The notes under the pieces: generated by a model | Databases searched by the model: none | What the model saw: only the letters and a program-made list of their open reading frames with translations | Told to the model about the DNA's origin: nothing | Made by a program: the position numbers and the translations under genes | Part shown: one piece after another, positions 1 to 64,000 of the stretch | Layout: each line of letters opens with the position of its first letter | Position numbering within the stretch: position 1 is the first letter of the stretch | Origin: Streptomyces sp. NBC_00271 | GTDB taxonomy: Bacteria; Actinomycetota; Actinomycetes; Streptomycetales; Streptomycetaceae | Direction: 5' to 3' | NCBI RefSeq assembly: GCF_036178845.1 | Contig: NZ_CP108070.1 | Span: forward strand, 3,038,001 to 3,102,000 | Length of the DNA: 64,000 bases

Positions 1-310
1 GGGCCGCCGGGTCCCAGCGGGCCAGCGACTCGGTGGAGGTGAAGGCGGGCAGCGCCGTGCGGTGGCCCGCCTTCAGGGTGGGCACCGCCATGTCGCTGGT
101 CTTCTCGTGACGCAGCCCGTTCTCGTCCTCCTCGACCTCACCGAGTACGGCCACGACGGGCACGAGGAGCCGGGCGCCCTTGAGCGCCTCCAGGACCGGC
201 CCCACGGCGGTGCGGTCCTCGGCCCAGGCCGCGAGTGCCGCACTCAGCCGGGGATCGGCCGAGCCGTCGTCGTCGGGGAAGCCGGAGTCGGGAATGTTCT
301 TGTTCGCCAC
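1..310 (-). CDS. SseB-family protein (N-terminal part, cut by window edge)
   Basis: A GTG start at 310 opens a frame that runs off the left edge, so only about 103 residues are visible. After an acidic N-terminus comes PRLSAALAAWAEDR, then a hydrophobic strand (LLVPVVAVLGE) and a segment with ALPAFTSTESLARW. This is the arrangement of the SseB N-terminal domain, a small alpha/beta domain of unknown biochemical role named after an E. coli serine-sensitivity gene. The family assignment rests on these short patterns. The gene is divergent from the serine hydrolase at 460; the 149 bp between them must hold both promoters. Confidence 0.72.
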   Translation of the reverse strand, partial: MANKNIPDSGFPDDDGSADPRLSAALAAWAEDRTAVGPVLEALKGARLLVPVVAVLGEVEEDENGLRHEKTSDMAVPTLKAGHRTALPAFTSTESLARWDPAA

Positions 311-459
311 GGTCCCCGACCCTATCGGGGGGATGCTGCTGGGCTTGTGCGGGCCCTGAAACCTGGCGGTGACAGCTTTCACGGGATTCTCAGCATTCGC
401 TGACACACCTCTAACATGCGTCTAACGCCGGGCACAGGCACCGCCCCGAGCATCGCGGG

Positions 460-1431
460 ATGGCCCCTCACAGAGCTCGTCGGCGTCGCATCCGCCGCTC
501 CGGACGCAGGACCGTCGTCTACACCGTGGTGGCTTCCGCCGTCCTCGTGGGCGGTACGGCGGTGGGTGCCGTGTACGTGAAGGCACAGGCGCACGACCGC
601 GGGAGCCTCGTATCCTCCCCCTCGGCATCGTCGGGTACGTCGTCCTCGGCGTCGGCCGCGTCGTCGTCCCCCAGCCAGGAGGCATCGGTGGAACCTGTGA
701 CGGAGCCCACGGTGGAGCGGGACGCCCTGCTCGCCAAGACGATGAAGGCCGTGGCGCTGGAAAACGGCGCAGCGGTCTCGGTCGCGGTGTTCGACCTCGA
801 CTCCGGCGAGGGCGCCGCCTACGGCCAGGGGGCCTTCGACACGGCCAGCATCGTCAAGGTCGACATCCTCGCGACGCTGCTGCTCCAGGCGCAGGACGCG
901 GACCGGCATCTGACGGCGGCGGAGAAGACGTACGCCACCGAGATGATCACGAACAGCGACAACGCGTCCGCGTCCACGCTGTGGGACATCATCGGGCAGG
1001 CGGACGGTCTCGACGCCGCGAACGAGCGGTTCGGGCTGACCGGTACCTCCGGCGGGGACGGTGCGCTGTGGGGGCTGACCCAGACCACGGCGGCCGACCA
1101 GCTCACCCTGCTCCAGCAGGTGTTCGGGGACGACTCCGAACTCAGCGAGGCCTCGCGCACATATCTCCAGGGGCTGATGGGCGAGATCGCCGCCGATCAG
1201 CACTGGGGGGTGTCGGCGGCGGCCGACGGCACGCAGTGGGCCCTCAAGAACGGGTGGCTGGCGCGGAGTTCGACCGGGCTGTGGGACATCAACAGCATCG
1301 GCCGGGTCACTGTCGACGGGGACCAGTACCTGGTGGCGGCGCTGTCCAACGGCAACACGACCAAGGCCAAGGGGATCTCGGTGGTGGAGGCGGCGGCGAA
1401 GGCCGCCGTGGCCGCGTTCGGCTCCGCGTGA
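460..1431 (+). CDS. exported serine hydrolase of the class A beta-lactamase fold
   Basis: The 323-residue product begins with an arginine-rich N-terminus and one hydrophobic segment (about residues 18-40), then a Ser/Pro/Ala linker to about 80, so it is probably anchored outside the membrane or secreted. The catalytic domain has the three penicillin-recognising motifs in order: SIVK (Ser130, Lys133), SDN (166-168) and KNG (263-265, in place of KTG). These define a class A beta-lactamase-like serine hydrolase. I see no clear class A Omega-loop glutamate, so true beta-lactam hydrolysis is doubtful; a peptidoglycan-related DD-peptidase or esterase activity is equally possible. It converges with the mycosin gene. 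Confidence 0.85.
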   Translation: MAPHRARRRRIRRSGRRTVVYTVVASAVLVGGTAVGAVYVKAQAHDRGSLVSSPSASSGTSSSASAASSSPSQEASVEPVTEPTVERDALLAKTMKAVALENGAAVSVAVFDLDSGEGAAYGQGAFDTASIVKVDILATLLLQAQDADRHLTAAEKTYATEMITNSDNASASTLWDIIGQADGLDAANERFGLTGTSGGDGALWGLTQTTAADQLTLLQQVFGDDSELSEASRTYLQGLMGEIAADQHWGVSAAADGTQWALKNGWLARSSTGLWDINSIGRVTVDGDQYLVAALSNGNTTKAKGISVVEAAAKAAVAAFGSA

Positions 1432-1534
1432 GTTCTGAGGGTCCGTAAAGGTGCGGGGGTGTCCGTTCGGGTGCGGATGCGTTGTGGCTGGGCGCACCCA
1501 CGCGGCGGAGCCGCACATGTCACAGCCCCGCGCC

Positions 1535-2797
1535 CTAAAGGGGCACGTCGCCCGATGCGTCCTGCGCTGAGAACCTGCGGCCTCGCCACAGGATCACCGA
1601 CGCGGCCAGCAGGACCACGCCCGCGCCGCCCGCCGCCGGGCCCACCCAGCCAGACGGCTGGTTGTCGTCCGGGGCGGCGTCGGGGCCCGTACCGAAGTAC
1701 TTCTTGCCGTACGCCGCCGCGTGCGTGCTGTCCGGCTTGAGGCGGCCTGCAGCCTCGATGGCCGCCGCGGGGTCGATGAAGCCGAAGCCGCGGGAGTCGT
1801 CGCGGCCGCCGCTGGGGGCGTTGCGGGCGGTGTCCTCCAGGAGCTTCTTGATCTGCGCCGGGGACAGGTCCGGGTGGGCCGCCTTGATGAGCGCGACCGC
1901 GCCGGAGACGAACGCGGAGGCGGCGCTGGTGCCCCAGCCCTCGTAGTACTTGTCGTCCGGGTCGGCGATGACGACGTCGACGCCGGGGGCGCTGACGGTG
2001 GCGTACCAGCGGCGGGTGGAGAACGAGGCGCGGGTGCCGTTCTGGTCGACGGCCGTGGCCGCGATCACGCCCGGGTAGGCCGCCGGGTACGAGATGTGGT
2101 CGCCCTTCTCACCGCCGTTGCCTGCCGAGGCGACAACGACCGCGCCCTTCTTCAGGGCGTACTGGACTGCGGCGTCCTCGGCGGGCTCGGGATGGGCGGA
2201 CTTGGAGTCGTCGCCGAGGGAGAGGTTGATGACGTCGGCGCCCTGGTCGGTGGCCCAGCGGATGCCCTCGGCGAGGGCGTTGCCACGGGTGTTGCGGGCC
2301 CTCGTACGGGCCGAGTCGCCGTCTTCGAGGATGACGCGGACGGGGAGGATCTTCGCCTCGGGGGCGATGCCCAGGACTCCGTCGCCGTTGCCGACGCCGT
2401 GCCCGTGACCGGCGATGATCCCGGCCATCGCGGTACCGTGCCGGGCCCATGCGCGGTCACCGCGCTGCGCCCCGAAGCCGACCATGTCCTTTCCGGTCAG
2501 GACGTTGCCGACCAGGTCCGGATGCTGGTCGTCGACGCCCGTGTCGAGGACCGCGACCGTGATGCCCTGGCCCTTCGTGGTGCGCCAGGCCTGCTGGGTG
2601 TGCATCGCGTCGAGGGCCCACTGCTGGGCACGTATGCCGTCGGCGTGCGCGGCGGTGGACGGGAGCAGGGCGAGGGAGGCGGCCAGCAGGACGCTCAGGG
2701 CTCCGGCCCTCCGGGTGGCCCTGCGGGATGCCTTACGGGCGGCCGCATTGGTGGCCCCGCTGGTGGTGGCCCCGCTGGTGCTGGCCCTGCGGATCAT
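1535..2797 (-). CDS. mycosin-like S8 subtilisin protease, membrane-anchored
   Basis: The 420-residue product starts at the ATG at 2797, which overlaps the upstream stop as ATGA. Twin-arginine-rich residues and a hydrophobic stretch (about 31-52) form a signal peptide. The S8 triad is complete: Asp85 in VAVLDTGVDD, His120 in RHGTAMAG, oxyanion Asn227 in ASAGNGG and Ser291 in GTSAASAF. A C-terminal transmembrane helix (about 393-411) is followed by the basic WRGRR stop-transfer. This topology is that of mycosins, the proteases associated with type VII secretion. No EccB/C/D/E or WXG100 gene is in the window, so this is an orphan copy, presumably working with the coupled upstream protein. Confidence 0.88.
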   Translation of the reverse strand: MIRRASTSGATTSGATNAAARKASRRATRRAGALSVLLAASLALLPSTAAHADGIRAQQWALDAMHTQQAWRTTKGQGITVAVLDTGVDDQHPDLVGNVLTGKDMVGFGAQRGDRAWARHGTAMAGIIAGHGHGVGNGDGVLGIAPEAKILPVRVILEDGDSARTRARNTRGNALAEGIRWATDQGADVINLSLGDDSKSAHPEPAEDAAVQYALKKGAVVVASAGNGGEKGDHISYPAAYPGVIAATAVDQNGTRASFSTRRWYATVSAPGVDVVIADPDDKYYEGWGTSAASAFVSGAVALIKAAHPDLSPAQIKKLLEDTARNAPSGGRDDSRGFGFIDPAAAIEAAGRLKPDSTHAAAYGKKYFGTGPDAAPDDNQPSGWVGPAAGGAGVVLLAASVILWRGRRFSAQDASGDVPL

Positions 2798-4971
2798 GAC
2801 GGCTTCTCCGTGGCCGAGCCGACGGTCTTGCGCAGGCTGCGCTCGATGCGGTCGGCGAGGCCCTGTGCGTCGTGGCCCAGGCCCGCCTGGGCCGGGGCCG
2901 TGGTCGCAGCGGGCTTGATGGCGTCCGCGGCGGGCTGCGGGGCGGTGATGATACGGCCGTCGGCGAAGCCGGAGACGGCGTAGACGACGACGGGCGCGTC
3001 GGTGAGCACCGACACCGTCCAGGACGCGCGCTGGGCGTCGCCGAACCCGGCGGCGACGGTGCCCTTGGCAGCGTACGGACTGGGCATCAGATCGGTGCGC
3101 CGGTCGAGGCCTTCCTGCTGGAAACGGTTCTTCAGCGCGGTCATGGCCGCCGGGTCCGCCTTGGTGAACAGCAGGCCCACGGTGGTGACCTGGCTGCGGG
3201 TCGCGTCCGTGTACGTGGCCCGCAGCAGCCGCAGACAGCCTGCCGGGGCGAGCGCCTTGCTCAGAAGCGGATCGAAGGCGTTCGCGCAGCCGCTGTCCGG
3301 GGCGACGGCCAGTCGGGTCCAGGTGCGGTCGGCGCCGCCGGGGCCCGCACCCTGGCCCTGCACGGTGGGCGGGAAGAGCTGGTCCACGGGCACGCTGTGC
3401 CACAGGCTTCCGGCCGCGACGAAGGCGCTGTGCGCACCGTCCGCGCCCGTGCCGCCGCCGGTCAGCCAGCTTCCGGCCGCCGCGCCACCGATGAGGCCGA
3501 GGCCCAGCACGACGCAGGCCGCGGCCGCCGCCGCCCGGGGCCGAGTGCGCGCGCCGACGTGGCGCGGGCGCGTGGTGTCGTCGTAGGTCTCGGGCTCCGC
3601 GAACGACACGTACGGGCGTGCCGTGCCAGGGGCCGGGCTCACGGGGGCGGACGGTGCGACGGGCCGCTCCGCGGGGATGGGGCGCAGCCGCGTGGTCGTC
3701 TCCGTGATCCCCTCCTCGGGTACGGGGGTCCGCCGGGTCGGGCCGGGGTGCGGCACGCCGGGGTGCCGACCGGCCGGCGGGGCGTCGGGAAAGCGGGCGG
3801 AGGCCGGCGGCGGGGGCGGGGACGCGGGGGTGGTGCGCCGGCCGGGGAAGCGGGGGTGCGTCGGCTCGTGGCGCGGGGGCTCGGGGGTGCCGGTGGCACC
3901 CGGCGCCGGTGGCGACGCCGCACCGGCGGAGGACGACCCCGCCGACGGTTTCGGGTCGTGCGAGAGCCGGAAGGGGCGCCCCGCCCGGGTACCGCCGCCG
4001 TCCGGGCGCGCCATGACATCGCCGACGGCGTCGGACGGCTCACCTGAGCGCGAGACCGCGTCCGCGGGGGAACCGGCCGACTCCGGCCGCCGGGAACCAC
4101 CGCCCGCGCGGGACGCCCCGGCAGCGTCGGGCGACAACCGGGTACGGGACTCACCGCCCGACCGCGGTGTCCCGGCGGTGGACGAACCGGGTGACGGGGA
4201 GGCGGCACCCGCACGGGGCGGCGTCATGGTGTCGTCCGCCGGGGACGGGCGGCTCTGCCGGGGTGCGCGCGCGGCGGGGGTGTCAGCCGTGGTGGGCCGC
4301 TCCGCCGGGCGGCGCGGGGCGCCGGTCGGGGGCAGGTCCCCGGAGTCGGGGAGTGTCCAGGGCTCGCCCACCACGGACGGGTCCGTCCGGCGGGGCACCG
4401 GGGCGGTGGCCGCGGGCGGTTCCTGCGGGCTCGGCAGCGACCAGGGCTCGCCACCCACGGGCGGCTCGGCCGGACGCGGCCGCCAAGTGGCGCCCGAGGG
4501 CAGGTACTTCGGGCGGGGCGGCACCGCGTCCCCACCCGCGGGGGACTGCTCGGGTCGTGGCGGGGTCGCCGGACGCGGCGGCGTGACGCCCCCCGCGGAC
4601 GGCGCTTCGGGCCTCTGCGGGGGCACCGGATTCCCACGCCCGGGAGACGTCTCGGGCCTCGGTGCGGTCACCGCACGGGACGGCACACCGCCCTCGCTCC
4701 TCGCAGACCGTTCAGGCCGGGGCGGGGTCGCCGACCAGGAGGGAACGTCCTCCCCGCTCGCCGGAGACTGTGCGGGCCGTGGTGGGGTCGCCGGGCGGGA
4801 GGGCCTGGAGCCGGTGCGGCCCTGCGTGGGAGGCGGTGGGGTGTCCTGCGCGGGAGACGCTGCCGCCTCGGGGGAGACCGTCCCCTCGGGGGACTCTCCC
4901 GGCGGCTGTGCCGGGCGGGGTGGGGTGGCCGGGCGCGGCGGGATGGAGGCGCGGCGCGCTTCCGTGCTCAT
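2794..4971 (-). CDS. proline-rich single-pass membrane protein coupled to mycosin
   Basis: The ATG at 4971 (protein MSTEARRAS) is preferred because a GGAAACGGGGGG purine tract precedes it. The 725-residue product has about 475 cytoplasmic residues very rich in Pro, Arg, Ser and Gly, with repeated PPRPATPPRP-type units, then one membrane segment (about 480-506) and an extracytoplasmic domain of about 219 residues containing two cysteines (around 561 and 578). I recognise no catalytic family. The gene shares an ATGA overlap with the mycosin gene, so the two products are probably made in fixed ratio; substrate, scaffold or regulator of the protease are all possible. The repeats make the N-terminal part hard to place by homology. 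Confidence 0.78.
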   Translation of the reverse strand: MSTEARRASIPPRPATPPRPAQPPGESPEGTVSPEAAASPAQDTPPPPTQGRTGSRPSRPATPPRPAQSPASGEDVPSWSATPPRPERSARSEGGVPSRAVTAPRPETSPGRGNPVPPQRPEAPSAGGVTPPRPATPPRPEQSPAGGDAVPPRPKYLPSGATWRPRPAEPPVGGEPWSLPSPQEPPAATAPVPRRTDPSVVGEPWTLPDSGDLPPTGAPRRPAERPTTADTPAARAPRQSRPSPADDTMTPPRAGAASPSPGSSTAGTPRSGGESRTRLSPDAAGASRAGGGSRRPESAGSPADAVSRSGEPSDAVGDVMARPDGGGTRAGRPFRLSHDPKPSAGSSSAGAASPPAPGATGTPEPPRHEPTHPRFPGRRTTPASPPPPPASARFPDAPPAGRHPGVPHPGPTRRTPVPEEGITETTTRLRPIPAERPVAPSAPVSPAPGTARPYVSFAEPETYDDTTRPRHVGARTRPRAAAAAACVVLGLGLIGGAAAGSWLTGGGTGADGAHSAFVAAGSLWHSVPVDQLFPPTVQGQGAGPGGADRTWTRLAVAPDSGCANAFDPLLSKALAPAGCLRLLRATYTDATRSQVTTVGLLFTKADPAAMTALKNRFQQEGLDRRTDLMPSPYAAKGTVAAGFGDAQRASWTVSVLTDAPVVVYAVSGFADGRIITAPQPAADAIKPAATTAPAQAGLGHDAQGLADRIERSLRKTVGSATEKPS

Positions 4972-5258
4972 GCACCCCCCGTTTCCTCGTACCCGGGCTA
5001 CCGACCCGGCCCGGAATCCGCCGGGCCGCTCACGTGTACGGAAGAAACCACCTCGGCGACTCACCCGTCACGAGCACCCATACCCGTGCCGACGGACCGT
5101 CATCCCGGGCACGACCCGCCCGGACAAGGTCGTTCCTCCCTGCGTGCGCGTCACTCTACGGGTTGACGTGGGCAGGGAGGGAACCAGTCCGCGCGCCCGG
5201 GGCTTCTGCCCGGAACGTCCCCCTACCCTGCGGTAATCGAGTCTGGCAGGCTTCGGTC

Positions 5259-6461
5259 ATGACTGCCCGCGCCGCAGACCGGGCCCGCTACGACCGGGCC
5301 ACAGCTCCTCTCGACGCCCCTCTCGCGATCGTGGATCTGGAGGCCTTCGACGCGAACGCGGACGACCTCGTCCACAGGGCAGGCGGCAAGCCGATCCGGG
5401 TCGCCAGCAAGTCGGTGCGCTGCCGCACCCTGCTCGAGCGCGTCCTGGAGCGGGACGGTTTCGCGGGGATCATGTCCTTCACCCTGGCCGAGTCGATCTG
5501 GCTGGCCCGTTCCGGCTTCGACGACATCCTGCTCGCCTACCCCTCGGCGGACACCCGGGGCTTCGCCGAGCTGACCTCCGACCCCAAGCTCGCCGCCGCC
5601 GTCACCGTCATGGTCGACGACCCCGCCCAGCTCCACCTGATCGACGAGGCCCGCCGGGACGGCACCGAAGTGGTGCGCGTGTGCCTGGAGTTGGACACCT
5701 CCCTCAAGCTGCTCGGCGGCCGGGTGCGGGTCGGGGCGCTGCGCTCGCCGCTGCACTCGCCCGCCCAGGTCGCCGACCTGGCCCGCGCCGTGGTCCGCCG
5801 GCCCGGGTTCAAGCTGGTGGGGATCATGGCGTACGAGGGGCATGTCGCGGGTGTCGGTGACGCCGTCGCGGGGCGGCCCTTCCGGTCGCGTGCGGTCAGG
5901 CTCATGCAGGCCACCGCCCGTAAGGAACTCGCGCGGCGGCGCGCCGAGGTGGTCCGTGCCGTACGGGCCGTGGAGCCGGACCTCGAGTACGTCAACGGCG
6001 GCGGGACGGGCAGTGTGCAGCACACGGCCGCCGAGGACGCGGTCACCGAGATCGCGGCGGGCTCCGGGCTGTACGTTCCTCGGCTGTTCGACAACTACAC
6101 GTCGTTCAGCGGGCGTCCGGCCGCGCTCTTCGCGCAGCCGGTGGTACGCAGGCCGGGTGTCGGGGTCGTCACGGTGCTCGGCGGCGGCTACCCGGCCTCG
6201 GGCGCCCCGGGCCCCGACCGGCTGCCGGTCCCCTACCTGCCGGAGGGGCTGCGCTACGACCCCCAGGAGGGCCCCGGCGAGGTGCAGACGCCGCTGCTCG
6301 GCGCTCCGGCGGACGACCTGCTCATCGGCGACAAGGTGTGGTTCCGGCACGCGAAGGCCGGGGAACTGTGCGAGCGGTTCGACGCGCTGCACCTGGTCGA
6401 AGGCGACACGGTGACGGCGACCGTCCCGACGTACCGGGGAGAGGGCCACACCTTCCTGTAG
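5259..6461 (+). CDS. PLP-dependent amino acid deaminase/aldolase (D-threonine aldolase-like)
   Basis: The ATG at 5259 gives a 400-residue protein; the longer open frame upstream is antisense to the proline-rich gene. Near the N-terminus, IRVASKSVRC carries the lysine expected to bind pyridoxal phosphate in alanine-racemase-fold type III enzymes. The barrel continues with VNGGGTGS (phosphate grip), and the C-terminal segment has WFRHAKAGELCERF, the His/Cys metal-binding pattern of D-serine dehydratase/D-threonine aldolase-like C-domains. The likely role is cleavage or deamination of a beta-hydroxy D-amino acid; the substrate cannot be read from sequence. It is monocistronic and faces the DUF2510 gene. 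Confidence 0.85.
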   Translation: MTARAADRARYDRATAPLDAPLAIVDLEAFDANADDLVHRAGGKPIRVASKSVRCRTLLERVLERDGFAGIMSFTLAESIWLARSGFDDILLAYPSADTRGFAELTSDPKLAAAVTVMVDDPAQLHLIDEARRDGTEVVRVCLELDTSLKLLGGRVRVGALRSPLHSPAQVADLARAVVRRPGFKLVGIMAYEGHVAGVGDAVAGRPFRSRAVRLMQATARKELARRRAEVVRAVRAVEPDLEYVNGGGTGSVQHTAAEDAVTEIAAGSGLYVPRLFDNYTSFSGRPAALFAQPVVRRPGVGVVTVLGGGYPASGAPGPDRLPVPYLPEGLRYDPQEGPGEVQTPLLGAPADDLLIGDKVWFRHAKAGELCERFDALHLVEGDTVTATVPTYRGEGHTFL

Positions 6462-6467
6462 CGGGGC

Positions 6468-7325
6468 TCACCGCGCGCTCACCGGCCGGATTCCCTCGGT
6501 GATCCGGTCCATGTCGGTGAGCGGCGGCCCGTCCGCACCCGCGTCGAACACGAAGCGGACGATGACGAGGGCCCGTGAGCCCACGCCGGAGGGGAACGCC
6601 AGCGATTCGACGTAACCGCCGGGTCCCACCCCCGTCTTCACCTGCCAGCGCACGAGGTATCCGACGCTGCCCGCGACGGCGACCGGGCTCGCCCGCAGCT
6701 GCCGGTGGGACGTGACGCCGTGGAAGGGCCGGTTGTCGAGGAGATCGCGGTCGTACGCGCTGCTCGCGGCGTCCGCGATGTCCTGCTCGGCGAGGGCCTT
6801 CGGGGACCTCTCGTCGTTCGCGGTGACGGTGCGCGAGACGACCCGCCCGTGCCGGCACAGGCCGGGGTCGCCCGGGCAGTCGTAGGTGCCGGGGGTGGTC
6901 ATCATGACGTCGTCCTCGGCGACGTCATGGGCACGGACCCAGCCGTCGAACAGCGGCAGCGTGATGCCGTTGAGCTCGTCCACGACGACGGACGGGTCGC
7001 CGGAGGACGGATCGGCCGGGGAGCCGGTGGTCTGTGCGGGTGCGGTGGGCGGGGTGGTCCGTGTGGCCGCGGTGCCCCCGCCGCCCTCCCGGCCGAGCAC
7101 GAAGGCGCCCGTGACGATCGAGGTGACCAGGACGACTCCGGCGGTGACGAGCGCCACGGCCTTGGCACGTCCCGAGCCGCCGCCGACGGGTCGCGGCGGT
7201 GCCAGGGGCACCTGGGGTGCCTCGGGTCCTCGCCGGTGGTCCGTCCAGGCGGTGCCGTCCCACCAGCGCTCGACGAGCGGGTACGCGGGGTCGCGGTACC
7301 AGCCGGGCGGAGGCGTCATGCTCAT
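6468..7325 (-). CDS. DUF2510 single-pass membrane protein
   Basis: A 285-residue protein. The N-terminal PPGWYRDPAYPLVERWWDG followed by TAWT is a typical DUF2510 motif, a short cytoplasmic module found in actinobacterial membrane proteins. One transmembrane helix (about residues 54-75) follows, then a Thr/Pro linker and an external domain of about 180 residues with a Cys pair in CPGDPGLC. No enzymatic motif is visible. ATG codons at 7325 and 7319 are both possible and differ by two residues. The gene lies just downstream of, and on the same strand as, the HAD-family gene (28 bp gap), so they may be co-transcribed. Confidence 0.8.
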   Translation of the reverse strand: MSMTPPPGWYRDPAYPLVERWWDGTAWTDHRRGPEAPQVPLAPPRPVGGGSGRAKAVALVTAGVVLVTSIVTGAFVLGREGGGGTAATRTTPPTAPAQTTGSPADPSSGDPSVVVDELNGITLPLFDGWVRAHDVAEDDVMMTTPGTYDCPGDPGLCRHGRVVSRTVTANDERSPKALAEQDIADAASSAYDRDLLDNRPFHGVTSHRQLRASPVAVAGSVGYLVRWQVKTGVGPGGYVESLAFPSGVGSRALVIVRFVFDAGADGPPLTDMDRITEGIRPVSAR

Positions 7326-7353
7326 TCCGGCACTCTAGGGCGCGCCCCGAACG

Positions 7354-8634
7354 TCAGTACACGGGTGTTCCGTAGACGGTGTCCTTCTGGTCGGGTACGA
7401 CCGAACCGTCGTCCCTGAGGACGGGTTCCCCGCCGCCGCCGGTCGCGTTGTAGGCGCTCGCCGCGCACGGGTACGGCTCGGGCCTGCGCGGCAGTGGCCC
7501 GATGAACATCGGGTTGATCACCCAGCGGCCGTCGGCGTCGTCGTACGCGCGGCACATGAGTTCGCTCTTGTTGCGGTTGAGGACGAGGTGGGCTCCGGTG
7601 GCGTCCCCGACGAAGGTCACATCGGTGTCGGCGTCGCCGGCCGCGAGCGCGGTGCGGTGGCGTGGGTTCTGCCGCCGCCAGGCCGCGGCGCCGTGGACGC
7701 CGTAGATCTCCTGGTTGATCCAGCAGCGCTTGCCGTCGATGTACGGGATGGCCTCGCCCCGGGTCGCGGGTACGCCGCCGCAGCCCTCGTTCCGGGTGGT
7801 GATCCGGCCGCGCCGGTCGAGGACCGACCGGATGGCGATCGTGTGCCGGGCGTCGATGCCGACTCCCCGCGACCAGACCTCGGTGACCGGTTCGGCGCCC
7901 GCGGAGACGACGTAGACGTCGAATCCGGCCCTCTGGAGGGTACGGATCAGCTCGCGCTGCTGGTCGTAGTAGCGGACGTACGCCGGGACGGTGTGCGTGC
8001 CCAGGGTCCGCGTCGAGCCGAGGGGCGCGGCGAGTGCCTGCGCACGGGCGCTGCGGGCGTACGAGGTCAGCTCGGCGACGGTGCGTCCGGCGAAGAGCTG
8101 GGGCACCCAGGCGTACTGGGGGACGGTGCGCCGGTGGTTCCAGGTACCGGCGAAGGCGGCGGCGCCGCTCATGGTCCGGCCGTTCTCGCGGATCTCGAGG
8201 ATCTCGTCGGCGCAGCGGGGCTCGGTCGAGGTGGGGAGGGGTGCGCCCGCGGGTGTGGTGGTGCCGCAGGCGGCGGTCAGTGCCCGGTCCGCCGTGTCCG
8301 TGAGCCACTGGCTGGTGTCCCGCCAGCGCACGGGGCGCAGGATCTTGTCGTGTCCCAGGGCCCAGGCGAGGGTGGCGTCGGTGACGTCGTTCTTGGTGAC
8401 GGTGTTGTCCCAGTCGAAGGCGGCGACCGGGCGGCCCGCCGAGGGGTTCGGCCCGGCGCAGGTGCCTCGCTCGTCGATCACCTGTTGCAGGTGGGCGCGG
8501 TTGTCGCCGTACCAACGCGCGGAAAGCCGAGGGCAGTCGGGGCGGGTGCCGGAGGAGGCGGTTGGCGCGGCCGCCAGGGTGGCGGCCGCGACCAGGGTCC
8601 ACGCGAAAGAGGCACGAACGGATCGATATCGCAT
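7354..8634 (-). CDS. secreted HAD-superfamily phosphatase-like protein
   Basis: The product is 426 residues with a signal peptide (about 1-28). HAD motif I is FDWDNTVT (nucleophile Asp74, acid/base Asp76), motif II is the serine in YVVSAG, motif III a lysine in IDGKRCW, and motif IV the acidic GDADTD. The order and spacing fit phosphoserine-phosphatase-like HAD hydrolases that carry a large cap insert, here containing several cysteines compatible with an exported fold. A secreted phosphomonoesterase is the most likely role; the substrate is unknown. The first residues MRYRSVRAS follow the ATG at 8634. Confidence 0.85.
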   Translation of the reverse strand: MRYRSVRASFAWTLVAAATLAAAPTASSGTRPDCPRLSARWYGDNRAHLQQVIDERGTCAGPNPSAGRPVAAFDWDNTVTKNDVTDATLAWALGHDKILRPVRWRDTSQWLTDTADRALTAACGTTTPAGAPLPTSTEPRCADEILEIRENGRTMSGAAAFAGTWNHRRTVPQYAWVPQLFAGRTVAELTSYARSARAQALAAPLGSTRTLGTHTVPAYVRYYDQQRELIRTLQRAGFDVYVVSAGAEPVTEVWSRGVGIDARHTIAIRSVLDRRGRITTRNEGCGGVPATRGEAIPYIDGKRCWINQEIYGVHGAAAWRRQNPRHRTALAAGDADTDVTFVGDATGAHLVLNRNKSELMCRAYDDADGRWVINPMFIGPLPRRPEPYPCAASAYNATGGGGEPVLRDDGSVVPDQKDTVYGTPVY

Positions 8635-8658
8635 GGAACGTGCATATACCGGGGTGAT

Positions 8659-9486
8659 CTACAGGGGCGTGACGTACGCGCCCGAGATCCCCCCGTCCAC
8701 CAGGAAGTCGGAGGCGTTCACGAAGGAGGAGTCGTCGCTGGCGAGGAAGGCGACCGCCGCGGCGATCTCCTCGGCCTCGGCGAACCGGCCGACGGGGATG
8801 TGGACGAGCCGGCGTGCGGCACGCTCGGGGTCCTTGGCGAAGAGTTCCTGGAGCAGCGGGGTGTTGACCGGTCCCGGGCACAGGGCGTTGACGCGGATGC
8901 CCTCGCGGGCGAACTGGACGCCCAGTTCACGGGACATGGCCAGCACACCGCCCTTGGAGGCCGTGTACGAGATCTGCGAGGTGGCCGCGCCCATCCGGGC
9001 CACGAAGGACGCCGTGTTGATGATGGAGCCCTTGCCCTGGCGCCGCATGTAGGGGATCGCGGCCTTGCAGCACAGGTAGACGGAGGTGAGGTTGACCTCC
9101 TGGACGCGCTTCCAGGCCTCCAGGCCGGTTTCCAGGATGGAGTCGTCGTCGGGCGGCGAGATGCCCGCGTTGTTGAAGGCGATGTCGACGGAGCCGTAGG
9201 TGTCGAACGCCGTCTTGAAGAGCGCCTCGACCTGCTCGGGGTCGGTGACGTCGACCTTGACGAAGATCCCGCCGACCTCGTCGGCGGCGGCCTTGCCGCG
9301 GGCGTCGTCGACGTCGCCGCAGACGACGTGGGCACCCTCGGAGGCGAGCCGACGGGCGGTGGCGAGACCGATGCCGCTGCCGGCGCCGGTGATGACGGCG
9401 GTACGGCCGACGAGGCGGCGGCAGATGATTCCTTCGGCGTCCGCGGTGGCTTCGGTGCCTGCGGTGCCTGCGGTGACTTCGGTCAC
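8659..9486 (-). CDS. SDR-family oxidoreductase of the gamma-glutamyl amine pathway
   Basis: A 275-residue short-chain dehydrogenase. The nucleotide site TGAGSGIG (about 33-40), NNAG, the catalytic serine (NTASF), and YTASK (Tyr/Lys) are all present. About 20 extra residues precede the fold. The start at 9486 overlaps the aldehyde dehydrogenase stop by 4 bp, making it the third gene of glnA4-ALDH-SDR. In the proposed S. coelicolor ethanolamine route an alcohol oxidation must follow glutamylation, and this enzyme is a reasonable candidate; that is inference. A generic FabG-type reductase role is the alternative. Confidence 0.85.
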   Translation of the reverse strand: MTEVTAGTAGTEATADAEGIICRRLVGRTAVITGAGSGIGLATARRLASEGAHVVCGDVDDARGKAAADEVGGIFVKVDVTDPEQVEALFKTAFDTYGSVDIAFNNAGISPPDDDSILETGLEAWKRVQEVNLTSVYLCCKAAIPYMRRQGKGSIINTASFVARMGAATSQISYTASKGGVLAMSRELGVQFAREGIRVNALCPGPVNTPLLQELFAKDPERAARRLVHIPVGRFAEAEEIAAAVAFLASDDSSFVNASDFLVDGGISGAYVTPL

Positions 9487-10862
9487 TGTGCGGGGCCCTC
9501 CGTGCTGATGAAGACGTTCTTGGTCTCGGTGAAGGCGGTGAGCGCGTCCGGGCCGAGTTCGCGACCGATCCCCGACTGCTTGAAGCCGCCGAAGGGGGTC
9601 CAGTAGCGGACGCTGGAGTGGGAGTTGACGGACAGGTTGCCGGCGCGGACGGCCCCCGAGACGCGCAGGGCGCGGCCGACGTCACGGGTCCAGATGGAGC
9701 CGGAGAGGCCGTACTCGGTGGCGTTGGCGAGCCGGATCGCGTCCGCCTCGTCCTCGAAGGGCAGGACGACGGCGACGGGGCCGAAGACCTCCTCGACGGC
9801 CACACGCGCGTGGGGCTCGACACCGGTGAGGACGGTGGGCGGGAACCAGAAGCCCGGGCCCTCGGGGGCCTTGCCGCGGATACCGGGGGTGTCGGCGGGG
9901 ACGTACGAGCGCACGCGCTCCAGCTGCACCCGGGAGATCAGCGGGCCCATCTGCGTCTGCTCGTCGGCGGGGTCGCCGACGACGACGGACTCGATCGCCG
10001 GGGCGAGAAGGTCGACGAAGCGGTCGTAGACGGAGCGCTGGACGAGGATGCGGGTGCGGGCGCAGCAGTCCTGGCCGGAGTTGTCGAGGAAGGACATGGG
10101 CGCAGCGGCCGCGGCGGCCTCGATGTCGGCGTCGGCGAAGACGATGTTGGGGCTCTTGCCGCCCAGTTCGAGGGTGACGCGCTTGAGCAGGGCCGAGCCC
10201 TTCGCCAACACCTGTTTGCCCACGGCCGTTGACCCGGTGAACACGATCTTCGCGACGCCGGGGTGCTCGACGAGCGCGTTGCCCGCGACCGGGCCGTGGC
10301 CGGGGAGCACCTGGAAGAGCCCCTCGGGCAGACCGGCCTCCAGAGCCAGCTCGGCCAGCCGGAGCGCCGTCAGGGGGGTCGTCTCGGCGGGCTTGAGGAT
10401 GACGGCGTTCCCGGCCGCGAGCGCCGGGGCGGTGCCCCAGGCGGCGATCGGCATCGGGAAGTTCCAGGGCGCGATGACGCCCACGACGCCGAGCGGTTCG
10501 AGGATGGTCACGTCGAGGCCGCCCGGAACCGGGATCTGGCGGCCGGTGAGCCGCTCCACTCCCCCGGCCGCGTAGTCGAGCAGGTCTCGGACGTTGCCCG
10601 CCTCCCAGCGCGCGTTGCCGACCGTGTGCCCGGCCTCGCGCACCTCCAGCCGGGCGAGTTCCTCCAGGTGTTCGTCGACGACGGCCGCGAAGCGGCGCAG
10701 CAGGCGGGCGCGGTCGGCGGGCGGGAGGGCCGCCCACGTCGCCTGGGCCCGCACGGCGCGTACGACGGCGGCGTCCACGTCGGCCGCGGTGGCGGCCGGG
10801 ACGGTGGCGAGGACCTCTTCGGTGGCCGGGTTGAGTACCTGGAGATCGAGCTCGTTCGACAA
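9483..10862 (-). CDS. NAD(P)-dependent aldehyde dehydrogenase
   Basis: A full-length ALDH of about 459 residues. TLELGGKSPNIVF holds the general-base glutamate and SGQDCCARTR the catalytic cysteine; PWNFPMPI and FTGSTAVGK line the cofactor site. I place the start at TTG 10862 because AGAGG (10874-10870) sits 7 nt upstream; a GTG at 10877 that overlaps the glnA4 stop as GTGA is the alternative and adds five residues. Position between glnA4 and the SDR suggests oxidation of a gamma-glutamylated amino-aldehyde, analogous to PuuC in putrescine catabolism. Confidence 0.9.
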   Translation of the reverse strand: MSNELDLQVLNPATEEVLATVPAATAADVDAAVVRAVRAQATWAALPPADRARLLRRFAAVVDEHLEELARLEVREAGHTVGNARWEAGNVRDLLDYAAGGVERLTGRQIPVPGGLDVTILEPLGVVGVIAPWNFPMPIAAWGTAPALAAGNAVILKPAETTPLTALRLAELALEAGLPEGLFQVLPGHGPVAGNALVEHPGVAKIVFTGSTAVGKQVLAKGSALLKRVTLELGGKSPNIVFADADIEAAAAAAPMSFLDNSGQDCCARTRILVQRSVYDRFVDLLAPAIESVVVGDPADEQTQMGPLISRVQLERVRSYVPADTPGIRGKAPEGPGFWFPPTVLTGVEPHARVAVEEVFGPVAVVLPFEDEADAIRLANATEYGLSGSIWTRDVGRALRVSGAVRAGNLSVNSHSSVRYWTPFGGFKQSGIGRELGPDALTAFTETKNVFISTEGPAQ

Positions 10863-10873
10863 GGAAGGACCTC

Positions 10874-12244
10874 TCACATGCGTTCGAAGGAGCGGCGCAG
10901 CTCCCAGTCGGTCACCGCGGCGTCGAAGGCCTCCAGCTCGACGCGGGCCATGTTGCGGTAGTGCGCGACCACCTCGTCACCGAAGGCGGCCTTGGCGATG
11001 GGGCTGTTCTCCCAGAGCTCGGCGGCCTCGCGCAGGGTGGTGGGCACATGCGCGTACTCGGCGGTGTACGCGTTGCCCGCGCACGGCTCCGGCAGCTCCA
11101 GCTTCTGTTCGATGCCGTACAGGCCGGCCGCGACGAGCCCGGCGACGGCCAGGTGCGGATTGACGTCACCGCCGGGCAGCCGGTTCTCGAAGCGCATCGA
11201 GCGCCCGTGACCGACGACGCGGAGCGAACAGGTGCGGTTGTCATGTCCCCAGGCGACGGCGGTCGGCGCGAAGGAGCCGGGCTGGAAGCGCTTGTAGGAG
11301 TTGATGTTGGGCGCGTAGAGGAGCGAGAAGTCGCGCAGGGCGGCCAGCTGCCCGGCGAGGAAGTGCCGCATGACCTCGGACATGCCGCCCGGGTCCTGCG
11401 CCGAGCCGGCCATCACGTTCGCGCCGTCCGCGTCCGTGAGCGAGAGGTGGATGTGACAGGAGTTGCCCTCGCGCTCGTTGTACTTCGCCATGAAGGTGAG
11501 CGAGACGCCCTCCTGGGAGGCGATCTCCTTGGCGCCGGTCTTGTAGATGGCGTGCTGGTCGCAGGTGACGAGGGCCTCGTCGTACTTGAAGGCGATCTCG
11601 TGCTGGCCGGGGTTGCACTCGCCCTTGGCGGACTCGACGGTCAGCCCCGCGGCCTGCATCTCGTTGCGGATGCGGCGCAGCAGCGGCTCGATGCGCCCGG
11701 TCCCGAGGACCGAGTAGTCGATGTTGTACTGATTGGCCGGGGTGAGCCCCTTGTAGCTCGCGTCCCAGGCCTGCTCGTAGGTGTCCTTGAAGACGATGAA
11801 CTCGAGCTCGGTGCCGACCTGGGCGGTGTAGCCGAGTGCGGCGAGGCGGTCGAGCTGGCGGCGCAGGATCTGGCGGGGCGCGGCCACCACCGGGGAGCCG
11901 TCGTTCCAGACGAGGTCGGCGACGAGCAGGGCGGTGCCCTCGTTCCACGGCACCCGCCGTAGGGTGCTGAGATCGGGGCGCATGGCGAAGTCGCCGTAGC
12001 CCCGGTCCCAGGAGGACATGGCGTACCCGTCGACCGTGTTCATCTCGGTGTCGACGGCGAGGAGGTAGTTGCAGCCCTCCGTGCCGTGCTCGAGGACCTC
12101 GTCGAGGAAGAAGCGCGCGGCGAACCGCTTGCCCTGGAGCCGCCCCTGCATGTCGGGGAAGGCCAGGACGACGGTGTCGATCTCGCCGCCCGCGACGAGG
12201 GCGTGCAGCTCCTCGACGGCGAGCGGGGGTGTGCGGTCTGCCAC
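10874..12244 (-). CDS. glnA4: glutamine-synthetase-like gamma-glutamyl amide synthetase
   Basis: 456 residues with the type I glutamine synthetase layout: DTEMNTV near the N-terminus, GTELEF, GECNPGQHEIAF, HIHLSL, and ENRLPGGDVNPHL. The NLYDLP adenylylation motif of true GlnA is absent, so it is a GS-like ligase. The GTG start at 12244 has an ideal AAGGAGG 8 nt upstream. Its setting (ALDH and SDR downstream, FadR-type regulator divergent, gamma-glutamyl hydrolase beyond) matches S. coelicolor glnA4 (SCO1613), reported as a gamma-glutamylethanolamide synthetase. Substrate identity here is inferred from that synteny; a polyamine substrate is the main alternative. Confidence 0.88.
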   Translation of the reverse strand: MADRTPPLAVEELHALVAGGEIDTVVLAFPDMQGRLQGKRFAARFFLDEVLEHGTEGCNYLLAVDTEMNTVDGYAMSSWDRGYGDFAMRPDLSTLRRVPWNEGTALLVADLVWNDGSPVVAAPRQILRRQLDRLAALGYTAQVGTELEFIVFKDTYEQAWDASYKGLTPANQYNIDYSVLGTGRIEPLLRRIRNEMQAAGLTVESAKGECNPGQHEIAFKYDEALVTCDQHAIYKTGAKEIASQEGVSLTFMAKYNEREGNSCHIHLSLTDADGANVMAGSAQDPGGMSEVMRHFLAGQLAALRDFSLLYAPNINSYKRFQPGSFAPTAVAWGHDNRTCSLRVVGHGRSMRFENRLPGGDVNPHLAVAGLVAAGLYGIEQKLELPEPCAGNAYTAEYAHVPTTLREAAELWENSPIAKAAFGDEVVAHYRNMARVELEAFDAAVTDWELRRSFERM

Positions 12245-12321
12245 CGGAAAAGCCTCCTTGGGTCAGCCGAGAGCCATAAGGTATTGCGGAGAACCATTGC
12301 TTGGGAAGGGGGCACGACCAG
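12245..12321. promoter_or_regulatory. divergent promoter region of glnA4 and FadR-type regulator
   Basis: Only 77 bp separate the glnA4 start from the regulator start, so both promoters and the regulator's operator should lie here or just inside the genes. The stretch holds AAGGAGG for glnA4 and GAAGGGGG for the regulator. I see no convincing long palindrome. Confidence 0.5.
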
Positions 12322-13059
12322 ATGACGCGGGCGGAGGCCGACGGTGGTGTGGACGACCGACTGACGCCGGTGCTGCGGCCGGTGCGGGCGGGCAACGGTT
12401 TCGAGGAGGCACTGGAGCAGATCCTCCAGGTGGTCAGGCTGGGGCTGGTGCCGGGCGGTGGACGGCTGCCCGCGGAGCGGGAGCTGGCGGAGCGGCTGGG
12501 GATCAGCCGGGTGACGCTGCGCGAGGTGCTGAAGGTGCTCCAGGACCAGGGTCTGGTCGAGTCGCGGCGCGGACGCTACGGCGGCACGTTCGTGGTGCCG
12601 AGGGCCGAGACCCCCGGCGAGGACGAGCTGCGGCGCCGGTTCGCCGAGGTCGACATCGAGGACGTCCTGCGCTTCCGTGAGGTGCTGGAGGTGGGGGCGG
12701 CGGGGCTGTGCGCGACGCACGGGCTCTCCCCGGAGCAGGCGGAGCGACTGCGCGAGGCGCTGGCCCGCACGCACGAGGCGCCGCTGGCGGACTACCGGCG
12801 CCTGGACACCCTGCTCCACCTCACCCTCGCCGAGCTGAGCGGTTCGCCGTCCCTGACGGCCCAGTACGCGGCCGTCCGCGCCTCCGTGAACGACCTGCTC
12901 GACTGCATCCCGCTCCTGGTGCGCAACTTGGAGCACTCGCAGCGCCAGCACACCGCGCTGGTCGAGGCGGTGCTCGACGGGGACGCGGACGGGGCTCGGG
13001 AGATGATGCGGGAGCACTGCGCGGGGACGGCGGCGCTCCTGAGGGGGTTCCTGGCGTGA
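12322..13059 (+). CDS. FadR/GntR-family transcriptional regulator
   Basis: From ATG 12322 (GAAGGGGG upstream; TTG 12301 is an alternative) the product is 245 residues. A winged helix-turn-helix of GntR type lies at about 30-95 (LPAERELAERLGISRVTLRE, then the wing RGRYGGTFV). A helical FCD ligand-binding domain follows to the end (RFREVLEVGAA; metal/ligand histidines in LLHLTLAEL and the C-terminal HC). It is divergent from glnA4 and upstream of the gamma-glutamyl hydrolase gene, so it probably controls both in response to an amine or gamma-glutamyl intermediate. Confidence 0.85.
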   Translation: MTRAEADGGVDDRLTPVLRPVRAGNGFEEALEQILQVVRLGLVPGGGRLPAERELAERLGISRVTLREVLKVLQDQGLVESRRGRYGGTFVVPRAETPGEDELRRRFAEVDIEDVLRFREVLEVGAAGLCATHGLSPEQAERLREALARTHEAPLADYRRLDTLLHLTLAELSGSPSLTAQYAAVRASVNDLLDCIPLLVRNLEHSQRQHTALVEAVLDGDADGAREMMREHCAGTAALLRGFLA

Positions 13060-13130
13060 GCCCTCTGCCGGTACCGTACAAAGGCTTCAAAGGTATGACT
13101 GCATTCCATTGAATCCGTAGGGAGCGCGGC

Positions 13131-13856
13131 GTGGGAGGTACGGACGGTGCGGGCGGCGTGGACGGTGTGAGCGGCGTGGGCAGACCGCTGATCGGCGTGA
13201 GTACGTATCTGGAGGCCGGGGCTCGGTGGGGGGTGTGGGAGCTGGAGGCCGCTCTGCTGCCGGCCGGCTATCCGCGGCTCGTCCAGGCGGCGGGGGGTCT
13301 CGCCGCGATGCTGCCGCCGGACGACCCCTCCCACGCCGCGTCGACCGTCGCCCGTCTCGACGGCCTCGTGATCGCGGGCGGCCCCGATGTCGACCCGGTC
13401 CACTACGGCGCCGAGCGCTCCCCGCGGACCGGACCCCCGGCCGCGGCCCGCGACGCCTGGGAACTCGCCCTGATCGACGCCGCGCTGGCGGCCGGCACCC
13501 CGCTTCTCGGCATCTGCCGGGGCATGCAGCTCCTCAACGTCGCCCTCGGCGGCACGCTCGTCCAGCACATCGACGGGCATGTGAAGGACGTCGGGGTCTT
13601 CGGGCGCCACGAGGTGACGCCGGTGGCGGGGAGTCTGTACGGGGATGTCGCGCCGGAGACATGCGCCGTGCCGACGTATCACCACCAGGCGGTCGAACGT
13701 CTCGGAGAGGGACTGACGGCCTCGGCGCACGCGCTCGACGGAACGGTGGAGGCGATCGAACTCCCCTCTTCCCGCTGGGTGTTGGGTGTGCAGTGGCATC
13801 CCGAGATGGGCGTGGACCTGAGGGTCATGCGAGCGTTGGTGCGAGCCGCTTCCTGA
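13131..13856 (+). CDS. gamma-glutamyl hydrolase, class I glutamine amidotransferase fold (PuuD-like)
   Basis: 241 residues from GTG 13131 with GGGAG 6-7 nt upstream. The GICRGMQLLN box carries the nucleophilic cysteine, and VQWHPEM the catalytic histidine; GGPDVDP marks the oxyanion region. This is the peptidase C26 family that includes PuuD, which frees glutamate from gamma-glutamyl-GABA. In this cluster it would hydrolyse the last gamma-glutamylated intermediate, returning the glutamate spent by GlnA4. It lies 71 bp after the regulator on the same strand and overlaps the 3' end of the convergent phosphotransferase by 32 bp. Confidence 0.88.
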   Translation: MGGTDGAGGVDGVSGVGRPLIGVSTYLEAGARWGVWELEAALLPAGYPRLVQAAGGLAAMLPPDDPSHAASTVARLDGLVIAGGPDVDPVHYGAERSPRTGPPAAARDAWELALIDAALAAGTPLLGICRGMQLLNVALGGTLVQHIDGHVKDVGVFGRHEVTPVAGSLYGDVAPETCAVPTYHHQAVERLGEGLTASAHALDGTVEAIELPSSRWVLGVQWHPEMGVDLRVMRALVRAAS

Positions 13857-14790
13857 GCCAGGCGAGGGCGGCGGCGCCCTGGGCGTGCTGGAAGGCGCGC
13901 AGGGTCGGCAGACCCGGGGGCGGTGGCTGCCGGGACTGCTGGACGAAGAAACCGGCGAGGGCCGCCAGGGTGGCGGTGACGCCTTCCGGGTCAGCGTCGC
14001 GGCCCAGTGGGTGAGCGGTGAACACCTCTTCCGGGTCGGGGCCGCCCTGGGCGCGGACGCACGGGAGCATCAGCAGCAGGTCGAACCACGGGGCGGCACG
14101 CACGGCGTGCGGCCAGTCGACGAAGACGACCCCGCCGCCCTCCGTGAGCAGGACGTTGTCCGCGCGCAGGTCACCGTGCGCGAGGGTCTCGCCGGTGGCG
14201 AACTCGGTCCACGGGGCGGAGAGTTCGGCCAGTTCGTGCAGGTGCGCCGCGATCCACGGGTCGAGGCCCTCGCCCCCGGTGTCCCCGGAGTCGATGAGCT
14301 GCCGCCACCCCTGGAAGGCGTGGGCCAGGGACTGCGCTGCGGTCGGGGCGTCGAACGGTGCCGGCGTCAGGGCCCGCCCCAACTCCTCGACGGCGTCGAG
14401 CACGCGTCTGAACTCACCTTCCCGCCAAGGCACATGGGGCTGTCGGCCCGCCACGTCCTCGAAGACGAGGGCGACCCAGGTGCCGTCGTCGTAGGTGCCG
14501 AGGAGCCTGGGGGCCGGGGTGTTCGGCGGGAGTGCGGAGGCGTTCCTCGCCTCCGTTCGGTGCAGGGTGGGGCTGTCGGGGTTCGTCTCTGCGCTGACCG
14601 CCTTCACGAACGCACTGCGGTGGTCCGTGGTGGTCACGCGGGCGGCGGCACCGGGTGAGAAGCCGCCCTGCTGCGTGACGGCCGTCCGCACCGGCGCGCC
14701 GAGCACGTCCGCGACGGCGTCCCGGAGCGTGCGCGGGAGTTCTTCCCAGGGTGTGCGGGGGCCCGCGGCGGGCGGAGCGGTCGCAGTCAT
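13825..14790 (-). CDS. aminoglycoside-phosphotransferase-family kinase-like protein
   Basis: 321 residues from ATG 14790. LAHGDLRADNVLL contains the catalytic Asp and metal-binding Asn of the APH/choline kinase fold, and VFVDWPHA the DFG-equivalent aspartate. N-terminal GGFSPGAAARV resembles the nucleotide loop. The likely reaction is phosphorylation of a small hydroxylated metabolite; nothing indicates resistance. The mRNA leader can fold GCCCCGC/GCGGGGC (14791-14809) with AGGA in the loop, 8 nt before the start, so translation may be sensitive to this hairpin. An ATG at 14799 inside the hairpin is the alternative start. Confidence 0.8.
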   Translation of the reverse strand: MTATAPPAAGPRTPWEELPRTLRDAVADVLGAPVRTAVTQQGGFSPGAAARVTTTDHRSAFVKAVSAETNPDSPTLHRTEARNASALPPNTPAPRLLGTYDDGTWVALVFEDVAGRQPHVPWREGEFRRVLDAVEELGRALTPAPFDAPTAAQSLAHAFQGWRQLIDSGDTGGEGLDPWIAAHLHELAELSAPWTEFATGETLAHGDLRADNVLLTEGGGVVFVDWPHAVRAAPWFDLLLMLPCVRAQGGPDPEEVFTAHPLGRDADPEGVTATLAALAGFFVQQSRQPPPPGLPTLRAFQHAQGAAALAWLRKRLAPTLA

Positions 14791-14865
14791 GCCCCGCATC
14801 CTGCGGGGCCCCTGCCCCGACCGCCACCGATTTCTCCGCCCCCGCCGCCCCTACCCGTCCCGTCC

Positions 14866-14990
14866 CTGGGGGCTGCACCCCCAGACCCCCGCGTCGGCCT
14901 GAACGGCCTCGTCCTCAAACGCCGGACGGGCTGAAGGCTTTTAGGGGCGCGGGGAACTGCGCGACCAGCCCCCACCCACCCGCACCCGAC
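14866..14990. repeat. dispersed Streptomyces intergenic repeat
   Basis: CTGGGGG and CCCCCAG form a 7-bp hairpin (14866-14884), followed by the GGCCTGAACGGCCTCGTC segment and a tail with GGGGCGCGGGGAACTGCGCG. The tail recurs twice around 40.9-41.0 kb. Such elements are common between Streptomyces genes and can act as terminators; none looks coding. It fills most of the gap between the phosphotransferase start and the LysR stop. Confidence 0.75.
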
Positions 14991-15011
14991 ACACTCACCC
15001 GTGGCTGTGGC

Positions 15012-15968
15012 CTACAAGCCTCGTGTCAGTGAGAGCAGTTCCCGTGCCGGGCCCGTGGGGCGGTGGCCCGTGGGCCATACCGCCCTAAGGGCCCGGCGGA
15101 GCTGGACGTCGGACAGCGGGATGCTCACCAGGCGATGCGTCGACAACTCCTCACCGAGGGCCAGCTCGCTCAGGACGGCGGGCCCCGCCCCACTCACCGC
15201 CGCCGCCTTCACCGCCGTGGTCGAGGACAGCTCGATCAACGGCCGCGCCAACCCACCCAACGCCGAGTCGAGCACCTGCCGCGTACCCGACCCCTCCTCC
15301 CGGAGGATCAACGGCGTCGCGGCCAGCTCCGCCCCCGCGAGCGGCGCGCGACGCCGGGCCCACGGATGCCCCGGCGCCGTCACCACGATCAGCCGGTCGT
15401 GCGCGATGACCGTCGAGTCGAGGGCGGGCGGCACGGACAGTCCCTCCACGAAGCCGAGGTCCGCCTCGCCCGCGAGGAGACGTTCCGCCACCGCCGTCGA
15501 GTTCCCGGCGAGAAGCGACACCGCCGTGTCCGGCCGCTGCGCGCGCAGCGCGAGCAGCCACCCCGGCAGCAGATACTCGGCGATGGTCATGCTCGCCGCC
15601 ACCCTGAGCCGAGAGTCCCGCCGGTCCCGCAACGCCTGCGCCCCCGCGTCGAACGCCTCTGCCGCCTCCACGACCCGCCGCGCCCAGTCCGTGACCAGCG
15701 CGCCGGCGTCGGTGAGCCGCGAGCCCCGGGGCGAGCGGTCGACGAGCGCGACGCCCAGCTGCCGTTCCATGGAACGGATCCGGCTGCTGGCCGCGGGCTG
15801 GGTGATGCCCAGCTCCCGCGCCGCCCGCCCGAGACTCCCGAGCCGCGCCACCGCGAGCAGCAGTTCCAGCGCCCCGAGGTCGGGCACCCGATGCGCGATC
15901 CCGACCGCGACCGGTTCCGGTTGCCCCGACCGGCCACCCTCCGTCGATCCCTCAGCACTCACACCCAT
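15012..15968 (-). CDS. LysR-family transcriptional regulator
   Basis: 318 residues. After about 28 loosely structured residues comes a LysR winged helix (LGALELLLAVARLGSLGRAA, then ITQPAASSRIRSME as recognition helix). The type 2 periplasmic-binding-like effector domain runs to the end. It is divergent from the TDT transporter with 70 bp between starts and contains a T-N11-A site over its own start codon. By context it most likely controls the transporter; the inducer is unknown. Confidence 0.88.
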   Translation of the reverse strand: MGVSAEGSTEGGRSGQPEPVAVGIAHRVPDLGALELLLAVARLGSLGRAARELGITQPAASSRIRSMERQLGVALVDRSPRGSRLTDAGALVTDWARRVVEAAEAFDAGAQALRDRRDSRLRVAASMTIAEYLLPGWLLALRAQRPDTAVSLLAGNSTAVAERLLAGEADLGFVEGLSVPPALDSTVIAHDRLIVVTAPGHPWARRRAPLAGAELAATPLILREEGSGTRQVLDSALGGLARPLIELSSTTAVKAAAVSGAGPAVLSELALGEELSTHRLVSIPLSDVQLRRALRAVWPTGHRPTGPARELLSLTRGL

Positions 15969-15982
15969 AAAGCCAGCTTATG
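15966..15982. promoter_or_regulatory. candidate LysR operator (T-N11-A) between lysR and transporter
   Basis: ATAA and TTAT arms frame AGCCAGC, giving a LysR-type T-N11-A site with T at 15968 and A at 15980. It overlaps the lysR start codon and lies about 57 bp upstream of the divergent transporter, fitting autorepression plus activation of the neighbour. This is prediction from pattern only. Confidence 0.45.
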
Positions 15983-16038
15983 CCCCCATAGACCCGTACT
16001 CCCTGGTGGGGACCCGACGGGCGCGCGACCGTGGACGC

Positions 16039-17163
16039 ATGGTCACCGCAGCCCAGCCCCTCCTGTCGACCCCCGCCGCCGAAGTCGGACGCCGACGCGT
16101 CACCGTTGTCCGGTACCTCGGCCCGAACTGGTACGCCTCCGTCATGGGCACCGCGATCGTGGCGACGGCGGGCGCCGGACTCCCCGGCGACGTCCCGGGC
16201 CTGCGAACCCTCTGCACGGCTGTCTGGGCCCTCTCGGCCCTCATGCTCGTGACCCTGCTCGGCGCCCGCGCCCTGCACTGGACGTACCACCGCGACCAGG
16301 CCCGCGCCCACCTCCTCGACCCGGCGATGGCCCCCTTCTACGGCTGCCTGGCGATGGCCCTGCTGGCCGTGGGCGGCGGCGCGCTCGTCGTCGGCCGGTA
16401 CTGGATCGGGACGCGGGCGGCGGTCGCCGTGGACGCCGTACTGTTCACCGCCGGCACGGCCGTCGGACTCGCCGCCGCCCTGGCCATCCCGTACCTGATG
16501 GTCGTACGCCACCGCATCCGCGCCGACCAGGCCACGCCCGTCTGGCTGCTCCCCCTCGTCGCGCCCATGGTGTCGGCCGCCCTCGGACCACTCCTCGTGC
16601 CCCACCTGCCCCCGGGCCAGCCCCGGGAGACCCTGCTTCTCGGGTGCTTCGCGCTGTTCGGGCTGAGCCTGCTGGCCACCTTCGTGATGCTGCCGGTGAT
16701 CTTCACCCGGCTCATCACCGCGGGACCGCTGCCGCTCGCGCTCACTCCGACGCTGTTCCTCGTGCTCGGTCCGCTCGGCCAGTCCACGACCGCGGTCGGC
16801 AAGTTCGCGGACTTCGCACCGGGCGTCGTGCCCGTCCCCTACGACCAGGGTTTCGGGATGCTCGCCGTCCTCTACGGCGTCCCCGTGCTGGGCTTCGCAC
16901 TGCTGTGGCTGGGCCTCGCAGGCGCGCTGGTGGCGCGGGCCCGCCGACAGGGCATGGGGTTCGCGATGACCTGGTGGGCGTTCACCTTCCCGGTGGGGAC
17001 CTGCGTCACCGGCGCCGAGGGCCTGGCCCGGCACACCGGGCTGGTCGCGTTCGACTGGTTCGCGGTCGCCCTGTTCGCGCTTCTCGTGGCCGCCTGGTGC
17101 GTGGCCGCCGCCCGCACCGCGCGTGGCCTGGTCAGCGGCGAACTGCTCGCAACACCTAGGTAG
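16039..17163 (+). CDS. TDT-family transporter (tellurite/dicarboxylate/sulfite exporter-like)
   Basis: The ATG at 16039 gives a 374-residue integral membrane protein; the open frame further left is antisense to lysR. About ten hydrophobic helices are visible. RYLGPNWYASVMGTAIVATA at the N-terminus and LTPTLFLVLGPLGQS in the second half are typical of the TehA/SSU1/Mae1 (TDT) family, channel-like proteins moving sulfite, malate or similar anions. The substrate cannot be assigned. The last 8 bp overlap the convergent HxlR gene. The divergent LysR is the probable regulator. Confidence 0.82.
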   Translation: MVTAAQPLLSTPAAEVGRRRVTVVRYLGPNWYASVMGTAIVATAGAGLPGDVPGLRTLCTAVWALSALMLVTLLGARALHWTYHRDQARAHLLDPAMAPFYGCLAMALLAVGGGALVVGRYWIGTRAAVAVDAVLFTAGTAVGLAAALAIPYLMVVRHRIRADQATPVWLLPLVAPMVSAALGPLLVPHLPPGQPRETLLLGCFALFGLSLLATFVMLPVIFTRLITAGPLPLALTPTLFLVLGPLGQSTTAVGKFADFAPGVVPVPYDQGFGMLAVLYGVPVLGFALLWLGLAGALVARARRQGMGFAMTWWAFTFPVGTCVTGAEGLARHTGLVAFDWFAVALFALLVAAWCVAAARTARGLVSGELLATPR

Positions 17164-17593
17164 AAGCAACTCCGCTGTCGTACGCGTCCTGGTGGCGTCG
17201 GATCTCGGTGCGCTGTCCGGCGGACCAGGCAGCCAGGGGCTCGATGGCGGAGAGCAGGGAGGAGCCGAGACCGGTGAGGGAATACTCGACGCGGGGCGGC
17301 ACCTCCGCGTAGGCGGTGCGGTCGACCAGCCCGCTGCGCTGAAGGCGCTTGAGGGTGAGGGTGAGCATGCGCCGGGAGATGGCGGGGATCTCGGTGTCGA
17401 GGTCCGAGTAGCGAGCGTCGCGGACGGCCAGGGCGCCGATGACCAGCATGCTCCACTTGTCGCCCACCAGGTCGAGGATCTCGCGGATGAAGTCCGCGTC
17501 CCGTTCGTCCCAGCGCTCACACGGGCCCGAGAGGCGCAGTACGTTCACCCGCGACGCGCCGGTGGAAGCCGCCCGGCCCTCATCGTTGCTCAC
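17156..17593 (-). CDS. HxlR-type MarR-like transcriptional regulator with one N-terminal cysteine
   Basis: The GTG at 17593 has GGAAGGG 7 nt upstream and gives 145 residues, the usual HxlR length. The winged helix spans about 30-120: FIREILDLVGDKWSMLVIGA, then the recognition region AISRRMLTLTLKRLQRSGLV and wing PRVEYSLTGLG. Its only cysteine, Cys25 in SGPCERWDE, lies just before helix 1, where YodB/QorR-type redox sensors keep their reactive cysteine. A palindromic operator sits directly upstream. Together with the neighbouring oxidoreductases this suggests a repressor sensing electrophiles or quinones; the sensing role is inference. Confidence 0.85.
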   Translation of the reverse strand: MSNDEGRAASTGASRVNVLRLSGPCERWDERDADFIREILDLVGDKWSMLVIGALAVRDARYSDLDTEIPAISRRMLTLTLKRLQRSGLVDRTAYAEVPPRVEYSLTGLGSSLLSAIEPLAAWSAGQRTEIRRHQDAYDSGVAST

Positions 17594-17608
17594 CAAAACG
17601 CCCTTCCG

Positions 17609-17625
17609 ATGTTCCTCAGGAACAT
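17609..17625. promoter_or_regulatory. palindromic operator upstream of hxlR
   Basis: ATGTTCCT and AGGAACAT form a perfect 8-bp inverted repeat around one central base. It lies 16 bp upstream of the hxlR start, next to its ribosome binding site, and faces the SDR gene. HxlR dimers bind short palindromes of this size, so autoregulation is the natural reading. Confidence 0.6.
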
Positions 17626-17817
17626 AAACATGCCTTTTGTAACCCTTGTCGCGCTCCTGCACAGTGGGCTGCGCACCAGGCATCAACGCACTGGTCGAAG
17701 CGGTCGTTCTGCGCACAGCGCGGCAACCACCGGGCACGTCAGGCGTATTCCCGCCGCATCGCCTCCGGCACTGTTCCCACCTGCCGCTCCAACGCCGCTT
17801 CCTCACAAGCCGAAAGG

Positions 17818-18599
17818 ATGTGTCCAGCCGTGGAAGGGCTCAAGGACAAGGTCTTCATCGTCACCGGCGGCGGATCGGGCATCGGCGCGGTCACCGTGCG
17901 GCGACTGCTGGCCGAAGGCGCCCGCGTGACCGCGGCCGGTACCAGCGCCGAGAAGCTCGCGCGGATCCGCGAGCAGTCATCGGAAGCGGCCGATCGGCTG
18001 CTCACGGTCCAGTTCGACCTTCGGGACGAGGGCTCCATCGCCTCCCTGGTCGCCCGGACCACTGACCGGTTCGGCCGACTCGACGGCGTCGCCAATGTCG
18101 CCGCCGCCGTCAGCGCGGACCTCATGGCCCGCGACCAGGGCGTCGACACCATGGACCCCGACGTGTGGGCCGACATGATGCGCATCAACGTCACCGGCAC
18201 CGGGCTCGTGATCCGCGAAAGCCTGCCGGCCCTGGTCGCCGCGGGCGGCGGCTCGATCGTCAACGTCTCCTCCCTGGCGGCGTGGCAGCGGGAGGCGTGG
18301 CTCACCGCGTACGCCTCGTCCAAGATCGCCCTGCATGCGCTCACCCGCCACACCGCCCATGCGTGGGGCCGAAAGAACATCCGGGCCAACGCCGTCGCCC
18401 CCGGGGTCGTCCTCACGGAGAACGTCCGCGCCGGACGCCCCCCGAGGTCCGCGAGGCCCTGTCGGAGAAGACCGCGCTGCCGAGGCTCGGTGAGCCCGAG
18501 GACCTCGCCTCCATGATCGTCTTCCTCCTGTCCGCGGAGTCCAGCTGGATCACCGGCCAGATCCTGTCGGTGGACGGCGGCCTGACCATGCGCGAGTAG
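17818..18599 (+). pseudogene. SDR-family oxidoreductase with a one-base frameshift
   Basis: From ATG 17818 the frame encodes TGGGSGIG, NVSSL, YASSK and other SDR landmarks up to about residue 205, then runs into unrelated arginine/proline-rich sequence and stops at 18516. The expected C-terminus (PPEVREALSEKTALPRLGEP and on to SVDGGLTMRE) lies in another frame and ends at 18599. The break falls at a C6 run (18438-18443); one more C restores a normal SDR of about 260 residues. A sequencing indel in the homopolymer or a genuine recent mutation are both possible. All catalytic residues precede the break. Confidence 0.82.
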
Positions 18600-18681
18600 C
18601 GCCGCTCGCCACCGCGGACCAAGATCCACACCTCCCCCAGTACGCATCAGTTCCGTCGGCACGTCCATATCTGGAGAACCC

Positions 18682-19248
18682 ATGTCCGGCCACGTCCAAG
18701 TCCTCGCCCTCGTCGGCAGCCTGCGCTCCGGCTCGCACAACCGTCAGCTCGCCGAGGCCGCCGTCAAACACGCCCCCGACGGCGTCGAGGTCACCCTCTA
18801 CGAGGGCCTGGCCGAGGTGCCCTTCTACAACGAGGACATCGACACCGACGAGCGGCGTCCCGCCGCCGCCACCCGCCTGCGCGAGACCGCCGCGCGCGCC
18901 GACGCGTTCCTGCTCGTCACCCCCGAGTACAACGGCACCATGCCCGCCGTGCTGAAGAACGCCATCGACTGGCTGTCCCGCCCGTTCGGCGCCGGCGCCC
19001 TGGCGGGTACGCCGACCGCCGTCGTCGGCACCGCCTTCGGTCAGTACGGCGGCGTGTGGGCCCAGGACGACGCCCGCAAGTCCGCCGGTATCGCGGGCGC
19101 CACGACCCTGGAGGACGCCACACTCGCGATACCCGGATCGGTGACCCGCTTCGCCGAGACCCACCCGGCCGATGACACCGAAGCCGTCGCGCAGCTCAGG
19201 CAGGTGCTCAGCGCCCTCGCCGCCGCCATCGAGGCCCCCGCGTCCTGA
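18682..19248 (+). CDS. NADPH-dependent FMN reductase
   Basis: 188 residues in a flavodoxin-like fold. LVGSLRSGSHNRQLAE is the FMN phosphate loop, and TPEYNGTMPAVLKNAIDW is the conserved flavin/dimer motif of the ChrR/azoreductase-like family (COG0431). GGAGA precedes the ATG at 18682. Such enzymes reduce quinones, azo dyes or chromate with two electrons. It follows the SDR by 82 bp on the same strand, and a strong hairpin follows it. Confidence 0.88.
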   Translation: MSGHVQVLALVGSLRSGSHNRQLAEAAVKHAPDGVEVTLYEGLAEVPFYNEDIDTDERRPAAATRLRETAARADAFLLVTPEYNGTMPAVLKNAIDWLSRPFGAGALAGTPTAVVGTAFGQYGGVWAQDDARKSAGIAGATTLEDATLAIPGSVTRFAETHPADDTEAVAQLRQVLSALAAAIEAPAS

Positions 19249-19258
19249 GCCCCGTGTC

Positions 19259-19295
19259 CCCGGCACGCTCCGAGCGGAAGCGTTCCGGTGCCGGG
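19259..19295 (+). terminator. hairpin terminator after FMN reductase
   Basis: CCCGGCAC (19259-19266) pairs with GTGCCGGG (19288-19295), 11 bp after the stop. There is no U-run, as is usual in Streptomyces. It separates the FMN reductase transcript from the phosphatase gene. Confidence 0.55.
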
Positions 19296-19442
19296 TGGCG
19301 GGCAAGGGACGGCCTTCCACCCGGCGTGACCCGTACACAAGGCGCACCGACGGCGTGGGAGCGCGGCGATCTCCTGGTGCGAGCCGTGACTCCCTGCTCG
19401 TATCGTGAAAAGGCAGACAGAGACGCGGTGAGCAGGAAACCC

Positions 19443-20552
19443 ATGGCTGAACCGGCGGTCGACTACGCGGCGGTGTTCCAGGCCCTTCCCGGGGCGGTGG
19501 CGCTGGTGACTCCGCAGCTGATCTTCGCGGACGCCAACGCGGAGTTCCTGCGTCTGCGGGGCCTGCCCCGCGAGCAATTGGTCGGTCGCTTCCTGCCCGA
19601 GGACCGCCCCGACAAGGACCCCGCCGAGCCTCTCCTGCTCAGAGTTCTCGCGTCACTGCGCCGGGCGGCGGCCACCGGTGAGCGCAGCATCGTGGCGCTG
19701 CAGCGCTACGACAGCGAGGACCCCGACCAGCCCGGGGTATGGCACGAGCGGTATTTCAACATGACCAACATTCCCGTATTCGGAACTGATGGGCGGGTGA
19801 CGATGCTGCTGCACCGGGTGGAGGACGTCACCGAACTCATCCGCGCCCGTGAAGTCGCGCTGACCTTGCAAGAAGCCATGCTGCCCGCTCCTCGCCCGGT
19901 CGGCCGGCACCCGGCGGCCGTTCGCTACCGGCCCGCCGCCGAAGCGCTGAATGTGGCCGGCGACTGGTACGACCTGGTCGACCTGCCCGGCGATCGCATC
20001 GCCGTCGCCGTCGGCGACGTCGTCGGCCACGGCCTGTACGCGGCCGGCGTCATGGGACAACTGCGCAGCGCCCTCACCGCCGCCTCTCTCGTCCCCGAAG
20101 GCCCCGCCCGCGCCCTGGAAGTCCTCGGGCTGTACGCCCGCACCGTCGACGGCGCCGAGAACACCACCGTGGCCACGGCATTCATCGACTGGGAGAACCA
20201 CACCATCACCTACAGCAGCGCCGGCCACCCCCCACCAGCGCTCCTGCATGGGGACGGGACCGTCGAGTTCCTGGACCAGGCCACCGACCCACCCCTGGCC
20301 GCCCGTCCTCAACACGGCCCCCGGATCCAGGCTGTCGCGGCCTTCCGCGAGGGCGCCGTCCTCGTGCTCTACACCGACGGTCTGATCGAACGCCGCGGCG
20401 AAGACATCGACATGGGTCTCGCCCGGCTCGCCGACTCCCTGGGCCGCCACCAGGCAGACGACCCCGAAACCCTCGCCGACGCCGTACTCACCGACCTCAC
20501 CCCACCCGGTGACGCCACCGACGACACCGCCCTGGTCATCGTGCGCCTGTGA
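19443..20552 (+). CDS. PAS-domain PP2C-type (SpoIIE-like) protein phosphatase
   Basis: The ATG at 19443 is preceded by CAGGAAA; GTG 19428 is an alternative. The 369-residue protein has an N-terminal PAS-like domain (about 5-125; FADANAEFLRLRGLPREQLV is typical) and a PP2C_SIG catalytic domain (about 150-369). Metal-binding acids are all present: AGDWYDLV, VGDVVGHG, TDGLIE and TDDTAL. Such proteins dephosphorylate anti-anti-sigma factors. No STAS or HATPase_c partner lies nearby, so it is an orphan. The PAS domain may sense redox or a small ligand. Confidence 0.87.
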   Translation: MAEPAVDYAAVFQALPGAVALVTPQLIFADANAEFLRLRGLPREQLVGRFLPEDRPDKDPAEPLLLRVLASLRRAAATGERSIVALQRYDSEDPDQPGVWHERYFNMTNIPVFGTDGRVTMLLHRVEDVTELIRAREVALTLQEAMLPAPRPVGRHPAAVRYRPAAEALNVAGDWYDLVDLPGDRIAVAVGDVVGHGLYAAGVMGQLRSALTAASLVPEGPARALEVLGLYARTVDGAENTTVATAFIDWENHTITYSSAGHPPPALLHGDGTVEFLDQATDPPLAARPQHGPRIQAVAAFREGAVLVLYTDGLIERRGEDIDMGLARLADSLGRHQADDPETLADAVLTDLTPPGDATDDTALVIVRL

Positions 20553-21656
<1,104 letters not shown>

Positions 21657-21692
21657 TCCGACCTGGCCGAAGGTTGGCGTCCTGCCGCTGCC

Positions 21693-22448
21693 TCATCGAC
21701 ATCGAGCGTCCGCGGGCCCTGCTCGCAACGCCGCGCTGAGCAGGCTCGGCGCCTGCGCCAGCGACGGCCCGTACCAGGTCAGCAGGCGGCCGTCGACGAG
21801 CACGCAGGGCACGCCCTCGAACGCCTCGGGACCGTCGTCGGCGGTGAAGCGGTACGGCTCGTCGGGCAGGACCACGAGATCGGCGGCGGCCGCCCGGAGT
21901 TCGGGGAGCGGGACGCGGGGGTAGCGGTCGGCGTGGTGGGCGTACGCGTTGTCGACGCCCAGGCGCGCCAGGACGTCCCCGGCGAAGGTGTCCCGGCCTA
22001 GGACCATCCAGGGGCGCCGCCAGATCGGCACGATCGCGGTCGTACGGCGGTCGGGAACGGGGGGTCGCGCCCATGCGGCCTCCGCCTCGTCCAGCCAGCG
22101 GGGGCGGGTCCGCGCGCCGCACGCTCCCAGCACTCGCGCCAGCTCGCGGAAGGCTCCCGGCACCTCGCGGACCTCCGTGACCAGCACCTCGATCCCCGCC
22201 TCCCGCAAGGCCGTCAGATCGGGCTCGCGGTTCTCCTCCTCGTTGGCGATCACCAGGTCCGGGGCGAGCCGTACGATCCTGTCGACCGCGGGGTTCTTGG
22301 TGCCGCCCACGCGCACGACGTCGAGGTCCGGCGGACGGCTGCACCAGTCGGTCGCGCCGACCAGGACACCGGGGACGGTGGCGGCCACGGCCTCGGTGAG
22401 TGAGGGCACGAGGGACACGACACGCACTCCGGCGGCCCCGCTAGACAT
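21693..22448 (-). CDS. BtuF-like helical-backbone metal/cobalamin receptor without signal peptide
   Basis: The ATG at 22448 gives 251 residues; GTG 22475 would add nine. VVSLVPSLTEAVAATVPGVL and RVGGTKNPAVDRIVRLAPDL, then VIANEEEN, are the pattern of class III substrate-binding proteins for cobalamin or siderophores. There is no signal peptide or lipobox, and no transporter is adjacent, so a cytoplasmic binding protein of unknown ligand is most likely. No good ribosome binding site precedes either start, so the transcript may be leaderless. Confidence 0.75.
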   Translation of the reverse strand: MSSGAAGVRVVSLVPSLTEAVAATVPGVLVGATDWCSRPPDLDVVRVGGTKNPAVDRIVRLAPDLVIANEEENREPDLTALREAGIEVLVTEVREVPGAFRELARVLGACGARTRPRWLDEAEAAWARPPVPDRRTTAIVPIWRRPWMVLGRDTFAGDVLARLGVDNAYAHHADRYPRVPLPELRAAAADLVVLPDEPYRFTADDGPEAFEGVPCVLVDGRLLTWYGPSLAQAPSLLSAALRAGPADARCR

Positions 22449-22538
22449 GACGGGAGGTCTTGGGCGGCATGGCACCCAGTATCGCAGCGGCCCGCGATCG
22501 TGGCCGCTCGCGATCGTCGCGGCCCGCGCGGGAACGGC

Positions 22539-23120
22539 TCAGCGCCTGCCGAAGGTCTGGCGGTCCTCCACCGCCTCGATGTGGTCGGCGACCTCGACCA
22601 CGACCACCCGGGTGTCCCGCACGGTCGCCCTCCACCGGTGGCGCACCCCACCGGTGAGGTACAGCGTGTCGCCGCGCCCCAGGCGGTGGGCGCGGCCCTC
22701 CGCCTCGACCTCGACGGCCCCGTCGGCGACGTACATCAACTTGTCGTTGCGGTGCTGGAGTTCGCGGCCCTCCTCGTGGTCACCGGTGAACTCCGTGGCG
22801 TGCAACTGGTGGTGACCGCGCACCAGGGGGCGCATATGGGCTTCGGGAGTGAACTCGGCGCCCGAGTCGGCGCGCACGACATCGACACTGCACGCCGGGT
22901 CGGCCGCCGCGAGCAGTTCGACGGCGGTGGTCCCCAGGGCGTCGGCGACCCTCTCCAGGGAGCTCTGGCTGGGCCGGGCCCGTTCGTTCTCGACCTGGCT
23001 GAGGAAGGGCACCGACAGGCCGCTGCGCTCGGCCACGACGGCGAGCGTGAGCTCCAGTGCCCGGCGCCGCCGCCGGACGGCCGCACCCACCCGAAGGGGT
23101 TGTTCTTTGTGGTCACCCAT
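22539..23120 (-). CDS. XRE-family regulator with cupin sensor domain
   Basis: 193 residues from ATG 23120 (AGGGAG upstream). An XRE helix-turn-helix (about 12-68) contains LAVVAERSGLSVPFLSQVEN, and a cupin domain follows (about 105-185; RPLVRGHHQLHATEF, DKLMYVADGAVEVEAEG). This SutR/PuuR-like architecture usually senses a small amine, sugar acid or thiol. Target genes are not obvious; the BtuF-like gene lies 90 bp downstream on the same strand. Confidence 0.87.
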   Translation of the reverse strand: MGDHKEQPLRVGAAVRRRRRALELTLAVVAERSGLSVPFLSQVENERARPSQSSLERVADALGTTAVELLAAADPACSVDVVRADSGAEFTPEAHMRPLVRGHHQLHATEFTGDHEEGRELQHRNDKLMYVADGAVEVEAEGRAHRLGRGDTLYLTGGVRHRWRATVRDTRVVVVEVADHIEAVEDRQTFGRR

Positions 23121-23456
23121 TGCTCCGGCTCCCTCCCACGCGTCGTCGGTCCACTGCTTCGGTCTGTCGCTTCGGCGGCCGCTCAGGCTGCTGCTTCGGC
23201 GCACAACTTCTGATGAGTTGTTTGCACCCTACGCATGTTCGGCAAACCGTTTCATGCACCCGTCACATCGCTGACACATCGGAGGAGGGTGAGGGCCACA
23301 ATTCGCGCCAACAGACGAGTCACCCTGGCTCCCCCAACGCCACGCCGTCCCGCGGGACGAAAAGGCTGACCAGCAGGGCCGGATGCCCCTCCGGACCGAT
23401 GAGCGGAGCGAGGGAGGGATCGGCGCGGGCGTGACTGCCGCCGTGGGTGCGGATGG

Positions 23457-24007
23457 TCAGCCGATCAGCCCGCCCGGTCGTCGGATCATAGGCGTACGTC
23501 CGTCACCTCCCGAAGCCCGACGGCATTGCTGACTTTCCGTCAAATTCATTCTGTCCGGGCCTAGTTGGAAGAGCGAGCGGTCACCGATGTCGCCGCGCAC
23601 GCCCCAGGACTCCAGGGCGCGGTCCGGCCGCCGGTCCAGGCTTGCGTGCCAGGTCGTGAAGTCCTTGAGGGGGGCGCGGAGTTCACGGTCGGTGGCGCGG
23701 CATGCCCCGTGGTGACCGGTGAGCTCGACCGTGCCGTCGGGCACGGAGGTGATGTCCGGAGTACCTCGGCGCAGCGCGACTGGGGGCGCGGCGCGTCGAA
23801 CGCCTCGGCGGCGTTCCCGGGCGGGAGGGCGGCCGGATCGGCTCGGCCGCGTACGGCGATGTGGTTGTCCGGATCCTTCTCGTACGCCAGTACGTAGCCA
23901 CTGCTGTCGTCGGTCGCGAGTGCGGGCCGGAACAGGGGGCTCCGGGAACGCCGAAAGGGGTGGCCGTCGGTCACACGGGTCCCGACACCCGCGTGACCGA
24001 CGGCCAC
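23457..24007 (-). pseudogene. possible decayed coding sequence (two frames)
   Basis: The 909 bp between the XRE-cupin and opuA genes hold no intact gene that I trust. On the minus strand a protein-like segment (SGYVLAYEKDPDNHIAVRGR, about 23890-23830) is followed, in another frame, by VPDGTVELTGHHGACRATD and ESWGVRGDIGDRSLFQLGPD (about 23745-23560). The two parts read like one protein broken by a frameshift near 23750-23800. I do not recognise the family and the call is weak. The part right of 23950 is a terminator and is not coding. Confidence 0.3.
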
Positions 24008-24010
24008 CCC
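23957..24010. terminator. long perfect hairpin terminator downstream of opuA permease
   Basis: An 18-bp perfect stem (23957-23974 with 23993-24010) encloses a further CGGGT/ACCCG stem. It starts 20 bp after the opuA stop and can work in both directions. Confidence 0.85.
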
Positions 24011-24029
24011 TCGCCGAACGTCCTCGCGG

Positions 24030-26639
24030 CTACTGCGGCGTCATCCGCTCCACCACGTCCGGGTGCTCCGTCAGCCATGCGGCGACGGCCGCCTCCTCAT
24101 GACCCTGGCCGCGCTGCTTGATCTCGCTCTCCAGGGTGCCGAGCTCGGACTCACTCATCCTGAAGTTCTTGATCCACTTGGTGAGCTGCGGGTACTGCTC
24201 GGGGAACTTCTTGCTGGAGATGGTCCGGATCGTGTTCCCCTCGCCGAAGAGCTTCTTGTCGTCGGCGAGCTTGGTGAGCTGGTACTCGCTGTACGCCCAG
24301 TGCGGGGACCACAGGACGACGGCGACGGGCTGCTTCTTGGCGTAGGCGCGCTTCAGCTCAGCCAGCATCGCGGGCGTGGAGCCGTCGACGACCTTGTACT
24401 CCTTGTCCAGCCCGTAGCCCGGAAGCACCTTCGTCTTCAGGAGGTTCATCTCGCCGGTGCCCGGCTCGATGCCGATGATGCGGCCGCGAAAGGTGCCGGC
24501 CTTGCCCTTGAGGTCCGCGAGGGACTTGACGTCCTTCACGTACGAGGGCACGGCGATCTCCAGCGAGGTCGGCCGGTACCAGGTGCCCAGGTCTCTCAGG
24601 TCGTTCTTGTGCTGGTCCCAGTAGTTCGACTGGGCGTACGGCAGCCAGGCGTCGAAGTTGAGGTCCAGGTCGCCGGACGCGAGGCCGGTGTAGACGGGGC
24701 CGACGTCCATCTGCTTGAGGTTCAGCGTGTAGCCGCGCCGCGCCAGGACGTTCTTCCAGAGGTAGCTGACGGCGACGTCCTCGTCCCAGGGGAACCAGGC
24801 CACGTCCAGCGGACGCTTCGTCTCGGCAGCGGCCGCGGAGTTCTTCACCGGGGCCAGCTTGTCGACGACTCCGGGGTTCCGCTTCAGCCAGGCGCGCACC
24901 GCGTCCTGCTGCTTGCCCTTGCCCACCTTGTTGATCTCGGCCTCGAGACCGGTGAGCTGCTTCTCCGTCATCCTGAAGTTCTTCAGCCACTGCCCGACGA
25001 CCGGGTTGTCCTGCGCGAAGCCCTTGCGGGAGAGGGTGTGCACGCCGTCGCCCTTGCCCCAGGCGCCCTTCGGGTCCTTGAGCTTCTTCAAGTCGTAGTC
25101 GCTGTAGGCCCAGTGCGGCGACCAAAGGGTGACGACGATCGGCTCCTTCTTGGCGTACGCGCGCTTCAGCTCGGCCAGCATCGCGGGCGTGGAGCTGTCG
25201 ACGACCTTGTACTCCTTGTCGAGGCCGTAGTCCTTCAGGACCTTGCTCTTGAGCAGGCCCATCATTCCGGCGCTGGACTCGATGCCGGTGATCTTGCCAC
25301 CGAAGGTGCCGGCCTTGCCCTTGAGGTCCGCCAGGGAGTCGACGCCCTTCATGTACGAGGGGACGCTCAGCTCCAGCGAGGTGGGGCCGAACCAGGAGCC
25401 CAGGTCGTCGAGCTTGCTGCCGTACTTCTTCCAGTACTGCTCGTGGGTGGTCGGCAGCCAGGAGTCCGTCTCGAAGTCGATGTCGCCCTGGGAGAGGGAG
25501 GTGTACAGCGGGCCCGCGTCGAACTGCTTGGCGTCGACCTGGAAGCCGCGCTCCTCGAGGATCTCCTTCCACAGGAAGGTGGAGGCGACGCCCTCGTCCC
25601 ACGGGATGTAGCCGATGGTGATCTTCTTGCCCTGGCCGACGTTCTGACCGTCGGCCGCGGTGGACGTCGAGTCGGTCCCGCCGAACATGCCCATGCCGCC
25701 CGCGACCAGCGCGAGCACGACGACACCGATGACGGCGACGGCCGCGCGGGGGCGGTAGGACCAGATCTTCAGGCCCTGCGCGGCGCGCAGTTTGGCGGCG
25801 GCGCGGCGGCCGAGCGGGGAGACCTGGGTGCCCAGGGCGCTGGTCATGCGGTCCAGGTAGATCGCCAGGATGACGATGGCGACGCCCGCCTCGGAGCCGA
25901 GGCCGACGTTCAGCTGCCCGATGGCCTCGTTGACGTCGCCGCCGAGGCCGCCGGTGCCGACCATGCCCGCGATGGCGGCCATGGACAGGCCCAGCATGAT
26001 GACCTGGTTGACGCCCGCCATCACCGTGGGCAGCGCGAGCGGCAGCTGGATGCGCAGCAGGGTGTCGCGGGGCGTGGTGCCGAACGCGTCGGCGGCCTCG
26101 ACGAGGTCCTTGTCGACCTGCCGGATGCCCAGCTCGGTCATGCGGACGCCGGGGGCCAGCGCGAAGATCAGGGTGGCCACGATGCCGGCCGGGGCGCCGG
26201 TGCCGAAGAACAGGATCGCCGGGATGAGGTAGATCATCGCGGGCAGCGTCTGCATGAAGTCCAGCACCGGGCGGACGATGCCGCTGACCCGGTCGGAGCG
26301 CGCCGCCCAGATGCCCACGGGTACCGAGACGACGAGCGCGATGAGCGTGGCGACGAGGACCAGCGAGAGGGTCACCATCGCGTCCTCCCACAGTTCGAGG
26401 GAGTCGATGAACGCGAATCCCACGAAGGTGAGGACACCGGCGGAGGTGCCGCGCAGCCAGAACGCGATCACCGCGAAGATGCCCGCGAGGAGGAGCGGTT
26501 GGGGGGCCTGGAGGACGGCGTCGATACCGTCGTACGTGCCCTGGAAGACGGTCTTGAAGAAGTCGAAGAGCCACGCCATGTGGTTCAGCAGCCAGTCGAC
26601 GGCGCTGTTGACCCAGTCGCCGAAGGGAATCCTAGGCAC
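24030..26639 (-). CDS. glycine betaine/proline ABC transporter: permease fused to two binding domains
   Basis: 869 residues. Residues 1-280 form an OpuAB-like permease with six or more helices and the EAA-type loop ELGIRQVDKDLVEAADAFG. One more helix near 300-322 carries the chain outside. Two OpuAC-type binding domains follow, about 335-600 and 610-869, each beginning with a WDE motif (YIPWDEGVA and WFPWDEDVA) and ending in a helical EINKVGKG/EIKQRGQG segment. They share long identical stretches such as STPAMLAELKRAYAKK, so the second arose by duplication. Import of betaine-type osmolytes is expected. The GTG start overlaps the ATPase stop by 8 bp. Confidence 0.92.
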   Translation of the reverse strand: MPRIPFGDWVNSAVDWLLNHMAWLFDFFKTVFQGTYDGIDAVLQAPQPLLLAGIFAVIAFWLRGTSAGVLTFVGFAFIDSLELWEDAMVTLSLVLVATLIALVVSVPVGIWAARSDRVSGIVRPVLDFMQTLPAMIYLIPAILFFGTGAPAGIVATLIFALAPGVRMTELGIRQVDKDLVEAADAFGTTPRDTLLRIQLPLALPTVMAGVNQVIMLGLSMAAIAGMVGTGGLGGDVNEAIGQLNVGLGSEAGVAIVILAIYLDRMTSALGTQVSPLGRRAAAKLRAAQGLKIWSYRPRAAVAVIGVVVLALVAGGMGMFGGTDSTSTAADGQNVGQGKKITIGYIPWDEGVASTFLWKEILEERGFQVDAKQFDAGPLYTSLSQGDIDFETDSWLPTTHEQYWKKYGSKLDDLGSWFGPTSLELSVPSYMKGVDSLADLKGKAGTFGGKITGIESSAGMMGLLKSKVLKDYGLDKEYKVVDSSTPAMLAELKRAYAKKEPIVVTLWSPHWAYSDYDLKKLKDPKGAWGKGDGVHTLSRKGFAQDNPVVGQWLKNFRMTEKQLTGLEAEINKVGKGKQQDAVRAWLKRNPGVVDKLAPVKNSAAAAETKRPLDVAWFPWDEDVAVSYLWKNVLARRGYTLNLKQMDVGPVYTGLASGDLDLNFDAWLPYAQSNYWDQHKNDLRDLGTWYRPTSLEIAVPSYVKDVKSLADLKGKAGTFRGRIIGIEPGTGEMNLLKTKVLPGYGLDKEYKVVDGSTPAMLAELKRAYAKKQPVAVVLWSPHWAYSEYQLTKLADDKKLFGEGNTIRTISSKKFPEQYPQLTKWIKNFRMSESELGTLESEIKQRGQGHEEAAVAAWLTEHPDVVERMTPQ

Positions 26640-27711
26640 CGGCCGTCACCGCCTCGTCCCGAGGACTGGCACAGCGTGCGGGGGTCCCCTGCTCGTCGCC
26701 GAGGAACGCGACGAGGCGCTGCCGGTGGACGACGCCCACGAGTGCGCGCCGCTCGTCGAGCACCGCCACCGGGTGCGTGAGGCGGGCGCTGATCGCGCAG
26801 AGGTCCACGAAGGGGGTGCCGGGCGTGGCGGTCTCGCAGTCGCAGTCCGCCTCGTCGCCGCGTACGTCGGTGTCCATGACGGCCCCGGCGGTCAGGACCC
26901 GGGAGCGGTCGACGTCCTGGGTGAAGGAGGCGACGTAGTCGTTCGCGGGACGCACGAGGATGTCCTCGGCGGTGCCGGTCTGGACGATGCGGCCGTCGCG
27001 CATGACGGCGATCCGGTCGCCGAGGCGCATCGCCTCGTTGAGGTCGTGGGTGATGAAGACGATGGTCTTCTTGAGCTTCTTCTGGAGTTCGATCAGCTGG
27101 TCCTGCATGTCGCGGCGGATCAGCGGATCCAGCGCGCTGAACGACTCGTCCATCAGCAGCAGATCGGCGTCGGTGGCGAGCGCGCGGGCGAGGCCGACGC
27201 GCTGCTGCATACCTCCGGACAGCTCGTCGGGCCAGGACTTCTCCCAGCCGGCCAGCCCGGCCAGCTCCAGGGCCCTGGAGGCGCGTTCCTTGCGCTCGGC
27301 GCTCGGCACGCCCTGGACCTCCAGGCCGTAGGCCGCGTTCTCCAGGACGCTGCGGTGCGGGAAGAGCGCGAAGTGCTGGAAGACCATGCTGATCTTCTTC
27401 GAGCGGACCTCGCGCAGCGCGCGGGCGCTGAGCGCGGTCAGGTCCTGGCCGTCGAAGCGCACCTGGCCCGCGGTGGGCTCCAGGAGTCCGTTGAGCATGC
27501 GCAGGAGGGTGGACTTGCCGGATCCGGACAGGCCCATGACGACGAAGATCTGGCCGGGTTCCACCGTGAAGGACACGTCGATCACCGCGGCGGTCGCGCC
27601 GTCGGCGCGCAGTTCCTCACGGTCGGCTCCCTGACGGAGTCGCTCCACCGCGGCGTCGGGTCGTCTCCCGAACACCTTGTACAAATGCTCGGCCTCAAGC
27701 CTGGATGACAC
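26632..27711 (-). CDS. glycine betaine ABC transporter ATP-binding protein (OpuAA/ProV-like)
   Basis: GTG 27711 with AGAGG 5 nt upstream gives 359 residues. Walker A is GLSGSGKST, the signature is LSGGMQQR, Walker B is LLLMDESFSALD, and the switch histidine is in FITHDLNEA. About 20 residues precede the fold (LYKVFGRRP, typical of ProV), and a short regulatory C-terminus (TATPGTPFVDLCAISARL, then VAVLDERRALVGVVHRQRL) looks like a single CBS-like unit. It energises the fused permease encoded immediately downstream. Confidence 0.92.
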   Translation of the reverse strand: MSSRLEAEHLYKVFGRRPDAAVERLRQGADREELRADGATAAVIDVSFTVEPGQIFVVMGLSGSGKSTLLRMLNGLLEPTAGQVRFDGQDLTALSARALREVRSKKISMVFQHFALFPHRSVLENAAYGLEVQGVPSAERKERASRALELAGLAGWEKSWPDELSGGMQQRVGLARALATDADLLLMDESFSALDPLIRRDMQDQLIELQKKLKKTIVFITHDLNEAMRLGDRIAVMRDGRIVQTGTAEDILVRPANDYVASFTQDVDRSRVLTAGAVMDTDVRGDEADCDCETATPGTPFVDLCAISARLTHPVAVLDERRALVGVVHRQRLVAFLGDEQGTPARCASPRDEAVTAGA

Positions 27712-27828
27712 GGGTGCCTCTCGATCGGACAGTTGAAAAAGCAACGGGGTTGTCCCGGTGCCGCGCCTGCCCACGCTTACACGGAGCAAACACACGAGTG
27801 GTCCAGGTCACTGTCAGTGGCGTACGGC

Positions 27829-28764
27829 ATGATGCGAGGCGTGACCAGACGCCTGATGCTGCTCGACACCGCTTCCCTGTACTTCCGGGCCTACTTCGGG
27901 GTCCCCGACTCGGTGAAGGCCCCGGACGGCACGCCCGTGAACGCCGTGCGCGGGCTGCTCGACTTCATCGACCGGCTGGTCAGGGACCACCGCCCCGACG
28001 CTCTGGTGGCCTGCATGGACGCGGACTGGCGCCCGCAGTGGCGGGTCGACCTGATCCCCTCGTACAAGGCGCATCGCGTCGCCGTGGAGACCGAGGCAGG
28101 CCGGCCGGACGAGGAGGAGGTGCCGGACACGCTCTCCCCGCAGGTGCCGGTCATCGAGGAGGTCCTCGACGCGCTGGGCATCGCCCGCGTGGGGGTCGAG
28201 GGGTACGAGGCGGACGATGTGATCGGCACCTTCACCGGTCGCGCCGAGGGCCCGGTCGACATCGTCACCGGCGACCGCGACCTCTACCAACTCGTCGACG
28301 ACAAGCGGGGGGTGCGCGTCCTGTATCCCCTCAAGGGTGTGGGCACGCTCCAGCTCACCGACGAGACCTGGCTGCGTGAGAAGTACGGGGTCGACGGCAG
28401 CGGTTACGCGGATCTGGCGCTGCTGCGCGGCGACCCGAGCGACGGTCTGCCGGGGGTGCCGGGGATCGGTGAGAAGACGGCGGCCAAGCTGCTCGACCAG
28501 TTCGGCGACCTGGCCGGAATCATGGCGGCGGTCGACGATCCGAAGGCGAAGCTGACACCTTCTCAGCGCAAGCGGCTCGACGAGTCACGGCCGTACGTCG
28601 CGGTCGCGCCCAAGGTCGTACGGGTCGCCGGTGACGTTCCCCTGCCGGACGTCGACACGGCGTTGCCGCACGCGCCGCGCGACCCGGCCGCGCTGGAGGG
28701 ACTGGCCGCGCGCTGGGGTCTGGGCGGGTCGCTGCAGCGGTTGCTCACCACGCTCGGCGAGTGA
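27829..28764 (+). CDS. 5'-3' exonuclease (FEN/PolI N-domain-like)
   Basis: The chosen ATG at 27829 gives 311 residues; ATG 27832 and GTG 27841 are close alternatives because no clear ribosome binding site decides. The nuclease core shows MLLDTASLYFRAYFG, MDADWRPQWR, GYEADDVIGT and IVTGDRDLYQL, the acidic metal cluster. A helix-hairpin-helix, GVPGIGEKTAAKLL, binds the DNA backbone. There is no polymerase domain, so this is the stand-alone flap/5'-exonuclease that supplements PolA in actinobacteria, acting in Okazaki fragment processing or repair. It is divergent from the betaine operon. Confidence 0.9.
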   Translation: MMRGVTRRLMLLDTASLYFRAYFGVPDSVKAPDGTPVNAVRGLLDFIDRLVRDHRPDALVACMDADWRPQWRVDLIPSYKAHRVAVETEAGRPDEEEVPDTLSPQVPVIEEVLDALGIARVGVEGYEADDVIGTFTGRAEGPVDIVTGDRDLYQLVDDKRGVRVLYPLKGVGTLQLTDETWLREKYGVDGSGYADLALLRGDPSDGLPGVPGIGEKTAAKLLDQFGDLAGIMAAVDDPKAKLTPSQRKRLDESRPYVAVAPKVVRVAGDVPLPDVDTALPHAPRDPAALEGLAARWGLGGSLQRLLTTLGE

Positions 28765-28814
28765 ACGGAAGCGGGCGGAAGTCATGCCCTCACTCAGAAG
28801 AGTGACATTCTCAA

Positions 28815-28833
28815 ATTAGGGTAGCCTTACTTG
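28815..28833. promoter_or_regulatory. iron box 1 (DmdR/DtxR-type) upstream of siderophore-interacting protein
   Basis: TTAGGGTAGCCTTACTT matches the Streptomyces DmdR1 iron-box consensus (TTAGGTTAGGCTNACCTAA type) with the TTAGG...CCTTA core. It lies about 140 bp upstream of the gene. Confidence 0.65.
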
Positions 28834-28934
28834 CAGAGTGGGACTCAACCCCGGCTACCGCGCGACTCAAGCCCTGGCGTGGGGGGCTCATGGGCTTCTC
28901 ACACGGGGGGTGTTAACTAGGGGAGAGATGCTAA

Positions 28935-28950
28935 CTTAGGTAAGCCTAAG
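28935..28950. promoter_or_regulatory. iron box 2 next to the siderophore-interacting protein start
   Basis: CTTAGG and CCTAAG form a perfect inverted repeat around TAAG. It lies 22 bp upstream of the start codon, where a bound iron-DmdR dimer would block transcription. Two boxes imply tight iron repression. Confidence 0.75.
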
Positions 28951-28971
28951 CGAGTGAACGAGGAGGCCGTC

Positions 28972-29820
28972 ATGGCAGAGCGTCCGGCACGCAGGTCCAG
29001 GAAGCCCCACTCCGCGCACGTCGTGCGGACCGAGCGGTTGACCCCCCACATGCAGCGTGTCGTGCTGGGCGGCGAGGGCCTCGCCGAGTTCACCGCGGGC
29101 ACCAGCACCGACCACTATGTGAAGTTGCTGTTCGCCCCGGAGGGTGTCACCTACCCCGAGCCCTTCGACGTGGAGCGGATCCGCGAGGAACTCCCGCGCG
29201 AGCAATGGCCGGTGACCCGGACATACACCGTGCGTGCCTGGGACCCCGAACTGCGCGAGCTGACACTCGACTTCGTGGTGCACGGCGACGAGGGCCTGGC
29301 CGGGCCGTGGGCGGCGCACGTCCAACCGGGCGAGGTCGTGCGCTTCATGGGTCCGGGTGGCGCCTACGCGCCCGACGCGGGCGCCGACTGGCATCTGCTC
29401 GCCGGTGACGAGAGCGCGCTGCCCGCGATCAGTGCCGCCCTGGAGGCACTGCCGGAGGGCGCCGTGGCCCGCGCCTTCGTGGAGATCTCCGGGCGTGAGG
29501 AGGAGCAGAAGATCGACTCCGACGTGGAGGTCGTCTGGCTGCACCGCGGCGACCGGCCGCTCGGCGAGGCCCTGGTGGAGGCCGTCCGCGCCCTCGACTT
29601 CCCGGCGGGCCGGGTGCACGCGTTCGTGCACGGCGAGGCGGGCTTCGTGAAGGAGCTGCGCCGGCTGCTGCGGGTCGAGCGTGAGATCCCGCGCGAGGAC
29701 CTGTCGATCTCCGGCTACTGGCGCCTTGGGCACAACGAGGACGGCTGGCAGGCCTCCAAGAGGGACTGGAACGCACAGGTGGAGGCGGAGCAGGAGGCGA
29801 CCGCGTCGGCCGCCTCCTGA
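28972..29820 (+). CDS. siderophore-interacting protein (FAD-dependent ferric-siderophore reductase)
   Basis: 282 residues from ATG 28972, preceded by GAGGAGG. The N-terminal FAD-binding 9 domain contains LTPHMQRVVLGGEGLAEF and RTYTVRAWDPELRELTLDFV (the RxYT FAD motif). The C-terminal SIP domain has LLAGDESALPAISAAL, VWLHRGD and a final SGYWRLGHNEDGW. This is the ViuB/YqjH family, cytoplasmic reductases that release iron from imported ferric siderophores. Two iron boxes upstream agree with iron-starvation expression. The gene converges with the ABC permease. Confidence 0.93.
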   Translation: MAERPARRSRKPHSAHVVRTERLTPHMQRVVLGGEGLAEFTAGTSTDHYVKLLFAPEGVTYPEPFDVERIREELPREQWPVTRTYTVRAWDPELRELTLDFVVHGDEGLAGPWAAHVQPGEVVRFMGPGGAYAPDAGADWHLLAGDESALPAISAALEALPEGAVARAFVEISGREEEQKIDSDVEVVWLHRGDRPLGEALVEAVRALDFPAGRVHAFVHGEAGFVKELRRLLRVEREIPREDLSISGYWRLGHNEDGWQASKRDWNAQVEAEQEATASAAS

Positions 29821-29836
29821 CTCCCGGCCTCTCGGG

Positions 29837-30609
29837 TCACACGGAACGCTGGTAGGACCTGAACGTACGGATCGACAGCCACACCGCCACCACGGCCAGT
29901 GCGAGCAGCGCGCCCGAGCGGCCGAGCACGACACCCCAGTCGGGATGCTCGGACATCGCCGAACGTCCCGCCACCATCGCCCAGTTGAGCGGATTGAAGT
30001 CGGCGATGTGCCGCATCCAGCCGGGCATCTGGGACGGGGCCATGAAGGCCGAGGAGAGGAAGGTCAGCGGCAGCAGCAGGAACGTGTTGATGCCGATGAT
30101 CGACTCCCGCTCCCTGACCAGCATGCCCAGCGCGTTGGACAGCGCTCCGAAGATCGTGCCGAGCAGGACCGAGGCGACGATCAGGATCGCGATACCGCCG
30201 ATGCCGCCCGGGTAGTCCGCGCCGCCCAGCAGGCCGAGCAGCACGATGATGACCGACTGCAGCGCGGTGATCAGGCCGTTGTTGACGACGTTGCCGTTCA
30301 TCAGGGCGGCCCGGCTGACGGGCGTGGTCAGGAAGCGGTTGAGCGTGCCGCGCTGGATCTCGTCGAGCGTGCCCATGCCCGCCCACATGTTGGAGCTGAG
30401 CGCGCTCATCACGACCACGCCCGGGACGAGGTAGTCCAGATACGAGGTGGTGCCGAAGCCTCCGAGTTCGACGACCTTCTTGAAGAGGTTGCCGAACAGG
30501 AACAGCCAGATCACCGGCTGGATCAGGGTGATGATCGCGTAGGCGGGCTGCCGTGCGAACACCATCAGCTGACGCTGGGTCATGTACCAGGTCTGGGAGA
30601 CGGCGGTGC

Positions 30610-30613
<4 letters not shown>
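29837..30613 (-). CDS. ABC-2 type exporter permease (DrrB-like)
   Basis: 258 residues with six hydrophobic helices. The N-terminal amphipathic region RQLMVFARQPAYAIITLIQP and the later FLSSAFMAPSQMPGWMR match daunorubicin-resistance-type DrrB permeases. The start overlaps the ATPase stop (ATGA), so subunit synthesis is coupled. It likely exports a hydrophobic compound or antibiotic; the substrate is unknown, and no biosynthetic cluster is in the window. Confidence 0.9.
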
Positions 30614-31623
<1,010 letters not shown>

Positions 31624-31762
31624 GACGACTGCTCTCCTGTGTGAGCGGTGATCTCGGGTGGGTGTGCCGAGCCGATCCGCGTGAAGAGCGCCGGGCTATC
31701 CTGGGTGTGCCGCACCTCGACGGCCCGGAGCTGCCTCACGGCGGGTTCGGTTCGGGGTTCGA

Positions 31763-31800
31763 GACCCCGGCGGGGCTGCTGCAACAGCGCTGCCGGGGTC
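31763..31800. terminator. hairpin between padR and drrA-like gene
   Basis: GACCCCGGC (31763-31771) pairs with GCCGGGGTC (31792-31800), with a nested GCTG/CAGC. It lies 15 bp beyond the padR stop. Read on the plus strand it is followed by a pyrimidine-rich TTCTCTCTG tail; read on the minus strand it would end padR. Confidence 0.6.
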
Positions 31801-31814
31801 TTCTCTCTGTTCGG

Positions 31815-32465
31815 CTACGGCCTTTCGGCCTCACCGGCTTCCAGCTGCAGGTACTCCTCGGGGATCTCCCCCGTCTCGCTGAAGGACCGCCACTCCTTGA
31901 CGCCCGGGAACGTGCCCGCCGTGACCTCCGCCAGGAAGCCGCGGACCCATTCGGCCTCCGCCTCGATCATGTGCAGCTTGAACTCGGACTCGATCAGGAA
32001 GAGCCGGGGCAGCGTCTCGTAGAGCTTCTCCAGACCGCCGCGCAGACTCGCGGCCCGCACCTCCAGCATGGTGAGCCGCTCCCCCAACAGGCGTGCCACC
32101 TCGTCGGGATGGAGCACACCCATCAGTGAGAGCGCGGCCTCGAAGATCGGATACTCCTCCGCCGGGACGGCGAGCAGGTCCGACAGCCACTCCGTGGCCT
32201 CCGCACGTCCGGCGTCCGTGATGCCGTACAGCGTGCGCTCGGGGCGGTTGCCCTGTCGCTGCACCTCCGCGACCTCGACGAAGCCGTGCTTCTCCAGGTT
32301 CTGCACGACGGTGTAGAGCGAGCCATATTTGATCTTCAGGCTGGTGTCCTTGCCCCGTCGGCGCAGGGTCTGGGCGATCTCGTACGGATGCATCGGCTTC
32401 TCGGTGAGCAGCACCATGACCGCGAGCGCCAGCGGATTGCTCAGCTTCCGGCGTTTCGTCGCCAT
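31815..32465 (-). CDS. PadR-family transcriptional regulator
   Basis: The ATG at 32465 (GAGG 5 nt upstream) gives 216 residues. The winged helix has LALAVMVLLTEKPMHPYEIA, LKIKYGSLYTVVQNLEKHGF and the wing GNRPERTLYGITDAG, the PadR signature. A long helical C-terminal domain (about 95-200) provides dimerisation. PadR repressors often control ABC exporters induced by their substrates; the DrrAB pair 190 bp downstream is the natural target. Confidence 0.88.
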   Translation of the reverse strand: MATKRRKLSNPLALAVMVLLTEKPMHPYEIAQTLRRRGKDTSLKIKYGSLYTVVQNLEKHGFVEVAEVQRQGNRPERTLYGITDAGRAEATEWLSDLLAVPAEEYPIFEAALSLMGVLHPDEVARLLGERLTMLEVRAASLRGGLEKLYETLPRLFLIESEFKLHMIEAEAEWVRGFLAEVTAGTFPGVKEWRSFSETGEIPEEYLQLEAGEAERP

Positions 32466-32501
32466 GATGACCTCACCTCGTCTCCGAATATCCGTGGACG
32501 A

Positions 32502-32550
32502 ACATATCGCGTGTGCGACGCGAGCGTCAATACACACGATGTATCGCGAT
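32502..32550. promoter_or_regulatory. candidate PadR operator region
   Basis: ACATATCGCG and GTATCGCGAT repeat the ATCGCG core, and ATACA/TGTAT arms (32530-32544) form an inverted repeat. The cluster lies 37-85 bp upstream of padR, fitting autoregulation. Confidence 0.4.
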
Positions 32551-32630
32551 TCCCCGCGGGCCGCAAGGGCGTGAGGACTTAGGCCCGACCCCGACACGGC
32601 CGTGTCACGCGAGGGAAACAGGCACTCCCT

Positions 32631-32653
32631 AATTTCTGTCACCCGACAGGAAT
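32631..32653. promoter_or_regulatory. operator copy 2 shared with the carboxylase operon
   Basis: The half-site ATTTCTGTC (32632-32640) and its partner GACAGGAAT (32645-32653) are spaced by 4 bp. Arms, spacing and the preceding CCCTA are identical to the perfect palindrome at 41123-41144 apart from one arm base. It sits 63 bp upstream of the APC permease. Confidence 0.75.
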
Positions 32654-32716
32654 CCGACTCACGCCGTCCAGCACACCCACCCCGCCCACCCTTCCGCGCC
32701 GAAGGCAGGTGCCGCC

Positions 32717-34267
32717 GTGACCACCACCGCCCCCTCCGACGTACGCCCCGACCCTCCGGAGTCCTCCGGCGACCGCTCCCTGGCCGAGTTCGGCTACCGC
32801 CAGGAGCTGCACCGCAGCCTCGGCCGGTACGCCTCGTTCGCCGCCGGCTTCTCCTTCATCTCCGTCCTGACGACCGTCTTCCAGTTCTTCGCCTTCGGGT
32901 ACGCGTTCGGCGGCCCCGTCTTCTTCTGGACCTGGCCGGCCGTGCTGGTGGGCCAGTTGGCGGTCGCCGCCTGCTTCGCGGAGCTGGCCGCGCGCTATCC
33001 GATCTCGGGCGCGATCTACCAGTGGTCCTCGCGCCTGTCGAACCTCTCCTTCGGCTGGTTCGCCGGCTGGATCATGGTGATCGGACAGATCGTGGTGGTC
33101 GCGGCGGCGGCGCTCGCGCTGCAGATGGTGCTGCCCGCGATCTGGTCCGGCTTCCAGCTGGTCGGCAGCGATCCGGCCCCCACCAGCCCCGACGGCGCGG
33201 CCAACGCGGCGGTCCTCGGCGTGATCCTCCTCGTGCTGACCACACTGGTGAACCTCATCGACAACCGTGTGATGTCGATGATCAACCGGATCGGTGTCAC
33301 CGCCGAGATCATCGGCGCCGTCCTGATCATCGTGCTCCTGCTCACCCACTCCGAGCGCTCCCCCGGCATCACCTTCCACACCGGCCAGGGCAGCACCGGC
33401 CTGTTCGGGGCGCTGATGGTGGGCTCGTTCATGGCCGCGTACGTCATGATCGGCTTCGACAGCGCCGGCGAGATGAGCGAGGAGACCCACCACCCGCGCC
33501 GCACCGCACCCCGCACGATCCTCACCGCGCTCGGCGCCGCGGGTCTGCTCGGCGGGCTGATCGTGCTCGGCGGACTGCTCGCCGCCCCCAGCCTCACCGA
33601 CGGCCGTCTCGGCGTCGACGGTCTGAGCTATGTCCTGACCAGCAGCCTCGGCGACGGGGTCGGCCGCGCGCTGCTCGCCGACGTCGTGGTGGCCATCGCG
33701 GTGGCGACCCTGGCGATCCAGACCGCAGCCTGCCGCATGCTCTTCTCGATGGCCCGCGACCACCAGCTCCCCTTCTCCCGCCGCCTCCGCGCGGTCAACC
33801 CGCGCACCGGCATGCCGAGCGCCCCCGCCCTGGTCGTCGGCGTCCTCGCCGCCGCTCTGCTGCTGCTCAACTTCGCCTCCCCCGACGCCTTCCTGGCGAT
33901 CGGCACCACCTGCATCGTGATGCTGTACCTGGCGTACGCGATGGTGACCGGTCCGCTGCTGGTGCGCCGGCTGCGCGGGCAGTTCACCGCCGACGGCACC
34001 GACGAGAGGGGTGCCCCGCTCTTCTCGCTGGGCCGCTGGGGCCTCCCCGTCAACGCGATCGCCCTCGTCTACGGCCTCTTCATGACCGTCAACCTCGCCT
34101 GGCCGCGCGCGGCGGTGTACGACCCGGCCGGCGGGCACTGGTACTTCCAGTGGTTCACGGTGCTGTTCCTGGGCCTGACGCTGGTCGCGGGCGCCGCCTA
34201 CCGGGCCTACCGGGCGCGGACACCGGTGGCCGAGACTCCCGAGGCGGTCCCGGCCTCGTACGCCTGA
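32717..34267 (+). CDS. APC-superfamily permease, probably of the urea/guanidine carboxylase system
   Basis: 516 residues from GTG 32717, with about twelve membrane helices. FGYRQELHRSLGRYASFAAG and FSFISVLTTVF form helix 1 and its lead-in. MIGFDSAGEMSEETHHPRR is the typical amino acid/choline-type permease loop. From memory, TIGRFAMs describe an APC permease tied to urea carboxylase systems, and this protein has that general make-up. Its promoter carries the same operator as the carboxylase operon 8.5 kb away. Import of guanidine or a related nitrogen compound is therefore proposed; an ordinary amino acid or polyamine substrate is the alternative. Confidence 0.85.
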   Translation: MTTTAPSDVRPDPPESSGDRSLAEFGYRQELHRSLGRYASFAAGFSFISVLTTVFQFFAFGYAFGGPVFFWTWPAVLVGQLAVAACFAELAARYPISGAIYQWSSRLSNLSFGWFAGWIMVIGQIVVVAAAALALQMVLPAIWSGFQLVGSDPAPTSPDGAANAAVLGVILLVLTTLVNLIDNRVMSMINRIGVTAEIIGAVLIIVLLLTHSERSPGITFHTGQGSTGLFGALMVGSFMAAYVMIGFDSAGEMSEETHHPRRTAPRTILTALGAAGLLGGLIVLGGLLAAPSLTDGRLGVDGLSYVLTSSLGDGVGRALLADVVVAIAVATLAIQTAACRMLFSMARDHQLPFSRRLRAVNPRTGMPSAPALVVGVLAAALLLLNFASPDAFLAIGTTCIVMLYLAYAMVTGPLLVRRLRGQFTADGTDERGAPLFSLGRWGLPVNAIALVYGLFMTVNLAWPRAAVYDPAGGHWYFQWFTVLFLGLTLVAGAAYRAYRARTPVAETPEAVPASYA

Positions 34268-34303
34268 ACCTCTCCCCCGCCCGAGCCTCGTACGCTTGAC
34301 CAG

Positions 34304-35251
34304 GTGAGACGCAGACCCCGGATCCCGCCCTCCCCCCTCCCGCAGCGCGAGGGAGTCGACCCCGTGCGGATCAGGCTCCCGCGGGACGGGGGGTGGGCCA
34401 CCGTGCGGGAGCATCTGGTGGAGCGGCTCGCGGCGGGGGCCGGGGTGATCGACGGGATGCTCGGGGACGGGCTGATCGTCGGCGCCGACGGGCGTCCGGT
34501 GGCGCCCGACGCGGCGTACGAGCCGGGGATGTTCGTGTGGTTCCACCGGGAGCTGCCCGACGAGGAACCGGTGCCGTTCGCCCTCGACGTGGTGTACCGC
34601 GACGAGCACATCGTCGTCGCCGACAAGCCGCACTTCCTCGCCACGACCCCGCGCGGGGGCCATGTCGCCGAGACCGCGCTGGCCCGGCTGCGGCGGGAGC
34701 TCGGCCTGCCGGCGATCGGCGCCGCGCATCGGCTGGACCGCCTCACCGCCGGGCTCGTGCTGTTCACCGTGCGGCCCGAGGAGCGCGGCGCCTACCAGAC
34801 GCTGTTCCGCGACCGGCTGGTCCGCAAGGAGTACGAGGCGGTGGCCCCGTACGACGCGGGGCTCGCGCTGCCGCGGACGGTCACCAGCCGGATCGTGAAG
34901 GAGCGCGGGGTGCTGGCCGCGCGCGAGGTGGCGGGCGAGCCGAACGCCCTCACGGAGGTCGAACTCACCGACCACCGCGACGGACTGGGGTGCTATCGTC
35001 TGCTGCCGCGCACCGGGCAGACCCATCAACTGCGGGTGCACATGAACGCGTTGGGCGTGCCGATCCTCGGCGATCCGCTCTACCCGGTGGTGACCGGCCC
35101 CGTGCCGGCCGGCGACTTCCGGCGACCGCTCCAACTGCTCGCGCGGGTACTGGAGTTCACCGATCCGGTCACGGGACGCGCGCACCGGTTCGTCAGCGGG
35201 CGGGCACTGCGGGCCTGGTCCTCGTACGACGACTGGGCACAGGAGGCGTGA
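34304..35251 (+). CDS. RluA-family RNA pseudouridine synthase
   Basis: 315 residues. HRLDRLTAGLVLFT contains the catalytic aspartate; VVYRDEHIVVADKPHFLATT and PRTGQTHQLRVHMNALGVPI are the other conserved RluA blocks. There is no obvious N-terminal S4 domain, only about 85 residues of weak similarity. It converts uridine to pseudouridine in rRNA or tRNA; the site cannot be told. The GTG at 34304 has no ribosome binding site, so a leaderless transcript is likely. It converges with the P450 gene. Confidence 0.9.
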   Translation: MRRRPRIPPSPLPQREGVDPVRIRLPRDGGWATVREHLVERLAAGAGVIDGMLGDGLIVGADGRPVAPDAAYEPGMFVWFHRELPDEEPVPFALDVVYRDEHIVVADKPHFLATTPRGGHVAETALARLRRELGLPAIGAAHRLDRLTAGLVLFTVRPEERGAYQTLFRDRLVRKEYEAVAPYDAGLALPRTVTSRIVKERGVLAAREVAGEPNALTEVELTDHRDGLGCYRLLPRTGQTHQLRVHMNALGVPILGDPLYPVVTGPVPAGDFRRPLQLLARVLEFTDPVTGRAHRFVSGRALRAWSSYDDWAQEA

Positions 35252-35267
35252 TCGTCGACGGCCGGGA

Positions 35268-36737
35268 TCAGTAGCCCCGCCACCAGCGCAGGAAGCGCTG
35301 CCAGGCGCCGAGTCGGCGCACGGGTTCCGGTGCCGCCGACAGGTCGGGCGATGCCACGGGTGCCGGGGCGGGCGCCGCGACCGGCTCGTCCGTCGTGACC
35401 TCCAGGCTCGGCCGCTGCCGCGGGACGGGGTTGATGGAGGGCACATCCTCGACGTCCTGGGGCGCCTGCGGCGCGAAGTACACCGGAAGCTCCACCAGGT
35501 GGCGCGAGGACATCGACGAGCGCCAGCGCAACTCGTCCTCGTCGCCCTCGAGTTCGACATCGGGCAGCCGGATCAGCAGTGCCTCGACCCCGACGTCCGC
35601 GATGGCACGGCCGATGTCCTGGCCCGGGCACTCGTGGGGGCCGCCGCCGAAGGCGAGGTGGGCGCGGTTGCCCATCATGTTGGCCTTGAGGTCGGGACGC
35701 ACCTTGGGGTCGATGTTGCCCGGTGCGATCCCCAGGATCAGACCGTCGCCCCGACGGATCTCCCGACCGCCCACCTCCGTGTCCTGCTTGGCGAAGTAGC
35801 CGAGGACCGCGCTGAACGGCGGCTCGTCCCACAGCGACTGCTCGACCGCCTGGGGCACCGTCATCTGCCCGCCGTTCAGCTGGGCGCGGAAGCGCGGGTC
35901 GGTGAGCACCACGCGCAGCACGTTGGCGAGCAGGTTGGCCGTGGCCTCGTACGCGGCGAGCAGCACCAGGCGCAGATGCTGGGAGACCTCGTCGTCGGTG
36001 AGCTGGGCCGGGTGGTTGATCAGGACGCTGGTGAAGTCCCCGGTGGTCTCGGCCCGGCGCCGGGCGGTGTGCCGGATCAGGATGTTCATGACGTACTCGT
36101 TGCTGGCGATCGCGGTCTCGGTGCCCCTGAGCAGGTCGCGGGTGGCCTGCACCAGCCGGTCGTCGTACTCGTCGGGCATGCCGAGGATCTCGCACAGCAC
36201 GGCCATCGGCAGGTGCTCGGCGAACTGGCTGACCAGGTCGGCCCGGCCCTTCTCACAGAACCGGTTGACGAGCAGTTGGGTCGCGCGGTTGATGTGCCGC
36301 CGGATGGTGCGGTGGTTGATGGTCGACATGGCACCCATGACCGCGCCGCGCAGCCGCAGGTGTTCGTCGCCCTCGGCGTGCGAACAGATGGGCTGCCAGG
36401 CGATGTGCGGCGCGAGGGGGTGGTCGGGGCCGGCCGTGCCGTCCTGGACGGCCCTCCACAGCCGGCTGTCCCGGGAGAAGTGTGTGGGGGTGCTCACCAG
36501 GTGCAGGTTCTCGGCGTGGCCGAGCACCACCCAGATCGGCACGTCGTTGTGGAGCAGGACGGGGGCGACCGCGCCGTGCTCCTGACGGAGTTTCTCGTAC
36601 AGGTCTCCCAGGTCGTCCGCCTCGGGGCCGTACAGCCGGTGCAGTCCGCCGGGACCGAGGCCGTGGGCGGGACAGCCCGGCGGCGGGGCGAGCGTACGGT
36701 CGTCCGTACCGGCCGGGATGTGGGATTCAGACGTCAC
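35268..36737 (-). CDS. conservon-linked cytochrome P450 lacking ExxR (CYP157-like)
   Basis: 489 residues from GTG 36737. The heme ligand is Cys370 in FGGGPHECPGQD. The K-helix position that normally reads ExxR is EQSLW (299-303), so the arginine is missing. CYP157 proteins of Streptomyces are known for this, and S. coelicolor CYP157C1 has the same EQSLW. The I-helix reads AAYEAT. About 80 C-terminal residues are Pro/Ala-rich and end in WQRFLRWWRGY, possibly a membrane or protein contact. It follows the four conservon genes and fits RarE (cvn9). Catalytic activity is uncertain. Confidence 0.9.
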   Translation of the reverse strand: MTSESHIPAGTDDRTLAPPPGCPAHGLGPGGLHRLYGPEADDLGDLYEKLRQEHGAVAPVLLHNDVPIWVVLGHAENLHLVSTPTHFSRDSRLWRAVQDGTAGPDHPLAPHIAWQPICSHAEGDEHLRLRGAVMGAMSTINHRTIRRHINRATQLLVNRFCEKGRADLVSQFAEHLPMAVLCEILGMPDEYDDRLVQATRDLLRGTETAIASNEYVMNILIRHTARRRAETTGDFTSVLINHPAQLTDDEVSQHLRLVLLAAYEATANLLANVLRVVLTDPRFRAQLNGGQMTVPQAVEQSLWDEPPFSAVLGYFAKQDTEVGGREIRRGDGLILGIAPGNIDPKVRPDLKANMMGNRAHLAFGGGPHECPGQDIGRAIADVGVEALLIRLPDVELEGDEDELRWRSSMSSRHLVELPVYFAPQAPQDVEDVPSINPVPRQRPSLEVTTDEPVAAPAPAPVASPDLSAAPEPVRRLGAWQRFLRWWRGY

Positions 36738-36770
36738 GGTGATCGCTCCGAAACTGAAGTGGATCCGGTG

Positions 36771-36834
36771 TCTTGGGGGTGTCCGGGTTCTTGGGGGTGG
36801 TCCGCTGTCTTGGGGGTGGTCCGCTGTCTTGGGA
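36771..36834. repeat. short tandem repeat between conservon GTPase and P450
   Basis: Two exact 19-bp copies of TCTTGGGGGTGGTCCGCTG (36789-36807, 36808-36826) are flanked by a degenerate 18-bp copy (36771-36788) and a partial copy (36827-36834). It occupies over half of the 121-bp spacer. Confidence 0.9.
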
Positions 36835-36858
36835 CGGGAATGGCGGCCGCCGCGGGCA

Positions 36859-37479
36859 TCAGGTGTGTGCCTGGCTCATCGTGAGCGAGTACAGGAAGTG
36901 CATCAGCGTCATCAGGACGTCCCGGCTGGAGGCCCGGCGGCGCGCGTCGCACTGCACGATCGGGATGTCCTCCGACAGGTCGAGCGCGGCGCGCAGGTCC
37001 TCGATCGGATAGCTGGGCGCGTCCGGGAAGGTGTTCATGGCGACGACGAAGGGCACACCGCGCTCCTCCAGACGGCCGATCACGTCGAAACTGACTTCCA
37101 GCCGTCGGGTGTCGATCAGCACGACCGCGCCGAGCGCGCCTTCGAAGAGGCCGTTCCACAGGAACCAGAAGCGCTCCTGGCCGGGGGTGCCGAAGAGGTA
37201 GAGCACCAGCCGCTCCGTGATGCTGATGCGGCCGAAGTCCATGGCGACGGTGGTCGCGGTCTTGGTCTCCGAGCCGTAGTTGTCGTCGATGCCGATGCCG
37301 GCCTGCGTCATGGTCTCCTCGGTGGTCAGCGGTTTGATCTCGCTGACGGCACCCACCATGGTCGTCTTGCCGACTCCGAACCCGCCCACGATCACGATCT
37401 TCACGGCGGCTTGCGCCGTGTGCGGCAGATGGTCCTCGGCGCGCGGGCCGGTGATCGTCTCAGAGCTTTTGAAGTCCAT
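36859..37479 (-). CDS. cvnD9: conservon Ras-like GTPase (CvnD9/RarD)
   Basis: 206 residues. G1 is GGFGVGKTT, G3 is FGTPGQE, and AMNTFPDAP holds the N-x-x-D base-recognition motif. This is the small bacterial GTPase of conservons, which in S. coelicolor forms a membrane-associated complex with the other Cvn proteins resembling a G-protein-coupled system. The ATG at 37479 lies 20 bp inside the preceding cvnC gene. The number 9 is assigned from the neighbouring P450 and overall synteny. Confidence 0.9.
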   Translation of the reverse strand: MDFKSSETITGPRAEDHLPHTAQAAVKIVIVGGFGVGKTTMVGAVSEIKPLTTEETMTQAGIGIDDNYGSETKTATTVAMDFGRISITERLVLYLFGTPGQERFWFLWNGLFEGALGAVVLIDTRRLEVSFDVIGRLEERGVPFVVAMNTFPDAPSYPIEDLRAALDLSEDIPIVQCDARRRASSRDVLMTLMHFLYSLTMSQAHT

Positions 37480-37897
37480 GCATCACCGCTTCGAGGAGGG
37501 AACGGTCGGGGAGCGCCGAGCGAACGATCGGGGCGCGTGCCTGTACCAGTTCTGCCGCCAGCAGCTCGGTGAGCAGGACGGTCACCACGCTGAACGGCAG
37601 ATTGAGATAGGCCGAGAGCTCGGCCACGGACAGCGGGGTCTGGCAGAGCCGGAGCAGCACCGACTGCTCCGGCTGGGTGGTGGGTGTCGGCGCGTCGGCG
37701 CGCGCCACGATCAAGGTGACCAGGTCCAGATCGGCCCGCTCGCCCGCCTCGCCCCCACCGGTGAGCAGATACAGGCGCCCGGGATTCTTGGGGTCCTCTT
37801 CCTCACCGTCTTCCTCACCCTCTTGGGGAGGCCGCTCCCGGGGAGGCTCGGTGAACTCTTCCTTGGGGTATCGCCGTCGGCGTTGCGGAGGAGTCAT
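37460..37897 (-). CDS. cvnC9: conservon DUF742 protein (CvnC9/RarC)
   Basis: 145 residues: about 35 charged Arg/Glu/Pro-rich residues, then a DUF742 domain starting at GRLYLLTGGG and containing LLRLCQTPLSVAELSAYLNL and VVTVLLTELLAAELV, a winged-helix-like fold. It ends in LLEAVMHGLQKL as do other CvnC proteins. The start overlaps the roadblock gene by 4 bp and its end overlaps the GTPase gene by 20 bp. DUF742 proteins are thought to bridge the roadblock protein and the GTPase. Confidence 0.9.
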   Translation of the reverse strand: MTPPQRRRRYPKEEFTEPPRERPPQEGEEDGEEEDPKNPGRLYLLTGGGEAGERADLDLVTLIVARADAPTPTTQPEQSVLLRLCQTPLSVAELSAYLNLPFSVVTVLLTELLAAELVQARAPIVRSALPDRSLLEAVMHGLQKL

Positions 37898-38301
37898 ACG
37901 GTCTGCCCGTTGCGCCTCGGCGGACTGGTCAGATGGGCGCCGATCCGGGCGACGAGGTCGCTCATGCGGTTGCTCATGAGGCCGGGCTCCGCGATCTGGT
38001 TGGCGAGGACCGCGAGATAGGCGTTGGCCCCGGCGGACATCAGATAGAAGTAGCCTCCGTCGATCTCGATGAGGACCATCTTCATCGTGCCGTCGCTGCT
38101 GGGAACCTCGCTCGCGACCGCCGCGGCCAGGCTCTGCAGGCCCGCGCAGGCCGCGGCGACGCGGTCGGCGGCGTCCGGGTTGCCGCCGTAGCGTGCGATG
38201 CGCAGTCCGTCGGCGGAGAGCACCACGATCTGCTGGATGCCGGGTACGCCGTCAGCGAGATCCCTGAGCATCCAGTCGAAGTTGTCCCGCTGATGGATCA
38301 C
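37894..38301 (-). CDS. cvnB9: conservon Roadblock/LC7 protein (CvnB9/RarB)
   Basis: 135 residues comprising one Roadblock/LC7 domain: FDWMLRDLADGVPGIQQIVV, then SADGLRIARYGG and YFYLMSAGANAYLAVLA. Such proteins regulate small GTPases, acting like MglB toward MglA. It overlaps the kinase-like gene and the DUF742 gene by 4 bp each, so the four products are translationally coupled. Confidence 0.92.
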   Translation of the reverse strand: MIHQRDNFDWMLRDLADGVPGIQQIVVLSADGLRIARYGGNPDAADRVAAACAGLQSLAAAVASEVPSSDGTMKMVLIEIDGGYFYLMSAGANAYLAVLANQIAEPGLMSNRMSDLVARIGAHLTSPPRRNGQTV

Positions 38302-39920
38302 TTGAGGTCCCCCTCGTCGTCGGCCTCCGCGGCCGCCTGGTTCTTCCTGGTGGACGCGTTGGGGTCCGGGTCACGCTTGAGGCCCTCCCAGAAGGCCTCG
38401 ACCCAATGCCCCGGTGGCTTCTCCTTCTCCTTCTCCTTCTTCTCCTGCTCCTGCTTCGGGGCGGCGGGCGCGGTGCCCCAGGAAGGCGCCGCGGAAGCGG
38501 CCGCGGCCGCCGCCTCCTCCTCGGCGGCGATCCGGGCGGCCTCGGCGTACCGCTCCCTGAGCGGGATCTTGACCCGGCTGCGCCGCTGCGGCAGGCCGTT
38601 GGGCGTCCACTCGGTGACCAGGGGGGCGTCGTCGTCCCTGTACCCGTCGTCCTGCTCGGGGAGGCGGGGTCCGGTGGTCGGGCGGCGCTTCTTCGGCTTG
38701 CGGTCGGGCCCCTCGACCCCGTCGGTGTCCATGGTCGCGGTGGAGTTCGCGCCGATGCCGTGGGCGAGGGAGGCTGCGGGGTCCTTGGTGAGCATGTTGC
38801 TCGGCACCACGACGACCGCGCGGACACCGCCGTACGCGGACTGCCGGAGCGCGATCGCCATGTCGTACATGTTCGAGAGCCGGCCGACGACGGAGATGCC
38901 GAGCCGGGGGGCCTCGCCGAGAACCTGGAGGTCGGTGCCGGCCGCGGCCTGCCGGAGCAGTTCCTCCATCTTGCCGCGGGCCTCGTCGCTGAAGCTGACG
39001 CCGGAGTCCTCGATCTCGATGGCGACACCGGTCTGCACCTTGAGGGCGGTCAGGTGCACCTTGCTGTTCGGCGGCGAATAGCGCGTCGCGTTGTCGAGGA
39101 GTTCGGCGACCGCGTGGATGACCGGTTCGACGTGGATGCCGTTGACGTTGACGTCGGCGATCGAGTGCAGCTCGATGCGCCGGTACTCGAGGATCCGGGA
39201 CATCGCGCCGCGCATCACGCTGAACAACGGCACGGGCTTGGGCCAGTTGCGGCCCGGGCGGCCGCCGCCGAGCACCGCGATGGAGTCGGCGAGGCGGCCG
39301 ATCAGCGCGGTGCCGTGGTCGATGCGCAGCAGGTCGTCGAAGACCTCGGGGTTGCGCCCGTGGTCCTCCTCCATCTCGCGGAGTTCCTTGTTCTGCTGGT
39401 GGACGATCGCCTGCACGCGGCGGGCGATGTTGACGAAGGAACGGTGCGAGGAGTCGAGCAGCAGCTTCTCGGTGTCCAACAACTGGAGGAAGGTGCTCAG
39501 CAGGTCCCGTTCCACCTCGGAGATCTGCGGCAGGCTGGGGTCGTCGACGCCGAAGCGGAGCGCCACAGAGTCGGGGTTCATGCCGCGGTTCATGCGCCGG
39601 ATCGCGGCGGGCAGGACTTCGTGGTGGAAACGCACGATGTCCTGATCGTGGGCGGCGATGCGTTGTTCCAGGTACGCGGTACGGCGGGCCAGTTCGGCGC
39701 GCACGGCACGGATGACGCGGCCACGGCGTACGGCTTCGGCGGCGACCGCGATCACCAGCAGCGTCGCGATGCCGCCGCACCAGCCGACGGCGGCCCGGGC
39801 CGGGCCCGTCACCAAGGCGACGGCGGCCCCGGTCACCGCGGCCATCAGTATGGCCGGCAGCAACAGCACGCGCGCGTAGGGAAGTTCACGGCCACCGGGA
39901 GGCGATTGAACACTCACCAT
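38298..39920 (-). CDS. cvnA9: conservon sensor-kinase-like membrane protein (CvnA9/RarA)
   Basis: The ATG at 39920 (AGAGGG 5 nt upstream) gives 540 residues. Two adjacent membrane helices (about 18-65) are followed by a coiled-coil linker, a DHp-like helix pair (about 165-235; DHGTALIGRLADSIAVLGG) and an HATPase_c domain (about 255-380) with AVAELLDNATRYSPP as N-box. The C-terminal tail of about 150 residues is charged and low-complexity, including KKEKEKEKPP. It is the receptor component of the conservon. No classical response regulator is present; the partners are the overlapping CvnB-D proteins. Confidence 0.9.
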   Translation of the reverse strand: MVSVQSPPGGRELPYARVLLLPAILMAAVTGAAVALVTGPARAAVGWCGGIATLLVIAVAAEAVRRGRVIRAVRAELARRTAYLEQRIAAHDQDIVRFHHEVLPAAIRRMNRGMNPDSVALRFGVDDPSLPQISEVERDLLSTFLQLLDTEKLLLDSSHRSFVNIARRVQAIVHQQNKELREMEEDHGRNPEVFDDLLRIDHGTALIGRLADSIAVLGGGRPGRNWPKPVPLFSVMRGAMSRILEYRRIELHSIADVNVNGIHVEPVIHAVAELLDNATRYSPPNSKVHLTALKVQTGVAIEIEDSGVSFSDEARGKMEELLRQAAAGTDLQVLGEAPRLGISVVGRLSNMYDMAIALRQSAYGGVRAVVVVPSNMLTKDPAASLAHGIGANSTATMDTDGVEGPDRKPKKRRPTTGPRLPEQDDGYRDDDAPLVTEWTPNGLPQRRSRVKIPLRERYAEAARIAAEEEAAAAAASAAPSWGTAPAAPKQEQEKKEKEKEKPPGHWVEAFWEGLKRDPDPNASTRKNQAAAEADDEGDLK

Positions 39921-40186
39921 GTATGCCCTCTGAGACAGATCGGCTGGGGTAGGGGGGAGTTCGTGGGGAAACTGCGTGGTCAAACCGAATCTTCGGAACT
40001 TTTGGGAACAAGCGCACGATTACATCTCAACTCGGCGCGCTGCGGGCGAGCTTAGTCCGACCGGATCATCGCCGTGTCATATTCAGCAACCGCCTGAAAT
40101 CGCCCGCACGACAGGAGTACTCTCGCCCATTTACACGCTCAGGCTTCGTTCGCACACGGTGAGTAGCGGCGTACGGGCATGCGAAA

Positions 40187-40207
40187 ACCGCGCCTCCACA
40201 GCGCGGT
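40187..40207 (-). terminator. intrinsic terminator of tetR
   Basis: ACCGCGC and GCGCGGT form a 7-bp stem with a 7-nt loop only 3 bp after the tetR stop. On the minus strand the stem ends in a short T run. Confidence 0.75.
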
Positions 40208-40210
40208 ACG

Positions 40211-40837
40211 TCAGATTCCGGCGATCCGCAGCGCCGCGTCGGCGGTTGCTTCGGCGAAGGCGGACACGGGCCGCTCGGGGTCGGACCGGTGCACGAGGAT
40301 CACCCCTTCGATGAGACCGAACAGCAGATCCGTCCGCAGGTCGAGTTCACTCTTGACGAGCACGCCACCCGCCGTGGTCGCGGCCAGCAACTGCCGGTAG
40401 GTGTCCTTCAACTCGGCCCGTACGGCATGGAAGCCGGCGAAGCGCTCGGCGCGCACCTCGGGCAGCAGATACAGCCCGCCCAGGTTGTGCGGGCCTCCGC
40501 AGAGCAGCTCCACGTCGGTGCGGCACAACTCCCACAGCCGGTTCTCGGGCGGGGTCGCGTCGTCGGCGAGGAGCTCCCGGGCGAAGGCGAGCGAGGGTGT
40601 GACGGTCGACTCCAGGAGCTCGGCGAGCAGCTCCTCCTTGCCGGAGACGTAGTGGTACATCGACGCCTGGCGCATCCCGGCCCGCTCGGCGACGGCGCGG
40701 GTGGTCGTCGCGGCGTACCCGCGCGTCGTGAACAACTCGGCGGCGGCGTCGAGTAGTTCGTCCCGCGGCGACAGCCCGCTGTCCGGCCGCTGCGCAGCCC
40801 GGGGCCGCCCGACCCGTCGCCCACCACCACTTCCCAT
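40211..40837 (-). CDS. TetR-family transcriptional regulator, candidate repressor of the carboxylase regulon
   Basis: ATG 40837 with GAGGA 8 nt upstream gives 208 residues. The TetR helix-turn-helix spans about 25-70: LLDAAAELFTTRGYAATTTR, then MRQASMYHYVSGKEELLAEL. The remaining helical domain binds an unknown ligand. It is transcribed away from the carboxylase operon. A 22-bp perfect palindrome of TetR-operator size lies before that operon and again before the APC permease, making this protein the obvious candidate binder. I see no copy close to its own promoter. Confidence 0.88.
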   Translation of the reverse strand: MGSGGGRRVGRPRAAQRPDSGLSPRDELLDAAAELFTTRGYAATTTRAVAERAGMRQASMYHYVSGKEELLAELLESTVTPSLAFARELLADDATPPENRLWELCRTDVELLCGGPHNLGGLYLLPEVRAERFAGFHAVRAELKDTYRQLLAATTAGGVLVKSELDLRTDLLFGLIEGVILVHRSDPERPVSAFAEATADAALRIAGI

Positions 40838-40895
40838 GCGTTCGATCCTCGCACACGGGACCACCCCCGAGCGGGACAAGGAACGGCGCCCCGCC

Positions 40896-41010
40896 CACCA
40901 GGGGCGCGGGGAACTGCGCGCCCAGCCCCACACAACCCGCCCCTCCAAACCCACAACGCCCCCACCCACCAGGGGCGCGAGGAACTGCGCGCCCAGCCAC
41001 ACCCAACCCG
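40896..41010. repeat. two copies of the dispersed GGGGCGCGGGGAACTGCGCG element
   Basis: Copies at about 40896-40940 and 40966-41010 share CCACCAGGGGCGCGNGGAAC and CTGCGCGCCCAGCC followed by CAACCCGC. A third relative lies near 14943. They fill the 331-bp gap between tetR and the carboxylase operon; two further AACCCGCGGAGCG repeats follow (41019-41055). I see no gene in this gap. Confidence 0.85.
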
Positions 41011-41122
41011 CACCCTCGAACCCGCGGAGCGCCCCGTACCGCCAAACCCGCGGAGCGTCCGGTGAGGGGTCGGTAACCGTCCGGCAACACTCGGGACACG
41101 GCTCCGACCCTCCCCACCCCTA

Positions 41123-41144
41123 ATTTCTGTCGAGCGACAGAAAT
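41123..41144. promoter_or_regulatory. 22-bp perfect palindromic operator of the carboxylase operon
   Basis: ATTTCTGTCG (41123-41132) and CGACAGAAAT (41135-41144) are exact inverted repeats around AG. The site ends 24 bp upstream of the first gene. It is the size expected for a TetR dimer, and a near copy precedes the permease at 32717. Confidence 0.85.
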
Positions 41145-41168
41145 CACCCAGGAGCCGGAGGACTCGCG

Positions 41169-41993
41169 ATGGCGACAGCGACCACTTACGGAGCCCGTGC
41201 CCACGCCCGGGCACAAGAGGGCTCCCGCACGGAGGCCATGCCCGTCGTACCGGCGAGCGCCTGGCCCGAGCCCCCCTGCGAGGCGGGCCACCTGGTGTGG
41301 GCGGAGACGGTGGCGGCCGGCAACTACACGCACAAGGTGCTGGCCCGCGGCACGGAACTCAGGCTCACCGACCTCGGGGGCGACGCCTGCGCACACCTGC
41401 TCCTGTACGCCGCCGATCGCCCCTGGGAACGCCTGAACGTGGCGGACACGGTCAAGGTCCAGTGGAACGCCTACCTCGGCGAGGGGCAGCTGCTCCTCTC
41501 CGACCAGGGCCGCGTCCTCGCCTCCCTGGTCGCCGACACCTCGGGCCGCCACGACACGCTCTGCGGCACCTCCACCCTCGTACGCAACACCCAGCGCTAC
41601 GGCGACGGAACCCCGCAGTCCGCCTCCCCCGCCGGCCGCGAACTGTTCAAGCTGGCCGCCGCCAAGAACGGCCTCGAACCCCGCGACCTGCCGCCCTCGC
41701 TCTCCTTCTTCCAGGGCGTGGAGGTCCGTGACGACGGCTCGCTGGACTTCACCGGTTCGGCGGGCCCCGGCGGCAGCGTGACGCTCCGCGCCGAACAGGA
41801 CGTGACCGTGCTGATCGCGAACGTGCCGCACCCCGCCGACCCCCGTACGGAGTACGTCAGCACTCCCCTGGAGGTCCTCGCCTGGCGCGCGGCCGCGACC
41901 GCGCCCGGCGACCCGCTGTGGGAGGCCACGCCCGAGGGCCGCCGCGCCTTCCTGAACACCGCCGAGTTCCTTGCCGCGAGGGGGATCGCATGA
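41169..41993 (+). CDS. DUF1989 urea carboxylase-associated protein, carboxyguanidine deiminase subunit candidate
   Basis: 274 residues from ATG 41169 with GGAGGA 7 nt upstream. DUF1989 blocks are clear: LRLTDLGGDACAHLLLYAAD, VQWNAYLGEGQLLLSDQGRV, DTSGRHDTLCGTST and SFFQGVEV. The first gene of the operon, it overlaps its paralogue by ATGA. DUF1989 pairs next to urea-carboxylase-like enzymes have been identified as CgdA/CgdB, which hydrolyse carboxyguanidine to allophanate. The call follows from that literature and gene order; which subunit this is I cannot say. Confidence 0.85.
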   Translation: MATATTYGARAHARAQEGSRTEAMPVVPASAWPEPPCEAGHLVWAETVAAGNYTHKVLARGTELRLTDLGGDACAHLLLYAADRPWERLNVADTVKVQWNAYLGEGQLLLSDQGRVLASLVADTSGRHDTLCGTSTLVRNTQRYGDGTPQSASPAGRELFKLAAAKNGLEPRDLPPSLSFFQGVEVRDDGSLDFTGSAGPGGSVTLRAEQDVTVLIANVPHPADPRTEYVSTPLEVLAWRAAATAPGDPLWEATPEGRRAFLNTAEFLAARGIA

Positions 41994-42595
41994 AGACCGT
42001 GGTTCCGGCCCGGGCCGCCTGGTCCGCCGTCGTCCGCACCGCACAGACGCTCACCGTCACCGACCTGCACGGCAACCAGGCCGTCGACTTCCTGGTGTAC
42101 GACGCCCACGACACGGCCGTCCGCTACAGCGCGCCCGACACGATCCACGCGCAGGGCAACCTCTTCCTCACCACCGGCAGCGTGCTGATGTCCAATGAGC
42201 ACACCCCGCTGATGACCGTGGTCGCGGACGAGGTCGGCCGGCACGACACGGTCGGCGGCGCCTGCTCCAAGGAGTCGAACACCCTGCGGTACGGCCACCA
42301 CACCTGGTCCCAGCACGCCTGCGTGGACAACTTCCTCGCGGAGGGCGCCAAGTACGGCCTCGGTAAACGCGATCTCGTCTCGAACATCAACTGGTACATG
42401 AACGTGCCGGTCGAGAAGGACGGCACCCTCGGCATCGTCGACGGCATCTCGGCCCCGGGGCTCACGCTGACCCTGCGCGCCGAGTGCGACGTCCTCGTGC
42501 TGGTCTCCAACTGCCCCCAGATCAACAATCCCTGCAACGGCTTCGAGCCGACCGCGGTGGAGATGACCATCGAGGCGAGCGGGGCGACGGGATGA
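41990..42595 (+). CDS. DUF1989 urea carboxylase-associated protein, second subunit
   Basis: 201 residues from ATG 41990, overlapping the previous stop. LTVTDLHGNQAVDFLVYDAH, NLFLTTGSVLMSNEHTPLMT, DEVGRHDTVGGAC and CVDNFLAEGAKYGLGKRDLV are the DUF1989 motifs, with SNINWYMNVPVEKDGTL characteristic of the second paralogue. Conserved Cys and His residues in DTVGGACSKESN could bind the metal or form the active site. It would act with the first DUF1989 protein between the carboxylase and allophanate hydrolase. Its stop overlaps the carboxylase start. Confidence 0.87.
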   Translation: MKTVVPARAAWSAVVRTAQTLTVTDLHGNQAVDFLVYDAHDTAVRYSAPDTIHAQGNLFLTTGSVLMSNEHTPLMTVVADEVGRHDTVGGACSKESNTLRYGHHTWSQHACVDNFLAEGAKYGLGKRDLVSNINWYMNVPVEKDGTLGIVDGISAPGLTLTLRAECDVLVLVSNCPQINNPCNGFEPTAVEMTIEASGATG

Positions 42596-45500
42596 CCTTC
42601 GACACCCTGCTGATCGCCAACCGCGGCGAGATCGCGGTACGGATCATCCGCACGGCCCGCGAACTCGGCCTGCGCACGGTCGCCGTGTACTCCGACGCCG
42701 ACCGTGGCACACCCCACGTCCGGCTCGCCGACGAGGCGGTACGGCTGGGGCCCGCGCCCGCGAAGGAGTCGTATCTCGACGCCGACCTCGTCCTGAAGGC
42801 GGCCAAGGACACCGGGGCCGGGGCGATCCACCCCGGGTACGGCTTCCTGTCCGAGGACGCGGCCTTCGCGCGGCGCTGCGAGGACGCCGGGATCGTGTTC
42901 GTGGGTCCGACGCCGGAGCAGCTCGAGCTGTTCGGGGCGAAGCACACGGCGCGGGCGGCGGCGGAGGCGGCCGGGGTGCCGTTGGCGCCGGGCACGGGAC
43001 TTCTCCCCGGTCTCACCGAGGCTCTGGAGGCGGCTACCCGCATCGGCTATCCCGTCATGCTGAAGGCCACCGGCGGGGGCGGCGGCATCGGTATGTCGGC
43101 ATGCCGCTCCGCCGATGAACTGACCGAGGCGTGGGAGCGGGTACAGCGCGTCGCCGCCGCCTCCTTCTCCTCCGCCGGGGTCTTCCTGGAGCGGCTGGTG
43201 GAGCACGCCCGCCATGTCGAGGTACAGGTCTTCGGTGACGGCCGGGGCCGGGTCGTCACCTTCGGCGACCGGGACTGCTCGCTCCAGCGTCGCAACCAGA
43301 AGGTGCTGGAGGAGGCCCCGGCACCGGGCCTGCCGCCCTCCGTCCGCGCCCGACTCGCCTCTGCCGCACGAGACTTGTGTGCCGCTGTCGGATACCGCTC
43401 GGCCGGAACCGTCGAGTTCGTCTACGACGCCGCCCGCGAGGAGGCCTACTTCCTGGAGGTCAACACCCGCCTCCAGGTGGAGCATCCGGTCACCGAGGAG
43501 ATCTACGGCGTCGACCTCGTCGCGTGGATGCTGCGGCTCGCGCGCGGGGAGTCGGAGGTCGTACGCGATCCGGGGGCGCCGCGCGGTCACGCCGTCGAGG
43601 CCCGGGTGTACGCCGAGGACCCCTCGCGCGACCACCGGCCGAGCGCGGGCCTGCTGACGCGGGTCGAGTTCCCCGGCGGCGTCCGCGTCGACGGCTGGGT
43701 GGAGACGGGCACCGAGGTGACCACGTCGTACGACCCGATGCTCGCGAAGGTCATCGCGTACGGCCCGGACCGGGCGCACGCGCTGGAACGCCTCGACGAG
43801 GCGCTGGCCAGGACCCGGGTGGACGGTATCGAGACGAACCTGGGGCTGGTGCGGGCCGCGCTCGCCGAACCGTCCTTCCGGCGGGCGACGCACTCGACGG
43901 CGACGCTGGCCGACGTCAGCGATCCCACGCAGCGCATCGAGGTCGTCTCCGGCGGGACCCTCACCACGGTCCAGGACTGGCCGGGCCGCACCGGCTACTG
44001 GCAGGTGGGCGTGCCCCCGTGCGGTCCGATGGACGACCTCTCCTTCCGGCTCGGCAACCGCGCCCTCGGCAACCACGAGGGGGCGCCCGGTCTGGAGTGC
44101 ACCCTCCAGGGGCCGACGCTGCGCTTCACCCATGCCACGACGGTGTGCGTCACGGGCGCACCGGCGCGGGTCACCGTGGACGGTGCGACGGTCGCGCAGT
44201 GGGAGCCGGTGACGGTACCGGCGGGGGCCCTGCTGGAGGTCGGCTCGCCCACCGAACACGGCCTGCGCACCTACGTGCTCTTCGCGGGCGGGGGCCTGGA
44301 CGTACCGGCGTTCCTCGGCAGCGCGTCCACGTTCACGCTGGGCCGGTTCGGCGGGCACGGAGGCCGCGCCCTGCGCACGGGCGACGTGCTGCACGGCGGC
44401 TCGGCGACGGATCACGGGGCGCCGGTACCGGTCGGCAACCGCCCCGGGTTCTCCTCCACCTGGCGGGTCGGCGCGCTCGAAGGCCCGCACGCCGCACCGG
44501 AGTTCTTCACCGAGGACGACATCCACGACTTCTACGCCGCCGACTGGAAGGTCCACTTCAACTCGGCGCGCACGGGCGTACGGCTGGTCGGCCCCAAGCC
44601 CCGCTGGGCGCGCACGGACGGCGGTGAGGCGGGCCTGCACCCGTCCAACATCCATGACACGCCGTACTCCGTGGGCGCCGTCGACTACACCGGCGACATG
44701 CCGGTGCTGCTCGGCCCGGACGGCCCCTCGCTGGGCGGCTTCGTCTGCCCGGCGACGGTCGTCAGCACGGAGCGCTGGAAGCTCGGCCAGTTCCGCCCCG
44801 GTGACACCGTGCGCTTCGCACCGCTGGCCGACGACGGCTCGCGGCGGCCCGCGATCGTGGACGGCGGGGTGCTCGCGCGGGACGGCGACGTGACGTACCG
44901 CCGCAGCGGCGATGACAACCTGCTGGTCGAATTCGGGCCCATGCAACTGGACCTGGCGCTGCGCATGAGGGTCCACGCCCTGATGGAAGCCGTGGCCGAG
45001 GCCGCGCTCGACGGCGTCACGGACCTGACCCCCGGCATCCGCTCCCTGCAGATCCAGACGGACCCCGGCAGGCTTCCGCAACGCGAACTCCTCGCCATGG
45101 TGCGGGAGACGGTCCGCACGCTCCCTCCGAGCGACCAGCTCGTCGTCCCCTCCCGCACGGTGCACCTCCCTCTCTCCTGGGACGACCCCGCGACCCGCGA
45201 GGCGATCGCCCGCTACATGGCGGGCGTCCGCGACGACGCGCCCTGGTGCCCGTGGAACATCGAGTTCATCCGCCGCGTGAACGGCCTGGACTCGGTGGAC
45301 GACGTGTACCGCACGGTGTTCGACGCGGAGTACCTCGTCCTGGGCCTGGGCGACGTCTACCTCGGCGCACCGGTGGCCACCCCGCTGGACCCGCGCCACC
45401 GCCTGGTGACCACCAAGTACAACCCGGCGCGCACCTGGACCGCCGAGAACTCGGTCGGCATCGGCGGCGCCTACCTGTGCGTTTACGGCATGGAGGGCCC

Positions 45501-46107
45501 CGGCGGTTACCAGTTCGTGGGCCGTACGACCCAGGTGTGGTCGGGGTGGCAGCAGCGCGGCGCGTTCGAGCCGGGCTCGCCCTGGCTGCTGCGCTTCTTC
45601 GACCGCATCAAGTGGTACGCCGTCGAGCCCGACGAACTCCTCGACCTGCGCGCCGACATCGTCTCGGGCCGTTTCGTGCCCCGGATCGAGGAGGGCGTCT
45701 TCTCACTCGCCGAGTACGAGGCCTTCCTCGCCACCCACTCCGCTTCCATCGCGGAGTTCCGGGCCGGGCAGGGCGCCGCGTTCTCCGCGGAGCGGGACGC
45801 CTGGGAGGCGGCGGGCGAGTTCGACCGCGCGGACGCCGCGTCCGCGCCCGTGGCGCCTGCGGCCGAGGTGATCGTCCCCTCGGGTGGCCGCCTGATCGAG
45901 GCCGAGTTCGCGGCCTCCGTATGGCAGCTGAACGTCAAGCCGGGCGACCGGGTGACGACAGGCCAGCCCCTGCTGGCGCTGGAGGCGATGAAAATGGAGT
46001 CCAGGGTGCCCGCCCCGATCGACGGAGTGGTCCAACAAGTCCTCACCAAGCCCGGCGCCCAGGTGGAAGCGGGCACAGCACTGGTGGTCCTGGCACCGGT
46101 GAGCTGA
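42592..46107 (+). CDS. biotin-dependent urea/guanidine carboxylase
   Basis: 1171 residues from ATG 42592 (ATGA overlap). Residues 1-450 are a biotin carboxylase: LIANRGEIAVRIIRTARELG, ATGGGGGIGM (ATP-grasp loop), EVNTRLQVEHPVTEE. About 465-790 is a KipA/AHS2-like domain (TVQDWPGRTGYW, CGPMDDLSFRLGNRALG), followed by a KipI/AHS1-like domain (to about 1050). The C-terminal biotinyl domain carries EAMKME with the biotin lysine near 1134. It carboxylates urea to allophanate, or guanidine to carboxyguanidine. The two DUF1989 genes ahead of it favour guanidine, as in described guanidine carboxylase operons. Confidence 0.92.
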   Translation: MTFDTLLIANRGEIAVRIIRTARELGLRTVAVYSDADRGTPHVRLADEAVRLGPAPAKESYLDADLVLKAAKDTGAGAIHPGYGFLSEDAAFARRCEDAGIVFVGPTPEQLELFGAKHTARAAAEAAGVPLAPGTGLLPGLTEALEAATRIGYPVMLKATGGGGGIGMSACRSADELTEAWERVQRVAAASFSSAGVFLERLVEHARHVEVQVFGDGRGRVVTFGDRDCSLQRRNQKVLEEAPAPGLPPSVRARLASAARDLCAAVGYRSAGTVEFVYDAAREEAYFLEVNTRLQVEHPVTEEIYGVDLVAWMLRLARGESEVVRDPGAPRGHAVEARVYAEDPSRDHRPSAGLLTRVEFPGGVRVDGWVETGTEVTTSYDPMLAKVIAYGPDRAHALERLDEALARTRVDGIETNLGLVRAALAEPSFRRATHSTATLADVSDPTQRIEVVSGGTLTTVQDWPGRTGYWQVGVPPCGPMDDLSFRLGNRALGNHEGAPGLECTLQGPTLRFTHATTVCVTGAPARVTVDGATVAQWEPVTVPAGALLEVGSPTEHGLRTYVLFAGGGLDVPAFLGSASTFTLGRFGGHGGRALRTGDVLHGGSATDHGAPVPVGNRPGFSSTWRVGALEGPHAAPEFFTEDDIHDFYAADWKVHFNSARTGVRLVGPKPRWARTDGGEAGLHPSNIHDTPYSVGAVDYTGDMPVLLGPDGPSLGGFVCPATVVSTERWKLGQFRPGDTVRFAPLADDGSRRPAIVDGGVLARDGDVTYRRSGDDNLLVEFGPMQLDLALRMRVHALMEAVAEAALDGVTDLTPGIRSLQIQTDPGRLPQRELLAMVRETVRTLPPSDQLVVPSRTVHLPLSWDDPATREAIARYMAGVRDDAPWCPWNIEFIRRVNGLDSVDDVYRTVFDAEYLVLGLGDVYLGAPVATPLDPRHRLVTTKYNPARTWTAENSVGIGGAYLCVYGMEGPGGYQFVGRTTQVWSGWQQRGAFEPGSPWLLRFFDRIKWYAVEPDELLDLRADIVSGRFVPRIEEGVFSLAEYEAFLATHSASIAEFRAGQGAAFSAERDAWEAAGEFDRADAASAPVAPAAEVIVPSGGRLIEAEFAASVWQLNVKPGDRVTTGQPLLALEAMKMESRVPAPIDGVVQQVLTKPGAQVEAGTALVVLAPVS

Positions 46108-46117
46108 AAACACGCCC

Positions 46118-46170
46118 GTGGCCTGTGGGCAGGCGTTCCGCAAGGGGCGGAACGGGTGGGCACAGGCCAC
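46118..46170 (+). ncRNA. intra-operon two-stem RNA hairpin
   Basis: GTGGCCTGTG pairs with CACAGGCCAC (10 bp). Inside, a symmetrical six-by-six purine-rich internal loop (GGCAGG opposite GGTGGG) leads to a second stem CGTTCCG/CGGAACG closed by CAAGGGG. It fills the spacer between carboxylase and allophanate hydrolase and could act in attenuation, processing or mRNA stability. No match to known guanidine riboswitch classes is evident. Confidence 0.55.
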
Positions 46171-46205
46171 CCACCGGCCGGCAGCCGTAGAACAAGGAGC
46201 AACCC

Positions 46206-47867
46206 ATGTCCGTCCTGACCCGAGTCCAGTCGGCCTACGCCCGCATCGAGGCAGTCGACCGCCCCGAGGTCTGGATCGACCTCCGCCCCCAGCCGGAGGT
46301 CGAGAAGGAGGCGCAGGCCATCGACGCCCGCCTCGCCGCAGGCGAACACCTCCCCCTCGCCGGCAAGCTCCTCGCCGCGAAGGGCAACATCGACGTGGCC
46401 GGCCTGAAGACCACCGCAGGCTGCCCGGCCTACGCGTACACCCCGGAGTGCGACGCCCCCGCGGTCGCCCGCCTCCGCGCAGCCGGCGCACTCGTCCTCG
46501 GCACCACGAACCTCGACCAGTTCGCCACCGGCCTGGTCGGCACCCGCTCCCCGCACGGCGCCGTACGAGGCGCCCTGGACCCGGCCAGGATCAGCGGCGG
46601 CTCCAGCTCGGGATCGGCCGTGGCCGTGGCCCTCGGCATCGTCGACCTCGCCCTCGGCACCGACACGGCCGGCTCCGGACGCGTCCCCGCCGCCTTCAAC
46701 GGCATCGTCGGCCTCAAGCCCACCCGCGGCCTGGTCCCGGCCACCGGTGTCGTCCCGGCCTGCGCCTCGCTCGACTGCGTGACCGTCTTCGCCCGTACGC
46801 TCCCGGAGGCCGAGCAGGCCCTCGCGCACCTGGCGTCCCCCGCCGGACGCGAACTCCCCGCACTCCCCCAGCGGGCCCCCGGCCCGTGGCGCGTCGCCGT
46901 CCCTCCGACGGCACAGCTCGGTGAACTCGACGAGGGCTGGGCCGAGGCGTACGAGGCCGCCGTGGAGCAGCTCGTCGCGGCCGGGGCCGAGGTGCGCACG
47001 CTCGACCTCACCCCGTTCACCGAGGCGGCGGCGATGCTCTACGAGGGCGCGTTCGTCGCCGAGCGCTACACGGCGGTGGGGAGCTTTATCGACAAATTGA
47101 TCAGCGAGGGAGGTGCGGGGCTCGACCCGACCGTCGCCGGGATCATCACCCGCGCCCGGGACATCCCGGCCCACCAGCTCTTCGCCGACCAGGCCCGGCT
47201 GGCGGCCCTGCGCACCCGGGCCCTCGCCGAACTCGGCGACGCGGACGCCCTGTTGCTGCCGACCGCACCGGGCCACCCCACCCTCGCGGAGGTCGCCGCC
47301 GACCCGCTCGGCACCAACGCCCGGCTGGGCCGCTTCACCAACTCCACGAACCTCTTCGACCTGGCGGCGGTCGCCGTCCCGGCCGGTCTCACGCCCGCCG
47401 CTCTGCCCTTCGGCGTGATGCTGATCGGTCCGGCGTTCACCGACGAACGCCTCGCCCGGATCGCCGCGCTGCTCCAGCCGGACGTGCGGATCGCGGTGGT
47501 CGGCGCCCACCTGTCCGGCCAGCCGCTGAACCTCCAGCTCCTGTCCCTGGGCGCGGAGTGGGAACGTACGACCACGACGGCACCCGCCTACCGTCTGCAC
47601 GCACTGTCCACCACCCCGCCCAAGCCGGGCCTGGTCCACGTCGGCGAGGGCGCCGGAGCCCGCATCGAGGCCGAGGTGTGGCGACTGCCCGCGGCGGGCC
47701 TCGGCCGACTGCTCGCCGACCTGCCCCGGCCGATGGCACTGGGCCGCGTCGAACTGGCCGACGGCACCCACGTGCCCGGCTTCCTGTGCGAGCCCGCGGC
47801 GCTCGAAGGCGCCGAGGACATCACGGAGTACAGCGGCTGGCGCGGCTACCTCCGGACCCGCGCCTGA
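46206..47867 (+). CDS. atzF: allophanate hydrolase
   Basis: 553 residues with AAGGAG 8 nt before the ATG. The amidase-signature core has the Lys of LLAAKGNIDVAGL and GGSSSGSAVAVALGIVDLAL with DTAGSGRVPAA, giving the Ser-cisSer-Lys triad. The C-terminal 130 residues (FGVMLIGPAFTDERLARIAA, then VPGFLCEPAAL) form the second domain found in AtzF/DUR1,2-type enzymes, which finishes the breakdown of allophanate to CO2 and ammonia. The protein is slightly shorter than AtzF of Pseudomonas. It completes the pathway in the same transcript. Confidence 0.93.
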   Translation: MSVLTRVQSAYARIEAVDRPEVWIDLRPQPEVEKEAQAIDARLAAGEHLPLAGKLLAAKGNIDVAGLKTTAGCPAYAYTPECDAPAVARLRAAGALVLGTTNLDQFATGLVGTRSPHGAVRGALDPARISGGSSSGSAVAVALGIVDLALGTDTAGSGRVPAAFNGIVGLKPTRGLVPATGVVPACASLDCVTVFARTLPEAEQALAHLASPAGRELPALPQRAPGPWRVAVPPTAQLGELDEGWAEAYEAAVEQLVAAGAEVRTLDLTPFTEAAAMLYEGAFVAERYTAVGSFIDKLISEGGAGLDPTVAGIITRARDIPAHQLFADQARLAALRTRALAELGDADALLLPTAPGHPTLAEVAADPLGTNARLGRFTNSTNLFDLAAVAVPAGLTPAALPFGVMLIGPAFTDERLARIAALLQPDVRIAVVGAHLSGQPLNLQLLSLGAEWERTTTTAPAYRLHALSTTPPKPGLVHVGEGAGARIEAEVWRLPAAGLGRLLADLPRPMALGRVELADGTHVPGFLCEPAALEGAEDITEYSGWRGYLRTRA

Positions 47868-48037
47868 CCACACGGCCGTGGTCGGGCCGGAAGGCCGACG
47901 CGTCACGATGCGGCAACAGGCATCGTGAAAGCGGACGCGGGCCGAACGTGCCCCGGGGCCGGGGCGTCACAGGCGTGGCACGAGCTTCGCGCCGCACCTC
48001 GCCTTCCGTTCGTCAGCGCCGGCCCCCGGGGGGACCC

Positions 48038-48964
48038 ATGCAGTCCAAGACCACCCGCATCGCCCATCTGCTCGTCACCCTCGCCCTCCTGACCGCCGGA
48101 GCCGGTGCCGTCACGGGGTGCGGCAGCGAAAAGGCCGTCGGCAACGGGGTGAAGGCCCCCGGCACCGGTCAGGAACCGCAGGCGAAGAACCGCGCCCGAC
48201 AGGTCGCCGACGCCTGGGACGGGTCCGAGGCCGCTCGGCAGTGGCACAAGGGCTACTACCCGATGGCGGACGCGGTCCAGCTGCCCGAGGGCGGCCTGCG
48301 CGACAAAGCCGACCAGCGGGCCTTCACCACCCAGAACTTCGTGCTGCGCGGCACCCTTCCGGCACTCCCGCGGAGGGACGGGGAGGTGAGGTGGAAGAGC
48401 GGAGCCTCCCTCACCCTGCCGCTGATGGAGGCGCGCGCGGCGTACGAGAGGGTGGCGCGCGGCGGGAACGACGGCCCGCACCTGACCGTGACCGAGGCGA
48501 AGCCGGGCCAGATGACCCTGGCCACCAGCCGCGGCCCGGCGACCGTTCCGGCCTGGCTGTTCACCCTGGAGGGCTACGACACTCCGCTCAAGCGCGCTGC
48601 CGTCGGCCCCTCGAAGCTCCCCGAGTCACCGATCGGGCCGAGCCGGGATGTCCCCGCCGACACCCTGGTCCCGCTCGACCGACTCGTCGAGGTGGCCGAC
48701 GGTGGCCGGTCCGTCACGGTCCTGGCCGACCACGGAGCCTGCGACTCCGGCCCCGCCGTGCACGTGCTGGAGACCGGGACCGACGTGGTGCTTTCCGCGT
48801 CCGTCCTCGGAGTACGGAAAGGTCCCTGCACCAGTGAGATGATCCGCGCGCGGGTGACGGTGACGCTGACACGCCCGCTCGGCGACCGTATCCTCCTGGA
48901 CGCCCACACCGGCCGCCCTGTGCCTCATGAGGGGCCGCACGAGTCCTCACCGAGCTGGGGCTGA
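48038..48964 (+). CDS. lipoprotein of unknown function
   Basis: 308 residues from ATG 48038 with GGGGGGA upstream. A type II signal peptide ends in the lipobox VTGC (Cys about 28), so the mature protein is lipid-anchored outside the membrane. The body contains no enzyme motif that I recognise; it has two late cysteines (HGACDSG, KGPCTSE) that could form a disulfide. It stands alone, 170 bp after the allophanate hydrolase, and converges with helY across a strong hairpin. Confidence 0.8.
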   Translation: MQSKTTRIAHLLVTLALLTAGAGAVTGCGSEKAVGNGVKAPGTGQEPQAKNRARQVADAWDGSEAARQWHKGYYPMADAVQLPEGGLRDKADQRAFTTQNFVLRGTLPALPRRDGEVRWKSGASLTLPLMEARAAYERVARGGNDGPHLTVTEAKPGQMTLATSRGPATVPAWLFTLEGYDTPLKRAAVGPSKLPESPIGPSRDVPADTLVPLDRLVEVADGGRSVTVLADHGACDSGPAVHVLETGTDVVLSASVLGVRKGPCTSEMIRARVTVTLTRPLGDRILLDAHTGRPVPHEGPHESSPSWG

Positions 48965-48973
48965 CAAGAAGGC

Positions 48974-49000
48974 GCGCCGCCCCCGGCGGGGAGGCGGCGC
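48974..49000. terminator. bidirectional hairpin between lipoprotein and helY genes
   Basis: GCGCCGCC (48974-48981) pairs with GGCGGCGC (48993-49000) around an 11-nt loop, between two convergent genes. Confidence 0.75.
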
Positions 49001-49029
49001 ACCACGAGCACCCGGGCCACCGGCTCGGC

Positions 49030-51846
49030 TCAGCCCACCGACGAGTAGGCGACCACTCCGCGCAGCAGACCGTCGACCGCCTTGCGCGCGTTCTTCGCGA
49101 CCGTCGACCTCTCACCGCCGGAGACCGGCGCGGCGGCCGAGATCTGGCCCAGCACGTCGATGACCTGCTTGCACCAGCGGACGAAGTCACCAGCCGGCAT
49201 CTCCGCCTCGCGCAGCACCTCGTCGAGGCCTTTGCCGGAAGCCCACTCGTAGGCCGCCCAGGCGAAGCCGAGGTCCGGCTCGCGCTGGCCCACGCCCTCG
49301 GACTGGGTGATCCGGAAGTCCTCCTCCAGCGCGTCGAGACGGCCCCAGATGCGGACCATCTCGCCGAGCGCCGCCTTGGCCTTGCCGGACGGCAGCTTCG
49401 GTGCCATCGCGTCGTCACCGACCCGCGACTCGTACACCAACGCCGAGACGCAGGCCGCGAGTTCGGCCGGGTCGAGACCTTCCCAGACCCCGGCGCGCAG
49501 GCATTCGCTGGCCAGCAGGTCGAGTTCGCCGTACAGCCGGGCCAGCCGTCTGCCGTGCTCCGTGGCCTCGTCGCCGCGCAGGTAGTCCAGCTCGGTGAGG
49601 AGGGCGACGATCCGGTCGAAGGTGCGGGCGATGGTGTTCGTCCGGCCCTCGATGCGGTTCTCCAACTGCTTGGTGTCGCGCAGCAGCCGGTGGTAGCGCT
49701 CGGCCCAACGGGCGTGGTCCTCACGGTCGTTGCACCCGTGACAGGGGTGGGCGCGGATCGCGGTGCGCAGCCGGGCGATCTCACGGTCGTCGGCCGCCTC
49801 GGAACGACGCTTGCGCAGCCGGTCGGGGACGATGTGCCCGGCCTTGGTGCGCAGCGCGGAGGCGAGGTCGCGCCGGGACTGCGGGGAGCGCGGGTTGAAG
49901 GACTTCGGGATGCGCATCCGCTCCAGCGCCTCGACCGGCACCGGGAAGTCCATCGAGGCCAGTCGCTTCACCTGGCGCTCGGCGGTGAGGACCAGCGGGC
50001 GCGGTCCGTCGTGGTGCTCGAAGCCGCGGTGGCCGTTGGACCGGCCCGCGGGCAGCCCCGGGTCGAGGACCAGCGCCAGGCCCGCGAACTTGCCGGTCGG
50101 GACATGGATGATGTCGCCGGGCTTGAGCTTCTCCAGCGCCACGGCCGCCTCGGCGCGCCGCTGCGCCGCGCCCTGCTTGGCGAGCTCCGTCTCGCGGTCC
50201 TTGAGTTCGCGGCGCAGTCGCGCGTACTCGTCGAAGTCCCCGAGGTGGCAGGTCATGGACTCCTTGTAGCCCTCAAGACCCTCTTCGTTGCGCTGCACCT
50301 GCCGGGAGATCCCGACGACCGACTTGTCGGCCTGGAACTGCGCGAAGGACGTCTCCAGCAGCTCGCGCGAGCGGTGCCGGCCGAACTGCTCGACCAGGTT
50401 CACGGCCATGTTGTACGACGGCTTGAAGCTGGAGCGCAGCGGATAGGTACGGGTGCCCGCGAGTCCCGCCAGGTGGTCGGGGCTGAAGCCGCGCTGCCAC
50501 AGCACGACGGCGTGGCCCTCGACATCGATGCCGCGACGCCCGGCACGACCGGTGAGCTGGGTGTACTCGCCGGGTGTGATGTCGGCGTGCTGCTCGCCGT
50601 TCCACTTGACGAGCTTCTCCAACACCACCGAGCGGGCGGGCATGTTGATGCCCAGTGCCAGGGTCTCGGTCGCGAACACGGCCTTCACCAGGCCGCGTAC
50701 GAAGAGTTCCTCGACGACTTCCTTGAACGTGGGCAGCATGCCCGCGTGGTGGGCCGCGATGCCGCGCTCCAGGCCCTCCAGCCACTCGTAGTAGCCCAGG
50801 ACGTGCAGGTCCTCGGAGGGGATGGACGCGGTGCGCTCCTCGACGATCTCGCGGACCTTCGCGCGCGCCTCCTCGTCGTTGAGCCTGAGGCCCGCGTACA
50901 GGCACTGCTGGACGGCGGCCTCGCAGGCGGCGCGGCTGAAGATGAACGTGATCGCGGGCAGCAGGCTCTCGGCGTCGAGCCGTTCGATGACCTCGGGGCG
51001 GCCCGGTGTCCAGATGCGTGAGCGCTGCCGGCGCTCGCGCTCGCGGTCGGCCTCGCGCATGGCGCGGCCGCGTCTGCGGTCCTGGAACGACGGACGGCTG
51101 GCCTCCATCCGGGCCAGGCGGGTGAGGTCGGGGTTGACCGCCTTCTTGTTGCCCTCACCCTCCTCGAAGAGGTCGTACATCCGGCGCCCGGCCAGCACGT
51201 GCTGGAACAGCGGGACGGGCCGGTGCTCGGAGACGATCACCTCGGTGTGGCCGCGCACGGTGTCCAGCCAGTCGCCGAACTCCTCCGCGTTCGACACGGT
51301 CGCCGAGAGTGACACCAGGGTCACCGACTCGGGGAGGTGGATGATCACTTCCTCCCAGACGGCGCCACGGAAGCGGTCGGACAGGTAGTGCACCTCGTCC
51401 ATGACCACATAGCCGAGGCCGAGGAGGGTCTGGGAGCCCGCGTACAGCATGTTGCGCAGCACCTCGGTGGTCATGACGACCACCGGGGCATCGGAGTTGA
51501 CGCTGTTGTCGCCGGTGAGCAGGCCGACCTTGTCCGCGCCGTAACGGCGGCACAGATCGGCGTACTTCTGGTTCGAGAGCGCCTTGATCGGCGTGGTGTA
51601 GAAGCACTTCTTGCCCTGCTGGAGGGCGAGGTGGACGGCGAACTCGCCGACAACCGTCTTGCCCGAGCCGGTGGGCGCGGCCACGAGCACACCCTTGCCC
51701 GCTTCGAGCGCCTGGCAGGCCTCGATCTGGTAGGGGTCGAGGCCGAAGTCGTACATCTCGCGGAAGGAGGCGAGCGCGGTGGCCTGCTCGACAGCGCGCT
51801 TCCGTGCTGCCGCATACCGCTCGGCCGGTGAGAGGTCCTCTGTCAT
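49030..51846 (-). CDS. helY: Ski2/Mtr4-like DEAD/DEAH-box helicase
   Basis: 938 residues from ATG 51846. Motif I is APTGSGKT, Ia TTPIKALSNQKYADL, motif II DEVH, motif III SLSAT, and motif VI QLTGRAGRRGID. The long C-terminal half holds the arch/helical-bundle region of Ski2-like proteins and CHGCNDREDHARWAERY. In M. tuberculosis helY is next to tatC, tatA, pafC, pafB and pafA, and the same order is kept here. A role in RNA turnover or nucleic acid remodelling is inferred from the family. ATG codons at 51882 and 51891 are possible earlier starts. Confidence 0.92.
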   Translation of the reverse strand: MTEDLSPAERYAAARKRAVEQATALASFREMYDFGLDPYQIEACQALEAGKGVLVAAPTGSGKTVVGEFAVHLALQQGKKCFYTTPIKALSNQKYADLCRRYGADKVGLLTGDNSVNSDAPVVVMTTEVLRNMLYAGSQTLLGLGYVVMDEVHYLSDRFRGAVWEEVIIHLPESVTLVSLSATVSNAEEFGDWLDTVRGHTEVIVSEHRPVPLFQHVLAGRRMYDLFEEGEGNKKAVNPDLTRLARMEASRPSFQDRRRGRAMREADRERERRQRSRIWTPGRPEVIERLDAESLLPAITFIFSRAACEAAVQQCLYAGLRLNDEEARAKVREIVEERTASIPSEDLHVLGYYEWLEGLERGIAAHHAGMLPTFKEVVEELFVRGLVKAVFATETLALGINMPARSVVLEKLVKWNGEQHADITPGEYTQLTGRAGRRGIDVEGHAVVLWQRGFSPDHLAGLAGTRTYPLRSSFKPSYNMAVNLVEQFGRHRSRELLETSFAQFQADKSVVGISRQVQRNEEGLEGYKESMTCHLGDFDEYARLRRELKDRETELAKQGAAQRRAEAAVALEKLKPGDIIHVPTGKFAGLALVLDPGLPAGRSNGHRGFEHHDGPRPLVLTAERQVKRLASMDFPVPVEALERMRIPKSFNPRSPQSRRDLASALRTKAGHIVPDRLRKRRSEAADDREIARLRTAIRAHPCHGCNDREDHARWAERYHRLLRDTKQLENRIEGRTNTIARTFDRIVALLTELDYLRGDEATEHGRRLARLYGELDLLASECLRAGVWEGLDPAELAACVSALVYESRVGDDAMAPKLPSGKAKAALGEMVRIWGRLDALEEDFRITQSEGVGQREPDLGFAWAAYEWASGKGLDEVLREAEMPAGDFVRWCKQVIDVLGQISAAAPVSGGERSTVAKNARKAVDGLLRGVVAYSSVG

Positions 51847-51931
51847 CGTGCTTTCGAGACTACCGGCAGCCACTGACAACATGACGATCAATATCCGGAT
51901 CTGTTTATCTCAAACCCCGGATTCCCGCAGC

Positions 51932-52822
51932 TCAGGGAATTGCCACGCGCACCGCAGCGGGCACGCACTCCGCCGTGAGCGGCAGCGGCCCCAGCGGCTC
52001 CCCGTCCGCGTACGCGGTGACACCCTCTGCGACGAGCTCGACCTTGGCGGCCCGGTACACGGTGACGACGGGGTGGTCGAGGTGGGTGCCCCGGTAGACC
52101 CTGGGGAACACCTTGAGCAGGGTCGTACGGCTGCACTCCCCGACGACCGTGACGTCGAACAGCCCGTCCTCCAGGTCGGCGTCCGCGCAGATCCTCATCC
52201 CGCCGCCATACGACGATCCGTTGCCGACCGCCACGAGGGTTGCCCCGATCTCCCGGACCTCACCGTCGTCCAGGGTGATCCGGTACGGGAGGGGCCTGAG
52301 GGCGGCCAGTTCGGCGAGCATGGCGAGGTCGTACTTGAAGCGGCCGACCGGCCACCGCATGCGATTGCCGCGATCGTTGACCCGGGAGTCGAAGCCGGAG
52401 GCGAGGACGGTGGCGAACCAGGTGCCGTTCACCCGGCCCAGGTCGATGTCGCGCAGCCGCGCTCCCTTGAGGGACTCGGCGATCAGCCGTCCCGCGGCCG
52501 CCGGGTCGCGCACCGGAAGTCCGAGGGCGCGGGCGAAGTCGTTCCCGGTGCCGGCGGCGACCAGGCCGAGCGGGGTGCGGGTGCCGGCGACGGCCTGGAG
52601 GGCGAGGTTCGCCATGCCGTCGCCCCCGACGGCTATCAGGGCGCCGGTGCCGCCCTCGACGGCCGCACGCGCGCGTGTGAGGGCGTCCTCGGCGTTCTCC
52701 CCGAGGACCGTACGGACGGAGAATCCCGCCGCCCGCAAGGCGAAAGCGGCCGGCTGCGCCGCGTGGGCGCCCCGGCCGCGTCCCGCGGTGGGGTTGACGA
52801 AAAGGGTGATCTCGCTGGTCAC
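51932..52822 (-). CDS. diacylglycerol kinase-family lipid kinase
   Basis: 296 residues. FVNPTAGRGRG, AVGGDGMANLAL (the GGDG nucleotide loop) and VAAGTGNDFARALGL are the hallmarks of DagK/YegS-type kinases, and the C-terminal beta-domain includes GGGMRICADADLEDGLFDV. It phosphorylates diacylglycerol or a related lipid at the inner membrane face. It lies between helY and tatC on the same strand, 31 bp from tatC, so co-transcription is possible. Confidence 0.92.
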   Translation of the reverse strand: MTSEITLFVNPTAGRGRGAHAAQPAAFALRAAGFSVRTVLGENAEDALTRARAAVEGGTGALIAVGGDGMANLALQAVAGTRTPLGLVAAGTGNDFARALGLPVRDPAAAGRLIAESLKGARLRDIDLGRVNGTWFATVLASGFDSRVNDRGNRMRWPVGRFKYDLAMLAELAALRPLPYRITLDDGEVREIGATLVAVGNGSSYGGGMRICADADLEDGLFDVTVVGECSRTTLLKVFPRVYRGTHLDHPVVTVYRAAKVELVAEGVTAYADGEPLGPLPLTAECVPAAVRVAIP

Positions 52823-52853
52823 GGCCCTGACCCTACGAGATCCCGGGGCTTCG

Positions 52854-53801
52854 TCAGGTCACGTCGTCATAACCGTTGACCCGGTCCGTGCTCGACTGCC
52901 CGGGCAGCGCGCGACTGGACGACACGCTCTCGACCTCGCCGATGTCCTCGGGCGTGAGGTCCAGGTCGGAGGCCTCGTCGTCCGCCGGACCCTCGGCCTC
53001 GCGGCGCCGCTTGCGCCGGTCGTTCATCAGCGAGAAGACGACGGCGCCGAAGTACAGGACCCAGATCGGTACCGCGAGCGCCAGCATCGTCAGCGGGTCG
53101 GTGCTCGGCGTGGCGACGGCCGCGAAGACCGTGATGCCCATGATCATGGCGCGCCACCAGCCGAGCATGCGCTTGCCGGTCAGGATGCCGGTGAGGTTGA
53201 GCATGACCAGCAGCAGCGGCAGCTCGAAGGAGAGGCCGAAGACGACCACCATGCGCGTGACGAGGTCGAGCAGATCGTCCAGCGGCAGCAGGTTGTTCAC
53301 ACCGTCCGGCGTGAAGTCGATCAGCACCTTCGCGGTGGTGGGCAGCACCTTGTAGGCGAAGAAACCACCGGCGAAGAAGAGCGGAACGCCCGTCCCGACG
53401 AACGCGTACGCGTACTTCTTCTCGTTCTGGTGCAGACCGGGCGCGACGAACGCCCACAGTTGGTAGAGCCACACCGGCGAGGCGAGCGCGACGCCGGCCA
53501 TCAACGAGACCTTCAACGCCAGGGTGAACGGGGCGAGCAGACCGTTGATCGTGATCTGCGCGCACTGCCCGCCCTTGGGCATCTTCGCCAGCTCGGCGAA
53601 GTCCGACGGACACCCGACCGAGTCCAGCACCGGCTTGGTGAAGAAGTTGATGATGTCGTTGTAGTAGAAGGCGGCCACGACCGTGACGATGACGATGGCC
53701 AGCATCGCCTTCGCGAGCCGGTTGCGGAGCTCACGAAGGTGCTCCGCGAGGGGCATCCGTCCCTCGGGATCCTTCTCCTTCTTGCGGGCAGACTTGGGCA
53801 A
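52854..53801 (-). CDS. tatC: Sec-independent protein translocase subunit TatC
   Basis: 315 residues with six membrane helices. The conserved start of helix 1 (MPLAEHLRELRNRLAKAM) with its Leu-Arg-x-Arg motif is present, as are PVWLYQLWAFVAPGL and TPSTDPLTMLALAVP. The start is TTG 53801, supported by GAGGA 6 nt upstream and the lack of any other in-frame start. The cytoplasmic tail of about 60 acidic residues is typical of actinobacteria. It forms the twin-arginine signal receptor with TatA (and TatB elsewhere). Confidence 0.95.
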   Translation of the reverse strand: MPKSARKKEKDPEGRMPLAEHLRELRNRLAKAMLAIVIVTVVAAFYYNDIINFFTKPVLDSVGCPSDFAELAKMPKGGQCAQITINGLLAPFTLALKVSLMAGVALASPVWLYQLWAFVAPGLHQNEKKYAYAFVGTGVPLFFAGGFFAYKVLPTTAKVLIDFTPDGVNNLLPLDDLLDLVTRMVVVFGLSFELPLLLVMLNLTGILTGKRMLGWWRAMIMGITVFAAVATPSTDPLTMLALAVPIWVLYFGAVVFSLMNDRRKRRREAEGPADDEASDLDLTPEDIGEVESVSSSRALPGQSSTDRVNGYDDVT

Positions 53802-53848
53802 CCCACGTCCTCATCTCGTGCGGTGGACCGGAGGCGTCCGGCCCTGCG

Positions 53849-54133
53849 TCAGCGCTTGGTCGTGTCCGTCGGCTCGGTGACCGGGCGGGAGCTGGTCACA
53901 TCGCCGGGCGCGGCCTGGATCGTGCGCTGAGCCGGGGTCTGCTCGTCGGTGCTGGGCGGACCGGCCGGGGCGGGGGTGCTGCCCTCGTCCTTCATCGCCT
54001 TGGCCTCGCTCTTCAGGATGCGCGCGGACTTGCCGAGGGAGCGCGCCATGTCCGGAAGCTTCTTCGCGCCGAACAGCAGGATGATGACGACGAGGATGAG
54101 AATGATCTCGGGAGCGCCGAGCCTTCCGAACAT
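53849..54133 (-). CDS. tatA: twin-arginine translocase subunit TatA
   Basis: 94 residues: an N-terminal helix PEIILILVVIILLFGAKKLP with the FGxxKLP hinge, an amphipathic helix (DMARSLGKSARILKSEAKAM), then an acidic, Pro/Thr-rich tail. It forms the Tat pore with TatC, whose gene follows after 47 bp. A 30-bp perfect palindrome lies 44 bp upstream of the start and may control it. Confidence 0.95.
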   Translation of the reverse strand: MFGRLGAPEIILILVVIILLFGAKKLPDMARSLGKSARILKSEAKAMKDEGSTPAPAGPPSTDEQTPAQRTIQAAPGDVTSSRPVTEPTDTTKR

Positions 54134-54177
54134 AAGTCTTTACCTTCTCACCGAGGCGGCTGGGTCGGGGTGCTGTC

Positions 54178-54207
54178 CGATCGGTCGGACATGTGTCCGA
54201 CCGATCG
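54178..54207. promoter_or_regulatory. 30-bp palindrome upstream of tatA
   Basis: Two 14-bp arms, CGATCGGTCGGACA and TGTCCGACCGATCG, flank a central TG. An extra TGTCCGA just to the left (54175-54181) overlaps the first arm. It could be an operator for tatA or a terminator for the small genes upstream. In the rest of the 260-bp gap I see nothing else. Confidence 0.6.
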
Positions 54208-54393
54208 TGATGGCAGCGATCGTAACGCTCAGGGGTGAACGCGGGGCAATCCCTGTGCGTACTCCCAGTTCGCGGCCCGCGCCTCGTTCTCCGGACCACG
54301 ATCAGAAGCGTACCCGCCCTCACTGGCAAGTCGACAGGCTCAAACGCCTCATTGCGTATACCTCGACGGACTCATACCAGGATCCCCGGAAGG

Positions 54394-54588
54394 TCATACG
54401 GCATCCACAGAGCGCGCGACCCCGACGGCCGCCCGCTCCAGGTCGTCGGCCGCCTGGTTGATCCGGCGCGCGGAGTCCGTCACCTGCTTCCCCAGACGTT
54501 CCGCTTCCACGAAGACACGGACAGCGAGGACGCCGAGAACGGCGATTCCAAGAAAACCCACAGCGATCGCGAACATCGGCCAGAACAT
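54394..54588 (-). CDS. 64-residue membrane protein with TatA-like topology
   Basis: From ATG 54588 the protein has one N-terminal helix (FAIAVGFLGIAVLGVLAVRV) followed by a charged amphipathic helix rich in Arg, Glu and Ala (AERLGKQVTDSARRINQAAD). The layout resembles TatA/TatB but lacks the FG-x-x-KLP hinge. No good ribosome binding site is visible, though it starts only 10 bp after the zinc-ribbon gene and may be co-translated. Function unknown. Confidence 0.65.
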   Translation of the reverse strand: MFWPMFAIAVGFLGIAVLGVLAVRVFVEAERLGKQVTDSARRINQAADDLERAAVGVARSVDAV

Positions 54589-54598
54589 GAGGTCGAGC

Positions 54599-54976
54599 CT
54601 AAGTCGTGGAGTGCAGGCGGAGTGTGCGCACCCCGCCACCGGTGAGGAGTTCGACGATGCGCTCGCCCGCGGGCTTGCGGACGGACGAGCCGCACTCGGT
54701 GCAGGTGAAGGAGTAGAACGTGGTGCGGCTGGTGGCGCCGATGGCCAGCAGCAGGGCGTTCGCCCTGAGCTCCAGAGCGGCCCGGCAGTCGGGGCAGCCG
54801 GCCTTGAACAGCACGTCGGCGACTCTGCGCATACCGGCGAACGCGGTGACGACCGTCATCTCCGCCGCGCCCGAGGACACACCGGCGCGCTCCGCGCCGC
54901 CCGCCTTCACCGACCCGCCGGCCCTCCGCGAGGTACCGGCATTCCCTGACGCGCCCGACATCGCCGACGTGGTCAA
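54599..54976 (-). CDS. small zinc-ribbon-like protein
   Basis: 125 residues. The first 40 are low-complexity Gly/Ala/Ser; the rest holds two CxxC pairs (AGCPDCRAAL and FTCTECGSS) about 30 residues apart, likely one zinc site. I take TTG 54976, which overlaps the pafC stop, because AGGAG lies 8 nt upstream; ATG 54961 has no such site. Coupling to pafC suggests shared regulation, but no function is known to me. Confidence 0.7.
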   Translation of the reverse strand: MTTSAMSGASGNAGTSRRAGGSVKAGGAERAGVSSGAAEMTVVTAFAGMRRVADVLFKAGCPDCRAALELRANALLLAIGATSRTTFYSFTCTECGSSVRKPAGERIVELLTGGGVRTLRLHSTT

Positions 54977-55989
54977 AGCCCCTGCTCCTGCCTGTCGTAC
55001 GGTCCGTCCTGATCTCCCTCGAGCCCGTCGTAGGCCGCGAGTGCCTCCCGAGCCGCCTCACGGGCGCTGTCCGCCAGCTCCGGCGGCGACACGATCCGGC
55101 CGTCCCGGCCCAGGCGCAGCGCCAGCCGTCGCAGCGACGCGGGGTCGGGGGTCCGCAAGGTGATACGCAGCCCGCCCTCCGACAGCTCATCCGCACTGTC
55201 GTGCGGGTAGTACTCCGCGACCCAGCGCCCGCCCGGCCCGACCTCGACGACCACCTCGGGATCCTCGGCCGCTGGCTGCACCAGCCCCTCGGAGAGGTCC
55301 CGCAGCTCGATCTCGGGCGGCGAGGACGGCTCGTCGAGGATGCGGATCTCGGCGACCCGGTCGAGCCTGAAGGTGCGGCGCGCCTCGGAGCGGCGGCACC
55401 AGGCCTCCACGTACGTGTGCCCGACGCTGACCAGGCGGATCGGGTCGATCTCGCGCTCGGTGAGCTCGTCACGCGAGGGCGAGTAGTAGCGGATCCACAG
55501 CCGGCGCCGCTCGGAGATCGCCCGGTCGACGTCCGCGAAGACCCCGCCCTCGGACTCGAAGGTCACCGAGAGGCGGGAGCTGGCGCCCGCCGCCTCGCCC
55601 GAGGCGGCCTCCACCTTGGCGGTGGCGCGCAGCAGCGCCTGCCGGTCACCCTCGCGCAGCCCGGGCAGCGTGGACACCGCGCGGGCGGCCACCAGCAGCG
55701 CGGTCGCCTCGTCCGCGGCGATACGGAGGGGTTCGGCGACGAGGTCGGGGTTGTGCCACCAGATGCGGTCGCCGTCGGTGTCGATGTCGAGGAGGTCACC
55801 GCCGCGGAAGCTGGTCCCGCACAGCGGCAGCACGTCGAGGTCGGAGATCAGCTCGTCCTCGGTGATCCCGAAGGCCCGGGCGACATCACTGACGTGCGCG
55901 CCAGGGCGCTCACGCAGATAGGTCACCAGGGACAGCATCCGCCGGGTCTGGTCGATCGCGTTCGTGGGCCTGGCCGGTTTTCCTGCCAC
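54973..55989 (-). CDS. pafC: WYL-domain transcriptional regulator PafC
   Basis: 338 residues from GTG 55989. An N-terminal winged helix (RRMLSLVTYLRERPGAHVSD, VARAFGITEDELISDLDVL) is followed by a WYL domain (ERRRLWIRYYSPSRDELTER; arginine-rich RRTFRLDRVAEIR) and a WCX C-terminal part. In mycobacteria PafB and PafC form a complex that activates DNA-damage genes independently of LexA. It follows pafB by 17 bp. Confidence 0.92.
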   Translation of the reverse strand: MAGKPARPTNAIDQTRRMLSLVTYLRERPGAHVSDVARAFGITEDELISDLDVLPLCGTSFRGGDLLDIDTDGDRIWWHNPDLVAEPLRIAADEATALLVAARAVSTLPGLREGDRQALLRATAKVEAASGEAAGASSRLSVTFESEGGVFADVDRAISERRRLWIRYYSPSRDELTEREIDPIRLVSVGHTYVEAWCRRSEARRTFRLDRVAEIRILDEPSSPPEIELRDLSEGLVQPAAEDPEVVVEVGPGGRWVAEYYPHDSADELSEGGLRITLRTPDPASLRRLALRLGRDGRIVSPPELADSAREAAREALAAYDGLEGDQDGPYDRQEQGL

Positions 55990-56006
55990 GTTCTCTACGT
56001 TCCCCC

Positions 56007-56960
56007 TCAGCCCTTGGCCACGGCGCGCAGCCGGTCCACTACATCGGCCCGCAGCTCGGCGGGCTCCAGAACCACCACGTCGGGCCCGAACTCGACGAGC
56101 CAGGCGTCCAGGCCGTGCCCGTACGGAATCTCCAACTCGTCCCAGCCGTCGCCGAGTTCCCGTACGGAGACCGCTTTGGCCCGCAGCGGGTAGCCGGAGC
56201 CGGTGCGCAGCCGGATCAGCGCGGAGCGGTCGGCGATCTCACCCGCCCAGCTCGCCACGGTCTCCCGCACGGTGACGACGTCGGGCACCTCGGCGGTGTA
56301 GCGCCCGGCGCGGGAGCGGACCCTGCCGGTGATCCGCGAGAGCCTGAAGACGCGCTCGGCGCCGCGGTCGCGGTCCCAGCCCGCCAGGTACCAGTGGCCG
56401 CGCCAGCACTCCAGCGCCCACGGCTCGACCTGCCGGGTCTCGGGGTGGGCGGCGGTGGCCTTGCGGTAGTCGAAGACGACCGGACGGCGGTCGCGGCAGG
56501 CCAGCATCAGCGGCTCGAAGGCCGCCTCGTGCACGGGGATGTGCGGTTCGAGGGCGCCATGCGCCTCGTAGGGGTCGAAGTCCTCGGCCAGCCCGGCGGC
56601 GCGCAGCTTCTGCAACGCACCGCTCGCCGCGCCGGCCAGCCGGGCCTGCTGCCAGACCTTGGCGGCGAGGCCGAGGGCGGCGGCCTCCTCGGCGTCGAGG
56701 GTGATGGGCGGCAGGCGGTTGCTGTCGCGGCGGGCGAGATAGCCGACCTCGCCGTCGAGGTTCTCCACCGTCTCGATGACCAGGCCCAGCTCGCGCAGAT
56801 CGTCCTTGTCGCGCTCGAACATCCGGTTGAAGGAGTCGTCCGACCCGGCTTCCAGATAGGCCTCGATGGACTCGCGGAGTTCGCGCTTGCTGAGCGGCCG
56901 CCGCGTCCCGAGCAGACACAGCGCGAGGTTCATCAGCCGCTCGGCCTTGGCAATGGCCAT
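56007..56960 (-). CDS. pafB: WYL-domain transcriptional regulator PafB
   Basis: The ATG at 56960 (GGAAGGG 6 nt upstream) gives 317 residues. N-terminal helix-turn-helix: AERLMNLALCLLGTRRPLSK, then DDSFNRMFERDKDDLRELGL. The WYL domain includes VVFDYRKATAAHPETRQVEP and HWYLAGWDRDRGAERVFRLS. It is the partner of PafC; both genes sit next to pafA as in mycobacteria, although their role is DNA-damage response and not pupylation itself. Confidence 0.92.
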   Translation of the reverse strand: MAIAKAERLMNLALCLLGTRRPLSKRELRESIEAYLEAGSDDSFNRMFERDKDDLRELGLVIETVENLDGEVGYLARRDSNRLPPITLDAEEAAALGLAAKVWQQARLAGAASGALQKLRAAGLAEDFDPYEAHGALEPHIPVHEAAFEPLMLACRDRRPVVFDYRKATAAHPETRQVEPWALECWRGHWYLAGWDRDRGAERVFRLSRITGRVRSRAGRYTAEVPDVVTVRETVASWAGEIADRSALIRLRTGSGYPLRAKAVSVRELGDGWDELEIPYGHGLDAWLVEFGPDVVVLEPAELRADVVDRLRAVAKG

Positions 56961-57027
56961 CGACGCCCTTCCTATGGTGCTTCCGACCGACGACCGTACC
57001 GCTCCGGAGTGCCCCGGCAAAAGCCGA

Positions 57028-57106
57028 GGGCCCATGCCCGGACAGGCATGGGCCCCTGGTGATCGGCTTCGGACGAATCCCGATCACAGAGCGTACGAAG
57101 ATCGGG
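57028..57106 (-). terminator. terminator hairpins between FKBP gene and pafB
   Basis: GGGCCCATGCC (57028-57038) pairs with GGCATGGGCCC (57045-57055), an 11-bp perfect stem with a 6-nt loop. A second stem, CCCGATC/GATCGGG, lies at 57079-57106. They follow the FKBP gene in its direction of transcription. Confidence 0.75.
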
Positions 57107-57157
57107 CGGGAACCCGGCCTTCATGGTGATCGGATCAAGACCCGATCCCGCTGTGGA

Positions 57158-57529
57158 TCAGACCGCGACCAGGTCGCAGACGAAGATCAGCGTCTCGCCG
57201 GGGCCGATGCGGCCGCCGGCGCCACGGTCGCCGTACGCGAGGTGCGCCGGGATGACCAGCTGGCGACGGCCGCCGACCTTCATGCCCTGCACACCCTGGT
57301 CCCAGCCGCTGATGACCTGACCGACACCGAGCTGGAACTCCAGCGGGGCGCCGCGGTTCCAGGAGGCGTCGAACTCCTCGCCGGTGGAGAAGGCAACGCC
57401 CACGTAGTGGACCTTGACGAAGTCGCCGGCCTTGGCGACCTCGCCTTCGCCCTCCCAGATGTCCTTGATCTCGAGGTCCGCCGGGGGCTCGCCGCCCGGG
57501 AAGTCGATCTCGGGCTTCTCGATGCTCAC
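57158..57529 (-). CDS. cytoplasmic FKBP-type peptidyl-prolyl isomerase
   Basis: 123 residues from GTG 57529 with GGAG 8 nt upstream. One FKBP domain: VKVHYVGVAFSTGEEFDASW, FQLGVGQVISGWDQGVQGMK, IPAHLAYGDRGAGG and LIFVCDLVAV, covering the usual active-site aromatic residues (Tyr, Phe, Trp). There is no signal peptide, so it acts in the cytosol as a folding helper. It lies 70 bp downstream of the FKBP lipoprotein gene. Confidence 0.95.
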   Translation of the reverse strand: MSIEKPEIDFPGGEPPADLEIKDIWEGEGEVAKAGDFVKVHYVGVAFSTGEEFDASWNRGAPLEFQLGVGQVISGWDQGVQGMKVGGRRQLVIPAHLAYGDRGAGGRIGPGETLIFVCDLVAV

Positions 57530-57598
57530 GTCTCTAGCTCCTGCTTGTTCGCGTAAAGGCCTTAAAGCAACACCGACAGTCTCACATCCCGCAACGCG

Positions 57599-58606
57599 TT
57601 ACATCTTGGCCAGGATGTCCACCGAGAACACCAGGGTGGAGTCCTTCTTGATGCCACTGCCGCTCGGCGGGTTGTTGCCGTAGCCCAGCGCCGGCGGAAT
57701 GACGATGAGGACGCGGCTGCCCACCTTCTTGCCGGTCAGGCCCTGCGCCCAGCCCTTGACGACCTGCTGCAGCGAGAACTGCGCCAGCCGGCCGCTGCTG
57801 TACGTCGAGTCGAACTCCTTGCCGGTGTCCCAGAGCACGCCCTTGTACTGCACCAGGACACTGCTGTCCGCCTTGACCTCGTCGCCGTCGCCCTCGAGGA
57901 CGTAGTTCGCCACGAGCTTCGTCGGGGCCGTGGCCTTCGGCACGTCGATGGAGGGGGCCTTGCCGTCGGTGTTGGTGCCGACCTTCGGGAGGGCGGCGTC
58001 ACTCTGCGCGACCTCCTTGCCCTGGGCGGAGCTCTGCGCGTTGAAGGTGTTCTCGATGTCGACGACGAACACCAGCGTGTCGGTGCCCTTGATGCCCGCC
58101 TGCGCGTTGCCCTGCGTGCCGTAGCCCCAGGTGGGCGGCACGGACATCTCGACGCGGCTGCCGACCTTCTTGCCCACCAGGCCATAGCGCCAGCCGTCGA
58201 TGATGCCGCCCTGCGCGAGCTGGATGACCAGCGGCGTCTTACGGTCGTAGGAGTTGTCGAAGACTTTGGCGGTGTCCCAGACCTGGCCGAGGTAGTTGGC
58301 CTGGATGTAGTCGTTCTCCGCGACCGTCTTGCCGCCGCCCGCGATGGCCGTCCTGACCGCCAGATCCTTCGACGGGGCGCCGCTGCCCTTGGCCACGGTC
58401 GGCTTCTCACCGAACTTCGTCCCGGCCGTGATCGCCGGCAGCGGACCGTCGACGATCTTCGGCGGCGGCGCCGCGGAGGCGGACGCGGCGGCCGACGGGG
58501 ACGGGCTACTGGTGCTGGACTTGGCCTTGTCCGACTTGTCGTCACCGCATCCGGCGAGCGTGACCAGTCCGGCGGGTACGGCAATCATGAGGGAGCGTCG
58601 GCGCAC
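57599..58606 (-). CDS. lipoprotein with two tandem FKBP domains
   Basis: GTG 58606 with GAGG 8 nt upstream gives 335 residues. The signal peptide ends in the lipobox LAGC, followed by an Asp/Lys/Ser/Ala linker. FKBP domain 1 (about 70-185) holds IQANYLGQVWDTAKVFDNSY and VPPTWGYGTQG; domain 2 (about 220-335) holds VLVQYKGVLWDTGKEFDSTY and IPPALGYGNNPPSG. It should help fold exported proteins at the outer membrane face. The paired cytosolic FKBP gene follows downstream. Confidence 0.92.
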   Translation of the reverse strand: MRRRSLMIAVPAGLVTLAGCGDDKSDKAKSSTSSPSPSAAASASAAPPPKIVDGPLPAITAGTKFGEKPTVAKGSGAPSKDLAVRTAIAGGGKTVAENDYIQANYLGQVWDTAKVFDNSYDRKTPLVIQLAQGGIIDGWRYGLVGKKVGSRVEMSVPPTWGYGTQGNAQAGIKGTDTLVFVVDIENTFNAQSSAQGKEVAQSDAALPKVGTNTDGKAPSIDVPKATAPTKLVANYVLEGDGDEVKADSSVLVQYKGVLWDTGKEFDSTYSSGRLAQFSLQQVVKGWAQGLTGKKVGSRVLIVIPPALGYGNNPPSGSGIKKDSTLVFSVDILAKM

Positions 58607-58669
58607 GGTGAGGGCCTCGTATCGATCGATCTTGGTTGATGGCGTGCGCGCAACTCTACGACGTGAGAA

Positions 58670-58698
58670 GGGCGCCGTACGGAAAACGTACGGCGCCC
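58670..58698 (-). terminator. terminator of pafA
   Basis: GGGCGCCGTACG and CGTACGGCGCCC form a perfect 12-bp stem with a GAAAA loop, 36 bp beyond the pafA stop and before the FKBP lipoprotein gene. Confidence 0.85.
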
Positions 58699-58734
58699 CG
58701 CGTTGCGTTCCGCCCTCACACCCGGACTCAGCGC

Positions 58735-60096
58735 TCACATTCCCGCGATCAGCTTCTCCACCCGGTCGTCGACCGAACGGAACGGGTCCTTGCACAACAC
58801 CGTGCGTTGTGCCTGGTCGTTGAGCTTGAGGTGGACCCAGTCGACGGTGAAATCGCGGCGCTGCTCCTGAGCCCGGCGGATGAAGTCGCCGCGCAGCCGG
58901 GCCCGAGTGGTCTGCGGCGGCACGGACTTGCCTTCGAAGATCTTCAAATCGTTGCAGATCCGGGTGGCTTGTCCCTTCCTCTCCAGCAGGTAGTACAGAC
59001 CACGACGCCGGTGGATGTCGTGATATGCGAGGTCTATCTGCGCGACCCGGGGATGCGACATCGTCATGTTGTGCTTGGCCCGGTACCGCTCGATGAGCTT
59101 GTACTTCATCACCCAGTCGATTTCGGTACCGATCCGGTCGAGGTCCTCGGCCTCGATCGCGTCGAGCGTGCGGCCCCACAGTTCGAGCACCTGCTCGACC
59201 GTGCCGGTGCGGATGCCGCGGCGCTCGCAGAAGTCCACGGCCTTCTCGAAGTACTCCCGCTGCACTTCCAGCGCGGAGGCCTCCCGGCCGCTGGCCAGAC
59301 GCACCTTGCGCCGGCCCGTGATGTCGTGACTGACCTCGCGGATCGCCCGAATGGGGTTCTCCAGGGTGAGGTCGCGCATGACCGTACCGGCCTCGATCAT
59401 GCGCAGTACCAGGTCGGTGGCGCCGACCTTGAGGAGCATCGTCGTCTCGGACATGTTCGAGTCACCGACGATGACGTGCAGCCGCCGGTAGCGCTCGGCG
59501 TCTGCGTGCGGTTCGTCGCGGGTGTTGATGATCGGCCGGGAGCGGGTCGTCGCCGAGCTGACGCCCTCCCAGATGTGCTCGGCGCGCTGGCTCACGCAGT
59601 ACACGGCGCCGCGCGGAGTCTGCAGCACCTTGCCGGCACCGCACAGCAGCTGCCGGGTGACCAGGAAGGGAATGAGAATGTCCGCGAGCCGGGAGAACTC
59701 CCCGTGCCGGGCCACCAGATAGTTCTCGTGGCACCCGTAGGAGTTGCCCGCCGAGTCGGTGTTGTTCTTGAACAGATAGACGTCGCCCGCGATTCCTTCC
59801 TCGTGCAGGCGTCGTTCGGCGTCGACCAGGAGTCCTTCGAGAATGCGCTCGCCGGCCTTGTCGTGGGTGACGAGTTCCGTCACGTTGTCACATTCGGGTG
59901 TCGCGTATTCCGGATGTGATCCCACGTCGAGATAGAGGCGGGCACCGTTCCGCAGAAAGACATTGCTGCTGCGGCCCCATGACACGACACGGCGGAAGAG
60001 GTACCGCGCCACCTCGTCGGGAGACAGGCGGCGCTGTCCCCTGAACGTACACGTGACGCCGTACTCGTTCTCCAGCCCGAAAATGCGGCGGTCCAT
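58735..60096 (-). CDS. pafA: Pup--protein ligase PafA
   Basis: 453 residues, the normal PafA length. [18 protein letters not shown] contains the conserved catalytic ENEYG segment of the Pup ligase/deamidase family; [19 protein letters not shown] and [19 protein letters not shown] follow, and the C-terminus has [11 protein letters not shown]. It attaches the Pup modifier to lysines of proteins for proteasomal handling. In this window the proteasome subunits prcA and prcB lie 3 kb away; pup and dop would be expected further right. Confidence 0.97.
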
Positions 60097-60105
60097 GACT
60101 GAACA

Positions 60106-61365
60106 TTACGCCCGATCCCCCGAGCTGAAACGGGGTTCGACGGCACGGTTTGGATCATTTTCCGATGAGACCGCAACGACCGCACCGTCCCCGGTAGCTG
60201 CGAGGACCCGCCCCGTGGCGAGCAGAACCACCAGCGCGGCGGCACCCGCGGCACCCGGCAGGGCGAAGCCCCACACGGCCCCGCCCCACTCGACGACCGG
60301 GCCCGCGAGGCCCGTTCCGACCGACGCGCCCACGGTGAACGTCGTCACAAGCCAGGAGAACGCCTCGGTGACGGTGCCCCTCGGCGCGTGCCGGTCGACG
60401 ATGATGAAGGCGCAGGCGATGCAGGGCGCCAGGAAGACCCCGGCGAGGGCCGCGAGGGCCGTCATGGCGACCGCGCCCGGCATCAGCACGAGTGGCAGAT
60501 AACACACCGCCAGAAGGGCGACCAGCACCCGCAGTCGCCGCTCGGGCGCGCTGCTCCACTGCCGCGCCCCGTACGCCGTCCCACCGGCGAGGGCCCCGAG
60601 CCCCACGGCCGCCATCAGCCAGCCGTACACCGCGTCGCCGCCGTGGTCGTCGGCGTACGACACCGCGGCGACCGTGATCGAGCCGAGCGCGATCCCCACG
60701 AACAGGAACGCGCCGAGCAGGGCCAGCAGCCCGGGTGAGCGCAACGCGCCGAGCCAGTGCGCCTCGCGCGGTGCCGAACGCCACGCGCGCGAGGGTGGCG
60801 AGAGGACCACGGAGAGGGCGCCCAGCACCCCGACGACGTTCAGGATCAGCAGCGCAGCCCGGGCGGACCAGAGCGAGGCACACAGGGTCAGCAGCAACGG
60901 TCCGACGGTGAACATGACTTCCTGCGCCACGGCGTCCATCGCGTACGCGGTGTGCACCTGCTCCTCCCGGCGCAGCACGGAGGGCCACAACGCCCGCAGA
61001 CCGCCCTCCAGGGGCGGCGTGAAGAGCCCGGCGACGACCATCGCCAGATACGCCACCGGCAGCGGGTCGGTGCCCGAGAAGGCGAAGACGGCCATCCCGA
61101 GGGCCGAGACGAGCGCGGCCGGCAACTGGACGCGCGGCTGCCCGTACAGATCCACGAGCCGCCCGAGCAGCGGCTGTCCCACGGCATTGCCCACCCCGTA
61201 CACGGCCGCGAGCGCACCGGCCAGGCTGTACGTCCCGCCCTCCGCCCGGACGAAGAGCACGACGGCGATGGCGGCGGTGGCGTTGGGCAGCCGCCCGGTG
61301 AGCGTGCCGGCGAGCAGCCGTGCGGCGTGCTTCGCCCTGAGGATCTCCAGGTATCCCGCGGCCAT
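60106..61365 (-). CDS. MFS transporter
   Basis: The ATG at 61365 with AAGGG upstream gives 419 residues and twelve hydrophobic helices. The A-like loop GQPLLGRLVDLYGQPRVQLP between helices 2 and 3 is typical of drug/proton antiporter-like MFS proteins. The substrate is unknown. Its stop lies 9 bp from the pafA start, so it could be read into pafA. It is divergent from a LacI regulator with a palindrome in between. Confidence 0.88.
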   Translation of the reverse strand: MAAGYLEILRAKHAARLLAGTLTGRLPNATAAIAVVLFVRAEGGTYSLAGALAAVYGVGNAVGQPLLGRLVDLYGQPRVQLPAALVSALGMAVFAFSGTDPLPVAYLAMVVAGLFTPPLEGGLRALWPSVLRREEQVHTAYAMDAVAQEVMFTVGPLLLTLCASLWSARAALLILNVVGVLGALSVVLSPPSRAWRSAPREAHWLGALRSPGLLALLGAFLFVGIALGSITVAAVSYADDHGGDAVYGWLMAAVGLGALAGGTAYGARQWSSAPERRLRVLVALLAVCYLPLVLMPGAVAMTALAALAGVFLAPCIACAFIIVDRHAPRGTVTEAFSWLVTTFTVGASVGTGLAGPVVEWGGAVWGFALPGAAGAAALVVLLATGRVLAATGDGAVVAVSSENDPNRAVEPRFSSGDRA

Positions 61366-61417
61366 GTCATGCCCTTCCGGTAACGCGTGACGCCCGATGG
61401 TCATGCACACGAGGTTT

Positions 61418-61444
61418 TACGTATAACGCCCTGTGTCATACGTA
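61418..61444. promoter_or_regulatory. candidate LacI operator between MFS and lacI genes
   Basis: TACGTAT (61418-61424) and ATACGTA (61438-61444) are perfect inverted arms separated by 13 bp in the 123-bp divergent promoter region. A single regulator bound here could control both genes. Confidence 0.5.
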
Positions 61445-61488
61445 CCATGTGCCCAGTCCGCGAGTCCAGACGAAGGAGCAGGTCGCCG

Positions 61489-62526
61489 GTGGCACGAGGT
61501 AACACCCGCCCGACGAGCCGTGACGTCGCCCAGGCCGCCGGGGTGTCCCAGGCCGCGGTCTCCCTGGTGCTGGGCGACAAGTGGCGCGGCCGGGTCGCCG
61601 AGACGACCGCGGAACGCGTCCGCGAGGCCGCCCAGGAGCTCGGGTACCGCCCGAACCTGGCCGCCCGCAACCTCCGCCTGGGCCGCACCCGTACGGTCCT
61701 CCTGGTGGTCCCGGCGCTGACCACCGAGTTCTTCGCCGGGGTCTACACCGGCGCGGCCCGCGTCGCGGCGGAACACGGCTTCGGCGTGGTCCTGTACCCC
61801 TCCCCCGAGGGCATCGGCCCCGCCCGTGACCCGTTCGGCTCCGCGGCGGCCGCCCTGGACGGCGTCATCGCCTCCTCCATGGCCGCGGACGCCCTCACCG
61901 CCATCCGGGGCGACCAGCTCCCCCTGGTGATGCTCGACAGCGACCCTGAGGGCAGCCTGGGCGCGGCGACCGTCAACCTCGACATCAAGGACGGCGTACG
62001 ACAGGTGGCCGAGCACCTCCTGTCCCTGGGCCACCGCCGCTTCCTCCATCTGGCGGCGGACATCCCGTCCTGGACCTTCGAGGTACGCGCCCGGGAACTG
62101 GCCAAACGCCTGTCCGAGGTCCCCGGCACGGACCTCCGCACGACCCGGGCCCCGATCTCCATCGAGGACGCGGTGGCCGCCGCGGGATCGGCCCTGGCCG
62201 CCCCCGGCCCCCGCCCCACCGCCCTGGTCTGCGACGACGACAAACTGGCGGCAGGCGCCTACAAGGCGGCTCGCCGCCTGGGCCTGCGCATCCCCGAGGA
62301 CCTCTCCGTCACGGGCCTGGACGACCTGGCCCTGGCCCAGGCCATCGACCCGGAGCTCACCACCGTCCGCCTGGACGCGGAACGCTTCGGCGAACGCGGC
62401 ATGGAAGCCCTCCTGGCCGTCCTGGACGGCCGAACACCCCCCGTGGGCGACATCCCGGTGCAACTGGTCGTACGAGGCTCCACGGCCCCACCAGGCTCCC
62501 CGCAGACCGCACGCCCCACGCAGTAG
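61489..62526 (+). CDS. LacI-family transcriptional regulator
   Basis: GTG 61489 is favoured by GAAGGAG 10 nt upstream; ATG 61447 is an alternative. The 345-residue product has the LacI helix-turn-helix (SRDVAQAAGVSQAAVSLVLG, hinge RPNLAARNLRLGRTRTV) and a periplasmic-binding-like sugar domain (LVCDDDKLAAGAYKAARRLG, VTGLDDLALAQAIDPELTTV). The divergent MFS gene is the probable target. The last six codons lie in a short direct duplication. Confidence 0.9.
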   Translation: MARGNTRPTSRDVAQAAGVSQAAVSLVLGDKWRGRVAETTAERVREAAQELGYRPNLAARNLRLGRTRTVLLVVPALTTEFFAGVYTGAARVAAEHGFGVVLYPSPEGIGPARDPFGSAAAALDGVIASSMAADALTAIRGDQLPLVMLDSDPEGSLGAATVNLDIKDGVRQVAEHLLSLGHRRFLHLAADIPSWTFEVRARELAKRLSEVPGTDLRTTRAPISIEDAVAAAGSALAAPGPRPTALVCDDDKLAAGAYKAARRLGLRIPEDLSVTGLDDLALAQAIDPELTTVRLDAERFGERGMEALLAVLDGRTPPVGDIPVQLVVRGSTAPPGSPQTARPTQ

Positions 62527-62570
62527 ACCGCACGCCCCACGCACCCGCACCCGCACCCGCACCCGCACCC
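62506..62570. repeat. short duplication and GCACCC hexamer array after lacI
   Basis: ACCGCACGCCCCACGCA occurs at 62506-62522 and again at 62527-62543, overlapping the lacI stop codon. Five uninterrupted GCACCC units follow (62541-62570). Confidence 0.85.
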
Positions 62571-62584
62571 GCCGACACACGAAA

Positions 62585-62695
62585 GGGGCCGTGCCGGAAC
62601 ATCAAAGCCCGTCGCTCACGTCCGGATCTGGAAACGGCTCCCCACGGGGCGACCTCTGATCCGGCGGCGACGGGCTGATGTACCTACACGGCCCC
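62585..62695. ncRNA. candidate 111-nt structured RNA or bidirectional terminator
   Basis: Outer stem GGGGCCGTG/CACGGCCCC (62585-62593 with 62687-62695), internal loop, then ACATC/GATGT and AGCCCGTCGC/GCGACGGGCT stems separated by a two-base AA bulge, and an inner CCGGATC/GATCCGG stem holding a purine-rich loop. It lies between convergent lacI and prcA, so termination is one role. The nested stems and large unpaired inner loop exceed what a terminator needs. Orientation is undecided. Confidence 0.5.
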
Positions 62696-62738
62696 GCCCC
62701 ACCCACCGGCACCCGGCGGGCAGGGCGAAGACCAACGG

Positions 62739-63485
62739 TCACTCCTCGTCTTCGGCGTCCTCGGCCTCCGTGGCGGTCTCCGCGCCGCCCTCCTCCAGCA
62801 GCCGGTCCAGCTGACGCCCGACGATCCGCCTGAACTTGCGCTGCTGCGGACGCGTACGGTCCAGGACCGCGACCTCCAGGCGCTCCGCGGGGATCTCCCG
62901 CTCGCCCCCGTTCGGCTCCCGCGACAGCGACTGCACGGCCAGCTTCAGCGCCTCCGCCAGCGACATCCCGTCCTGGTGACGCTGGTCCAGGTAACTGCTG
63001 ATCTGCTCGGCATTGCCACCCACCGCGACGGATCCGTGCTCGTCCACGATGGACCCGTCGTGCGGCAGCCGATAGATCTGGTCGCCTTCGGGGGTCTCCC
63101 CCACCTCGGCGACAACGAGCTCCACCTCGTACGGCTTCTCGGCAGCCGAGGAGAAGATCGTGCCCAGCGTCTGTGCGTACACATTCGCCAGACCGCGGGC
63201 GGTCACATCATCACGGTCATAGGTGTAACCCCGCAGATCGGCATAGCGCACGCCACCGATCCGCAGATTCTCGTATTCGTTGTACTTGCCGGCGGCCGCG
63301 AAGCCGATCCGGTCGTAGATCTCGCTGAACTTGTGCAGCGCACGGGACGGGTTCTCGCCGACGAACACAATGCCGTCGGCGTACTGCAGCACAACGAGGC
63401 TGCGACCGCGGGCGATGCCCTTACGGGCGTATTCCGCCCGGTCGGCCATGGCCTGCTGGGGTGAGACATAGAACGGCGTCGACAC
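62739..63485 (-). CDS. prcA: 20S proteasome alpha subunit PrcA
   Basis: 248 residues from GTG 63485. [20 protein letters not shown] is the N-terminal gating helix region, followed by [20 protein letters not shown] and the alpha-subunit fold; [17 protein letters not shown] and [20 protein letters not shown] are conserved. The acidic C-terminal tail is typical of actinobacterial PrcA. It caps the core particle and docks the ATPase ring. It follows prcB by 58 bp. Confidence 0.97.
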
Positions 63486-63543
63486 CGGTTATCCGTCCCT
63501 TTCTGTCGAAGTCACTGGGTCACCTTGGCAAAAGGAGCCGAGC

Positions 63544-64000
63544 TCAGAGCAGCGCGGCCCGCGGACCGTCCGGCTGCTCCAGACGCCGCTCCAGAATCGC
63601 GCGGGCGATGTCGGAGGACTCGTCGTCGGTGAGCCTGCGGAAGCCGTCCTCGGTGATCACGGTGACGATCGGGTAGATCCGGCGGGCGACGTCGGGACCA
63701 CCGGTCGCCGAGTCGTCGTCGGCCGCGTCGTACAGCGCCTGGATGACGAGGGTCGTGGCCTGCTCTTCGGTCAGGTCGTCGCGGTAGAGCTTCTTCATGG
63801 CACCGCGCGCGAAGATCGAGCCGGAGCCGGTGGAGGCGTAGCCCTGCTCCTCGGAGCGGCCGCCGGTGACGTCGTAGGAGAAGATGCGGCCCTTGTCGCG
63901 GTCCACGTCGAAACCCGCGAAGAGAGGAACCACGGCGAGGCCCTGCATGGCCATGCCGAGGTTGGAACGGATCATGGTGGAGAGCCGGTTCGCCTTGCCC
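63544..64000 (-). CDS. prcB: 20S proteasome beta subunit PrcB (C-terminal part)
   Basis: About 151 residues are visible; the 5' end lies beyond the window. [59 protein letters not shown] and [20 protein letters not shown] match the PrcB C-terminal two thirds, including the serine/glycine loop near the active site. The N-terminal propeptide and catalytic threonine are not in the window. It is the proteolytic subunit paired with PrcA. Confidence 0.96.

Follow-up and report, generated by a model that had tools for sequence, protein, structure and literature searches.

A stretch of 64,000 nucleotides of the Streptomyces sp. NBC_00271 genome (hereafter, the window) carries closely similar palindromes before an APC permease gene and before a four-gene enzyme operon, raising the question of whether importer and enzymes are controlled together, by which protein, and for the use of which compound. 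We consider it very probable that this is the Streptomyces AmtR regulon, in which AmtR represses at both palindromes, GlnR activates, and the enzymes belong to a guanidine pathway. The operator sites, their conservation, the relationship of the regulator, an aspartate signature in the carboxylase, and upstream boxes are all read directly from the sequence and form the basis of the argument.

Both operators are 22 bp long and are assigned to neither strand. Site A (41123-41144) reads ATTTCTGTCG-AG-CGACAGAAAT and site B (32632-32653) reads ATTTCTGTCA-CC-CGACAGGAAT; the core CTGTC-n4-GACAG is thus present before the permease gene and the carboxylase operon, and CCCTA lies directly 5' of each site. 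A preliminary description of this DNA, which lacked the identity of AmtR, the precedent in S. avermitilis, and the GlnR-like boxes, had proposed one palindrome shared by the two loci, and both copies were verified. Its ‘perfect 22-bp palindrome’ applies to the 10-bp arms of site A, which are perfect, but not to the 2-bp centre (AG). The distances it gave stood, with the DUF1989 ATG (41169) beginning 24 bp past the end of site A, and the permease GTG (32717) 63 bp downstream of site B with its leading CCCTA. Two details required correction: site B departs from site A at two positions, one in each arm, rather than at a single arm base, and it starts at 32632, one base later than originally placed. 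A chance origin, previously judged very unlikely, was rejected: at three or fewer mismatches, the window contains two matches and 100 shuffles contained none (mean 0.00, maximum 0), while sites A and B are the only matches in the 12.28-Mb genome, across which a reversed-pattern control gave 0 matches.

The operator pair accompanies the operon throughout a genus sample of 150 genomes, 36 of which are of the type carrying the regulon. After the removal of duplicate loci (L038, L079), a site with at most one mismatch was found before DUF1989 in 35 of these 36 genomes (in the 36th, G139, a contig end interrupts the locus), and 33 have a site with up to four mismatches before the permease gene. The three genomes without a permease site comprise one contig end (G001) and two other arrangements: G044 has a single site and no close permease relative, and in G097 a sodium:solute symporter gene follows the second site, with a partial permease relative lying on a different contig without a site. 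Across the Streptomyces genomes searched, the motif does not stand before many unrelated genes; at three or fewer mismatches, it occurs in only three further genomes of the 150 (G046, G054, and G075, with three mismatches each), which lack a carboxylase over the cut-off and, in the 6–8 kb around the site, any homologue of the six genes. The reversed-pattern control matched in two of the 150 genomes (G034, G127). This conservation supports the two-locus regulon predicted earlier, an importer and catabolic enzymes under the neighboring TetR protein.

The gene products point to the compound. Downstream of site B, the APC permease (32717-34267, plus strand) has as its best NCBIfam match TIGR03428 (‘permease, urea carboxylase system’), with 655.5 bits against a cut-off of 740.45, which was reached in 0 of 150 genomes. 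Downstream of site A, and likewise on the plus strand, the operon encodes DUF1989 protein 1 (UAAP1, a probable carboxyguanidine deiminase subunit; 41169-41993; PF09347, TIGR03425), DUF1989 protein 2 (UAAP2, a probable second deiminase subunit; 41990-42595, its start placed at the ATGA overlap; PF09347, TIGR03424), a biotin-dependent carboxylase of the urea/guanidine type (42592-46107; TIGR02712, aligned to 5i8i), and an allophanate hydrolase (46206-47867; TIGR02713, PF21986). We take DUF1989 pairs to be carboxyguanidine deiminase; the operon has the two DUF1989 subunits and the allophanate hydrolase expected of a guanidine pathway. In addition, Asp698 of the window carboxylase aligns with Asn1330 of Kluyveromyces lactis urea amidolyase (5i8i), presumably the carboxylase specificity position. 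According to the available part of a review, Asp or Asn at this position decides the substrate, and the window carboxylase has Asp.

This signature goes hand in hand with gene content. Of the 42 carboxylases in the genus sample, 41 carry Asp at this position, and the locus of the lone Asn carboxylase (G069) has no DUF1989, AmtR, or operator, nor is there an AmtR in that genome. The comparison also drew on a set of 31 matching genomes, of which five already in the genus sample were dropped, as were seven with a carboxyltransferase-only match (G152 being the one read). Of 61 carboxylases compared, 53 are of the Asp type and eight of the Asn type; the operator accompanies 52 of the former and none of the latter, as does the DUF1989 pair, its one missing case (G139) being a contig end. 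The exact core site was not found in the Asp-type genome G422. In these genomes, the AmtR gene set thus accompanies carboxylases of the guanidine type rather than those of the urea type, which suggests that the compound salvaged is guanidine, not urea. In this strain, guanidine would be carboxylated, then deiminated by the DUF1989 pair, and the resulting allophanate hydrolyzed. Consistently, an APC permease is predicted as a guanidine importer in another bacterium, according to the available part of a report.

The same regulon could instead serve urea, with AmtR reporting the general nitrogen state via GlnK as in Corynebacterium glutamicum. Urea is indeed named in the family models, the PII protein GlnK releases C. 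glutamicum AmtR, and the literature, insofar as its available parts go, treats AmtR as a urea or nitrogen regulator. We nonetheless regard this explanation as unlikely, given the division of Asp- and Asn-type carboxylases and DUF1989 pairs just described, the published finding, in the part available, that urea leaves the binding of M. smegmatis AmtR unchanged, and residues 127 and 177, which in Corynebacterium AmtR are of another kind than in these AmtRs (see below).

Returning to the guanidine regulon, its putative repressor is encoded next to site A, as the preliminary description had noted. The 208-aa TetR-family protein (40211-40837, minus strand) is divergent from the enzyme operon, with its ATG, which we chose as the one before the conserved part, 285 bp from the site. 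It has a TetR N-terminal DNA-binding domain (PF00440, 1.6e-16) and matches 5e57, which we take to be M. smegmatis AmtR, at 9e-36. Its top six PDB sequences, three named AmtR and three named only TetR family, all match at E ≤ 6.3e-31, and the next best at 3.2e-12, placing it closer to solved AmtRs than to other TetR proteins; 5dxz, one of the entries named TetR family, matches Corynebacterium AmtR. Judged by its sequence, the window TetR protein is AmtR. That some other regulator binds the palindrome is very improbable, even though AmtR binding is itself a prediction and in G323 AmtR is encoded elsewhere in the genome, not beside the sites. The published AmtR consensus, TAtCTGTCa-n2-cGACAGATAT in the available part of its source, has the same core, and five compact-type genomes pair a divergent AmtR (41–45% identical) with an altered outer arm, ATACCTGTC. 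Seven of the eight Asn-type genomes have no AmtR at E ≤ 1e-15 (150 of 189 candidates being scored in G250), and the single AmtR of the eighth (G179) lies beside an Asp-type second locus with the operator.

The surroundings of the sites suggest how AmtR would act. The GlnR-like box before the permease gene (32593..32619, plus strand) reads GACAC-n6-GTCAC-n6-GAAAC, with 11-bp spacing and elements at -39, -28, and -17 from site B; that before the enzyme operon (41062..41110, plus strand) reads GTGAG-n6-GTAAC-n6-GCAAC-n6-GACAC-n6-GACCC, and both boxes keep the same register to their operator. Conservation of the box regions is periodic at 11 bp, the permease part of this analysis omitting G014, G139, and G144 because a second operator copy shifts their alignment. 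Boxes of the form gTnAC-n6-GaAAC, the GlnR consensus in the literature, are found at 11-bp spacing before the permease and the operon when GaAAC is relaxed to GNAAC, a pattern set after viewing the sequences; GTNAC-n6-GNAAC occurs in 23 of 33 permease promoters, in 21 of these at -28. A probable -10 element, TAATTT, overlaps the left arm of each site, at 32630..32635 for site B (29 of 33 permease promoters) and at 41121..41126 for site A (35 of 35 operon promoters), both on the plus strand; permease rows from G001 (contig end), G097 (second contig), and the five compact-type genomes were counted apart. A sigma-70-type promoter scan near site A gave no match. Among 272 cells for each outer arm, the left arm shows one mismatch and the right arm 50, of which 33 are one base common to all 33 permease sites and 17 remain; these arm counts, like those on boxes, come from sites picked by match in related genomes. 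The low variation of the left arm fits its doubling as a -10 element.

An AmtR dimer would bind sites A and B and, since each overlaps a probable -10 hexamer, block transcription of the permease gene and the four-gene operon. GlnR, at the adjacent box of 11-bp repeats, probably activates transcription when nitrogen is limiting. Full expression would need both nitrogen hunger and a signal from the pathway that releases AmtR. A perfect inverted repeat near a start codon might also suggest an RNA hairpin or leader attenuator, an explanation we hold to be the most improbable of all: the same element stands before the unrelated symporter gene of G097, its 22-bp geometry is fixed, it has no Rfam match, and an AmtR consensus is known from the available literature. 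Riboswitch control was likewise considered and rejected, with 0 Rfam matches at gathering score in the window and in eight related loci.

What signal would release AmtR is a more tentative matter. Beyond residue 75, 29 AmtR columns are conserved in at least 93% of rows (taken with the three commonest residues of each; AmtR matches under 150 residues and duplicate loci L079 and L080 left out), and from these we chose E127 and E177 afterwards. Both are uncharged in nearly all Corynebacterium AmtRs sampled, a set used only for this comparison and obtained by scanning named genomes with 5dxz (57 of 71 loci being Corynebacterium): position 127 holds a hydrophobic residue, as position 177 mostly does (Gln in 9 of 57), and residue 108, Asp in these AmtRs, is Glu. 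Corynebacterium also departs at two Arg columns, 184 and 204. It is possible, albeit doubtful, that AmtR proteins other than those of Corynebacterium sense guanidine (or else carboxyguanidine or a closely related guanidino compound), taking in actinobacteria the role that guanidine riboswitches have elsewhere. The cation would be held by the acidic residues E127 and E177, possibly together with D108, and the changes at residues 127, 177, and 108 in Corynebacterium would have accompanied a shift of the protein to GlnK sensing. Guanidine as the AmtR ligand would bear on two gaps, namely the lack of effect of urea and amino acids on AmtR binding, and the guanidine-binding transcription factor, none being known according to the available part of a review.

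Known systems share parts of this design. C. glutamicum AmtR, with more than 30 target genes in the available account, is also of the TetR type and has the recognition-helix stretch RQAS-Y in common with the window AmtR, but its site is CTAT-n6-ATAG, and E127 and E177 are not conserved. In M. smegmatis, published excerpts describe AmtR as repressing msmeg_2184-2189 and binding before msmeg_2184 in gel shifts, with binding unaffected by urea or amino acids and with GlnR as master regulator. That cluster resembles the window in its permease, carboxylase, and amidase genes, together with two unknown reading frames, but amtR is located elsewhere. M. smegmatis seems absent from a sample of 396 genomes of one genus, in which identity to 5e57 reached 93% at most, so relatives were read instead. 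These differ from the window in that, in 9 of 10 genomes, the match to the carboxylase is confined to its carboxyltransferase part (six of the nine read, namely G531, G764, G504, G773, G554, and G716, and not G665, G512, or G632); a Streptomyces-like site pattern occurs in one of 10 genomes of this mycobacterial-type genus, and the exact core site was not found in three of seven such loci. Riboswitch-controlled operons, as far as the available source describes them, have guanidine carboxylase, CgdAB, and AtzF, as predicted for the window, and usually an ABC importer; the window has no riboswitch match and instead encodes an APC permease and a putative repressor protein.

The AmtR (AmtRsav) regulon of S. 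avermitilis has the same gene set as the window and the core CTGTC-n4-GACAG in common. A 2013 paper in Microbiology reportedly places AmtRsav sites in the sav_6700/6701 and sav_6709/6710 intergenic regions. In the published set, as available, sav6701 (amtR) is transcribed in the opposite direction to an operon including sav6698 (carboxylase) and sav6697 (amidase), with the permease gene sav6709 elsewhere; the outer arms of sites A and B differ from the consensus at three of 19 quoted arm letters each. Given the shared core and gene set, the two-locus regulon is already known in kind, and the operator pair confirms it. Added here are the GlnR-like box, conservation across the genus, and, above all, the proposed reassignment of the regulon to a guanidine-type carboxylase.

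The TetR-family gene at 40211-40837 (minus strand), divergent from the enzyme operon, is by its sequence an AmtR, its closest solved relative being PDB entry 5e57 ('Transcription regulator AmtR', 9e-36). The operon, downstream of site A (41123-41144), comprises four genes, encoding a pair of DUF1989 proteins, a biotin-dependent carboxylase of the urea/guanidine type, and an allophanate hydrolase. Site B precedes an APC permease, for which the best NCBIfam model is urea-carboxylase-system permease, with a score under the model cut-off. The preliminary description was right about the pair of palindromes, except that site B begins at 32632 (32632-32653) and that each of its arms departs from site A by a single base, giving two differences rather than one. 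A genome-wide search at ≤3 mismatches returned sites A and B and no other place in the 12.28-Mb genome. The permease has a divergent neighbour, a gene for a PadR-family regulator (31815-32465, minus strand, with its start inferred), which places site B in an intergenic region common to both.

Between the permease and amtR lie genes for a pseudouridine synthase, a P450, a GTP-binding protein, a roadblock protein, and a sensor-kinase-like protein, and a motif search of the window found no additional operator site in this interval. The stretch at 35268-39983, between both operators, holds a cluster similar to the conservons of Streptomyces (sensor-kinase-like HATPase, roadblock protein, GTP-binding protein, P450). 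The interval separating amtR from site A contains, at 40890-41000, a pair of near-identical stretches, CAGGGGCGCG(G/A)GGAACTGCGCGCCCAGCC, that resemble a dispersed intergenic repeat.

In a sample of 150 genomes from the genus, 39 have the operator at ≤3 mismatches and 42 the carboxylase (41 over the cut-off, with that of G001 split across two contigs). The window-type arrangement occurs in 36 of these 42. In 35 of the 36, a site with ≤1 mismatch lies upstream of DUF1989, the remaining genome, G139, being cut by a contig boundary; a site with ≤4 mismatches precedes the permease in 33, the exceptions being G001 (contig end), G044, and G097. G044 has a single site, and its best permease match (E 3.6e-46) is not a close relative. 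The second site of G097 (10497-10518, in the stretch 8923-10671 of L039, minus strand) is upstream of a sodium:solute symporter gene on the minus strand, and the permease relative is on another contig, without a site and matching only over residues 19-370. A GlnR-like box, as well as the operator, precedes this symporter gene. When both sites found at ≤3 mismatches are on one contig (31 genomes), they are 2.4-2.6 kb apart in five, 4.0 kb in one, and 8.2-12.3 kb in 25; thus, two layouts predominate, and the window's 8.5-kb gap belongs to one of them. Five of the 42 carboxylase genomes are of a compact type, with one operon running from the permease through AmtR (41-45% identity) and a single site upstream of the permease with another outer arm, ATACCTGTC-n4-GACAGGTA. 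The last of the six non-window-type genomes, G069, has only the carboxylase and allophanate hydrolase. In three permease promoters (G014, G139, and G144; loci L051, L044, and L073), a decayed operator-like copy stands immediately upstream of the intact operator, as after tandem duplication.

An ungapped comparison of the 62 bp upstream of site A in 35 genomes, with information summed up by 11-bp phase, gave 1.3-1.7 bits in five adjacent phases versus 0.7-0.9 in the other six. The same five phases are high in permease promoters (n = 30), with a softer edge (1.6-1.9 versus 0.7-1.4 bits). Read from these alignments, the 11-bp periodicity is that of putative GlnR boxes, in one register relative to both operators. 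The pattern GTNAC-n6-GNAAC, a relaxed one picked after the sequences were seen, and in related genomes, occurs in 28/35 operon and 23/33 permease promoters, against 0.02 expected after letter shuffling. A probable -10 element, TAATTT, made up of a conserved TA and the operator's first four bases, is present in 35/35 operon and 29/33 permease promoters, and would explain the conserved CCCTA noticed earlier before both sites. A consensus promoter scan found no full promoter.

At the place aligned to Asn1330 of K. lactis urea amidolyase (5i8i numbering), presumably the specificity position meant in a review of these enzymes, the window carboxylase has Asp. That review describes one active-site position as Asp in guanidine carboxylases and Asn in urea carboxylases (PMC12186494). 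Asp is found in 41 of the 42 carboxylases from the genus, the exception being that of G069, with Asn. A class-wide sample of 296 genomes, in which only matches including the biotin carboxylase part were taken (G185 being cut by a contig end), added 19 loci, 12 Asp and 7 Asn. The Asp-type loci hold both DUF1989 genes in 12/12, AmtR in 11, the permease in nine, and an exact core site in 11; DUF1989, AmtR, and the core site are each found in 0/7 of the Asn-type loci examined. Pooling both samples, the site accompanies 52/53 Asp-type versus 0/8 Asn-type carboxylases, by a mixed criterion (≤1 mismatch or exact core, with G139 counted on its permease site alone). Fisher's p is 3e-9 on these hand-entered counts, which is no true probability since the genomes are related. 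A search of the whole genomes for AmtR at E ≤ 1e-15 came back empty for seven of the eight with an Asn-type carboxylase (in G250, it covered 150 of 189 candidates); in the eighth, G179, AmtR and an operator adjoin a second, Asp-type locus.

Among loci of a mycobacterial-type genus in which the gene is carboxyltransferase-only, Asp is found in 7/7 and the core site in 4/7 (not seen in G152, G773, and G554), and one of ten such genomes has the Streptomyces-like site pattern. In L207 and L210-L216 (mycobacterial-type genomes and the second G179 locus), the Asp-type match is restricted to carboxyltransferase domains, which means that the enzyme would have to obtain its biotin carboxylase and carrier parts from another source.

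The regulator itself differs between groups. We compared 51 AmtRs from fetched Asp-type loci (40 from the genus, 11 from the class sample) with 57 from Corynebacterium. Residue 177 is Glu in 51/51 versus Leu, Gln, or Met in 55/57; residue 127 is Glu in 50/51, with a single Asp, versus Val, Ile, or Met in 56/57; and residue 108 is Asp in 51/51 versus Glu in 56 and Gln in one. Further columns also differ. Three mycobacterial-type AmtRs, one adjoining DUF1989 genes, match the Asp-locus pattern at all three positions. These differences are compatible with an altered effector. The layout merits attention because what AmtR senses outside Corynebacterium becomes a question that a single guanidine test would address. 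The limited part of the literature searched held no publication treating AmtR together with guanidine carboxylase.

In kind, the regulatory layout of the window is ordinary and already known. According to PMC4222082, AmtR co-occurs as a set with a permease, a carboxylase, and an amidase in ten actinobacteria, including S. avermitilis (sav6701, 6709, 6698, and 6697), where amtR is opposite in direction and the permease is elsewhere. For M. smegmatis AmtR, the paper reports repression and a gel shift, with binding unaffected by urea or amino acids. The AmtR consensus TAtCTGTCa-n2-cGACAGATAT, credited to Chen et al. 2013 in PMC8864220, has the core CTGTC-n4-GACAG in common with sites A and B, and differs from each by three letters, in the outer arms or flanking the centre.
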